From contig OZ024936.1 in the NCBI GenBank assembly GCA_964017235.1, forward strand, positions 12,624,496 through 12,688,495: 64,000 bases of DNA, read 5' to 3'. A program made the translations under genes and the position numbers. How positions within the stretch are numbered: position 1 is the stretch's first letter; each line of letters starts with the position of its first letter. Origin of the DNA: Sabellastarte sp. h YS-2021. Lineage: Eukaryota > Annelida > Polychaeta > Sabellida > Sabellidae. This document shows positions 1 to 64,000 of this stretch, in pieces. Under the pieces are notes generated by a model. It saw only the letters and a program-made list of their open reading frames with translations, did no database searches and was not told the DNA's origin.

Positions 1-395
1 GTAGATGCCTTACCATCGAGTACGCCAATTTTGGTCGTTCCGAGGGACACCAATTTTTTTCCACCAATGGATAGACTGGTCCAGTCTGAGTCTATACAAT
101 ATAACAGGGTAGGGTCTAAAGACCTTAATTTCGTAGATATGAGCAGAAACAGTATTTCCCATTGATTTTAAATGGGGATTTTGTCGTACATGTGTAGATG
201 CCTTACCATCGAGTACGCCAATTTTGGTCGTTCCGAGGGACACCAATTTTTTTCCACCAATTGATAGAGTGGTCCAGTCTGAGTCTATACAATATAACAG
301 GGTAGGGTCTAAAGACCTTAATTTCGTAGATATGAGCAAAAACAGTATTTCCCATTGATTTTAAATGGGGATTTCGTCGTACATGTGTAGATGCC

Positions 396-781
396 TTACC
401 ATCGAGTACGCCAATTTTGGTCGTTCCGAGGGACACCAATTTTTTTCCACCAATGGATAGACTGGTCCAGTCTGAGTCTATACAATATAACAGGGTAGGG
501 TCTAAAGACCTTAATTTCGTAGATATGAGCAGAAACAGTATTTCCCATTGATTTTAAATGGGGATTTTGTCGTACATGTGTAGATGCCTTACCATCGAGT
601 ACGCCAATTTTGGTCGTTCCGAGGGACACCAATTTTTTTCCACCAATTGATAGAGTGGTCCAGTCTCAGTCTATACAATATAACAGGGTAGGGTCTAAAG
701 ACCTTAATTTCGTAGATATGAGCAAAAACAGTATTTCCCATTGATTTTAAATGGGGATTTTGTCGTACATGTGTAGATGCC
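396..781 (+). repeat. B-C dimer unit (386 bp)
   Basis: Two linked monomer types in fixed order. B (396-588) has GATAGACTGG and ends in the TTTTGTCG form of the short box. C (589-781) has TTGATAGAGTGG and GAGCAAAAAC. The same pairing recurs at 10, 4457, 4843, 13592, 17082, 19221, 22912, 27375, 28541, 30672, 31637, 34355, 38054, 41190, 47245, 54281 and 61542, so it behaves as a dimeric sub-repeat inside larger HORs. C states also occur with E starts. Confidence 0.88.
459..473. repeat. Perfect 15-bp dyad in B-type units
   Basis: AGACTGG-T-CCAGTCT is a perfect inverted repeat with 7-bp arms around one base. In most units the fourth base is G (AGAGTGG), leaving one mismatch, so the single G/C variant switches this dyad between perfect and imperfect. 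It lies at unit positions 64-78. Confidence 0.9.
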
Positions 782-1175
782 TTACCATCGAGTACGCCAA
801 TTTTGGTCGTTCCGAGGGACACCAATTTTATTCCACCAATTGATAGAGTGGTCCAGTCTGAGTCTATACAATATAACAGGGTAGGGTCTAAAGACCTTAA
901 TTTCGTAGATATGAGCAAAAACAGTATTTCCCATTGATTTTAAATGGGGATTTTGCCATGCATATACACTAGTACAGGTGCCTTACCATCGAGTACGCCA
1001 ATTTTGGTCGTTCCGAGGGACACCAATTTTTTTCCACCAATGGATAGAGTGGTCCAGTCTGAGTCTATACAATATAACAGGGTAGGGTCTAAAGACCTTA
1101 ATTTCGTAGATATGAGCAGAAACAGTATTTCCCATTGATTTTAAATGGGGATTTCGTCATACATGTGTAGATGCC

Positions 1176-1368
1176 GTACGATCGAGTACGCCAATTTTGG
1201 TCATTCCGAGGGACACCAATTTTTTTCCACCAATGGATAGAGTGGTCCAGTCTGAGTCTATACAATATAACAGGGTAGGGTCTAAAGACCTTAATTTCGT
1301 AGATATGAGCAGAAACAGTATTTCCCATTGATTTTAAATGGGGATTTCGTCGTACATGTGTAGATGCC
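1176..1368 (+). repeat. Type D monomer (CGTCATAC box, GTACGATCG start)
   Basis: The unit starts GTACGATCGAG instead of TTACCATCGAG, which creates a CGATCG palindrome. It follows a CGTCATAC box. Many D units also carry GGTCATTCC for GGTCGTTCC (1176, 2141, 2913, 3878, 5623, 14372, 32417 and others), while 1755, 3492, 6202, 7955, 8936, 12812 and 15916 keep GGTCGTTCC. D units are frequent in the left third and usually follow a long-junction unit or a B unit. Confidence 0.92.
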
Positions 1369-1471
1369 TTACCATCGAGTACGCCAATTTTGGTCGTTCC
1401 GAGGGACACCAATTTTTTTCCACCAATGGATAGAGTGGTCCAGTCTGAGTCTATACAATATAACAGGGTAG

Positions 1472-1483
1472 GGTCTAAAGACC
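1472..1483. repeat. 12-bp dyad GGTCT-AA-AGACC (exemplar)
   Basis: A perfect inverted repeat with 5-bp arms and a 2-base centre at unit positions 104-115. It is preserved in nearly every unit. I saw breaks only in rare units, for example near 7294 (AAAAACC), near 7870 (TCTCAAG) and near 43258 (GACTTTA). Confidence 0.88.
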
Positions 1484-1516
1484 TTAATTTCGTAGATATG
1501 AGCAGAAACAGTATTT

Positions 1517-1535
1517 CCCATTGATTTTAAATGGG
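1517..1535. repeat. CCCATT...AATGGG hairpin (exemplar)
   Basis: Six-base-pair inverted repeat with a 7-base loop at unit positions 149-167, extendable by a wobble and an A-T pair. It sits immediately upstream of the variable box. The loop variant TTTAAA (around 45843, 48971, 52099, 55813, 57196, 58572, 61105) leaves the stem intact. AAATAGGG before nine long boxes weakens it by one pair. Confidence 0.85.
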
Positions 1536-1536
1536 G

Positions 1537-1558
1537 ATTTCGTCGTACATGTGTAGAT
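1537..1558 (+). repeat. 22-bp short-form variable box (exemplar)
   Basis: This is the segment between GGGG and GCC at the end of 193-bp units. The common form reads ATTTCGTCGTAC then ATGTGTAGAT. Recurrent variants are a T for the first C (TTTTGTCG, usually between B and C units), CGTCATAC (before D and GGAG units), and CGTTGTAC (eight units). Single cases include TTTCATCG near 41556 and TTTTGTCATAC near 60538. Around this box the array shows most of its type-defining variation. Confidence 0.9.
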
Positions 1559-4500
1559 GCCTTACCATCGAGTACGCCAATTTTGGTCGTTCCGAGGGAC
1601 ACCAATTTTTTTCCACCAATGGATAGACTGGTCCAGTCTGAGTCTATACAATATAACAGGGTAGGGTCTAAAGACCTTAATTTCGTAGATATGAGCAGAA
1701 ACAGTATTTCCCATTGATTTTAAATGGGGATTTCGTCATACATGTGTAGATGCCGTACGATCGAGTACGCCAATTTTGGTCGTTCCGAGGGACACCAATT
1801 TTTTTCCACCAATGGATAGAGTGGTCCAGTCTGAGTCTATACAATATAACAGGGTAGGGTCTAAAGACCTTAATTTCGTAGATATGAGCAGAAACAGTAT
1901 TTCCCATTGATTTTAAATGGGGATTTCGTCGTACATGTGTAGATGCCTTACCATCGAGTACGCCAATTTTGGTCGTTCCGAGGGACACCAATTTTTTTCC
2001 ACCAATGGATAGAGTGGTCCAGTCTGAGTCTATACAATATAACAGGGTAGGGTCTAAAGACCTTAATTTCGTAGATATGAGCAGAAACAGTATTTCCCAT
2101 TGATTTTAAATGGGGATTTCGTCATACATGTGTAGATGCCGTACGATCGAGTACGCCAATTTTGGTCATTCCGAGGGACACCAATTTTTTTCCACCAATG
2201 GATAGAGTGGTCCAGTCTGAGTCTATACAATATAACAGGGTAGGGTCTAAAGACCTTAATTTCGTAGATATGAGCAGAAACAGTATTTCCCATTGATTTT
2301 AAATGGGGATTTCGTCGTACATGTGTAGATGCCTTACCATCGAGTACGCCAATTTTGGTCGTTCCGAGGGACACCAATTTTTTTCCACCAATGGATAGAG
2401 TGGTCCAGTCTGAGTCTATACAATATAACAGGGTAGGGTCTAAAGACCTTAATTTCGTAGATATGAGCAGAAACAGTATTTCCCATTGATTTTAAATGGG
2501 GATTTCGTCGTACATGTGTAGATGCCTTACCATCGAGTACGCCAATTTTGGTCGTTCCGAGGGACACCAATTTTTTTCCACCAATGGATAGAGTGGTCCA
2601 GTCTGAGTCTATACAATATAACAGGGTAGGGTCTAAAGACCTTAATTTCGTAGATATGAGCAGAAACAGTATTTCCCATTGATTTTAAATGGGGATTTCG
2701 TCGTACATGTGTAGATGCCTTACCATCGAGTACGCCAATTTTGGTCGTTCCGAGGGACACCAATTTTTTTCCACCAATGGATAGAGTGGTCCAGTCTGAG
2801 TCTATACAATATAACAGGGTAGGGTCTAAAGACCTTAATTTCGTAGATATGAGCAGAAACAGTATTTCCCATTGATTTTAAATGGGGATTTCGTCATACA
2901 TGTGTAGATGCCGTACGATCGAGTACGCCAATTTTGGTCATTCCGAGGGACACCAATTTTTTTCCACCAATGGATAGAGTGGTCCAGTCTGAGTCTATAC
3001 AATATAACAGGGTAGGGTCTAAAGACCTTAATTTCGTAGATATGAGCAGAAACAGTATTTCCCATTGATTTTAAATGGGGATTTCGTCGTACATGTGTAG
3101 ATGCCTTACCATCGAGTACGCCAATTTTGGTCGTTCCGAGGGACACCAATTTTTTTCCACCAATGGATAGAGTGGTCCAGTCTGAGTCTATACAATATAA
3201 CAGGGTAGGGTCTAAAGACCTTAATTTCGTAGATATGAGCAGAAACAGTATTTCCCATTGATTTTAAATGGGGATTTCGTCGTACATGTGTAGATGCCTT
3301 ACCATCGAGTACGCCAATTTTGGTCGTTCCGAGGGACACCAATTTTTTTCCACCAATGGATAGACTGGTCCAGTCTGAGTCTATACAATATAACAGGGTA
3401 GGGTCTAAAGACCTTAATTTCGTAGATATGAGCAGAAACAGTATTTCCCATTGATTTTAAATGGGGATTTCGTCATACATGTGTAGATGCCGTACGATCG
3501 AGTACGCCAATTTTGGTCGTTCCGAGGGACACCAATTTTTTTCCACCAATGGATAGAGTGGTCCAGTCTGAGTCTATACAATATAACAGGGTAGGGTCTA
3601 AAGACCTTAATTTCGTAGATATGAGCAGAAACAGTATTTCCCATTGATTTTAAATGGGGATTTCGTCGTACATGTGTAGATGCCTTACCATCGAGTACGC
3701 CAATTTTGGTCGTTCCGAGGGACACCAATTTTTTTCCACCAATGGATAGAGTGGTCCAGTCTGAGTCTATACAATATAACAGGGTAGGGTCTAAAGACCT
3801 TAATTTCGTAGATATGAGCAGAAACAGTATTTCCCATTGATTTTAAATGGGGATTTCGTCATACATGTGTAGATGCCGTACGATCGAGTACGCCAATTTT
3901 GGTCATTCCGAGGGACACCAATTTTTTTCCACCAATGGATAGAGTGGTCCAGTCTGAGTCTATACAATATAACAGGGTAGGGTCTAAAGACCTTAATTTC
4001 GTAGATATGAGCAGAAACAGTATTTCCCATTGATTTTAAATGGGGATTTCGTCGTACATGTGTAGATGCCTTACCATCGAGTACGCCAATTTTGGTCGTT
4101 CCGAGGGACACCAATTTTTTTCCACCAATGGATAGAGTGGTCCAGTCTGAGTCTATACAATATAACAGGGTAGGGTCTAAAGACCTTAATTTCGTAGATA
4201 TGAGCAGAAACAGTATTTCCCATTGATTTTAAATGGGGATTTCGTCGTACATGTGTAGATGCCTTACCATCGAGTACGCCAATTTTGGTCGTTCCGAGGG
4301 ACACCAATTTTTTTCCACCAATGGATAGAGTGGTCCAGTCTGAGTCTATACAATATAACAGGGTAGGGTCTAAAGACCTTAATTTCGTAGATATGAGCAG
4401 AAACAGTATTTCCCATTGATTTTAAATGGGGATTTCGTCGTACATGTGTAGATGCCTTACCATCGAGTACGCCAATTTTGGTCGTTCCGAGGGACACCAA

Positions 4501-6788
4501 TTTTTTTCCACCAATGGATAGACTGGTCCAGTCTGAGTCTATACAATATAACAGGGTAGGGTCTAAAGACCTTAATTTCGTAGATATGAGCAGAAACAGT
4601 ATTTCCCATTGATTTTAAATGGGGATTTTGTCGTACATGTGTAGATGCCTTACCATCGAGTACGCCAATTTTGGTCGTTCCGAGGGACACCAATTTTTTT
4701 CCACCAATTGATAGAGTGTTCCAGTCTGAGTCTATACAATATAACAGGGTAGGGTCTAAAGACCTTAATTTCGTAGATATGAGCAAAAACAGTATTTCCC
4801 ATTGATTTTAAATGGGGATTTCGTCGTACATGTGTAGATGCCTTACCATCGAGTACGCCAATTTTGGTCGTTCCGAGGGACACCAATTTTTTTCCACCAA
4901 TGGATAGACTGGTCCAGTCTGAGTCTATACAATATAACAGGGTAGGGTCTAAAGACCTTAATTTCGTAGATATGAGCAGAAACAGTATTTCCCATTGATT
5001 TTAAATGGGGATTTTGTCGTACATGTGTAGATGCCTTACCATCGAGTACGCCAATTTTGGTCGTTCCGAGGGACACCAATTTTTTTCCACCAATTGATAG
5101 AGTGGTCCAGTCTGAGTCTATACAATATAACAGGGTAGGGTCTAAAGACCTTAATTTCGTAGATATGAGCAAAAACAGTATTTCCCATTGATTTTAAATG
5201 GGGATTTTGTCGTACATGTGTAGATGCCTTACCATCGAGTACGCCAATTTTGGTCGTTCCGAGGGACACCAATTTTTTTCCACCAATTGATAGAGTGGTC
5301 CAGTCTGAGTCTATACAATATAACAGGGTAGGGTCTAAAGACCTTAATTTCGTAGATATGAGCAAAAACAGTATTTCCCATTGATTTTAAATGGGGATTT
5401 TGCCATGCATATACACTAGTACAGGTGCCTTACCATCGAGTACGCCAATTTTGGTCGTTCCGAGGGACACCAATTTTTTTCCACCAATGGATAGAGTGGT
5501 CCAGTCTGAGTCTATACAATATAACAGGGTAGGGTCTAAAGACCTTAATTTCGTAGATATGAGCAGAAACAGTATTTCCCATTGATTTTAAATGGGGATT
5601 TCGTCATACATGTGTAGATGCCGTACGATCGAGTACGCCAATTTTGGTCATTCCGAGGGACACCAATTTTTTTCCACCAATGGATAGAGTGGTCCAGTCT
5701 GAGTCTATACAATATAACAGGGTAGGGTCTAAAGACCTTAATTTCGTAGATATGAGCAGAAACAGTATTTCCCATTGATTTTAAATGGGGATTTCGTCGT
5801 ACATGTGTAGATGCCTTACCATCGAGTACGCCAATTTTGGTCGTTCCGAGGGACACCAATTTTTTTCCACCAATGGATAGAGTGGTCCAGTCTGAGTCTA
5901 TACAATATAACAGGGTAGGGTCTAAAGACCTTAATTTCGTAGATATGAGCAGAAACAGTATTTCCCATTGATTTTAAATGGGGATTTCGTCGTACATGTG
6001 TAGATGCCTTACCATCGAGTACGCCAATTTTGGTCGTTCCGAGGGACACCAATTTTTTTCCACCAATGGATAGACTGGTCCAGTCTGAGTCTATACAATA
6101 TAACAGGGTAGGGTCTAAAGACCTTAATTTCGTAGATATGAGCAGAAGCAGTATTTCCCATTGATTTTAAATGGGGATTTCGTCATACATGTGTAGATGC
6201 CGTACGATCGAGTACGCCAATTTTGGTCGTTCCGAGGGACACCAATTTTTTTCCACCAATGGATAGAGTGGTCCAGTCTGAGTCTATACAATATAACAGG
6301 GTAGGGTCTAAAGACCTTAATTTCGTAGATATGAGCAGAAACAGTATTTCCCATTGATTTTAAATGGGGATTTCGTCGTACATGTGTAGATGCCTTACCA
6401 TCGAGTACGCCAATTTTGGTCGTTCCGAGGGACACCAATTTTTTTCCACCAATGGATAGAGTGGTCCAGTCTGAGTCTATACAATATAACAGGGTAGGGT
6501 CTAAAGACCTTAATTTCGTAGATATGAGCAGAAACAGTATTTCCCATTGATTTTAAATGGGGATTTTGCCATGCATATACACTAGTACAGGTGCCTTACC
6601 ATCGAGTACGCCAATTTTGGTCGTTCCGAGGGACACCAATTTTTTTCCACCAATGGATAGAGTGGTCCAGTCTGAGTCTATACAATATAACAGGGTAGGG
6701 TCTAAAGACCTTAATTTCGTAGATATGAGCAGAAACAGTATTTCCCATTGATTTTAAATGGGGATTTCGTCGTACATGTGTAGATGCC

Positions 6789-6989
6789 TTACCATCGAGT
6801 ACGCCAATTTTGGTCGTTCCGAGGGACACCAATTTTTTTCCACCAATGGATAGAGTGGTCCAGTCTGAGTCTATACAATATAACAGGGTAGGGTCTAAAG
6901 ACCTTAATTTCGTAGATATGAGCAGAAACAGTATTTCCCATTGATTTTAAATGGGGATTTTGCCATGCATATACACTAGTACAGGTGCC
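6789..6989 (+). repeat. Reference long monomer (201 bp)
   Basis: Identical in its first 168 bases to the standard unit, but it ends with the 30-bp box at 6957-6986 instead of the 22-bp box, giving 201 bp. There are 72 such junctions. Starts of the units that follow them, by region: 983, 5430, 6596, 6990, 8349, 8743 (first 10 kb); 10681, 11847, 13206, 14179, 16310, 17669, 18835, 19808; 21167, 22333, 23499, 25823, 26796, 27962, 29128; 32224, 33969, 34942, 35336, 35537, 36124, 38641, 39035, 39236, 39823; 16 between 40024 and 49794; 19 between 50960 and 59982; and 61148, 61349, 62129, 62523, 62724, 63311. Its length is a multiple of three, unlike 193. Confidence 0.97.
6957..6986 (+). repeat. 30-bp long-form variable box (exemplar)
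   Basis: It replaces the 22-bp box in all 201-bp units. It contains the palindromes ATGCAT and ACTAGT. A hand alignment to the short box places an 8-base insertion (ATACACTA) after GCCATGCAT; the other 18 aligned bases then show 7 differences, all transitions. The same form recurs 72 times with almost no change, so it is a stable alternative state. The exact edges of the insertion are ambiguous. Confidence 0.9.
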
Positions 6990-9514
6990 TTACCATCGAG
7001 TACGCCAATTTTGGTCGTTCCGAGGGACACCAATTTTTTTCCACCAATGGATAGAGTGGTCCAGTCTGAGTCTATACAATATAACAGGGTAGGGTCTAAA
7101 GACCTTAATTTCGTAGATATGAGCAGAAACAGTATTTCCCATTGATTTTAAATGGGGATTTCGTCATACATGTGTAGATGCCGTACGATCTAGTACGCCA
7201 ATTTTGGTCGTTCCGAGGGACACCAATTTTTTTCCACCAATGGATAGAGGGGTCCAGTCTGAGTCTATACAATATAACAGGGTAGGGTCTAAAAACCTTA
7301 ATTTCGTAGATATGAGCAGAAACAGTATTTCCCATTGATTTTAAATGGGGATTTCGTCATACATGTGTAGATGCCTTACCATCGAGTACGCCAATTTTGG
7401 TCGTTCCGAGGGACACCAATTTTTTTCCACCAATGGATAGAGTGGTCCAGTCTGAGTCTATACAATATAACAGGGTAGGGTCTAAAGACCTTAATTTCGT
7501 AGATATGAGCAGAAACAGTATTTCCCATTGATTTTAAATGGGGATTTCGTCGTACATGTGTAGATGCCTTACCATCGAGTACGCCAATTTTGGTCGTTCC
7601 GAGGGACACCAATTTTTTTCCACCAATGGATAGAGTGGTCCAGTCTGAGTCTATACAATATAACAGGGTAGGGTCTAAAGACCTTAATTTCGTAGATATG
7701 AGCAGAAACAGTATTTCCCATTGATTTTAAATGGGGATTTCGTCGTACATGTGTAGATGCCTTACCATCGAGTACGCCAATTTTGGTCGTTCCGAGGGAC
7801 ACCAATTTTTTTCCACCAATGGATAGACTGGTCCAGTCTGAGTCTATACAATATAACAGGGTAGGGTCTCAAGACCTTAATTTCGTAGATATGAGCAGAA
7901 ACAGTATTTCCCATTGATTTTAAATGGGGATTTCGTCATACATGTGTAGATGCCGTACGATCGAGTACGCCAATTTTGGTCGTTCCGAGGGACACCAATT
8001 TTTTTCCACCAATGGATAGAGTGGTCCAGTCTGAGTCTATACAATATAACAGGGTAGGGTCTAAAGACCTTAATTTCGTAGATATGAGCAGAAACAGTAT
8101 TTCCCATTGATTTTAAATGGGGATTTCGTCGTACATGTGTAGATGCCTTACCATCGAGTACGCCAATTTTGGTCGTTCCGAGGGACACCAATTTTTTTCC
8201 ACCAATGGATAGAGTGGTCCAGTCTGAGTCTATACAATATAACAGGGTAGGGTCTAAAGACCTTAATTTCGTAGATATGAGCAGAAACAGTATTTCCCAT
8301 TGATTTTAAATGGGGATTTTGCCATGCATATACACTAGTACAGGTGCCTTACCATCGAGTACGCCAATTTTGGTCGTTCCGAGGGACACCAATTTTTTTC
8401 CACCAATGGATAGAGTGGTCCAGTCTGAGTCTATACAATATAACAGGGTAGGGTCTAAAGACCTTAATTTCGTAGATATGAGCAGAAACAGTATTTCCCA
8501 TTGATTTTAAATGGGGATTTCGTCGTACATGTGTAGATGCCTTACCATCGAGTACGCCAATTTTGGTCGTTCCGAGGGACACCAATTCTTTTCCACCAAT
8601 GGATAGAGTGGTCCAGTCTGAGTCTATACAATATAACAGGGTAGGGTCTAAAGACCTTAATTTCGTAGATATGAGCAGAAACAGTATTTCCCATTGATTT
8701 TAAATGGGGATTTTGCCATGCATATACACTAGTACAGGTGCCTTACCATCGAGTACGCCAATTTTGGTCGTTCCGAGGGACACCAATTTTTTTCCACCAA
8801 TGGATAGAGTGGTCCAGTCTGAGTCTATACAATATAACAGGGTAGGGTCTAAAGACCTTAATTTCGTAGATATGAGCAGAAACAGTATTTCCCATTGATT
8901 TTAAATGGGGATTTCGTCATACATGTGTAGATGCCGTACGATCGAGTACGCCAATTTTGGTCGTTCCGAGGGACACCAATTTTTTTCCACCAATGGATAG
9001 AGTGGTCCAGTCTGAGTCTATACAATATAACAGGGTAGGGTCTAAAGACCTTAATTTCGTAGATATGAGCAGAAACAGTATTTCCCATTGATTTTAAATG
9101 GGGATTTCGTCATACATGTGTAGATGCCTTACCATCGAGTACGCCAATTTTGGTCGTTCCGAGGGACACCAATTTTTTTCCACCAATGGATAGAGTGGTC
9201 CAGTCTGAGTCTATACAATATAACAGGGTAGGGTCTAAAGACCTTAATTTCGTAGATATGAGCAGAAACAGTATTTCCCATTGATTTTAAATGGGGATTT
9301 CGTCGTACATGTGTAGATGCCTTACCATCGAGTACGCCAATTTTGGTCGTTCCGAGGGACACCAATTTTTTTCCACCAATGGATAGAGTGGTCCAGTCTG
9401 AGTCTATACAATATAACAGGGTAGGGTCTAAAGACCTTAATTTCGTAGATATGAGCAGAAACAGTATTTCCCATTGATTTTAAATGGGGATTTCGTCATA
9501 CATGTGTAGATGCC

Positions 9515-12039
9515 TTACCATGGAGTACGCCAATTTTGGTCGTTCCGAGGGACACCAATTTTTTTCCACCAATGGATAGAGTGGTCCAGTCTGAGTCTAT
9601 ACAATATAACAGGGTAGGGTCTAAAGACCTTAATTTCGTAGATATGAGCAGAAACAGTATTTCCCATTGATTTTAAATGGGGATTTCGTCGTACATGTGT
9701 AGATGCCTTACCATCGAGTACGCCAATTTTGGTCGTTCCGAGGGACACCAATTTTTTTCCACCAATGGATAGAGTGGTCCAGTCTGAGTCTATACAATAT
9801 AACAGGGTAGGGTCTAAAGACCTTAATTTCGTAGATATGAGCAGAAACAGTATTTCCCATTGATTTTAAATGGGGATTTCGTCATACATGTGTAGATGCC
9901 GTACGATCGAGTACGCCAATTTTGGTCATTCCGAGGGACACCAATTTTTTTCCACCAATGGATAGAGTGGTCCAGTCTGAGTCTATACAATATAACAGGG
10001 TAGGGTCTAAAGACCTTAATTTCGTAGATATGAGCAGAAACAGTATTTCCCATTGATTTTAAATGGGGATTTCGTCGTACATGTGTAGATGCCTTACCAT
10101 CGAGTACGCCAATTTTGGTCGTTCCGAGGGACACCAATTTTTTTCCACCAATGGATAGAGTGGTCCAGTCTGAGTCTATACAATATAACAGGGTAGGGTC
10201 TAAAGACCTTAATTTCGTAGATATGAGCAGAAACAGTATTTCCCATTGATTTTAAATGGGGATTTCGTCGTACATGTGTAGATGCCTTACCATCGAGTAC
10301 GCCAATTTTGGTCGTTCCGAGGGACACCAATTTTTTTCCACCAATGGAGAGACTGGTCCAGTCTGAGTCTATACAATATAACAGGGTAGGGTCTAAAGAC
10401 CTTAATTTCGTAGATATGAGCAGAAACAGTATTTCCCATTGATTTTAAATGGGGATTTCGTCATACATGTGTAGATGCCGTACGATCGAGTACGCCAATT
10501 TTGGTCGTTCCGAGGGACACCAATTTTTTTCCACCAATGGATAGAGTGGTCCAGTCTGAGTCTATACAATATAACAGGGTAGGGTCTAAAGACCTTAATT
10601 TCGTAGATATGAGCAGAAACAGTATTTCCCATTGATTTTAAATGGGGATTTTGCCATGCATATACACTAGTACAGGTGCCTTACCATCGAGTACGCCAAT
10701 TTTGGTCGTTCCGAGGGACACCAATTTTTTTCCACCAATGGATAGAGTGGTCCAGTCTGAGTCTATACAATATAACAGGGTAGGGTCTAAAGACCTTAAT
10801 TTCGTAGATATGAGCAGAAACAGTATTTCCCATTGATTTTAAATGGGGATTTCGTCATACATGTGTAGATGCCGTACGATCGAGTACGCCAATTTTGGTC
10901 ATTCCGGGGGACACCAATTTTTTTCCACCAATGGATAGAGTGGTCCAGTCTGAGTCTATACAATATAACAGGGTAGGGTCTAAAGACCTTAATTTCGTAG
11001 ATATGAGCAGAAACAGTATTTCCCATTGATTTTAAATGGGGATTTCGTCGTACATGTGTAGATGCCTTACCATCGAGTACGCCAATTTTGGTCGTTCCGA
11101 GGGACACCAATTTTTTTCCACCAATGGATAGAGTGGTCCAGTCTGAGTCTATACAATATAACAGGGTAGGGTCTAAAGACCTTAATTTCGTAGATATGAG
11201 CAGAAACAGTATTTCCCATTGATTTTAAATGGGGATTTCGTCGTACATGTGTAGATGCCTTACCATCGAGTACGCCAATTTTGGTCGTTCCGAGGGACAC
11301 CAATTTTTTTCCACCAATGGAGAGACTGGTCCAGTCTGAGTCTATACAATATAACAGGGTAGGGTCTAAAGACCTTAATTTCGTAGATATGAGCAGAAAC
11401 AGTATTTCCCATTGATTTTAAATGGGGATTTCGTCATACATGTGTAGATGCCGTACGATCGAGTACGCCAATTTTGGTCGTTCCGAGGGACACCAATTTT
11501 TTTCCACCAATGGATAGACTGGTCCAGTCTGAGTCTATACAATATAACAGGGTAGCGTCTAAAGACCTTAATTTCGTAGATATGAGCAGAAACAGTATTT
11601 CCCATTGATTTTAAATGGGGATTTCGTCGTACATGTGTAGATGCCTTACCATCGAGTACGCCAATTTTGGTCGTTCCGAGGGACACCAATTTTTTTCCAC
11701 CAATGGATAGAGTGGTCCAGTCTGAGTCTATACAATATAACAGGGTAGGGTCTAAAGACCTTAATTTCGTAGATATGAGCAGAAACAGTATTTCCCATTG
11801 ATTTTAAATGGGGATTTTGCCATGCATATACACTAGTACAGGTGCCTTACCATCGAGTACGCCAATTTTGGTCGTTCCGAGGGACACCAATTTTTTTCCA
11901 CCAATGGATAGAGTGGTCCAGTCTGAGTCTATACAATATAACAGGGTAGGGTCTAAAGACCTTAATTTCGTAGATATGAGCAGAAACAGTATTTCCCATT
12001 GATTTTAAATGGGGATTTCGTCGTACATGTGTAGATGCC
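9515..12039. repeat. Domain 3: 973-bp offset repeats
   Basis: Units 10094, 10287 and D10480 recur as 11067, 11260 and D11453, offset 973 bp (four short plus one long interval). The pair is confirmed by the shared rare change GGAGAGACTGG at 10349 and 11322. D9901 and D10874 repeat at the same offset. Long junctions precede 10681 and 11847. Private changes are near 10906 and 11557. Confidence 0.82.
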
Positions 12040-13398
12040 TTACCATCGAGTACGCCAATTTTGGTCGTTCCGAGGGACACCAATTTTTTTCCACCAATTG
12101 ATAGAGTGGTCCAGTCTGAGTCTATACAATATAACAGGGTAGGGTCTAAAGACCTTAATTTCGTAGATATGAGCAAAAACAGTATTTCCCATTGATTTTA
12201 AATGGGGATTTCGTCGTACATGTGTAGATGCCTTACCATCGAGTATGCCAATTTTGGTCGTTCCGAGGGACACCAATTTTTTTCCACCAATGGATAGACT
12301 GGTCCAGTCTGAGTCTATACAATATAACAGGGTAGGGTCTAAAGACCTTAATTTCGTAGATATGAGCAGAAACAGTATTTCCCATTGATTTTAAATGGGG
12401 ATTTTGTCGTACATGTGTAGATGCCTTACCATCGAGTACGCCAATTTTGGTCGTTCCGAGGGACACCAATTTTTTTCCACCAATTGATAGAGTGGTCCAG
12501 TCTGAGTCTATACAATATAACAGGGTAGGGTCTAAAGACCTTAATTTCGTAGATATGAGCAGAAACAGTATTTCCCATTGATTTTAAATGGGGATTTCGT
12601 CGTACATGTGTAGATGCCTTACCATCGAGTACGCCAATTTTGGTCGTTCCGAGGGATACCAATTTTTTTCCACCAATGGATAGACTGGTCCAGTCTGAGT
12701 CTATACAATATAACAGGGTAGGGTCTAAAGACCTTAATTTCGTAGATATGAGCAGAAACAGTATTTCCCATTGATTTTAAATGGGGATTTCGTCATACAT
12801 GTGTAGATGCCGTACGATCGAGTACGCCAATTTTGGTCGTTCCGAGGGACACCAATTTTTTTCCACCAATGGATAGAGTGGTCCAGTCTGAGTCTATACA
12901 ATATAACAGGGTAGGGTCTAAAGACCTTAATTTCGTAGATATGAGCAGAAACAGTATTTCCCATTGATTTTAAATGGGGATTTCGTCGTACATGTGTAGA
13001 TGCCTTACCATCGAGTACGCCAATTTTGGTCGTTCCGAGGGACACCAATTTTTTTCCACCAATGGATAGAGTGGTCCAGTCTGAGTCTATACAATATAAC
13101 AGGGTAGGGTCTAAAGACCTTAATTTCGTAGATATGAGCAGAAACAGTATTTCCCATTGATTTTAAATGGGGATTTTGCCATGCATATACACTAGTACAG
13201 GTGCCTTACCATCGAGTACGCCAATTTTGGTCGTTCCGAGGGACACCAATTTTTTTCCACCAATGGATAGAGTGGTCCAGTCTGAGTCTATACAATATAA
13301 CAGGGTAGGGTCTAAAGACCTTAATTTCGTAGATATGAGCAGAAACAGTATTTCCCATTGATTTTAAATGGGGATTTCGTCGTACATGTGTAGATGCC

Positions 13399-13591
13399 GT
13401 ACCATCGAGTACGCCAATTTTGGTCGTTCCGAGGGACACCAATTTTTTTCCACCAATTGATAGAGTGGTCCAGTCTGAGTCTATACAATATAACAGGGTA
13501 GGGTCTAAAGACCTTAATTTCGTAGATATGAGCAAAAACAGTATTTCCCATTGATTTTAAATGGGGATTTCGTCGTACATGTGTAGATGCC
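13399..13591 (+). repeat. Type E monomer (GTACCATCG start)
   Basis: The unit starts GTACCATCG, intermediate between the standard TTACCATCG and the D start GTACGATCG, and carries C-type internal states (TTGATAG, most with GCAAAAAC). Copies start at 13399, 16889, 19028, 20580, 22719, 24271, 25043, 27182, 28348 and 31444. None is seen outside 13-32 kb, so it marks that domain. Confidence 0.9.
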
Positions 13592-14950
13592 TTACCATCG
13601 AGTACGCCAATTTTGGTCGTTCCGAGGGACACCAATTTTTTTCCACCAATGGATAGACTGGTCCAGTCTGAGTCTATACAATATAACAGGGTAGGGTCTA
13701 AAGACCTTAATTTCGTAGATATGAGCAGAAACAGTATTTCCCATTGATTTTAAATGGGGATTTTGTCGTACATGTGTAGATGCCTTACCATCCAGTACGC
13801 CAATTTTGGTCGTTCCGAGGGACACCAATTTTTTTCCACCAATTGATAGAGTGGTCCAGTCTGAGTCTATACAATATAACAGGGTAGGGTCTAAAGACCT
13901 TAATTTCGTAGATATGAGCAAAAACAGTATTTCCCATTGATTTTAAATGGGGATTTTGTCGTACATGTGTAGATGCCTTACCATCGAGTACGCCAATTTT
14001 GGTCGTTCCGAGGGACACCAATTTTTTTCCACCAATTGATAGAGTGGTCCAGTCTGAGTCTATACAATATAACAGGGTAGGGTCTAAAGACCTTAATTTC
14101 GTAGATATGAGCAAAAACAGTATTTCCCATTGATTTTAAATGGGGATTTTGCCATGCATATACACTAGTACAGGTGCCTTACCATCGAGTACGCCAATTT
14201 TGGTCGTTCCGAGGGACACCAATTTTTTTCCACCAATGGATAGAGTGGTCCAGTCTGAGTCTATACAATATAACAGGGTAGGGTCTAAAGACCTTAATTT
14301 CGTAGATATGAGCAGAAACAGTATTTCCCATTGATTTTAAATGGGGATTTCGTCATACATGTGTAGATGCCGTACGATCGAGTACGCCAATTTTGGTCAT
14401 TCCGAGGGACACCAATTTTTTTCCACCAATGGATAGAGTGGTCCAGTCTGAGTCTATACAATATAACAGGGTAGGGTCTAAAGACCTTAATTTCGTAGAT
14501 ATGAGCAGAAACAGTATTTCCCATTGATTTTAAATGGGGATTTCGTCGTACATGTGTAGATGCCTTACCATCGAGTACGCCAATTTTGGTCGTTCCGAGG
14601 GACACCAATTTTTTTCCACCAATGGATAGAGTGGTCCAGTCTGAGTCTATACAATATAACAGGGTAGGGTCTAAAGACCTTAATTTCGTAGATATGAGCA
14701 GAAACAGTATTTCCTATTGATTTTAAATGGGGATTTCGTCGTACATGTGTAGATGCCTTACCATCGAGTACGCCAATTTTGGTCGTTCCGAGGGACACCA
14801 ATTTTTTTCCACCAATGGATAGACTGGTCCAGTCTGAGTCTATACAATATAACAGGGTAGGGTCTAAAGACCTTAATTTCGTAGATATGAGCAGAAACAG
14901 TATTTCCCATTGATTTTAAATGGGGATTTCGTCATACATGTGTAGATGCC

Positions 14951-15143
14951 GTACGATCGAGGACGCCAATTTTGGTCGTTCCGAGGGACACCAATTTTTT
15001 TCCACCAATGGATAGAGTGGTCCAGTCTGAGTCTATACAATATAACAGGGTAGGGTCTAAAGACCTTAATTTCGTAGATATGAGCAGAAACAGTATTTCC
15101 CATTGATTTTAAATGGGGATTTCGTCGTACATGTGTAGATGCC
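14951..15143 (+). repeat. Type D' monomer (GATCGAGGACG)
   Basis: A D unit with a further change, GAGTACG to GAGGACG. Copies start at 14951, 18441, 21939 and 29900. A recombinant form with a GTCGTAC box and GGTCATTCC is at 33575 and 37475. It is a useful marker of the 3.5-kb duplications in the 14-30 kb region and of the 32-40 kb HOR pair. Confidence 0.92.
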
Positions 15144-17668
15144 TTACCATCGAGTACGCCAATTTTGGTCGTTCCGAGGGACACCAATTTTTTTCCACCA
15201 ATTGATAGAGTGGTCCAGTCTGAGTCTATACAATATAACAGGGTAGGGTCTAAAGACCTTAATTTCGTAGATATGAGCAAAAACAGTATTTCCCATTGAT
15301 TTTAAATGGGGATTTCGTCGTACATGTGTAGATGCCTTACCATCGAGTATGCCAATTTTGGTCGTTCCGAGGGACACCAATTTTTTTCCACCAATGGATA
15401 GACTGGTCCAGTCTGAGTCTATACAATATAACAGGGTAGGGTCTAAAGACCTTAATTTCGTAGATATGAGCAGAAACAGTATTTCCCATTGATTTTAAAT
15501 GGGGATTTTGTCGTACATGTGTAGATGCCTTACCATCGAGTACGCCAATTTTGGTCGTTCCGAGGGACACCAATTTTTTTCCACCAATTGATAGAGTGGT
15601 CCAGTCTGAGTCTATACAATATAACAGGGTAGGGTCTAAAGACCTTAATTTCGTAGATATGAGCAGAAACAGTATTTCCCATTGATTTTAAATGGGGATT
15701 TCGTCGTACATGTGTAGATGCCTTACCATCGAGTACGCCAATTTTGGTCGTTCCGAGGGACACCAATTTTTTTCCACCAATGGATAGACTGGTCCAGTCT
15801 GAGTCTATACAATATAACAGGGTAGGGTCTAAAGACCTTAATTTCGTAGATATGAGCAGAAACAGTATTTCCCATTGATTTTAAATGGGGATTTCGTCAT
15901 ACATGTGTAGATGCCGTACGATCGAGTACGCCAATTTTGGTCGTTCCGAGGGACACCAATTTTTTTCCACCAATGGATAGAGTGGTCCAGTCTGAGTCTA
16001 TACAATATAACAGGGTAGGGTCTAAAGACCTTAATTTCGTAGATATGACCAAAAACAGTATTTCCCATTGATTTTAAATGGGGATTTCGTCGTACATGTG
16101 TAGATGCCTTACCATCGAGTACGCCAATTTTGGTCGTTCCGAGGGACACCAATTTTTTTCCACCAATGGATAGAGTGGTCCAGTCTGAGTCTATACAATA
16201 TAACAGGGTAGGGTCTAAAGACCTTAATTTCGTAGATATGAGCAGAAACAGTATTTCCCATTGATTTTAAATGGGGATTTTGCCATGCATATACACTAGT
16301 ACAGGTGCCTTACCATCGAGTACGCCAATTTTGGTCGTTCCGAGGGACACCAATTTTTTTCCACCAATGGATAGAGTGGTCCAGTCTGAGTCTATACAAT
16401 ATAACAGGGTAGGGTCTAAAGACCTTAATTTCGTAGATATGAGCAGAAACAGTATTTCCCATTGATTTTAAATGGGGATTTTGTCGTACATGTGTAGATG
16501 CCTTACCATCGAGTACGCCAATTTTGGTCGTTCCGAGGGACACCAATTTTTTTCCACCAATGGATAGAGTGGTCCAGTCTGAGTCTATACAATATAACAG
16601 GGTAGGGTCTAAAGACCTTAATTTCGTAGATATGAGCAGAAACAGTATTTCCCATTGATTTTAAATGGGGATTTCGTCGTACATGTGTAGATGCCTTACC
16701 ATCGAGTACGCCAATTTTGGTCGTTCCGAGGGACACCAATTTTTTTCCACCAATGGATAGAGTGGTCCAGTCTGAGTCTATACAATATAACAGGGTAGGG
16801 TCTAAAGACCTTAATTTCGTAGATATGAGCAGAAACAGTATTTCCCATTGATTTTAAATGGGGATTTTGTCGTACATGTGTAGATGCCGTACCATCGAGT
16901 ACGCCAATTTTGGTCGTTCCGAGGGACACCAATTTTTTTCCACCAATTGATAGAGTGGTCCAGTCTGAGTCTATACAATATAACAGGGTAGGGTCTAAAG
17001 ACCTTAATTTCGTAGATATGAGCAAAAACAGTATTTCCCATTGATTTTAAATGGGGATTTCGTCGTACATGTGTAGATGCCTTACCATCGAGTACGCCAA
17101 TTTTGGTCGTTCCGAGGGACACCAATTTTTTTCCACCAATGGATAGACTGGTCCAGTCTGAGTCTATACAATATAACAGGGTAGGGTCTAAAGACCTTAA
17201 TTTCGTAGATATGAGCAGAAACAGTATTTCCCATTGATTTTAAATGGGGATTTTGTCGTACATGTGTAGATGCCTTACCATCCAGTACGCCAATTTTGGT
17301 CGTTCCGAGGGACACCAATTTTTTTCCACCAATTGATAGAGTGGTCCAGTCTGAGTCTATACAATATAACAGGGTAGGGTCTAAAGACCTTAATTTCGTA
17401 GATATGAGCAAAAACAGTATTTCCCATTGATTTTAAATGGGGATTTTGTCGTACATGTGTAGATGCCTTACCATCGAGTACGCCAATTTTGGTCGTTCCG
17501 AGGGACACCAATTTTTTTCCACCAATTGATAGAGTGGTCCAGTCTGAGTCTATACAATATAACAGGGTAGGGTCTAAAGACCTTAATTTCGTAGATATGA
17601 GCAAAAACAGTATTTCCCATTGATTTTAAATGGGGATTTTGCCATGCATATACACTAGTACAGGTGCC

Positions 17669-20600
17669 TTACCATCGAGTACGCCAATTTTGGTCGTTCC
17701 GAGGGACACCAATTTTTTTCCACCAATGGATAGAGTGGTCCAGTCTGAGTCTATACAATATAACAGGGTAGGGTCTAAAGACCTTAATTTCGTAGATATG
17801 AGCAGAAACAGTATTTCCCATTGATTTTAAATGGGGATTTCGTCATACATGTGTAGATGCCGTACGATCGAGTACGCCAATTTTGGTCATTCCGAGGGAC
17901 ACCAATTTTTTTCCACCAATGGATAGAGTGGTCCAGTCTGAGTCTATACAATATAACAGGGTAGGGTCTAAAGACCTTAATTTCGTAGATATGAGCAGAA
18001 ACAGTATTTCCCATTGATTTTAAATGGGGATTTCGTCGTACATGTGTAGATGCCTTACCATCGAGTACGCCAATTTTGGTCGTTCCGAGGGACACCAATT
18101 TTTTTCCACCAATGGATAGAGTGGTCCAGTCTGAGTCTATACAATATAACAGGGTAGGGTCTAAAGACCTTAATTTCGTAGATATGAGCAGAAACAGTAT
18201 TTCCCATTGATTTTAAATGGGGATTTCGTCGTACATGTGTAGATGCCTTACCATCGAGTACGCCAATTTTGGTCGTTCCGAGGGACACCAATTTTTTTCC
18301 ACCAATGGATAGACTGGTCCAGTCTGAGTCTATACAATATAACAGGGTAGGGTCTAAAGACCTTAATTTCGTAGATATGAGCAGAAACAGTATTTCCCAT
18401 TGATTTTAAATGGGGATTTCGTCATACATGTGTAGATGCCGTACGATCGAGGACGCCAATTTTGGTCGTTCCGAGGGACACCAATTTTTTTCCACCAATG
18501 GATAGAGTGGTCCAGTCTGAGTCTATACAATATAACAGGGTAGGGTCTAAAGACCTTAATTTCGTAGATATGAGCAGAAACAGTATTTCCCATTGATTTT
18601 AAATGGGGATTTCGTCGTACATGTGTAGATGCCTTACCATCGAGTACGCCAATTTTGGTCGTTCCGAGGGACACCAATTTTTTTCCACCAATGGATAGAG
18701 TGGTCCAGTCTGAGTCTATACAATATAACAGGGTAGGGTCTAAAGACCTTAATTTCGTAGATATGAGCAGAAACAGTATTTCCCATTGATTTTAAATGGG
18801 GATTTTGCCATGCATATACACTAGTACAGGTGCCTTACCATCGAGTACGCCAATTTTGGTCGTTCCGAGGGACACCAATTTTTTTCCACCAATGGATAGA
18901 GTGGTCCAGTCTGAGTCTATACAATATAACAGGGTAGGGTCTAAAGACCTTAATTTCGTAGATATGAGCAGAAACAGTATTTCCCATTGATTTTAAATGG
19001 GGATTTTGTCGTACATGTGTAGATGCCGTACCATCGAGTACGCCAATTTTGGTCGTTCCGAGGGACACCAATTTTTTTCCACCAATTGATAGAGTGGTCC
19101 AGTCTGAGTCTATACAATATAACAGGGTAGGGTCTAAAGACCTTAATTTCGTAGATATGAGCAAAAACAGTATTTCCCATTGATTTTAAATGGGGATTTC
19201 GTCGTACATGTGTAGATGCCTTACCATCGAGTACGCCAATTTTGGTCGTTCCGAGGGACACCAATTTTTTTCCACCAATGGATAGACTGGTCCAGTCTGA
19301 GTCTATACAATATAACAGGGTAGGGTCTAAAGACCTTAATTTCGTAGATATGAGCAGAAACAGTATTTCCCATTGATTTTAAATGGGGATTTTGTCGTAC
19401 ATGTGTAGATGCCTTACCATCCAGTACGCCAATTTTGGTCGTTCCGAGGGACACCAATTTTTTTCCACCAATTGATAGAGTGGTCCAGTCTGAGTCTATA
19501 CAATATAACAGGGTAGGGTCTAAAGACCTTAATTTCGTAGATATGAGCAAAAACAGTATTTCCCATTGATTTTAAATGGGGATTTTGTCGTACATGTGTA
19601 GATGCCTTACCATCGAGTACGCCAATTTTGGTCGTTCCGAGGGACACCAATTTTTTTCCACCAATTGATAGAGTGGTCCAGTCTGAGTCTATACAATATA
19701 ACAGGGTAGGGTCTAAAGACCTTAATTTCGTAGATATGAGCAAAAACAGTATTTCCCATTGATTTTAAATGGGGATTTTGCCATGCATATACACTAGTAC
19801 AGGTGCCTTACCATCGAGTACGCCAATTTTGGTCGTTCCGAGGGACACCAATTTTTTTCCACCAATGGATAGAGTGGTCCAGTCTGAGTCTATACAATAT
19901 AACAGGGTAGGGTCTAAAGACCTTAATTTCGTAGATATGAGCAGAAACAGTATTTCACATTGATTTTAAATGGGGATTTCGTCATACATGTGTAGATGCC
20001 GTACGATCGAGTACGCCAATTTTGGTCATTCCGAGGGACACCAATTTTTTTCCACCAATGGATAGAGTGGTCCAGTCTGAGTCTATACAATATAACAGGG
20101 TAGGGTCTAAAGACCTTAATTTCGTAGATATGAGCAGAAACAGTATTTCCCATTGATTTTAAATGGGGATTTCGTCGTACATGTGTAGATGCCTTACCAT
20201 CGAGTACGCCAATTTTGGTCGTTCCGAGGGACACCAATTTTTTTCCACCAATGGATAGAGTGGTCCAGTCTGAGTCTATACAATATAACAGGGTAGGGTC
20301 TAAAGACCTTAATTTCGTAGATATGAGCAGAAACAGTATTTCCCATTGATTTTAAATGGGGATTTCGTCGTACATGTGTAGATGCCTTACCATCGAGTAC
20401 GCCAATTTTGGTCGTTCCGAGGGACACCAATTTTTTTCCACCAATGGATAGAGTGGTCCAGTCTGAGTCTATACAATATAACAGGGTAGGGTCTAAAGAC
20501 CTTAATTTCGTAGATATGAGCAGAAACAGTATTTCCCATTGATTTTAAATGGGGATTTTGTCGTACATGTGTAGATGCCGTACCATCGAGTACGCCAATT

Positions 20601-23600
20601 TTGGTCGTTCCGAGGGACACCAATTTTTTTCCACCAATTGATAGAGTGGTCCAGTCTGAGTCTATACAATATAACAGGGTAGGGTCTAAAGACCTTAATT
20701 TCGTAGATATGAGCAGAAACAGTATTTCCCATTGATTTTAAATGGGGATTTCGTCGTACATGTGTAGATGCCTTACCATCGAGTACGCCAATTTTGGTCG
20801 TTCCGAGGGACACCAATTTTTTTCCACCAATTGATAGAGTGGTCCAGTCTGAGTCTATACAATATAACAGGGTAGGGTCTAAAGACCTTAATTTCATAGA
20901 TATGAGCAAAAACAGTATTTCCCATTGATTTTAAATGGGGATTTTGTCGTACATGTGTAGATGCCTTACCATCGAGTACGCCAATTTTGGTCGTTCCGAG
21001 GGACACCAATTTTTTTCCACCAATTGATAGAGTGGTCCAGTCTGAGTCTATACAATATAACAGGGTAGGGTCTAAAGACCTTAATTTCGTAGATATGAGC
21101 AAAAACAGTATTTCCCATTGATTTTAAATGGGGATTTTGCCATGCATATACACTAGTACAGGTGCCTTACCATCGAGTACGCCAATTTTGGTCGTTCCGA
21201 GGGACACCAATTTTTTTCCACCAATGGATAGAGTGGTCCAGTCTGAGTCTATACAATATAACAGGGTAGGGTCTAAAGACCTTAATTTCGTAGATATGAG
21301 CAGAAACAGTATTTCCCATTGATTTTAAATGGGGATTTCGTCATACATGTGTAGATGCCGTACGATCGAGTACGCCAATTTTGGTCATTCCGAGGGACAC
21401 CAATTTTTTTCCACCAATGGATAGAGTGGTCCAGTCTGAGTCTATACAATATAACAGGGTAGGGTCTAAAGACCTTAATTTCGTAGATATGAGCAGAAAC
21501 AGTATTTCCCATTGATTTTAAATGGGGATTTCGTCGTACATGTGTAGATGCCTTACCATCGAGTACGCCAATTTTGGTCGTTCCGAGGGACACCAATTTT
21601 TTTCCACCAATGGATAGAGTGGTCCAGTCTGAGTCTATACAATATAACAGGGTAGGGTCTAAAGACCTTAATTTCGTAGATATGAGCAGAAACAGTATTT
21701 CCCATTGATTTTAAATGGGGATTTCGTCGTACATGTGTAGATGCCTTACCATCGAGTACGCCAATTTTGGTCGTTCCGAGGGACACCAATTTTTTTCCAC
21801 CAATGGATAGACTGGTCCAGTCTGAGTCTATACAATATAACAGGGTAGGGTCTAAAGACCTTAATTTCGTAGATATGAGCAGAAACAGTATTTCCCATTG
21901 ATTTTAAATGGGGATTTCGTCATACATGTGTAGATGCCGTACGATCGAGGACGCCAATTTTGGTCGTTCCGAGGGACACCAATTTTTTTCCACCAATGGA
22001 TAGAGTGGTCCAGTCTGAGTCTATACAATATAACAGGGTAGGGTCTAAAGACCTTAATTTCGTAGATATGAGCAGAAACAGTATTTCCCATTGATTTTAA
22101 ATGGGGATTTCGTCGTACATGTGTAGATGCCTTACCATCGAGTACGCCAATTTTGGTCGTTCCGAGGGACACCAATTTTTTTCCACCAATGGATAGAGTG
22201 GTCCAGTCTGAGTCTATACAATATAACAGGGTAGGGTCTAAAGACCTTAATTTCGTAGATATGAGCAGAAACAGTATTTCCCATTGATTTTAAATGGGGA
22301 TTTTGCCATGCATATACACTAGTACAGGTGCCTTACCATCGAGTACGCCAATTTTGGTCGTTCCGAGGGACACCAATTTTTTTCCACCAATGGATAGAGT
22401 GGTCCAGTCTGAGTCTATACAATATAACAGGGTAGGGTCTAAAGACCTTAATTTCGTAGATATGAGCAGAAACAGTATTTCCCATTGATTTTAAATGGGG
22501 ATTTCGTCGTACATGTGTAGATGCCTTACCATCGAGTACGCCAATTTTGGTCGTTCCGAGGGACACCAATTTTTTTCCACCAATGGATAGAGTGGTCCAG
22601 TCTGAGTCTATACAATATAACAGGGTAGGGTCTAAAGACCTTAATTTCGTAGATATGAGCAGAAACAGTATTTCCCATTGATTTTAAATGGGGATTTTGT
22701 CGTACATGTGTAGATGCCGTACCATCGAGTACGCCAATTTTGGTCGTTCCGAGGGACACCAATTTTTTTCCACCAATTGATAGAGTGGTCCAGTCTGAGT
22801 CTATACAATATAACAGGGTAGGGTCTAAAGACCTTAATTTCGTAGATATGAGCAAAAACAGTATTTCCCATTGATTTTAAATGGGGATTTCGTCGTACAT
22901 GTGTAGATGCCTTACCATCGAGTACGCCAATTTTGGTCGTTCCGAGGGACACCAATTTTTTTCCACCAATGGATAGACTGGTCCAGTCTGAGTCTATACA
23001 ATATAACAGGGTAGGGTCTAAAGACCTTAATTTCGTAGATATGAGCAGAAACAGTATTTCCCATTGATTTTAAATGGGGATTTTGTCGTACATGTGTAGA
23101 TGCCTTACCATCCAGTACGCCAATTTTGGTCGTTCCGAGGGACACCAATTTTTTTCCACCAATTGATAGAGTGGTCCAGTCTGAGTCTATACAATATAAC
23201 AGGGTAGGGTCTAAAGACCTTAATTTCGTAGATATGAGCAAAAACAGTATTTCCCATTGATTTTAAATGGGGATTTTGTCGTACATGTGTAGATGCCTTA
23301 CCATCGAGTACGCCAATTTTGGTCGTTCCGAGGGACACCAATTTTTTTCCACCAATTGATAGAGTGGTCCAGTCTGAGTCTATACAATATAACAGGGTAG
23401 GGTCTAAAGACCTTAATTTCGTAGATATGAGCAAAAACAGTATTTCCCATTGATTTTAAATGGGGATTTTGCCATGCATATACACTAGTACAGGTGCCTT
23501 ACCATCGAGTACGCCAATTTTGGTCGTTCCGAGGGACACCAATTTTTTTCCACCAATGGATAGAGTGGTCCAGTCTGAGTCTATACAATATAACAGGGTA

Positions 23601-24438
23601 GGGTCTAAAGACCTTAATTTCGTAGATATGAGCAGAAACAGTATTTCACATTGATTTTAAATGGGGATTTCGTCATACATGTGTAGATGCCGTACGATCG
23701 AGTACGCCAATTTTGGTCATTCCGAGGGACACCAATTTTTTTCCACCAATGGATAGAGTGGTCCAGTCTGAGTCTATACAATATAACAGGGTAGGGTCTA
23801 AAGACCTTAATTTCGTAGATATGAGCAGAAACAGTATTTCCCATTGATTTTAAATGGGGATTTCGTCGTACATGTGTAGATGCCTTACCATCGAGTACGC
23901 CAATTTTGGTCGTTCCGAGGGACACCAATTTTTTTCCACCAATGGATAGAGTGGTCCAGTCTGAGTCTATACAATATAACAGGGTAGGGTCTAAAGACCT
24001 TAATTTCGTAGATATGAGCAGAAACAGTATTTCCCATTGATTTTAAATGGGGATTTCGTCGTACATGTGTAGATGCCTTACCATCGAGTACGCCAATTTT
24101 GGTCGTTCCGAGGGACACCAATTTTTTTCCACCAATGGATAGAGTGGTCCAGTCTGAGTCTATACAATATAACAGGGTAGGGTCTAAAGACCTTAATTTC
24201 GTAGATATGAGCAGAAACAGTATTTCCCATTGATTTTAAATGGGGATTTTGTCGTACATGTGTAGATGCCGTACCATCGAGTACGCCAATTTTGGTCGTT
24301 CCGAGGGACACCAATTTTTTTCCACCAATTGATAGAGTGGTCCAGTCTGAGTCTATACAATATAACAGGGTAGGGTCTAAAGACCTTAATTTCGTAGATA
24401 TGAGCAGAAACAGTATTTCCCATTGATTTTAAATGGGG
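17669..24438. repeat. Domain 5: 3,498/3,691-bp offset duplication
   Basis: Units L17669 to L18835 recur as L21167 to L22333 (offset 3,498 bp). From E19028 on, the offset becomes 3,691 bp because unit 22526 is extra. 19028-20747 then matches 22719-24438. A private TTTCACATTG (for TTTCCCATTG) near 19955 and 23646 is found only in these two places and confirms the duplication. Confidence 0.88.
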
Positions 24439-25789
24439 ATTTCGTCATACATGTGTAGATGCCGTACGATCGAGTACGCCAATTTTGGTCATTCCGAGGG
24501 ACACCAATTTTTTTCCACCAATGGATAGAGTGGTCCAGTCTGAGTCTATACAATATAACAGGGTAGGGTCTAAAGACCTTAATTTCGTAGATATGAGCAG
24601 AAACAGTATTTCCCATTGATTTTAAATGGGGATTTCGTCGTACATGTGTAGATGCCTTACCATCGAGTACGCCAATTTTGGTCGTTCCGAGGGACACCAA
24701 TTTTTTTCCACCAATGGATAGAGTGGTCCAGTCTGAGTCTATACAATATAACAGGGTAGGGTCTAAAGACCTTAATTTCGTAGATATGAGCAGAAACAGT
24801 ATTTCCCATTGATTTTAAATGGGGATTTCGTCGTACATGTGTAGATGCCTTACCATCGAGTACGCCAATTTTGGTCGTTCCGAGGGACACCAATTTTTTT
24901 CCACCAATGGATAGACTGGTCCAGTCTGAGTCTATACAATATAACAGGGTAGGGTCTAAAGACCTTAATTTCGTAGATATGAGCAGAAACAGTATTTCCC
25001 ATTGATTTTAAATGGGGATTTTGTCGTACATGTGTAGATGCCGTACCATCGAGTACGCCAATTTTGGTCGTTCCGAGGGACACCAATTTTTTTCCACCAA
25101 TTGATAGAGTGGTCCAGTCTGAGTCTATACAATATAACAGGGTAGGGTCTAAAGACCTTAATTTCGTAGATATGAGCAGAAACAGTATTTCCCATTGATT
25201 TTAAATGGGGATTTCGTCATACATGTGTAGATGCCGTACGATCGAGTACGCCAATTTTGGTCATTCCGAGGGACACCAATTTTTTTCCACCAATGGATAG
25301 AGTGGTCCAGTCTGAGTCTATACAATATAACAGGGTAGGGTCTAAAGACCTTAATTTCGTAGATATGAGCAGAAACAGTATTTCCCATTGATTTTAAATG
25401 GGGATTTCGTCGTACATGTGTAGATGCCTTACCATCGAGTACGCCAATTTTGGTCGTTCCGAGGGACACCAATTTTTTTCCACCAATGGATAGAGTGGTC
25501 CAGTCTGAGTCTATACAATATAACAGGGTAGGGTCTAAAGACCTTAATTTCGTAGATATGAGCAGAAACAGTATTTCCCATTGATTTTAAATGGGGATTT
25601 CGTCGTACATGTGTAGATGCCTTACCATCGAGTACGCCAATTTTGGTCGTTCCGAGGGACACCAATTTTTTTCCACCAATGGATAGACTGGTCCAGTCTG
25701 AGTCTATACAATATAACAGGGTAGGGTCTAAAGACCTTAATTTCGTAGATATGAGCAGAAACAGTATTTCCCATTGATTTTAAATGGGG
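23692..25789. repeat. Domain 6: three 772-bp tetramer repeats
   Basis: Three consecutive tetramers begin with D units carrying GGTCATTCC at 23692, 24464 and 25236. The first two are complete as D-A-(A or B)-E. The third is cut by the long junction before 25823. This is the shortest exact tandem HOR in the left half and appears to have grown from the end of the preceding 3,691-bp duplicate. Confidence 0.85.
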
Positions 25790-26208
25790 ATTTTGCCATG
25801 CATATACACTAGTACAGGTGCCTTACCATCGAGTACGCCAATTTTGGTCGTTCCGAGGGACACCAATTTTTTTCCACCAATGGATAGAGTGGTCCAGTCT
25901 GAGTCTATACAATATAACAGGGTAGGGTCTAAAGACCTTAATTTCGTAGATATGAGCAGAAACAGTATTTCCCATTGATTTTAAATGGGGATTTCGTCGT
26001 ACATGTGTAGATGCCTTACCATCGAGTACGCCAATTTTGGTCGTTCCGAGGGACACCAATTTTTTTCCACCAATGGATAGAGTGGTCCAGTCTGAGTCTA
26101 TACAATATAACAGGGTAGGGTCTAAAGACCTTAATTTCGTAGATATGAGCAGAAACAGTATTTCCCATTGATTTTAAATGGGGATTTTGTCGTACATGTG
26201 TAGATGCC

Positions 26209-26401
26209 TTACCATCGAGTACGCCAATTTTGGTCGTTCCGAGGGACACCAATTTTTTTCCAGCAATTGATAGAGTGGTCCAGTCTGAGTCTATACAATA
26301 TAACAGGGTAGGGTCTAAAGACCTTAATTTCGTAGATATGAGCAAAAACAGTATTTCCCATTGATTTTAAATGGGGATTTCGTCGTACATGTGTAGATGC
26401 C
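26209..26401 (+). repeat. CCAGCAATTG marker monomer
   Basis: C-type unit with CCACCAATTG changed to CCAGCAATTG. Copies are in units 26209, 30479, 34162, 37861, 54088 and 60561, each followed by a B-type or B-like unit. Its absence from the two clean 3,128-bp HOR copies, and its presence in the enlarged third copy and in the 20-mer pair, links those segments. Confidence 0.9.
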
Positions 26402-26795
26402 TTACCATCGAGTACGCCAATTTTGGTCGTTCCGAGGGACACCAATTTTTTTCCACCAATGGATAGACTGGTCCAGTCTGAGTCTATACAATATAACAGG
26501 GTAGGGTCTAAAGACCTTAATTTCGTAGATATGAGCAAAAACAGTATTTCCCATTGATTTTAAATGGGGATTTCGTCGTACATGTGTAGATGCCTTACCA
26601 TTGAGTACGCCAATTTTGGTCGTTCCGAGGGACACCAATTTTTTTCCACCAATGGATAGAGTGGTCCAGTCTGAGTCTATACAATATAACAGGGTAGGGT
26701 CTAAAGACCTTAATTTCGTAGATATGAGCAGAAACAGTATTTCCCATTGATTTTAAATAGGGATTTTGCCATGCATATACACTAGTACAGGTGCC

Positions 26796-29127
26796 TTACC
26801 ATCGAGTACGCCAATTTTGGTCGTTCCGAGGGACACCAATTTTTTTCCACCAATGGATAGAGTGGTCCAGTCTGAGTCTATACAATATAACAGGGTAGGG
26901 TCTAAAGACCTTAATTTCGTAGATATGAGCAGAAACAGTATTTCCCATTGATTTTAAATGGGGATTTCGTCGTACATGTGTAGATGCCTTACCATCGAGT
27001 ACGCCAATTTTGGTCGTTCCGAGGGACACCAATTTTTTTCCACCAATGGATAGAGTGGTCCAGTCTGAGTCTATACAATATAACAGGGTAGGGTCTAAAG
27101 ACCTTAATTTCGTAGATATGAGCAGAAACAGTATTTCCCATTGATTTTAAATGGGGATTTTGTCGTACATGTGTAGATGCCGTACCATCGAGTACGCCAA
27201 TTTTGGTCGTTCCGAGGGACACCAATTTTTTTCCACCAATTGATAGAGTGGTCCAGTCTGAGTCTATACAATATAACAGGGTAGGGTCTAAAGACCTTAA
27301 TTTCGTAGATATGAGCAAAAACAGTATTTCCCATTGATTTTAAATGGGGATTTCGTCGTACATGTGTAGATGCCTTACCATCGAGTACGCCAATTTTGGT
27401 CGTTCCGAGGGACACCAATTTTTTTCCACCAATGGATAGACTGGTCCAGTCTGAGTCTATACAATATAACAGGGTAGGGTCTAAAGACCTTAATTTCGTA
27501 GATATGAGCAGAAACAGTATTTCCCATTGATTTTAAATGGGGATTTTGTCGTACATGTGTAGATGCCTTACCATCCAGTACGCCAATTTTGGTCGTTCCG
27601 AGGGACACCAATTTTTTTCCACCAATTGATAGAGTGGTCCAGTCTGAGTCTATACAATATAACAGGGTAGGGTCTAAAGACCTTAATTTCGTAGATATGA
27701 GCAAAAACAGTATTTCCCATTGATTTTAAATGGGGATTTCGTCGTACATGTGTAGATGCCTTACCATTGAGTACGCCAATTTTGGTCGTTCCGAGGGACA
27801 CCAATTTTTTTCCACCAATGGATAGAGTGGTCCAGTCTGAGTCTATACAATATAACAGGGTAGGGTCTAAAGACCTTAATTTCGTAGATATGAGCAGAAA
27901 CAGTATTTCCCATTGATTTTAAATAGGGATTTTGCCATGCATATACACTAGTACAGGTGCCTTACCATCGAGTACGCCAATTTTGGTCGTTCCGAGGGAC
28001 ACCAATTTTTTTCCACCAATGGATAGAGTGGTCCAGTCTGAGTCTATACAATATAACAGGGTAGGGTCTAAAGACCTTAATTTCGTAGATATGAGCAGAA
28101 ACAGTATTTCCCATTGATTTTAAATGGGGATTTCGTCGTACATGTGTAGATGCCTTACCATCGAGTACGCCAATTTTGGTCGTTCCGAGGGACACCAATT
28201 TTTTTCCACCAATGGATAGAGTGGTCCAGTCTGAGTCTATACAATATAACAGGGTAGGGTCTAAAGACCTTAATTTCGTAGATATGAGCAGAAACAGTAT
28301 TTCCCATTGATTTTAAATGGGGATTTTGTCGTACATGTGTAGATGCCGTACCATCGAGTACGCCAATTTTGGTCGTTCCGAGGGACACCAATTTTTTTCC
28401 ACCAATTGATAGAGTGGTCCAGTCTGAGTCTATACAATATAACAGGGTAGGGTCTAAAGACCTTAATTTCGTAGATATGAGCAAAAACAGTATTTCCCAT
28501 TGATTTTAAATGGGGATTTCGTCGTACATGTGTAGATGCCTTACCATCGAGTACGCCAATTTTGGTCGTTCCGAGGGACACCAATTTTTTTCCACCAATG
28601 GATAGACTGGTCCAGTCTGAGTCTATACAATATAACAGGGTAGGGTCTAAAGACCTTAATTTCGTAGATATGAGCAGAAACAGTATTTCCCATTGATTTT
28701 AAATGGGGATTTTGTCGTACATGTGTAGATGCCTTACCATCCAGTACGCCAATTTTGGTCGTTCCGAGGGACACCAATTTTTTTCCACCAATTGATAGAG
28801 TGGTCCAGTCTGAGTCTATACAATATAACAGGGTAGGGTCTAAAGACCTTAATTTCGTAGATATGAGCAAAAACAGTATTTCCCATTGATTTTAAATGGG
28901 GATTTTGTCGTACATGTGTAGATGCCTTACCATCGAGTACGCCAATTTTGGTCGTTCCGAGGGACACGAATTTTTTTCCACCAATTGATAGAGTGGTCCA
29001 GTCTGAGTCTATACAATATAACAGGGTAGGGTCTAAAGACCTTAATTTCGTAGATATGAGCAAAAACAGTATTTCCCATTGATTTTAAATGGGGATTTTG
29101 CCATGCATATACACTAGTACAGGTGCC
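26796..29127. repeat. Domain 7: 1,166-bp hexamer tandem pair
   Basis: 26796-27961 and 27962-29127 are adjacent six-unit repeats (five short plus one long interval). Both are entered through the rare AAATAGGGATTTTGCC junction, and both contain an E unit, a B unit and an ATCCAGTACG unit in the same order. They differ at the last unit, ATTGAG at 27761 against ATCGAG at 28927, and by a private ACACGAATTT near 28969. Confidence 0.87.
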
Positions 29128-32100
29128 TTACCATCGAGTACGCCAATTTTGGTCGTTCCGAGGGACACCAATTTTTTTCCACCAATGGATAGAGTGGTCC
29201 AGTCTGAGTCTATACAATATAACAGGGTAGGGTCTAAAGACCTTAATTTCGTAGATATGAGCAGAAACAGTATTTCCCATTGATTTTAAATGGGGATTTC
29301 GTCATACATGTGTAGATGCCGTACGATCGAGTACGCCAATTTTGGTCATTCCGAGGGACACCAATTTTTTTCCACCAATGGATAGAGTGGTCCAGTCTGA
29401 GTCTATACAATATAACAGGGTAGGGTCTAAAGACCTTAATTTCGTAGATATGAGCAGAAACAGTATTTCCCATTGATTTTAAATGGGGATTTCGTCGTAC
29501 ATGTGTAGATGCCTTACCATCGAGTACGCCAATTTTGGTCGTTCCGAGGGACACCAATTTTTTTCCACCAATGGATAGAGTGGTCCAGTCTGAGTCTATA
29601 CAATATAACAGGGTAGGGTCTAAAGACCTTAATTTCGTAGATATGAGCAGAAACAGTATTTCCCATTGATTTTAAATGGGGATTTCGTCGTACATGTGTA
29701 GATGCCTTACCATCGAGTACGCCAATTTTGGTCGTTCCGAGGGACACCAATTTTTTTCCACCAATGGATAGACTGGTCCAGTCTGAGTCTATACAATATA
29801 ACAGGGTAGGGTCTAAAGACCTTAATTTCGTAGATATGAGCAGAAACAGTATTTCCCATTGATTTTAAATGGGGATTTCGTCATACATGTGTAGATGCCG
29901 TACGATCGAGGACGCCAATTTTGGTCGTTCCGAGGGACACCAATTTTTTTCCACCAATGGATAGAGTGGTCCAGTCTGAGTCTATACAATATAACAGGGT
30001 AGGGTCTAAAGACCTTAATTTCGTAGATATGAGCAGAAACAGTATTTCCCATTGATTTTAAATGGGGATTTCGTCGTACATGTGTAGATGCCTTACCATC
30101 GAGTACGCCAATTTTGGTCGTTCCGAGGGACACCAATTTTTTTCCACCAATGGATAGAGTGGTCCAGTCTGAGTCTATACAATATAACAGGGTAGGGTCT
30201 AAAGACCTTAATTTCGTAGATATGAGCAGAAACAGTATTTCCCATTGATTTTAAATGGGGATTTCGTCGTACATGTGTAGATGCCTTACCATCGAGTACG
30301 CCAATTTTGGTCGTTCCGAGGGACACCAATTTTTTTCCACCAATGGATAGAGTGGTCCAGTCTGAGTCTATACAATATAACAGGGTAGGGTCTAAAGACC
30401 TTAATTTCGTAGATATGAGCAGAAACAGTATTTCCCATTGATTTTAAATGGGGATTTTGTCGTACATGTGTAGATGCCTTACCATCGAGTACGCCAATTT
30501 TGGTCGTTCCGAGGGACACCAATTTTTTTCCAGCAATTGATAGAGTGGTCCAGTCTGAGTCTATACAATATAACAGGGTAGGGTCTAAAGACCTTAATTT
30601 CGTAGATATGAGCAAAAACAGTATTTCCCATTGATTTTAAATGGGGATTTCGTCGTACATGTGTAGATGCCTTACCATCGAGTACGCCAATTTTGGTCGT
30701 TCCGAGGGACACCAATTTTTTTCCACCAATGGATAGACTGGTCCAGTCTGAGTCTATACAATATAACAGGGTAGGGTCTAAAGACCTTAATTTCGTAGAT
30801 ATGAGCAGAAACAGTATTTCCCATTGATTTTAAATGGGGATTTTGTCGTACATGTGTAGATGCCTTACCATCGAGTACGCCAATTTTGGTCGTTCCGAGG
30901 GACACCAATTTTTTTCCACCAATTGATAGAGTGGTCCAGTCTGAGTCTATACAATATAACAGGGTAGGGTCTAAAGACCTTAATTTCGTAGATATGAGCA
31001 AAAACAGTATTTCCCATTGATTTTAAATGGGGATTTCGTCGTACATGTGTAGATGCCTTACCATTGAGTACGCCAATTTTGGTCGTTCCGAGGGACACCA
31101 ATTTTTTTCCACCAATGGATAGAGTGGTCCAGTCTGAGTCTATACAATATAACAGGGTAGGGTCTAAAGACCTTAATTTCGTAGATATGAGCAGAAACAG
31201 TATTTCCCATTGATTTTAAATGGGGATTTCGTCGTACATGTGTAGATGCCTTACCATCGAGTACGCCAATTTTGGTCGTTCCGAGGGACACCAATTTTTT
31301 TCCACCAATGGATAGAGTGGTCCAGTCTGAGTCTATACAATATAACAGGGTAGGGTCTAAAGACCTTAATTTCGTAGATATGAGCAGAAACAGTATTTCC
31401 CATTGATTTTAAATGGGGATTTTGTCGTACATGTGTAGATGCCGTACCATCGAGTACGCCAATTTTGGTCGTTCCGAGGGACACCAATTTTTTTCCACCA
31501 ATTGATAGAGTGGTCCAGTCTGAGTCTATACAATATAACAGGGTAGGGTCTAAAGACCTTAATTTCGTAGATATGAGCAAAAACAGTATTTCCCATTGAT
31601 TTTAAATGGGGATTTCGTCGTACATGTGTAGATGCCTTACCATCGAGTACGCCAATTTTGGTCGTTCCGAGGGACACCAATTTTTTTCCACCAATGGATA
31701 GACTGGTCCAGTCTGAGTCTATACAATATAACAGGGTAGGGTCTAAAGACCTTAATTTCGTAGATATGAGCAGAAACAGTATTTCCCATTGATTTTAAAT
31801 GGGGATTTTGTCGTACATGTGTAGATGCCTTACCATCCAGTACGCCAATTTTGGTCGTTCCGAGGGACACCAATTTTTTTCCACCAATTGATAGAGTGGT
31901 CCAGTCTGAGTCTATACAATATAACAGGGTAGGGTCTAAAGACCTTAATTTCGTAGATATGAGCAAAAACAGTATTTCCCATTGATTTTAAATGGGGATT
32001 TTGTCGTACATGTGTAGATGCCTTACCATCGAGTACGCCAATTTTGGTCGTTCCGAGGGACACCAATTTTTTTCCACCAATTGATAGAGTGGTCCAGTCT

Positions 32101-32223
32101 GAGTCTATACAATATAACAGGGTAGGGTCTAAAGACCTTAATTTCGTAGATATGAGCAAAAACAGTATTTCCCATTGATTTTAAATGGGGATTTTGCCAT
32201 GCATATACACTAGTACAGGTGCC
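29128..32223. repeat. Domain 8: 16-unit mosaic segment (3,096 bp)
   Basis: One long and fifteen short intervals. The start (L29128, D29321, 29514, 29707, D'29900) copies the 14-22 kb pattern. The middle (30286-31057) carries the CCAGCAATTG unit (30479) and an ATTGAG unit (31058) typical of the right half. The end (E31444, 31637, 31830, 32023) returns to the left-half pattern. It looks like a junction between two HOR families. Confidence 0.75.
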
Positions 32224-35134
32224 TTACCATCGAGTACGCCAATTTTGGTCGTTCCGAGGGACACCAATTTTTTTCCACCAATGGATAGAGTGGTCCAGTC
32301 TGAGTCTATACAATATAACAGGGTAGGGTCTAAAGACCTTAATTTCGTAGATATGAGCAGAAACAGTATTTCCCATTGATTTTAAATGGGGATTTCGTCA
32401 TACATGTGTAGATGCCGTACGATCGAGTACGCCAATTTTGGTCATTCCGAGGGACACCAATTTTTTTCCACCAATGGATAGAGTGGTCCAGTCTGAGTCT
32501 ATACAATATAACAGGGTAGGGTCTAAAGACCTTAATTTCGTAGATATGAGCAGAAACAGTATTTCCCATTGATTTTAAATGGGGATTTCGTCGTACATGT
32601 GTAGATGCCTTACCATCGAGTACGCCAATTTTGGTCGTTCCGAGGGACACCAATTTTTTTCCACCAATGGATAGAGTGGTCCAGTCTGAGTCTATACAAT
32701 ATAACAGGGTAGGGTCTAAAGACCTTAATTTCGTAGATATGAGCAGAAACAGTATTTCCCATTGATTTTAAATGGGGATTTCGTCGTACATGTGTAGATG
32801 CCTTACCATCGAGTACGCCAATTTTGGTCGTTCCGAGGGACACCAATTTTTTTCCACCAATGGATAGAGTGGTCCAGTCTGAGTCTATACAATATAACAG
32901 GGTAGGGTCTAAAGACCTTAATTTCGTAGATATGAGCAGAAACAGTATTTCCCATTGATTTTAAATGGGGATTTCGTCATACATGTGTAGATGCCGTACG
33001 ATCGAGTACGCCAATTTTGGTCATTCCGAGGGACACCAATTTTTTTCCACCAATGGATAGAGTGGTCCAGTCTGAGTCTATACAATATAACAGGGTAGGG
33101 TCTAAAGACCTTAATTTCGTAGATATGAGCAGAAACAGTATTTCCCATTGATTTTAAATGGGGATTTCGTCGTACATGTGTAGATGCCTTACCATCGAGT
33201 ACGCCAATTTTGGTCGTTCCGAGGGACACCAATTTTTTTCCACCAATGGATAGAGTGGTCCAGTCTGAGTCTATACAATATAACAGGGTAGGGTCTAAAG
33301 ACCTTAATTTCGTAGATATGAGCAGAAACAGTATTTCCCATTGATTTTAAATGGGGATTTCGTCGTACATGTGTAGATGCCTTACCATCGAGTACGCCAA
33401 TTTTGGTCGTTCCGAGGGACACCAATTTTTTTCCACCAATGGATAGACTGGTCCAGTCTGAGTCTATACAATATAACAGGGTAGGGTCTAAAGACCTTAA
33501 TTTCGTAGATATGAGCAGAAACAGTATTTCCCATTGATTTTAAATGGGGATTTCGTCGTACATGTGTAGATGCCGTACGATCGAGGACGCCAATTTTGGT
33601 CATTCCGAGGGACACCAATTTTTTTCCACCAATGGATAGAGTGGTCCAGTCTGAGTCTATACAATATAACAGGGTAGGGTCTAAAGACCTTAATTTCGTA
33701 GATATGAGCAGAAACAGTATTTCCCATTGATTTTAAATGGGGATTTCGTCGTACATGTGTAGATGCCTTACCATCGAGTACGCCAATTTTGGTCGTTCCG
33801 AGGGACACCAATTTTTTTCCACCAATGGATAGAGTGGTCCAGTCTGAGTCTATACAATATAACAGGGTAGGGTCTAAAGACCTTAATTTCGTAGATATGA
33901 GCAGAAACAGTATTTCCCATTGATTTTAAATGGGGATTTTGCCATGCATATACACTAGTACAGGTGCCTTACCATCGAGTACGCCAATTTTGGTCGTTCC
34001 GAGGGACACCAATTTTTTTCCACCAATGGATAGAGTGGTCCAGTCTGAGTCTATACAATATAACAGGGTAGGGTCTAAAGACCTTAATTTCGTAGATATG
34101 AGCAGAAACAGTATTTCCCATTGATTTTAAATGGGGATTTCGTCGTACATGTGTAGATGCCTTACCATCGAGTACGCCAATTTTGGTCGTTCCGAGGGAC
34201 ACCAATTTTTTTCCAGCAATTGATAGAGTGGTCCAGTCTGAGTCTATACAATATAACAGGGTAGGGTCTAAAGACCTTAATTTCGTAGATATGAGCAAAA
34301 ACAGTATTTCCCATTGATTTTAAATGGGGATTTCGTCGTACATGTGTAGATGCCTTACCATCGAGTACGCCAATTTTGGTCGTTCCGAGGGACACCAATT
34401 TTTTTCCACCAATGGATAGACTGGTCCAGTCTGAGTCTATACAATATAACAGGGTAGGGTCTAAAGACCTTAATTTCGTAGATATGAGCAGAAACAGTAT
34501 TTCCCATTGATTTTAAATGGGGATTTTGTCGTACATGTGTAGATGCCTTACCATCGAGTACGCCAATTTTGGTCGTTCCGAGGGACACCAATTTTTTTCC
34601 ACCAATTGATAGAGTGGTCCAGTCTGAGTCTATACAATATAACAGGGTAGGGTCTAAAGACCTTAATTTCGTAGATATGAGCAAAAACAGTATTTCCCAT
34701 TGATTTTAAATGGGGATTTCGTCGTACATGTGTAGATGCCTTACCATTGAGTACGCCAATTTTGGTCGTTCCGAGGGACACCAATTTTTTTCCACCAATG
34801 GATAGAGTGGTCCAGTCTGAGTCTATACAATATAACAGGGTAGGGTCTAAAGACCTTAATTTCGTAGATATGAGCAGAAACAGTATTTCCCATTGATTTT
34901 AAATAGGGATTTTGCCATGCATATACACTAGTACAGGTGCCTTACCATCGAGTACGCCAATTTTGGTCGTTCCGAGGGACACCAATTTTTTTCCACCAAT
35001 GGATAGAGTGGTCCAGTCTGAGTCTATACAATATAACAGGGTAGGGTCTAAAGACCTTAATTTCGTAGATATGAGCAGAAACAGTATTTCCCATTGATTT
35101 TAAATGGGGATTTCGTTGTACATGTGTAGATGCC

Positions 35135-35335
35135 TTACCATCGAGTACGCAAATTTTGGTCGTTCCGAGGGACACCAATTTTTTTCCACCAATGGATAGA
35201 GTGGTCCAGTCAGAGTCTATACAATATAACAGGGTAGGGTCTAAAGACCTTAATTTCGTAGATATGAGCAGAAACAGTATTTCCCATTGATTTTAAATGG
35301 GGATTTTGCCATGCATATACACTAGTACAGGTGCC
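35135..35335 (+). repeat. Triple-marker monomer (CGTTGTAC, CGCAAATTTT, GTCAGAGTC)
   Basis: Three otherwise rare changes travel together: the preceding box reads CGTTGTAC, then ACGCAAATTTT replaces ACGCCAATTTT (losing the first CCAAT), then CAGTCAGAGTC replaces CAGTCTGAGTC. Eight copies start at 35135, 38834, 44897, 48025, 51153, 55061, 56444 and 62322, always between two long junctions. This is a clean tag for counting HOR copies. Confidence 0.93.
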
Positions 35336-35503
35336 TTACCATCGAGTACGCCAATTTTGGTCGTTCCGAGGGACACCAATTTTTTTCCACCAATGGATAG
35401 AGTGGTCCAGTCTGAGTCTATACAATATAACAGGGTAGGGTCTAAAGACCTTAATTTCGTAGATATGAGCAGAAACAGTATTTCCCATTGATTTTAAATG
35501 GGG

Positions 35504-35533
35504 ATTTTGCAATGCATATACACTAGTACAGGT
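35504..35533 (+). repeat. Long box variant L' (GCAATGCAT)
   Basis: Long box with one change, GCCATGCAT to GCAATGCAT. Eleven copies precede unit starts 35537, 39236, 40024, 41978, 45299, 48427, 51555, 55463, 56846, 58221 and 62724. Each follows a canonical long box exactly 201 bp upstream, so L-L' is a fixed two-unit cassette. None occurs before 35.5 kb, which suggests one origin followed by spread with the HOR. Confidence 0.93.
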
Positions 35534-36123
35534 GCCTTACCATCGAGTACGCCAATTTTGGTCGTTCCGAGGGACACCAATTTTTTTCCACCAATGGATA
35601 GAGTGGTCCAGTCTGAGTCTATACAATATAACAGGGTAGGGTCTAAAGACCTTAATTTCGTAGATATGAGCAGAAACAGTATTTCCCATTGATTTTAAAT
35701 GGGGATTTCGTCATACATGTGTAGATGCCTTACCATGGAGTACGCCAATTTTGGTCGTTCCGAGGGACACCAATTTTTTTCCACCAATTGATAGAGTGGT
35801 CCAGTCTGAGTCTATACAATATAACAGGGTAGGGTCTAAAGACCTTAATTTCGTAGATATGAGCAAAAACAGTATTTCCCATTGATTTTAAATGGGGATT
35901 TTGTCGTACATGTGTAGATGCCTTACCATCGAGTACGCCAATTTTGGTCGTTCCGAGGGACACCAATTTTTTTCCACCAATTGATAGAGTGGTCCAGTCT
36001 GAGTCTATACAATATAACAGGGTAGGGTCTAAAGACCTTAATTTCGTAGATATGAGCAAAAACAGTATTTCCCATTGATTTTAAATGGGGATTTTGCCAT
36101 GCATATACACTAGTACAGGTGCC

Positions 36124-39100
36124 TTACCATCGAGTACGCCAATTTTGGTCGTTCCGAGGGACACCAATTTTTTTCCACCAATGGATAGAGTGGTCCAGTC
36201 TGAGTCTATACAATATAACAGGGTAGGGTCTAAAGACCTTAATTTCGTAGATATGAGCAGAAACAGTATTTCCCATTGATTTTAAATGGGGATTTCGTCA
36301 TACATGTGTAGATGCCGTACGATCGAGTACGCCAATTTTGGTCATTCCGAGGGACACCAATTTTTTTCCACCAATGGATAGAGTGGTCCAGTCTGAGTCT
36401 ATACAATATAACAGGGTAGGGTCTAAAGACCTTAATTTCGTAGATATGAGCAGAAACAGTATTTCCCATTGATTTTAAATGGGGATTTCGTCGTACATGT
36501 GTAGATGCCTTACCATCGAGTACGCCAATTTTGGTCGTTCCGAGGGACACCAATTTTTTTCCACCAATGGATAGAGTGGTCCAGTCTGAGTCTATACAAT
36601 ATAACAGGGTAGGGTCTAAAGACCTTAATTTCGTAGATATGAGCAGAAACAGTATTTCCCATTGATTTTAAATGGGGATTTCGTCGTACATGTGTAGATG
36701 CCTTACCATCGAGTACGCCAATTTTGGTCGTTCCGAGGGACACCAATTTTTTTCCACCAATGGATAGAGTGGTCCAGTCTGAGTCTATACAATATAACAG
36801 GGTAGGGTCTAAAGACCTTAATTTCGTAGATATGAGCAGAAACAGTATTTCCCATTGATTTTAAATGGGGATTTCGTCATACATGTGTAGATGCCGTACG
36901 ATCGAGTACGCCAATTTTGGTCATTCCGAGGGACACCAATTTTTTTCCACCAATGGATAGAGTGGTCCAGTCTGAGTCTATACAATATAACAGGGTAGGG
37001 TCTAAAGACCTTAATTTCGTAGATATGAGCAGAAACAGTATTTCCCATTGATTTTAAATGGGGATTTCGTCGTACATGTGTAGATGCCTTACCATCGAGT
37101 ACGCCAATTTTGGTCGTTCCGAGGGACACCAATTTTTTTCCACCAATGGATAGAGTGGTCCAGTCTGAGTCTATACAATATAACAGGGTAGGGTCTAAAG
37201 ACCTTAATTTCGTAGATATGAGCAGAAACAGTATTTCCCATTGATTTTAAATGGGGATTTCGTCGTACATGTGTAGATGCCTTACCATCGAGTACGCCAA
37301 TTTTGGTCGTTCCGAGGGACACCAATTTTTTTCCACCAATGGATAGACTGGTCCAGTCTGAGTCTATACAATATAACAGGGTAGGGTCTAAAGACCTTAA
37401 TTTCGTAGATATGAGCAGAAACAGTATTTCCCATTGATTTTAAATGGGGATTTCGTCGTACATGTGTAGATGCCGTACGATCGAGGACGCCAATTTTGGT
37501 CATTCCGAGGGACACCAATTTTTTTCCACCAATGGATAGAGTGGTCCAGTCTGAGTCTATACAATATAACAGGGTAGGGTCTAAAGACCTTAATTTCGTA
37601 GATATGAGCAGAAACAGTATTTCCCATTGATTTTAAATGGGGATTTCGTCGTACATGTGTAGATGCCTTACCATCGAGTACGCCAATTTTGGTCGTTCCG
37701 AGGGACACCAATTTTTTTCCACCAATGGATAGAGTGGTCCAGTCTGAGTCTATACAATATAACAGGGTAGGGTCTAAAGACCTTAATTTCGTAGATATGA
37801 GCAGAAACAGTATTTCCCATTGATTTTAAATGGGGATTTCGTCGTACATGTGTAGATGCCTTACCATCGAGTACGCCAATTTTGGTCGTTCCGAGGGACA
37901 CCAATTTTTTTCCAGCAATTGATAGAGTGGTCCAGTCTGAGTCTATACAATATAACAGGGTAGGGTCTAAAGACCTTAATTTCGTAGATATGAGCAAAAA
38001 CAGTATTTCCCATTGATTTTAAATGGGGATTTCGTCGTACATGTGTAGATGCCTTACCATCGAGTACGCCAATTTTGGTCGTTCCGAGGGACACCAATTT
38101 TTTTCCACCAATGGATAGACTGGTCCAGTCTGAGTCTATACAATATAACAGGGTAGGGTCTAAAGACCTTAATTTCGTAGATATGAGCAGAAACAGTATT
38201 TCCCATTGATTTTAAATGGGGATTTTGTCGTACATGTGTAGATGCCTTACCATCGAGTACGCCAATTTTGGTCGTTCCGAGGGACACCAATTTTTTTCCA
38301 CCAATTGATAGAGTGGTCCAGTCTGAGTCTATACAATATAACAGGGTAGGGTCTAAAGACCTTAATTTCGTAGATATGAGCAAAAACAGTATTTCCCATT
38401 GATTTTAAATGGGGATTTCGTCGTACATGTGTAGATGCCTTACCATTGAGTACGCCAATTTTGGTCGTTCCGAGGGACACCAATTTTTTTCCACCAATGG
38501 ATAGAGTGGTCCAGTCTGAGTCTATACAATATAACAGGGTAGGGTCTAAAGACCTTAATTTCGTAGATATGAGCAGAAACAGTATTTCCCATTGATTTTA
38601 AATAGGGATTTTGCCATGCATATACACTAGTACAGGTGCCTTACCATCGAGTACGCCAATTTTGGTCGTTCCGAGGGACACCAATTTTTTTCCACCAATG
38701 GATAGAGTGGTCCAGTCTGAGTCTATACAATATAACAGGGTAGGGTCTAAAGACCTTAATTTCGTAGATATGAGCAGAAACAGTATTTCCCATTGATTTT
38801 AAATGGGGATTTCGTTGTACATGTGTAGATGCCTTACCATCGAGTACGCAAATTTTGGTCGTTCCGAGGGACACCAATTTTTTTCCACCAATGGATAGAG
38901 TGGTCCAGTCAGAGTCTATACAATATAACAGGGTAGGGTCTAAAGACCTTAATTTCGTAGATATGAGCAGAAACAGTATTTCCCATTGATTTTAAATGGG
39001 GATTTTGCCATGCATATACACTAGTACAGGTGCCTTACCATCGAGTACGCCAATTTTGGTCGTTCCGAGGGACACCAATTTTTTTCCACCAATGGATAGA

Positions 39101-39822
39101 GTGGTCCAGTCTGAGTCTATACAATATAACAGGGTAGGGTCTAAAGACCTTAATTTCGTAGATATGAGCAGAAACAGTATTTCCCATTGATTTTAAATGG
39201 GGATTTTGCAATGCATATACACTAGTACAGGTGCCTTACCATCGAGTACGCCAATTTTGGTCGTTCCGAGGGACACCAATTTTTTTCCACCAATGGATAG
39301 AGTGGTCCAGTCTGAGTCTATACAATATAACAGGGTAGGGTCTAAAGACCTTAATTTCGTAGATATGAGCAGAAACAGTATTTCCCATTGATTTTAAATG
39401 GGGATTTCGTCATACATGTGTAGATGCCTTACCATGGAGTACGCCAATTTTGGTCGTTCCGAGGGACATCAATTTTTTTCCACCAATGGATAGAGTGGTC
39501 CAGTCTGAGTCTATACAATATAACAGGGTAGGGTCTAAAGACCTTAATTTCGTAGATATGAGCAGAAACAGTATTTCCCATTGATTTTAAATGGGGATTT
39601 CGTCGTACATGTGTAGATGCCTTACCATCGAGTACGCCAATTTTGGTCGTTCCGAGGGACACCAATTTTTTTCCACCAATGGATAGAGTGGTCCAGTCTG
39701 AGTCTATACAATATAACAGGGTAGGGTCTAAAGACCTTAATTTCGTAGATATGAGCAGAAACAATATTTCCCATTGATTTTAAATGGGGATTTTGCCATG
39801 CATATACACTAGTACAGGTGCC
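36124..39822. repeat. 20-mer HOR, copy 2, one monomer short (3,699 bp)
   Basis: Repeats copy 1 in order with the same private markers (37475, 38440, 38834, 39236, 39429). It lacks the unit that starts at L33969 in copy 1, so 37668 runs straight into the GCAATTG unit 37861. The length difference is exactly 201 bp. Copy 2 also has private changes near 39470 and 39763, and its last two units are type A where copy 1 has C-type states. Confidence 0.9.
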
Positions 39823-40610
39823 TTACCATCGAGTACGCCAATTTTGGTCGTTCCGAGGGACACCAATTTTTTTCCACCAATGGATAGAGTGGTCCAGTCT
39901 GAGTCTATACAATATAACAGGGTAGGGTCTAAAGACCTTAATTTCGTAGATATGAGCAGAAACAGTATTTCCCATTGATTTTAAATGGGGATTTTGCAAT
40001 GCATATACACTAGTACAGGTGCCTTACCATCGAGTACGCCAATTTTGGTCGTTCCGAGGGACACCAATTTTTTTCCACCAATGGATAGAGTGGTCCAGTC
40101 TGAGTCTATACAATATAACAGGGTAGGGTCTAAAGACCTTAATTTCGTAGATATGAGCAGAAACAGTATTTCCCATTGATTTTAAATGGGGATTTCGTCA
40201 TACATGTGTAGATGCCTTACCATGGAGTACGCCAATTTTGGTCGTTCCGAGGGACACCAATTTTTTTCCACCAATGGATAGAGTGGTCCAGTCTGAGTCT
40301 ATACAATATAACAGGGTAGGGTCTAAAGACCTTAATTTCGTAGATATGAGCAGAAACAGTATTTCCCATTGATTTTAAATGGGGATTTCGTCGTACATGT
40401 GTAGATGCCTTACCATCGAGTACGCCAATTTTGGTCGTTCCGAGGGACACCAATTTTTTTCCACCAATGGATAGAGTGGTCCAGTCTGAGTCTATACAAT
40501 ATAACAGGGTAGGGTCTAAAGACCTTAATTTCGTAGATATGAGCAGAAACAGTATTTCCCATTGATTTTAAATGGGGATTTTGCCATGCATATACACTAG
40601 TACAGGTGCC
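39035..40610. repeat. 788-bp tetramer tandem pair (L, L', GGAG, A)
   Basis: 39035-39822 and 39823-40610 each contain L, L', the GGAG unit and a standard unit (two long and two short intervals). The first copy is also the end of the preceding 20-mer HOR, so the second is a local extra duplication of the HOR tail. Confidence 0.88.
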
Positions 40611-43600
40611 TTACCATCGAGTACGCCAATTTTGGTCGTTCCGAGGGACACCAATTTTTTTCCACCAATGGATAGAGTGGTCCAGTCTGAGTCTATACAA
40701 TATAACAGGGTAGGGTCTAAAGACCTTAATTTCGTAGATATGAGCAGAAACAGTATTTCCCATTGATTTTAAATGGGGATTTCGTCATACATGTGTAGAT
40801 GCCGTACGATCGAGTACGCCAATTTTGGTCATTCCGAGGGACACCAATTTTTTTCCACCAATGGATAGAGTGGTCCAGTCTGAGTCTATACAATATAACA
40901 GGGTAGGGTCTAAAGACCTTAATTTCGTAGATATGAGCAGAAACAGTATTTCCCATTGATTTTAAATGGGGATTTCGTCGTACATGTGTAGATGCCTTAC
41001 CATCGAGTACGCCAATTTTGGTCGTTCCGAGGGACACCAATTTTTTTCCACCAATGGATAGAGTGGTCCAGTCTGAGTCTATACAATATAACAGGGTAGG
41101 GTCTAAAGACCTTAATTTCGTAGATATGAGCAGAAACAGTATTTCCCATTGATTTTAAATGGGGATTTCGTCGTACATGTGTAGATGCCTTACCATCGAG
41201 TACGCCAATTTTGGTCGTTCCGAGGGACACCAATTTTTTTCCACCAATGGATAGACTGGTCCAGTCTGAGTCTATACAATATAACAGGGTAGGGTCTAAA
41301 GACCTTAATTTCGTAGATATGAGCAGAAACAGTATTTCCCATTGATTTTAAATGGGGATTTTGTCGTACATGTGTAGATGCCTTACCATCGAGTACGCCA
41401 ATTTTGGTCGTTCCGAGGGACACCAATTTTTTTCCACCAATTGATAGAGTGGTCCAGTCTGAGTCTATACAATATAACAGGGTTGGGTCTAAAGACCTTA
41501 ATTTCGTAGATATGAGCAAAAACAGTATTTCCCATTGATTTTAAATGGGGATTTCATCGTACATGTGTAGATGCCTTACCATCGAGTACGCCAATTTTGG
41601 TCGTTCCGAGGGACACCAATTTTTTTCCACCAATGGATAGACTGGTCCAGTCTGAGTCTATACAATATAACAGGGTAGGGTCTAAAGACCTTAATTTCGT
41701 AGATATGAGCAGAAACAGTATTTCCCATTGATTTTAAATGGGGATTTTGCCATGCATATACACTAGTACAGGTGCCTTACCATCGAGTACGCCAATTTTG
41801 GTCGTTCCGAGGGACACCAATTTTTTTCCACCAATGGATAGAGTGGTCCAGTCTGAGTCTATACAATATAACAGGGTAGGGTCTAAAGACCTTAATTTCG
41901 TAGATATGAGCAGAAACAGTATTTCCCATTGATTTTAAATGGGGATTTTGCAATGCATATACACTAGTACAGGTGCCTTACCATCGAGTACGCCAATTTT
42001 GGTCGTTTCGAGGGACACCAATTTTTTTCCACCAATGGATAGAGTGGTCCAGTCTGAGTCTATACAATATAACAGGGTAGGGTCTAAAGACCTTAATTTC
42101 GTAGATATGAGCAGAAACAGTATTTCCCATTGATTTTAAATGGGGATTTCGTCATACATGTGTAGATGCCTTACCATGGAGTACGCCAATTTTGGTCGTT
42201 CCGAGGGACACCAATTTTTTTCCACCAATGGATAGAGTGGTCCAGTCTGAGTCTATACAATATAACAGGGTAGGGTCTAAAGACCTCAATTTCGTAGATA
42301 TGAGCAGAAACAGTATTTCCCATTGATTTTAAATGTGGATTTCGTCGTACATGTGTAGATGCCTTACCATCGAGTACGCCAATTTTGGTCGTTCCGAGGG
42401 ACACCAATTTTTTTCCACCAATGGATAGAGTGGTCCAGTCTGAGTCTATACAATATAACAGGGTAGGGTCTAAAGACCTTAATTTCGTAGATATGAGCAG
42501 AAACAGTATTTCCCATTGATTTTAAATGGGGATTTTGCCATGCATATACACTAGTACAGGTGCCTTACCATCGAGTACGCCAATTTTGGTCGTTCCGAGG
42601 GACACCAATTTTTTTCCACCAATGGATAGAGTGGTCCAGTCTGAGTCTATACAATATAACAGGGTAGGGTCTAAAGACCTTAATTTCGTAGATATGAGCA
42701 GAAACAGTATTTCCCATTGATTTTAAATGGGGATTTCGTCATACATGTGTAGATGCCGTACGATCGAGTACGCCAATTTTGGTCATTCCGAGGGACACCA
42801 ATTTTTTTCCACCAATGGATAGAGTGGTCCAGTCTGAGTCTATACAATATAACAGGGTAGGGTCTAAAGACCTTAATTTCGTAGATATGAGCAGAAACAG
42901 TATTTCCCATTGATTTTAAATGGGGATTTCGTCGTACATGTGTAGATGCCTTACCATCGAGTACGCCAATTTTGGTCGTTCCGAGGGACACCAATTTTTT
43001 TCCACCAATGGATAGAGTGGTCCAGTCTGAGTCTATACAATATAACAGGGTAGGGTCTAAAGACCTTAATTTCGTAGATATGAGCAGAAACAGTATTTCC
43101 CATTGATTTTAAATGGGGATTTCGTCGTACATGTGTAGATGCCTTACCATCGAGTACGCCAATTTTGGTCGTTCCGAGGGACACCAATTTTTTTCCACCA
43201 ATGGATAGACTGGTCCAGTCTGAGTCTATACAATATAACAGGGTAGGGTCTAAAGACTTTAATTTCGTAGATATGAGCAGAAACAGTATTTCCCGTTGAT
43301 TTTAAATGGGGATTTTGTCGTACATGTGTAGATGCCTTACCATCGAGTACGCCAATTTTGGTCGTTCCGAGGGACACCAATTTTTTTCCACCAATTGATA
43401 GAGTGGTCCAGTCTGAGTCTATACAATATAACAGGGTTGGGTCTAAAGACCTTAATTTCGTAGATATGAGCAAAAACAGTATTTCCCATTGATTTTAAAT
43501 GGGGATTTTGCCATGCATATACACTAGTACAGGTGCCTTACCATCGAGTACGCCAATTTTGGTCGTTCCGAGGGACACCAATTTTTTTCCACCAATGGAT

Positions 43601-44502
43601 AGAGTGGTCCAGTCTGAGTCTATACAATATAACAGGGTAGGGTCTAAAGACCTTAATTTCGTAGATATGAGCAGAAACAGTATTTCCCATTGATTTTAAA
43701 TGGGGATTTCGTCATACATGTGTAGATGCCGTACGATCGAGTACGCCAATTTTGGTCATTCCGAGGGACACCAATTTTTTTCCACCAATGGATAGAGTGG
43801 TCCAGTCTGAGTCTATACAATATAACAGGGTAGGGTCTAAAGACCTTAATTTCGTAGATATGAGCAGAAACAGTATTTCCCATTGATTTTAAATGGGGAT
43901 TTCGTCGTACATGTGTAGATGCCTTACCATCGAGTACGCCAATTTTGGTCGTTCCGAGGGACACCAATTTTTTTCCACCAATGGATAGAGTGGTCCAGTC
44001 TGAGTCTATACAATATAACAGGGTAGGGTCTAAAGACCTTAATTTCGTAGATATGAGCAGAAACAGTATTTCCCATTGATTTTAAATGGGGATTTCGTCG
44101 TACATGTGTAGATGCCTTACCATCGAGTACGCCAATTTTGGTCGTTCCGAGGGACACCAATTTTTTTCCACCAATGGATAGACTGGTCCAGTCTGAGTCT
44201 ATACAATATAACAGGGTAGGGTCTAAAGACCTTAATTTCGTAGATATGAGCAGAAACAGTATTTCCCATTGATTTTAAATGGGGATTTTGTCGTACATGT
44301 GTAGATGCCTTACCATCGAGTACGCCAATTTTGGTCGTTCCGAGGGACACCAATTTTTTTCCACCAATTGATAGAGTGGTCCAGTCTGAGTCTATACAAT
44401 ATAACAGGGTAGGGTCTAAAGACCTTAATTTCGTAGATATGAGCAGAAACAGTATTTCCCATTGATTTTAAATGGGGATTTCGTCGTACATGTGTAGATG
44501 CC
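40611..44502. repeat. 1,954- and 973-bp offset repeats
   Basis: 40611-41575 recurs at 42565-43529 (offset 1,954 bp), and L42565, D42758 to 43337 recurs as L43538, D43731 to 44310 (offset 973 bp). The rare GGGTTGGG (for GGGTAGGG) at 41484 and 43438 confirms the first pair; a third occurrence at 61836 points to a shared ancestor with the far right. Private changes are near 42008, 42287, 42335, 43258 and 43294. Confidence 0.86.
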
Positions 44503-47500
44503 TTACCATTGAGTACGCCAATTTTGGTCGTTCCGAGGGACACCAATTTTTTTCCACCAATGGATAGAGTGGTCCAGTCTGAGTCTATACAATATAACAG
44601 GGTAGGGTCTAAAGACCTTAATTTCGTAGATATGAGCAGAAACAGTATTTCCCATTGATTTTAAATAGGGATTTTGCCATGCATATACACTAGTACAGGT
44701 GCCTTACCATCGAGTACGCCAATTTTGGTCGTTCCGAGGGACACCAATTTTTTTCCACCAATGGATAGAGTGGTCCAGTCTGAGTCTATACAATATAACA
44801 GGGTAGGGTCTAAAGACCTTAATTTCGTAGATATGAGCAGAAACAGTATTTCCCATTGATTTTAAATGGGGATTTCGTTGTACATGTGTAGATGCCTTAC
44901 CATCGAGTACGCAAATTTTGGTCGTTCCGAGGGACACCAATTTTTTTCCACCAATGGATAGAGTGGTCCAGTCAGAGTCTATACAATATAACAGGGTAGG
45001 GTCTAAAGACCTTAATTTCGTAGATATGAGCAGAAACAGTATTTCCCATTGATTTTAAATGGGGATTTTGCCATGCATATACACTAGTACAGGTGCCTTA
45101 CCATCGAGTACGCCAATTTTGGTCGTTCCGAGGGACACCAATTTTTTTCCACCAATGGATAGAGTGGTCCAGTCTGAGTCTATACAATATAACAGGGTAG
45201 GGTCTAAAGACCTTAATTTCGTAGATATGAGCAGAAACAGTATTTCCCATTGATTTTAAATGGGGATTTTGCAATGCATATACACTAGTACAGGTGCCTT
45301 ACCATCGAGTACGCCAATTTTGGTCGTTCCGAGGGACACCAATTTTTTTCCACCAATGGATAGAGTGGTCCAGTCTGAGTCTATACAATATAACAGGGTA
45401 GGGTCTAAAGACCTTAATTTCGTAGATATGAGCAGAAACAGTATTTCCCATTGATTTTAAATGGGGATTTCGTCATACATGTGTAGATGCCTTACCATGG
45501 AGTACGCCAATTTTGGTCGTTCCGAGGGACACCAATTTTTTTCCACCAATGGATAGAGTGGTCCAGTCTGAGTCTATACAATATAACAGGGTAGGGTCTA
45601 AAGACCTTAATTTCGTAGATATGAGCAGAAACAGTATTTCCCATTGATTTTAAATGGGGATTTCGTCGTACATGTGTAGATGCCTTACCATCGAGTACGC
45701 CAATTTTGGTCGTTCCGAGGGACACCAATTTTTTTCCACCAATGGATAGAGTGGTCCAGTCTGAGTCTATACAATATAACAGGGTAGGGTCTAAAGACCT
45801 TAATTTCGTAGATATGAGCAGAAACAGTATTTCCCATTGATTTAAAATGGGGATTTTGCCATGCATATACACTAGTACAGGTGCCTTACCATCGAGTACG
45901 CCAATTTTGGTCGTTCCGAGGGACACCAATTTTTTTCCACCAATGGATAGAGTGGTCCAGTCTGAGTCTATACAATATAACAGGGTAGGGTCTAAAGACC
46001 TTAATTTCGTATATATGAGCAGAAACAGTATTTCCCATTGATTTTAAATGGGGATTTCGTCATACATGTGTAGATGCCGTACGATCGAGTACGCCAATTT
46101 TGGTCATTCCGAGGGACACCAATTTTTTTCCACCAATGGATAGAGTGGTCCAGTCTGAGTCTATACAATATAACAGGGTAGGGTCTAAAGACCTTAATTT
46201 CGTAGATATGAGCAGAAACAGTATTTCCCATTGATTTTAAATGGGGATTTCGTCGTACATGTGTAGATGCCTTACCATCGAGTACGCCAATTTTGGTCGT
46301 TCCGAGGGACACCAATTTTTTTCCACCAATGGATAGAGTGGTCCAGTCTGAGTCTATACAATATAACAGGGTAGGGTCTAAAGACCTTAATTTCGTAGAT
46401 ATGAGCAGAAACAGTATTTCCCATTGATTTTAAATGGGGATTTCGTCGTACATGTGTAGATGCCTTACCATCGAGTATGCCAATTTTGGTCGTTCCGAGG
46501 GACACCAATTTTTTTCCACCAATGGATAGAGTGGTCCAGTCTGAGTCTATACAATATAACAGGGTAGGGTCTAAAGACCTTAATTTCGTAGATATGAGCA
46601 GAAACAGTATTTCCCATTGATTTTAAATGGGGATTTTGCCATGCATATACACTAGTACAGGTGCCTTACCATCGAGTACGCCAATTTTGGTCGTTCCGAG
46701 GGACACCAATTTTTTTCCACCAATGGATAGAGTGGTCCAGTCTGAGTCTATACAATATAACAGGGTAGGGTCTAAAGACCTTAATTTCGTAGATATGAGC
46801 AGAAACAGTATTTCCCATTGATTTTAAATGGGGATTTCGTCGTACATGTGTAGATGCCTTACCATCGAGTACGCCAATTTTGGTCGTTCCGAGGGACACC
46901 AATTTTTTTCCACCAATGGATAGAGTGGTCCAGTCTGAGTCTATACAATATAACAGGGTAGGGTCTAAAGACCTTAATTTCGTAGATATGAGCAGAAACA
47001 GTATTTCCCATTGATTTTAAATGGGGATTTCGTCGTACATGTGTAGATGCCTTACCATCGAGTACGCCAATTTTGGTCGTTCCGAGGGACACCAATTTTT
47101 TTCCACCAATGGATAGAGTGGTCCAGTCTGAGTCTATACAATATAACAGGGTAGGGTCTAAAGACCTTAATTTCGTAGATATGAGCAGAAACAGTATTTC
47201 CCATTGATTTTAAATGGGGATTTCGTCGTACATGTGTAGATGCCTTACCATCGAGTACGCCAATTTTGGTCGTTCCGAGGGACACCAATTTTTTTCCACC
47301 AATGGATAGACTGGTCCAGTCTGAGTCTATACAATATAACAGGGTAGGGTCTAAAGACCTTAATTTCGTAGATATGAGCAGAAACAGTATTTCCCATTGA
47401 TTTTAAATGGGGATTTTGTCGTACATGTGTAGATGCCTTACCATCGAGTACGCCAATTTTGGTCGTTCCGAGGGACACCAATTTTTTTCCACCAATTGAT

Positions 47501-47630
47501 AGAGTGGTCCAGTCTGAGTCTATACAATATAACAGGGTAGGGTCTAAAGACCTTAATTTCGTAGATATGAGCAAAAACAGTATTTCCCATTGATTTTAAA
47601 TGGGGATTTCGTCGTACATGTGTAGATGCC
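44503..47630. repeat. 16-mer HOR, copy 1 (3,128 bp)
   Basis: Eleven short and five long intervals. Order: ATTGAG unit 44503, L44704, triple-marker unit 44897, L45098, L'45299, GGAG unit 45492, 45685, L45886 (GTATATATG marker), D46079, 46272, GAGTATGCC unit 46465, L46666, 46859, 47052, B47245, C47438. Copy 2 follows immediately. Confidence 0.93.
45886..46078 (+). repeat. GTATATATG marker monomer
   Basis: Standard unit with GTAGATATG changed to GTATATATG (46012). It is preceded by a unit whose TTGATTTTAAA is changed to TTGATTTAAAA. The paired markers occur in six places (units 45886, 49014, 52142, 55857, 57240, 58615). At 61105 the TTTAAA change appears without GTATATATG, in a unit that also has GAGCACAAAC, which points to recombination or an ancestral state. 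Confidence 0.9.
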
Positions 47631-50600
47631 TTACCATTGAGTACGCCAATTTTGGTCGTTCCGAGGGACACCAATTTTTTTCCACCAATGGATAGAGTGG
47701 TCCAGTCTGAGTCTATACAATATAACAGGGTAGGGTCTAAAGACCTTAATTTCGTAGATATGAGCAGAAACAGTATTTCCCATTGATTTTAAATAGGGAT
47801 TTTGCCATGCATATACACTAGTACAGGTGCCTTACCATCGAGTACGCCAATTTTGGTCGTTCCGAGGGACACCAATTTTTTTCCACCAATGGATAGAGTG
47901 GTCCAGTCTGAGTCTATACAATATAACAGGGTAGGGTCTAAAGACCTTAATTTCGTAGATATGAGCAGAAACAGTATTTCCCATTGATTTTAAATGGGGA
48001 TTTCGTTGTACATGTGTAGATGCCTTACCATCGAGTACGCAAATTTTGGTCGTTCCGAGGGACACCAATTTTTTTCCACCAATGGATAGAGTGGTCCAGT
48101 CAGAGTCTATACAATATAACAGGGTAGGGTCTAAAGACCTTAATTTCGTAGATATGAGCAGAAACAGTATTTCCCATTGATTTTAAATGGGGATTTTGCC
48201 ATGCATATACACTAGTACAGGTGCCTTACCATCGAGTACGCCAATTTTGGTCGTTCCGAGGGACACCAATTTTTTTCCACCAATGGATAGAGTGGTCCAG
48301 TCTGAGTCTATACAATATAACAGGGTAGGGTCTAAAGACCTTAATTTCGTAGATATGAGCAGAAACAGTATTTCCCATTGATTTTAAATGGGGATTTTGC
48401 AATGCATATACACTAGTACAGGTGCCTTACCATCGAGTACGCCAATTTTGGTCGTTCCGAGGGACACCAATTTTTTTCCACCAATGGATAGAGTGGTCCA
48501 GTCTGAGTCTATACAATATAACAGGGTAGGGTCTAAAGACCTTAATTTCGTAGATATGAGCAGAAACAGTATTTCCCATTGATTTTAAATGGGGATTTCG
48601 TCATACATGTGTAGATGCCTTACCATGGAGTACGCCAATTTTGGTCGTTCCGAGGGACACCAATTTTTTTCCACCAATGGATAGAGTGGTCCAGTCTGAG
48701 TCTATACAATATAACAGGGTAGGGTCTAAAGACCTTAATTTCGTAGATATGAGCAGAAACAGTATTTCCCATTGATTTTAAATGGGGATTTCGTCGTACA
48801 TGTGTAGATGCCTTACCATCGAGTACGCCAATTTTGGTCGTTCCGAGGGACACCAATTTTTTTCCACCAATGGATAGAGTGGTCCAGTCTGAGTCTATAC
48901 AATATAACAGGGTAGGGTCTAAAGACCTTAATTTCGTAGATATGAGCAGAAACAGTATTTCCCATTGATTTAAAATGGGGATTTTGCCATGCATATACAC
49001 TAGTACAGGTGCCTTACCATCGAGTACGCCAATTTTGGTCGTTCCGAGGGACACCAATTTTTTTCCACCAATGGATAGAGTGGTCCAGTCTGAGTCTATA
49101 CAATATAACAGGGTAGGGTCTAAAGACCTTAATTTCGTATATATGAGCAGAAACAGTATTTCCCATTGATTTTAAATGGGGATTTCGTCATACATGTGTA
49201 GATGCCGTACGATCGAGTACGCCAATTTTGGTCATTCCGAGGGACACCAATTTTTTTCCACCAATGGATAGAGTGGTCCAGTCTGAGTCTATACAATATA
49301 ACAGGGTAGGGTCTAAAGACCTTAATTTCGTAGATATGAGCAGAAACAGTATTTCCCATTGATTTTAAATGGGGATTTCGTCGTACATGTGTAGATGCCT
49401 TACCATCGAGTACGCCAATTTTGGTCGTTCCGAGGGACACCAATTTTTTTCCACCAATGGATAGAGTGGTCCAGTCTGAGTCTATACAATATAACAGGGT
49501 AGGGTCTAAAGACCTTAATTTCGTAGATATGAGCAGAAACAGTATTTCCCATTGATTTTAAATGGGGATTTCGTCGTACATGTGTAGATGCCTTACCATC
49601 GAGTATGCCAATTTTGGTCGTTCCGAGGGACACCAATTTTTTTCCACCAATGGATAGAGTGGTCCAGTCTGAGTCTATACAATATAACAGGGTAGGGTCT
49701 AAAGACCTTAATTTCGTAGATATGAGCAGAAACAGTATTTCCCATTGATTTTAAATGGGGATTTTGCCATGCATATACACTAGTACAGGTGCCTTACCAT
49801 CGAGTACGCCAATTTTGGTCGTTCCGAGGGACACCAATTTTTTTCCACCAATGGATAGAGTGGTCCAGTCTGAGTCTATACAATATAACAGGGTAGGGTC
49901 TAAAGACCTTAATTTCGTAGATATGAGCAGAAACAGTATTTCCCATTGATTTTAAATGGGGATTTCGTCGTACATGTGTAGATGCCTTACCATCGAGTAC
50001 GCCAATTTTGGTCGTTCCGAGGGACACCAATTTTTTTCCACCAATGGATAGAGTGGTCCAGTCTGAGTCTATACAATATAACAGGGTAGGGTCTAAAGAC
50101 CTTAATTTCGTAGATATGAGCAGAAACAGTATTTCCCATTGATTTTAAATGGGGATTTCGTCGTACATGTGTAGATGCCTTACCATCGAGTACGCCAATT
50201 TTGGTCGTTCCGAGGGACACCAATTTTTTTCCACCAATGGATAGAGTGGTCCAGTCTGAGTCTATACAATATAACAGGGTAGGGTCTAAAGACCTTAATT
50301 TCGTAGATATGAGCAGAAACAGTATTTCCCATTGATTTTAAATGGGGATTTCGTCGTACATGTGTAGATGCCTTACCATCGAGTACGCCAATTTTGGTCG
50401 TTCCGAGGGACACCAATTTTTTTCCACCAATGGATAGACTGGTCCAGTCTGAGTCTATACAATATAACAGGGTAGGGTCTAAAGACCTTAATTTCGTAGA
50501 TATGAGCAGAAACAGTATTTCCCATTGATTTTAAATGGGGATTTTGTCGTACATGTGTAGATGCCTTACCATCGAGTACGCCAATTTTGGTCGTTCCGAG

Positions 50601-50758
50601 GGACACCAATTTTTTTCCACCAATTGATAGAGTGGTCCAGTCTGAGTCTATACAATATAACAGGGTAGGGTCTAAAGACCTTAATTTCGTAGATATGAGC
50701 AGAAACAGTATTTCCCATTGATTTTAAATGGGGATTTCGTCGTACATGTGTAGATGCC
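47631..50758. repeat. 16-mer HOR, copy 2 (3,128 bp)
   Basis: Same sixteen units in the same order as copy 1, each offset by 3,128 bp, including all private markers. The only difference I noted by eye is in the last unit, where GAGCAGAAAC replaces GAGCAAAAAC near 50700. Such near-identity over 3.1 kb implies very recent amplification or active homogenisation. Confidence 0.93.
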
Positions 50759-53700
50759 TTACCATTGAGTACGCCAATTTTGGTCGTTCCGAGGGACACC
50801 AATTTTTTTCCACCAATGGATAGAGTGGTCCAGTCTGAGTCTATACAATATAACAGGGTAGGGTCTAAAGACCTTAATTTCGTAGATATGAGCAGAAACA
50901 GTATTTCCCATTGATTTTAAATAGGGATTTTGCCATGCATATACACTAGTACAGGTGCCTTACCATCGAGTACGCCAATTTTGGTCGTTCCGAGGGACAC
51001 CAATTTTTTTCCACCAATGGATAGAGTGGTCCAGTCTGAGTCTATACAATATAACAGGGTAGGGTCTAAAGACCTTAATTTCGTAGATATGAGCAGAAAC
51101 AGTATTTCCCATTGATTTTAAATGGGGATTTCGTTGTACATGTGTAGATGCCTTACCATCGAGTACGCAAATTTTGGTCGTTCCGAGGGACACCAATTTT
51201 TTTCCACCAATGGATAGAGTGGTCCAGTCAGAGTCTATACAATATAACAGGGTAGGGTCTAAAGACCTTAATTTCGTAGATATGAGCAGAAACAGTATTT
51301 CCCATTGATTTTAAATGGGGATTTTGCCATGCATATACACTAGTACAGGTGCCTTACCATCGAGTACGCCAATTTTGGTCGTTCCGAGGGACACCAATTT
51401 TTTTCCACCAATGGATAGAGTGGTCCAGTCTGAGTCTATACAATATAACAGGGTAGGGTCTAAAGACCTTAATTTCGTAGATATGAGCAGAAACAGTATT
51501 TCCCATTGATTTTAAATGGGGATTTTGCAATGCATATACACTAGTACAGGTGCCTTACCATCGAGTACGCCAATTTTGGTCGTTCCGAGGGACACCAATT
51601 TTTTTCCACCAATGGATAGAGTGGTCCAGTCTGAGTCTATACAATATAACAGGGTAGGGTCTAAAGACCTTAATTTCGTAGATATGAGCAGAAACAGTAT
51701 TTCCCATTGATTTTAAATGGGGATTTCGTCATACATGTGTAGATGCCTTACCATGGAGTACGCCAATTTTGGTCATTCCGAGGGACACCAATTTTTTTCC
51801 ACCAATGGATAGAGTGGTCCAGTCTGAGTCTATACAATATAACAGGGTAGGGTCTAAAGACCTTAATTTCGTAGATATGAGCAGAAACAGTATTTCCCAT
51901 TGATTTTAAATGGGGATTTCGTCGTACATGTGTAGATGCCTTACCATCGAGTACGCCAATTTTGGTCGTTCCGAGGGACACCAATTTTTTTCCACCAATG
52001 GATAGAGTGGTCCAGTCTGAGTCTATACAATATAACAGGGTAGGGTCTAAAGACCTTAATTTCGTAGATATGAGCAGAAACAGTATTTCCCATTGATTTA
52101 AAATGGGGATTTTGCCATGCATATACACTAGTACAGGTGCCTTACCATCGAGTACGCCAATTTTGGTCGTTCCGAGGGACACCAATTTTTTTCCACCAAT
52201 GGATAGAGTGGTCCAGTCTGAGTCTATACAATATAACAGGGTAGGGTCTAAAGACCTTAATTTCGTATATATGAGCAGAAACAGTATTTCCCATTGATTT
52301 TAAATGGGGATTTCGTCATACATGTGTAGATGCCGTACGATCGAGTACGCCAATTTTGGTCATTCCGAGGGACACCAATTTTTTTCCACCAATGGATAGA
52401 GTGGTCCAGTCTGAGTCTATACAATATAACAGGGTAGGGTCTAAAGACCTTAATTTCGTAGATATGAGCAGAAACAGTATTTCCCATTGATTTTAAATGG
52501 GGATTTCGTCGTACATGTGTAGATGCCTTACCATCGAGTACGCCAATTTTGGTCGTTCCGAGGGACACCAATTTTTTTCCACCAATGGATAGAGTGGTCC
52601 AGTCTGAGTCTATACAATATAACAGGGTAGGGTCTAAAGACCTTAATTTCGTAGATATGAGCAGAAACAGTATTTCCCATTGATTTTAAATGGGGATTTC
52701 GTCGTACATGTGTAGATGCCTTACCATCGAGTATGCCAATTTTGGTCGTTCCGAGGGACACCAATTTTTTTCCACCAATGGATAGAGTGGTCCAGTCTGA
52801 GTCTATACAATATAACAGGGTAGGGTCTAAAGACCTTAATTTCGTAGATATGAGCAGAAACAGTATTTCCCATTGATTTTAAATGGGGATTTTGCCATGC
52901 ATATACACTAGTACAGGTGCCTTACCATCGAGTACGCCAATTTTGGTCGTTCCGAGGGACACCAATTTTTTTCCACCAATGGATAGAGTGGTCCAGTCTG
53001 AGTCTATACAATATAACAGGGTAGGGTCTAAAGACCTTAATTTCGTAGATATGAGCAGAAACAGTATTTCCCATTGATTTTAAATGGGGATTTCGTCGTA
53101 CATGTGTAGATGCCTTACCATCGAGTACGCCAATTTTGGTCGTTCCGAGGGACACCAATTTTTTTCCACCAATGGATAGAGTGGTCCAGTCTGAGTCTAT
53201 ACAATATAACAGGGTAGGGTCTAAAGACCTTAATTTCGTAGATATGAGCAGAAACAGTATTTCCCATTGATTTTAAATGGGGATTTCGTCGTACATGTGT
53301 AGATGCCTTACCATCGAGTATGCCAATTTTGGTCGTTCCGAGGGACACCAATTTTTTTCCACCAATGGATAGAGTGGTCCAGTCTGAGTCTATACAATAT
53401 AACAGGGTAGGGTCTAAAGACCTTAATTTCGTAGATATGAGCAGAAACAGTATTTCCCATTGATTTTAAATGGGGATTTTGCCATGCATATACACTAGTA
53501 CAGGTGCCTTACCATCGAGTACGCCAATTTTGGTCGTTCCGAGGGACACCAATTTTTTTCCACCAATGGATAGAGTGGTCCAGTCTGAGTCTATACAATA
53601 TAACAGGGTAGGGTCTAAAGACCTTAATTTCGTAGATATGAGCAGAAACAGTATTTCCCATTGATTTTAAATGGGGATTTCGTCGTACATGTGTAGATGC

Positions 53701-54666
53701 CTTACCATCGAGTACGCCAATTTTGGTCGTTCCGAGGGACACCAATTTTTTTCCACCAATGGATAGAGTGGTCCAGTCTGAGTCTATACAATATAACAGG
53801 GTAGGGTCTAAAGACCTTAATTTCGTAGATATGAGCAGAAACAGTATTTCCCATTGATTTTAAATGGGGATTTCGTCGTACATGTGTAGATGCCTTACCA
53901 TCGAGTACGCCAATTTTGGTCGTTCCGAGGGACACCAATTTTTTTCCACCAATGGATAGAGTGGTCCAGTCTGAGTCTATACAATATAACAGGGTAGGGT
54001 CTAAAGACCTTAATTTCGTAGATATGAGCAGAAACAGTATTTCCCATTGATTTTAAATGGGGATTTTGTCGTACATGTGTAGATGCCTTACCATCGAGTA
54101 CGCCAATTTTGGTCGTTCCGAGGGACACCAATTTTTTTCCAGCAATTGATAGAGTGGTCCAGTCTGAGTCTATACAATATAACAGGGTAGGGTCTAAAGA
54201 CCTTAATTTCATAGATATGAGCAAAAACAGTATTTCCCATTGATTTTAAATGGGGATTTCGTCGTACATGTGTAGATGCCTTACCATCGAGTACGCCAAT
54301 TTTGGTCGTTCCGAGGGACACCAATTTTTTTCCACCAATGGATAGACTGGTCCAGTCTGAGTCTATACAATATAACAGGGTAGGGTCTAAAGACCTTAAT
54401 TTCGTAGATATGAGCAGAAACAGTATTTCCCATTGATTTTAAATGGGGATTTTGTCGTACATGTGTAGATGCCTTACCATCGAGTACGCCAATTTTGGTC
54501 GTTCCGAGGGACACCAATTTTTTTCCACCAATTGATAGAGTGGTCCAGTCTGAGTCTATACAATATAACAGGGTAGGGTCTAAAGACCTTAATTTCGTAG
54601 ATATGAGCAAAAACAGTATTTCCCATTGATTTTAAATGGGGATTTCGTCGTACATGTGTAGATGCC
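50759..54666. repeat. 16-mer HOR, copy 3, enlarged (3,908 bp)
   Basis: Follows the 16-mer order through the GAGTATGCC unit 52721, then repeats the three-unit block L-A-GAGTATGCC (52922 and 53509 starts, 587 bp apart). It also contains a CCAGCAATTG unit (54088) absent from copies 1 and 2. The excess over 3,128 bp is 780 bp, equal to four monomers with one long interval. A private GGTCATTCC is at 51775. Confidence 0.9.
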
Positions 54667-57600
54667 TTACCATTGAGTACGCCAATTTTGGTCGTTCCGA
54701 GGGACACCAATTTTTTTCCACCAATGGATAGAGTGGTCCAGTCTGAGTCTATACAATATAACAGGGTAGGGTCTAAAGACCTTAATTTCGTAGATATGAG
54801 CAGAAACAGTATTTCCCATTGATTTTAAATAGGGATTTTGCCATGCATATACACTAGTACAGGTGCCTTACCATCGAGTACGCCAATTTTGGTCGTTCCG
54901 AGGGACACCAATTTTTTTCCACCAATGGATAGAGTGGTCCAGTCTGAGTCTATACAATATAACAGGGTAGGGTCTAAAGACCTTAATTTCGTAGATATGA
55001 GCAGAAACAGTATTTCCCATTGATTTTAAATGGGGATTTCGTTGTACATGTGTAGATGCCTTACCATCGAGTACGCAAATTTTGGTCGTTCCGAGGGACA
55101 CCAATTTTTTTCCACCAATGGATAGAGTGGTCCAGTCAGAGTCTATACAATATAACAGGGTAGGGTCTAAAGACCTTAATTTCGTAGATATGAGCAGAAA
55201 CAGTATTTCCCATTGATTTTAAATGGGGATTTTGCCATGCATATACACTAGTACAGGTGCCTTACCATCGAGTACGCCAATTTTGGTCGTTCCGAGGGAC
55301 ACCAATTTTTTTCCACCAATGGATAGAGTGGTCCAGTCTGAGTCTATACAATATAACAGGGTAGGGTCTAAAGACCTTAATTTCGTAGATATGAGCAGAA
55401 ACAGTATTTCCCATTGATTTTAAATGGGGATTTTGCAATGCATATACACTAGTACAGGTGCCTTACCATCGAGTACGCCAATTTTGGTCGTTCCGAGGGA
55501 CACCAATTTTTTTCCACCAATGGATAGAGTGGTCCAGTCTGAGTCTATACAATATAACAGGGTAGGGTCTAAAGACCTTAATTTCGTAGATATGAGCAGA
55601 AACAGTATTTCCCATTGATTTTAAATGGGGATTTCGTCGTACATGTGTAGATGCCTTACCATCGAGTACGCCAATTTTGGTCGTTCCGAGGGACACCAAT
55701 TTTTTTCCACCAATGGATAGAGTGGTCCAGTCTGAGTCTATACAATATAACAGGGTAGGGTCTAAAGACCTTAATTTCGTAGATATGAGCAGAAACAGTA
55801 TTTCCCATTGATTTAAAATGGGGATTTTGCCATGCATATACACTAGTACAGGTGCCTTACCATCGAGTACGCCAATTTTGGTCGTTCCGAGGGACACCAA
55901 TTTTTTTCCACCAATGGATAGAGTGGTCCAGTCTGAGTCTATACAATATAACAGGGTAGGGTCTAAAGACCTTAATTTCGTATATATGAGCAGAAACAGT
56001 ATTTCCCATTGATTTTAAATGGGGATTTCGTCATACATGTGTAGATGCCGTACGATCGAGTACGCCAATTTTGGTCATTCCGAGGGACACCAATTTTTTT
56101 CCACCAATGGATAGAGTGGTCCAGTCTGAGTCTATACAATATAACAGGGTAGGGTCTAAAGACCTTAATTTCGTAGATATGAGCAGAAACAGTATTTCCC
56201 ATTGATTTTAAATAGGGATTTTGCCATGCATATACACTAGTACAGGTGCCTTACCATCGAGTACGCCAATTTTGGTCGTTCCGAGGGACACCAATTTTTT
56301 TCCACCAATGGATAGAGTGGTCCAGTCTGAGTCTATACAATATAACAGGGTAGGGTCTAAAGACCTTAATTTCGTAGATATGAGCAGAAACAGTATTTCC
56401 CATTGATTTTAAATGGGGATTTCGTTGTACATGTGTAGATGCCTTACCATCGAGTACGCAAATTTTGGTCGTTCCGAGGGACACCAATTTTTTTCCACCA
56501 ATGGATAGAGTGGTCCAGTCAGAGTCTATACAATATAACAGGGTAGGGTCTAAAGACCTTAATTTCGTAGATATGAGCAGAAACAGTATTTCCCATTGAT
56601 TTTAAATGGGGATTTTGCCATGCATATACACTAGTACAGGTGCCTTACCATCGAGTACGCCAATTTTGGTCGTTCCGAGGGACACCAATTTTTTTCCACC
56701 AATGGATAGAGTGGTCCAGTCTGAGTCTATACAATATAACAGGGTAGGGTCTAAAGACCTTAATTTCGTAGATATGAGCAGAAACAGTATTTCCCATTGA
56801 TTTTAAATGGGGATTTTGCAATGCATATACACTAGTACAGGTGCCTTACCATCGAGTACGCCAATTTTGGTCGTTCCGAGGGACACCAATTTTTTTCCAC
56901 CAATGGATAGAGTGGTCCAGTCTGAGTCTATACAATATAACAGGGTAGGGTCTAAAGACCTTAATTTCGTAGATATGAGCAGAAACAGTATTTCCCATTG
57001 ATTTTAAATGGGGATTTCGTCGTACATGTGTAGATGCCTTACCATCGAGTACGCCAATTTTGGTCGTTCCGAGGGACACCAATTTTTTTCCACCAATGGA
57101 TAGAGTGGTCCAGTCTGAGTCTATACAATATAACAGGGTAGGGTCTAAAGACCTTAATTTCGTAGATATGAGCAGAAACAGTATTTCCCATTGATTTAAA
57201 ATGGGGATTTTGCCATGCATATACACTAGTACAGGTGCCTTACCATCGAGTACGCCAATTTTGGTCGTTCCGAGGGACACCAATTTTTTTCCACCAATGG
57301 ATAGAGTGGTCCAGTCTGAGTCTATACAATATAACAGGGTAGGGTCTAAAGACCTTAATTTCGTATATATGAGCAGAAACAGTATTTCCCATTGATTTTA
57401 AATGGGGATTTCGTCATACATGTGTAGATGCCGTACGATCGAGTACGCCAATTTTGGTCATTCCGAGGGACACCAATTTTTTTCCACCAATGGATAGAGT
57501 GGTCCAGTCTGAGTCTATACAATATAACAGGGTAGGGTCTAAAGACCTTAATTTCGTAGATATGAGCAGAAACAGTATTTCCCATTGATTTTAAATGGGG

Positions 57601-59394
57601 ATTTCGTCGTACATGTGTAGATGCCTTACCATCGAGTACGCCAATTTTGGTCGTTCCGAGGGACACCAATTTTTTTCCACCAATGGATAGAGTGGTCCAG
57701 TCTGAGTCTATACAATATAACAGGGTAGGGTCTAAAGACCTTAATTTCGTAGATATGAGCAGAAACAGTATTTCCCATTGATTTTAAATGGGGATTTCGT
57801 CGTACATGTGTAGATGCCTTACCATCGAGTATGCCAATTTTGGTCGTTCCGAGGGACACCAATTTTTTTCCACCAATGGATAGAGTGGTCCAGTCTGAGT
57901 CTATACAATATAACAGGGTAGGGTCTAAAGACCTTAATTTCGTAGATATGAGCAGAAACAGTATTTCCCATTGATTTTAAATGGGGATTTTGCCATGCAT
58001 ATACACTAGTACAGGTGCCTTACCATCGAGTACGCCAATTTTGGTCGTTCCGAGGGACACCAATTTTTTTCCACCAATGGATAGAGTGGTCCAGTCTGAG
58101 TCTATACAATATAACAGGGTAGGGTCTAAAGACCTTAATTTCGTAGATATGAGCAGAAACAGTATTTCCCATTGATTTTAAATGGGGATTTTGCAATGCA
58201 TATACACTAGTACAGGTGCCTTACCATCGAGTACGCCAATTTTGGTCGTTCCGAGGGACACCAATTTTTTTCCACCAATGGATAGAGTGGTCCAGTCTGA
58301 GTCTATACAATATAACAGGGTAGGGTCTAAAGACCTTAATTTCGTAGATATGAGCAGAAACAGTATTTCCCATTGATTTTAAATGGGGATTTCGTCGTAC
58401 ATGTGTAGATGCCTTACCATCGAGTACGCCAATTTTGGTCGTTCCGAGGGACACCAATTTTTTTCCACCAATGGATAGAGTGGTCCAGTCTGAGTCTATA
58501 CAATATAACAGGGTAGGGTCTAAAGACCTTAATTTCGTAGATATGAGCAGAAACAGTATTTCCCATTGATTTAAAATGGGGATTTTGCCATGCATATACA
58601 CTAGTACAGGTGCCTTACCATCGAGTACGCCAATTTTGGTCGTTCCGAGGGACACCAATTTTTTTCCACCAATGGATAGAGTGGTCCAGTCTGAGTCTAT
58701 ACAATATAACAGGGTAGGGTCTAAAGACCTTAATTTCGTATATATGAGCAGAAACAGTATTTCCCATTGATTTTAAATGGGGATTTCGTCATACATGTGT
58801 AGATGCCGTACGATCGAGTACGCCAATTTTGGTCATTCCGAGGGACACCAATTTTTTTCCACCAATGGATAGAGTGGTCCAGTCTGAGTCTATACAATAT
58901 AACAGGGTAGGGTCTAAAGACCTTAATTTCGTAGATATGAGCAGAAACAGTATTTCCCATTGATTTTAAATGGGGATTTCGTCGTACATGTGTAGATGCC
59001 TTACCATCGAGTACGCCAATTTTGGTCGTTCCGAGGGACACCAATTTTTTTCCACCAATGGATAGAGTGGTCCAGTCTGAGTCTATACAATATAACAGGG
59101 TAGGGTCTAAAGACCTTAATTTCGTAGATATGAGCAGAAACAGTATTTCCCATTGATTTTAAATGGGGATTTCGTCGTACATGTGTAGATGCCTTACCAT
59201 CGAGTATGCCAATTTTGGTCGTTCCGAGGGACACCAATTTTTTTCCACCAATGGATAGAGTGGTCCAGTCTGAGTCTATACAATATAACAGGGTAGGGTC
59301 TAAAGACCTTAATTTCGTAGATATGAGCAGAAACAGTATTTCCCATTGATTTTAAATGGGGATTTTGCCATGCATATACACTAGTACAGGTGCC
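54667..59394. repeat. Scrambled 16-mer derivatives (1,383 and 1,375 bp)
   Basis: Copy 4 starts at 54667 but lacks the GGAG unit: L'55463 is followed by standard 55656. After D56050 it jumps through AAATAGGG back to an L unit (56251), so 54868-56250 is repeated from 56251 at an offset of 1,383 bp. A further partial repeat is offset 1,375 bp (56846 to 58221). The markers TTTAAA and GTATATATG recur in each sub-copy. Confidence 0.9.
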
Positions 59395-61147
59395 TTACCA
59401 TCGAGTACGCCAATTTTGGTCGTTCCGAGGGACACCAATTTTTTTCCACCAATGGATAGAGTGGTCCAGTCTGAGTCTATACAATATAACAGGGTAGGGT
59501 CTAAAGACCTTAATTTCGTAGATATGAGCAGAAACAGTATTTCCCATTGATTTTAAATGGGGATTTCGTCGTACATGTGTAGATGCCTTACCATCGAGTA
59601 CGCCAATTTTGGTCGTTCCGAGGGACACCAATTTTTTTCCACCAATGGATAGAGTGGTCCAGTCTGAGTCTATACAATATAACAGGGTAGGGTCTAAAGA
59701 CCTTAATTTCGTAGATATGAGCAGAAACAGTATTTCCCATTGATTTTAAATGGGGATTTCGTCGTACATGTGTAGATGCCTTACCATCGAGTATGCCAAT
59801 TTTGGTCGTTCCGAGGGACACCAATTTTTTTCCACCAATGGATAGAGTGGTCCAGTCTGAGTCTATACAATATAACAGGGTAGGGTCTAAAGACCTTAAT
59901 TTCGTAGATATGAGCAGAAACAGTATTTCCCATTGATTTTAAATGGGGATTTTGCCATGCATATACACTAGTACAGGTGCCTTACCATCGAGTACGCCAA
60001 TTTTGGTCGTTCCGAGGGACACCAATTTTTTTCCACCAATGGATAGAGTGGTCCAGTCTGAGTCTATACAATATAACAGGGTAGGGTCTAAAGACCTTAA
60101 TTTCGTAGATATGAGCAGAAACAGTATTTCCCATTGATTTTAAATGGGGATTTCGTCGTACATGTGTAGATGCCTTACCATCGAGTACGCCAATTTTGGT
60201 CGTTCCGAGGGACACCAATTTTTTTCCACCAATGGATAGAGTGGTCCAGTCTGAGTCTATACAATATAACAGGGTAGGGTCTAAAGACCTTAATTTCGTA
60301 GATATGAGCAGAAACAGTATTTCCCATTGATTTTAAATGGGGATTTCGTCGTACATGTGTAGATGCCTTACCATCGAGTACGCCAATTTTGGTCGTTCCG
60401 AGGGACACCAATTTTTTTCCACCAATGGATAGACTGGTCCAGTCTGAGTCTATACAATATAACAGGGTAGGGTCTAAAGACCTTAATTTCGTAGATATGA
60501 GCAGAAACAGTATTTCCCATTGATTTTAAATGGGGATTTTGTCATACATGTGTAGATGCCTTACCATCGAGTACGCCAATTTTGGTCGTTCCGAGGGACA
60601 CCAATTTTTTTCCAGCAATTGATAGAGTGGTCCAGTCTGAGTCTATACAATATAACAGGGTAGGGTCTAAAGACCTTAATTTCGTAGATATGAGCAAAAA
60701 CAGTATTTCCCATTGATTTTAAATGGTGATTTCGTCGTACATGTGTAGATGCCTTACCATCGAGTACGCCAATTTTGGTCGTTCCGAGGGACACCAATTT
60801 TTTTCCACCAATGGATAGAGTGGTCCAGTCTGAGTCTATACAATATAACAGGGTAGGGTCTAAAGACCTTAATTTCGTAGATATGAGCAGAAACAGTATT
60901 TCCCATTGATTTTAAATGGGGATTTCGTCGTACATGTGTAGATGCCTTACCATCGAGTACGCCAATTTTGGTCGTTCCGAGGGACACCAATTTTTTTCCA
61001 CCAATGGATAGAGTGGTCCAGTCTGAGTCTATACAATATAACAGGGTAGGGTCTAAAGACCTTAATTTCGTAGATATGAGCACAAACAGTATTTCCCATT
61101 GATTTAAAATGGGGATTTTGCCATGCATATACACTAGTACAGGTGCC
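59395..61147. repeat. 587-bp trimer pair and copy of the 52-54 kb block
   Basis: L59395, 59588 and GAGTATGCC 59781 are followed by L59982, matching L52922 to L53509. A longer match runs from about 58414 to 60753 against 51941 to 54280 at an offset of 6,473 bp, including the CCAGCAATTG unit (60561 against 54088). Small differences include GACTGG in unit 60368 and AAATGGTGAT near 60727. Confidence 0.85.
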
Positions 61148-64000
61148 TTACCATCGAGTACGCCAATTTTGGTCGTTCCGAGGGACACCAATTTTTTTCC
61201 ACCAATGGATAGAGTGGTCCAGTCTGAGTCTATACAATATAACAGGGTAGGGTCTAAAGACCTTAATTTCGTAGATATGAGCAGAAACAGTATTTCCCAT
61301 TGATTTTAAATGGGGATTTTGCCATGCATATACACTAGTACAGGTGCCTTACCATCGAGTACGCCAATTTTGGTCGTTCCGAGGGACACCAATTTTTTTC
61401 CACCAATGGATAGAGTGGTCCAGTCTGAGTCTATACAATATAACAGGGTAGGGTCTAAAGACCTTAATTTCGTAGATATGAGCAGAAACAGTATTTCCCA
61501 TTGATTTTAAATGGGGATTTCGTCGTACATGTGTAGATGCCTTACCATCGAGTACGCCAATTTTGGTCGTTCCGAGGGACACCAATTTTTTTCCACCAAT
61601 GGATAGACTGGTCCAGTCTGAGTCTATACAATATAACAGGGTAGGGTCTAAAGACCTTAATTTCGTAGATATGAGCAGAAACAGTATTTCCCATTGATTT
61701 TAAATGGGGATTTTGTCGTACATGTGTAGATGCCTTACCATCGAGTACGCCAATTTTGGTCGTTCCGAGGGACACCAATTTTTTTCCACCAATTGATAGA
61801 GTGGTCCAGTCTGAGTCTATACAATATAACAGGGTTGGGTCTAAAGACCTTAATTTCGTAGATATGAGCAAAAACAGTATTTCCCATTGATTTTAAATGG
61901 GGATTTCGTCGTACATGTGTAGATGCCTTACCATCGAGTACGCCAATTTTGGTCGTTCCGAGGGACACCAATTTTTTTCCACCAATGGATAGACTGGTCC
62001 AGTCTGAGTCTATACAATATAACAGGGTAGGGTCTAAAGACCTTAATTTCGTAGATATGAGCAGAAACAGTATTTCCCATTGATTTTAAATGGGGATTTT
62101 GCCATGCATATACACTAGTACAGGTGCCTTACCATCGAGTACGCCAATTTTGGTCGTTCCGAGGGACACCAATTTTTTTCCACCAATGGATAGAGTGGTC
62201 CAGTCTGAGTCTATACAATATAACAGGGTAGGGTCTAAAGACCTTAATTTCGTAGATATGAGCAGAAACAGTATTTCCCATTGATTTTAAATGGGGATTT
62301 CGTTGTACATGTGTAGATGCCTTACCATCGAGTACGCAAATTTTGGTCGTTCCGAGGGACACCAATTTTTTTCCACCAATGGATAGAGTGGTCCAGTCAG
62401 AGTCTATACAATATAACAGGGTAGGGTCTAAAGACCTTAATTTCGTAGATATGAGCAGAAACAGTATTTCCCATTGATTTTAAATGGGGATTTTGCCATG
62501 CATATACACTAGTACAGGTGCCTTACCATCGAGTACGCCAATTTTGGTCGTTCCGAGGGACACCAATTTTTTTCCACCAATGGATAGAGTGGTCCAGTCT
62601 GAGTCTATACAATATAACAGGGTAGGGTCTAAAGACCTTAATTTCGTAGATATGAGCAGAAACAGTATTTCCCATTGATTTTAAATGGGGATTTTGCAAT
62701 GCATATACACTAGTACAGGTGCCTTACCATCGAGTACGCCAATTTTGGTCGTTCCGAGGGACACCAATTTTTTTCCACCAATGGATAGAGTGGTCCAGTC
62801 TGAGTCTATACAATATAACAGGGTAGGGTCTAAAGACCTTAATTTCGTAGATATGAGCAGAAACAGTATTTCCCATTGATTTTAAATGGGGATTTCGTCA
62901 TACATGTGTAGATGCCTTACCATGGAGTACGCCAATTTTGGTCGTTCCGAGGGACACCAATTTTTTTCCACCAATGGATAGAGTGGTCCAGTCTGAGTCT
63001 ATACAATATAACAGGGTAGGGTCTAAAGACCTTAATTTCGTAGATATGAGCAGAAACAGTATTTCCCATTGATTTTAAATGGGGATTTCGTCGTACATGT
63101 GTAGATGCCTTACCATCGAGTACGCCAATTTTGGTCGTTCCGAGGGACACCAATTTGTTTCCACCAATGGATAGAGTGGTCCAGTCTGAGTCTATACAAT
63201 ATAACAGGGTAGGGTCTAAAGACCTTAATTTCGTAGATATGAGCAGAAACAGTATTTCCCATTGATTTTAAATGGGGATTTTGCCATGCATATACACTAG
63301 TACAGGTGCCTTACCATCGAGTACGCCAATTTTGGTCGTTCCGAGGGACACCAATTTTTTTCCACCAATGGATAGAGTGGTCCAGTCTGAGTCTATACAA
63401 TATAACAGGGTAGGGTCTAAAGACCTTAATTTCGTAGATATGAGCAGAAACAGTATTTCCCATTGATTTTAAATGGGGATTTCGTCATACATGTGTAGAT
63501 GCCGTACGATCGAGTACGCCAATTTTGGTCATTCCGAGGGACACCAATTTTTTTCCACCAATGGACAGAGTGGTCCAGTCTGAGTCTATACAATATAACA
63601 GGGTAGGGTCTAAAGACCTTAATTTCGTAGATATGAGCAGAAACAGTATTTCCCATTGATTTTAAATGGGGATTTCGTCGTACATGTGTAGATGCCTTAC
63701 CATCGAGTACGCCAATTTTGGTCATTCCGAGGGACACCAATTTTTTTCCACCAATGGATAGAGTGGTCCAGTCTGAGTCTATACAATATAACAGGGTAGG
63801 GTCTAAAGACCTTAATTTCGTAGATATGAGCAGAAACAGTATTTCCCATTGATTTTAAATGGGGATTTCGTCGTACATGTGTAGATGCCTTACCATCGAG
63901 TACGCCAATTTTGGTCGTTCCGAGGGACACCAATTTTTTTCCACCAATGGATAGACTGGTCCAGTCTGAGTCTATACAATATAACAGGGTAGGGTCTAAA
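61148..64000. repeat. Right-end segment with resumed HOR order
   Basis: Two canonical long units in a row (61148, 61349), then B61542, C61735 with the rare GGGTTGGG, 61928, L62129, triple-marker unit 62322, L62523, L'62724, GGAG unit 62917, 63110, L63311, D63504 and standard units to the end. From 62129 the order is that of the 16-mer HOR, which probably continues past the window. Private changes are at 63157 and near 63566. Confidence 0.85.

What the first reader, a model, noticed from the sequence alone, without database searches (positions are those of the whole stretch)
6957..6986. One variable box with two alternative forms in an otherwise constant monomer
All length variation and much of the type-defining divergence sits in or beside one segment per monomer. 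The 30-bp form differs from the 22-bp form by an 8-base insertion and 7 of 18 aligned bases, while the other 171 bp of the two classes are near-identical. Alpha satellite has a comparable design: at one monomer position an A box or a B box (CENP-B site) is present. By analogy the box could be a binding site with two states, with the rest kept uniform by conversion. No binding protein is known to me here.
Basis: partly seen in the sequence, partly recalled or inferred. Interest (0 to 1): 0.72.

Follow-up and report, generated by a model that had tools for sequence, protein, structure and literature searches.

The report
Two-state box in a satellite repeat
A long run of repeated DNA is built from units that are alike except for one short segment, which comes with or without the same extra eight letters; related repeats on two other chromosome-sized pieces show the same switch, much like the two unit types of human centromere DNA, but no protein that reads it is known.

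Summary
The window is one satellite of 193-bp (short box, S) and 201-bp (long box, L) monomers: 256 S and 72 L boxes of 328. Class consensuses are identical outside the box. In 922 monomers sampled over 2.1 Mb of the array there is still no fixed difference in the 171-bp remainder.

New: the two states are not private to this array. Diverged relatives on contigs C18 and C21 carry the same alternative. Across the three contigs, in the few monomers read, only two features define the type: an 8-bp insert, ATAMACTA, and one A/G site. On C14 and C18 the remainder groups by contig while the box groups by type; C21 is unresolved. So the two-state box probably predates the contig-specific subfamilies.

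The layout closely matches the alpha-satellite A/B box, but it is not a CENP-B box. Protein binding and centromere identity are untested. Most likely it is an old dimorphism kept discrete by recombination dynamics; a selected binding or linker site remains open.

The parts
1..64000 (+). Satellite array of 193-bp (short box) and 201-bp (long box) monomers; fills the window
   Evidence: TRF, one row 1-64000; 256 short and 72 long boxes of 328
6957..6986 (+). Long (30-bp) state of the box
   Evidence: Sequence; one of 72 long boxes
6967..6967 (+). G of the long state; A in the short forms of C14, C18 and C21
   Evidence: Type-diagnostic column 11 among nine box forms
6971..6978 (+). 8-bp module ATACACTA, the insert that separates the states on three contigs
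   Evidence: Type-diagnostic columns 16-23
6987..7157 (+). 171-bp remainder (tail) of this long monomer
   Evidence: Class consensuses identical; no fixed difference in 922 monomers
7158..7179 (+). Short (22-bp) state of the box in the next monomer, variant with CGTCAT
   Evidence: Sequence; one of 54 boxes of this variant in the window

Best explanation
The box is an old two-state segment of a nucleosome-length satellite: an 8-bp module (ATAMACTA) is present (201-bp monomer) or absent (193-bp monomer), with a linked A/G site 4 bp upstream. Shown here: both states coexist in arrays on three contigs with diverged tails; on C14 and C18 the tail is alike between states within a contig while the box is alike within a state between contigs. 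Inferred: the split of the two states predates the contig-specific subfamilies; unequal exchange or gene conversion later made the tails uniform within an array across both states, and blocks of several monomers were copied together. Inferred: the box stays discrete because it is only about a tenth of the monomer and heterologous, so most exchanges carry it over whole or leave it. I think both states persist mainly through these dynamics, with no or weak selection.
For: No fixed tail difference in 922 monomers; 177 S and 208 L of 919 share the exact consensus tail; S and L boxes are homologous beyond chance. Diverged edge monomers at C14 14.502 Mb carry one S-like and one L-like box. Relatives on C18 and C21 carry both states. 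Tail differences: 0 between C14 S and L consensuses, 4 and 6 between S and L on C18, 8-10 between C14 and C18; the C18 S and L tails form one group (support 90/90). S and L are interspersed on all three: 271 L of 595 monomers in 12 C14 loci and 72 of 327 in the window; 64 L-like boxes over 50.8 kb of C21; on C18, 37 L of 135 monomers inferred from spacing over 26 kb.
Against: C18 rests on two complete S and one L monomer, C21 on three S and one L. C21 gives no support: its S-L tail distances, 10-16 of 171, are as large as those between contigs, and one C21 S tail groups with the C14 edge monomer. The support of 90/90 is below the tool's star level. Around the window exchange between states looks rare: six common S variants in 0 of 99 L and 21 shared variant alleles against 55.7 in permutations over 13 loci. 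Both states persisting in every array read could also mean selection.
Confidence: 0.58

Rival explanations
1. Selected binding site: one state, probably the long one with the core CATGCA(A)TATAMACTAGTACAG, is bound by a centromere or heterochromatin protein, and selection keeps bound and unbound monomers together, as has been argued for the A/B box of alpha satellite.
For: Same layout as the alpha-satellite A/B box (PMC9549924, passages); both states present in all three arrays read; slight shortage of adjacent L monomers, 129 against 144.4 permuted, P 0.01.
Against: No binder known; not a CENP-B box; CENP-B dimerisation domain PF09026 gave no match, though the control rang nowhere so absence is not shown; spacing of L is irregular and the L share varies from 0.21 to 0.71 between sampled stretches; the slight shortage of L-L neighbours may come from block duplication.
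Confidence: 0.22
2. Linker-length switch: the 8 bp (about three quarters of a helical turn) lie in linker DNA and change spacing and rotation between neighbouring nucleosomes; the mix of 193 and 201 bp tunes chromatin rather than protein binding.
For: Monomers of nucleosomal length, differing almost only by the 8-bp module; the module, not the flanking letters, is what the contigs share.
Confidence: 0.08
3. Recurrent origin: the 8-bp stretch was gained or lost independently in each array, for instance by deletion in the long form.
For: A deletion of one block is a common event in arrays; other indels exist.
Against: The insert is the same on C14, C18 and C21 apart from one C/A and one extra A beside it, always at the same place, and an A/G site 4 bp away goes with it; by eye the deletion endpoints share no bases (inference).
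Confidence: 0.08
4. Recent one-step swap on C14: a foreign or rearranged segment replaced the box in one monomer and spread, so the tails are identical simply because the split is young.
For: 177 S and 208 L monomers carry the identical tail, and common S variants are private to S around the window.
Against: Same two states on C18, C21 and in diverged edge monomers; S and L boxes are similar beyond chance; L tail diversity, pi 0.0109, is not far below S, 0.0154.
Confidence: 0.04

Closest known systems
Alpha satellite A/B box (CENP-B box or presumed pJalpha site), primates
   Same: Nucleosome-length monomers in megabase arrays; two monomer types that differ mostly in one short box; chromosome-specific subfamilies; homogeneous interior and diverged edge (comparison text: PMC9549924, passages)
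   Different: Box of 22 or 30 bp with a length change of 8 bp instead of a 17-bp exchange; no CENP-B motif; no binder known; monomer sequence and length differ; centromere role untested
PcP190 satellite of hyloid frogs (conserved region plus hypervariable region)
   Same: About 190-bp monomers; types told apart only by one variable segment and found side by side in clones (PMC4877019, passages; PMC4201667, abstract, section 12 and passages)
   Different: There the variable segment is 60-91 bp with seven types in Pseudis and the rest resembles 5S rDNA; here two discrete states, and 5S similarity is not significant (P 0.16)
Satellites with alternating conserved and variable domains (Arabidopsis 178-bp, Meloidogyne)
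   Same: Non-random variation along the monomer, suggested to relate to protein-binding sites (as cited in PMC4201667, passages)
   Different: [quoted passage not shown] here two discrete states shared across arrays

Membership tests
Alpha satellite | 171-bp primate alpha monomer sequence | tested here: not met
   Monomers are 193 or 201 bp; no sequence comparison with alpha was run, its length is from the listing and from recall
Alpha satellite | CENP-B box NTTCGNNNNANNCGGGN in one monomer type (motif recalled) | tested here: not met
   Best 7 of 9 core bases in the C14 short box, reached by 35% of 2,000 Markov sequences; 5-6 of 9 in the C18 and C21 short forms, 5 in the long forms
Works like the A/B box | Two monomer types differing mostly in one short box, shared across chromosomes | tested here: met
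   No fixed difference outside the box in 922 C14 monomers; same alternative on C18 and C21, few monomers read
Works like the A/B box | A protein binds one of the states | not testable with these tools
   No binding data
Centromeric satellite | CENP-A chromatin / kinetochore position | not testable with these tools
   Arrays of about 2.5 Mb at 11.9-14.5 Mb of C14 (99.7 Mb) and around 8-9.8 Mb of C18 (94.9 Mb) fit, but there are no chromatin data
PcP190 | Conserved region similar to 5S rDNA | tested here: not met

The most novel reading that the evidence does not exclude
The box is an independently evolved counterpart of the alpha-satellite A/B box: a two-state binding or linker-length site kept polymorphic by selection within arrays on several chromosomes of a genome that is not known to be a primate's, with the 8-bp module as the switch.
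Probability: 0.22. Interest if true: 0.86.

Novelty: new variant of a known kind. Interest (0 to 1): 0.6.

Why it matters
Why alpha satellite keeps two monomer types that differ in one box is an old question, hard to judge from one lineage. A second, unrelated satellite with the same layout, in which the two states appear older than the chromosome-specific subfamilies and differ by one clean 8-bp module, gives an independent case. Binding, nucleosome phasing and persistence of both states in relatives can each be tested on it.

Tried and rejected
CENP-B box: rejected. 5S rDNA / PcP190 origin: not significant; Rfam, on 6501-8500 only, nothing. Hairpin difference between the states: S and L regions fold to the same -20.6 and the boxes alone to -1.3 and -1.2 kcal/mol with ViennaRNA defaults. 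Regular higher-order repeat: best self-match lags differ from locus to locus, so local block duplications rather than one period. Random foreign insert: rejected. Purine/pyrimidine constraint: the seven S-L differences on C14 are all transitions against about 1:1 in the tails, but the seven recurrent changes inside L boxes are all transversions, so I claim no structural constraint. Literature by sequence: 0 papers hold any of three monomer strings. A DNA search with the window itself gave nothing because common words are skipped. Organism: not identified; sampled flanks are CpG-poor (o/e 0.22-0.46); a mussel preprint, passages seen, settled nothing. A note written guesses 'vertebrate'; that is not established. 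A note says the long form is consistent with the C14 array alone; later calls (99, 105) show long-type boxes elsewhere. Never answered: long-box count on C18 (six tries), COI, RAG1, 18S, and a tail-only pattern.

Full report
What is there. The whole 64-kb window is one satellite array (TRF period 193, 328.6 copies). Each of the 328 boxes found is short (ATTTCGTCGTACATGTGTAGAT and point variants, 256 copies) or long (ATTTTGCCATGCATATACACTAGTACAGGT and one variant, 72 copies). The box given, 6957-6986, is a long one. All 327 complete monomers are 193 or 201 bp, and the class consensuses agree outside the box.

Extent. Ten-kb samples of C14 show the satellite from 12.2 to 14.3 Mb and not in the six samples at or below 11.81 Mb or the two at 16.0 and 20.0 Mb; both orientations meet near 12.40 Mb. 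The left end at 11.8626 Mb abuts a run of N. On the right the array meets another repeat at about 14.387 Mb, resumes on the other strand after about 14.484 Mb, where there is again a run of N, and ends at 14.502 Mb. This sums to about 2.54 Mb. The C14-type short box occurs 11,900 times genome-wide (up to 3 mismatches), the C14-type long box 5,097 times (up to 2 mismatches); the reversed-pattern controls gave 0. Together that is about 17,000, more than the roughly 13,000 monomers that fit in 2.54 Mb, so some copies probably lie outside the stretch that I bounded; I did not place them.

Box against rest. I cut 922 monomers from the window and 12 loci; 579 are S and 343 L. For one search, three L monomers with a 24-bp deletion were dropped, leaving 919. 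Outside the box there is no fixed difference; mean dxy is 0.0138 against pi of 0.0154 in S and 0.0109 in L. 177 S and 208 L monomers share the exact consensus tail, and none of the 919 boxes holds part of the insert. The box is more variable than the tail within each class too (pi 0.0277 against 0.0154 in S, 0.0206 against 0.0109 in L). S and L are nevertheless homologous: 11 of 18 positions match and all seven differences are transitions, beyond shuffled and Markov controls.

Exchange between states. If conversion were frequent now, common tail variants should be in both states. Around the window (428 monomers) six variants found in 45-71 of 329 S are in 0 of 99 L, while several pairs of S variants occur in all four combinations, as recombination (or repeated mutation) among S monomers would give. 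Over 13 loci, counting unique haplotypes, 21 variant alleles are shared against 55.7 in permutations. Sharing does occur, for example in L027, L028 and L036. When the tail is assigned to the box on its right instead, the link with S remains for variants near the left box but is gone for those at tail positions 84 and 161 (13 of 64 and 13 of 59 next to an L box, against an L share of 0.23). Copies are not independent, because blocks are duplicated, so I read this as 'rare', not as a formal test.

The same two states elsewhere. The outermost monomers at 14.502 Mb are diverged (9 of 156 tail positions) and carry one S-like and one L-like box. A search with them found related arrays on C18, C21, C11 and C37 at 79-90% identity (40 of 1,581 candidates were scored). 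Letters read from C18 (two complete S monomers and one L) and C21 (three S and one L) show the same alternative; C11 and C37 were not read. In an alignment of nine box forms (five S, four L; the S form of the edge, truncated by a deletion, was left out, though it too has the A and no insert), only column 11 (A in S, G in L) and the eight inserted columns separate the states on all three contigs. On C18, S and L differ in the box only by the 8-bp insert and that A/G site. On C21, 64 L-like boxes lie over 50.8 kb, about a quarter of monomers if the mean length is 195.5 bp (that search, up to 3 mismatches, had one hit with the reversed control). On C18, the spacing of perfect short boxes implies 37 L among 135 monomers over 26 kb (L inferred from length, not read). 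C18-type short boxes number 9,402 genome-wide (up to 2 mismatches).

Different histories of box and tail. Tail differences of 171 are 0 between S and L consensuses on C14, 4 and 6 between the two S and the one L on C18, and 8-10 between C14 and C18. There tails group by contig (C18: support 90/90, below the tool's star level) and boxes by state. C21 is inconclusive: its S-L distances, 10-16, are as large as those between contigs, and one C21 S tail groups with the C14 edge monomer. The plain reading is that the two-state box is older than the C14 and C18 subfamilies and that the rest was later made uniform inside each array across both states. The C18 short box carries the long-type right half, GTACAGTT, where C14 and C21 short boxes have GTGTAGAT, so the box itself may have been split by exchange once.

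How it most likely works. I favour an old dimorphism carried as a unit through block duplication and rare exchange, with no or weak selection. A selected binding site, as in alpha satellite, and a linker-length switch of 8 bp remain open; both states being present in all three arrays read is a hint in their favour, not proof. The CENP-B reading fails. Centromere identity and protein binding could not be tested.

Known kinds. In alpha satellite, A and B consensus monomers differ mostly in a 17-bp box that binds CENP-B or, presumably, pJalpha (PMC9549924, passages). PcP190 of frogs has types told apart by a variable segment and interspersed in clones (PMC4877019, passages). The present satellite resembles these in layout and belongs to neither by the tests made. 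Searches for this satellite in print by length (listing only) and by sequence (no paper) did not find it, on a similar two-state design, found no paper, and I saw listings, apart from the papers named above and PMC13015404 (passages).

Noticed in passing
L028 (C14:12400000-12409999): The satellite changes orientation inside this stretch: 36 matches on the minus and 16 on the plus strand.
   Followed up: no
L041, L063-L068, L076-L082, L088 (C14 near 11.862 Mb and 14.387-14.484 Mb): A different repeat, with stretches such as GCCATCTGAGGCTGTATTTTCGC, adjoins the array at both ends and beside two runs of N; its period was not measured.
   Followed up: partly
window 1-64000: The share of long-box monomers rises along the window, 0.12, 0.13, 0.27, 0.35 by quarters, and ranges from 0.21 to 0.71 between sampled stretches.
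   Followed up: partly
window 1-64000: The satellite is CpG-rich for its genome: o/e 0.87 (S) and 0.60 (L) against 0.22-0.46 in eight samples of C14 outside the array; the short box holds two CpG, the long none.
   Followed up: no
L002 (C2:164646125-164647807): One open frame of 1,346 residues holds four CENP-B_N (PF04218) matches; 61 such matches were scored in the genome.
   Followed up: no
L090 (C18:8503700-8504299): The C18 short box has the right half of the long type, a possible trace of exchange inside the box.
   Followed up: partly
L055 (C14:14502000-14505999): Just beyond the array edge lie repeated palindromic motifs such as CAACATGTTGAG.
   Followed up: no
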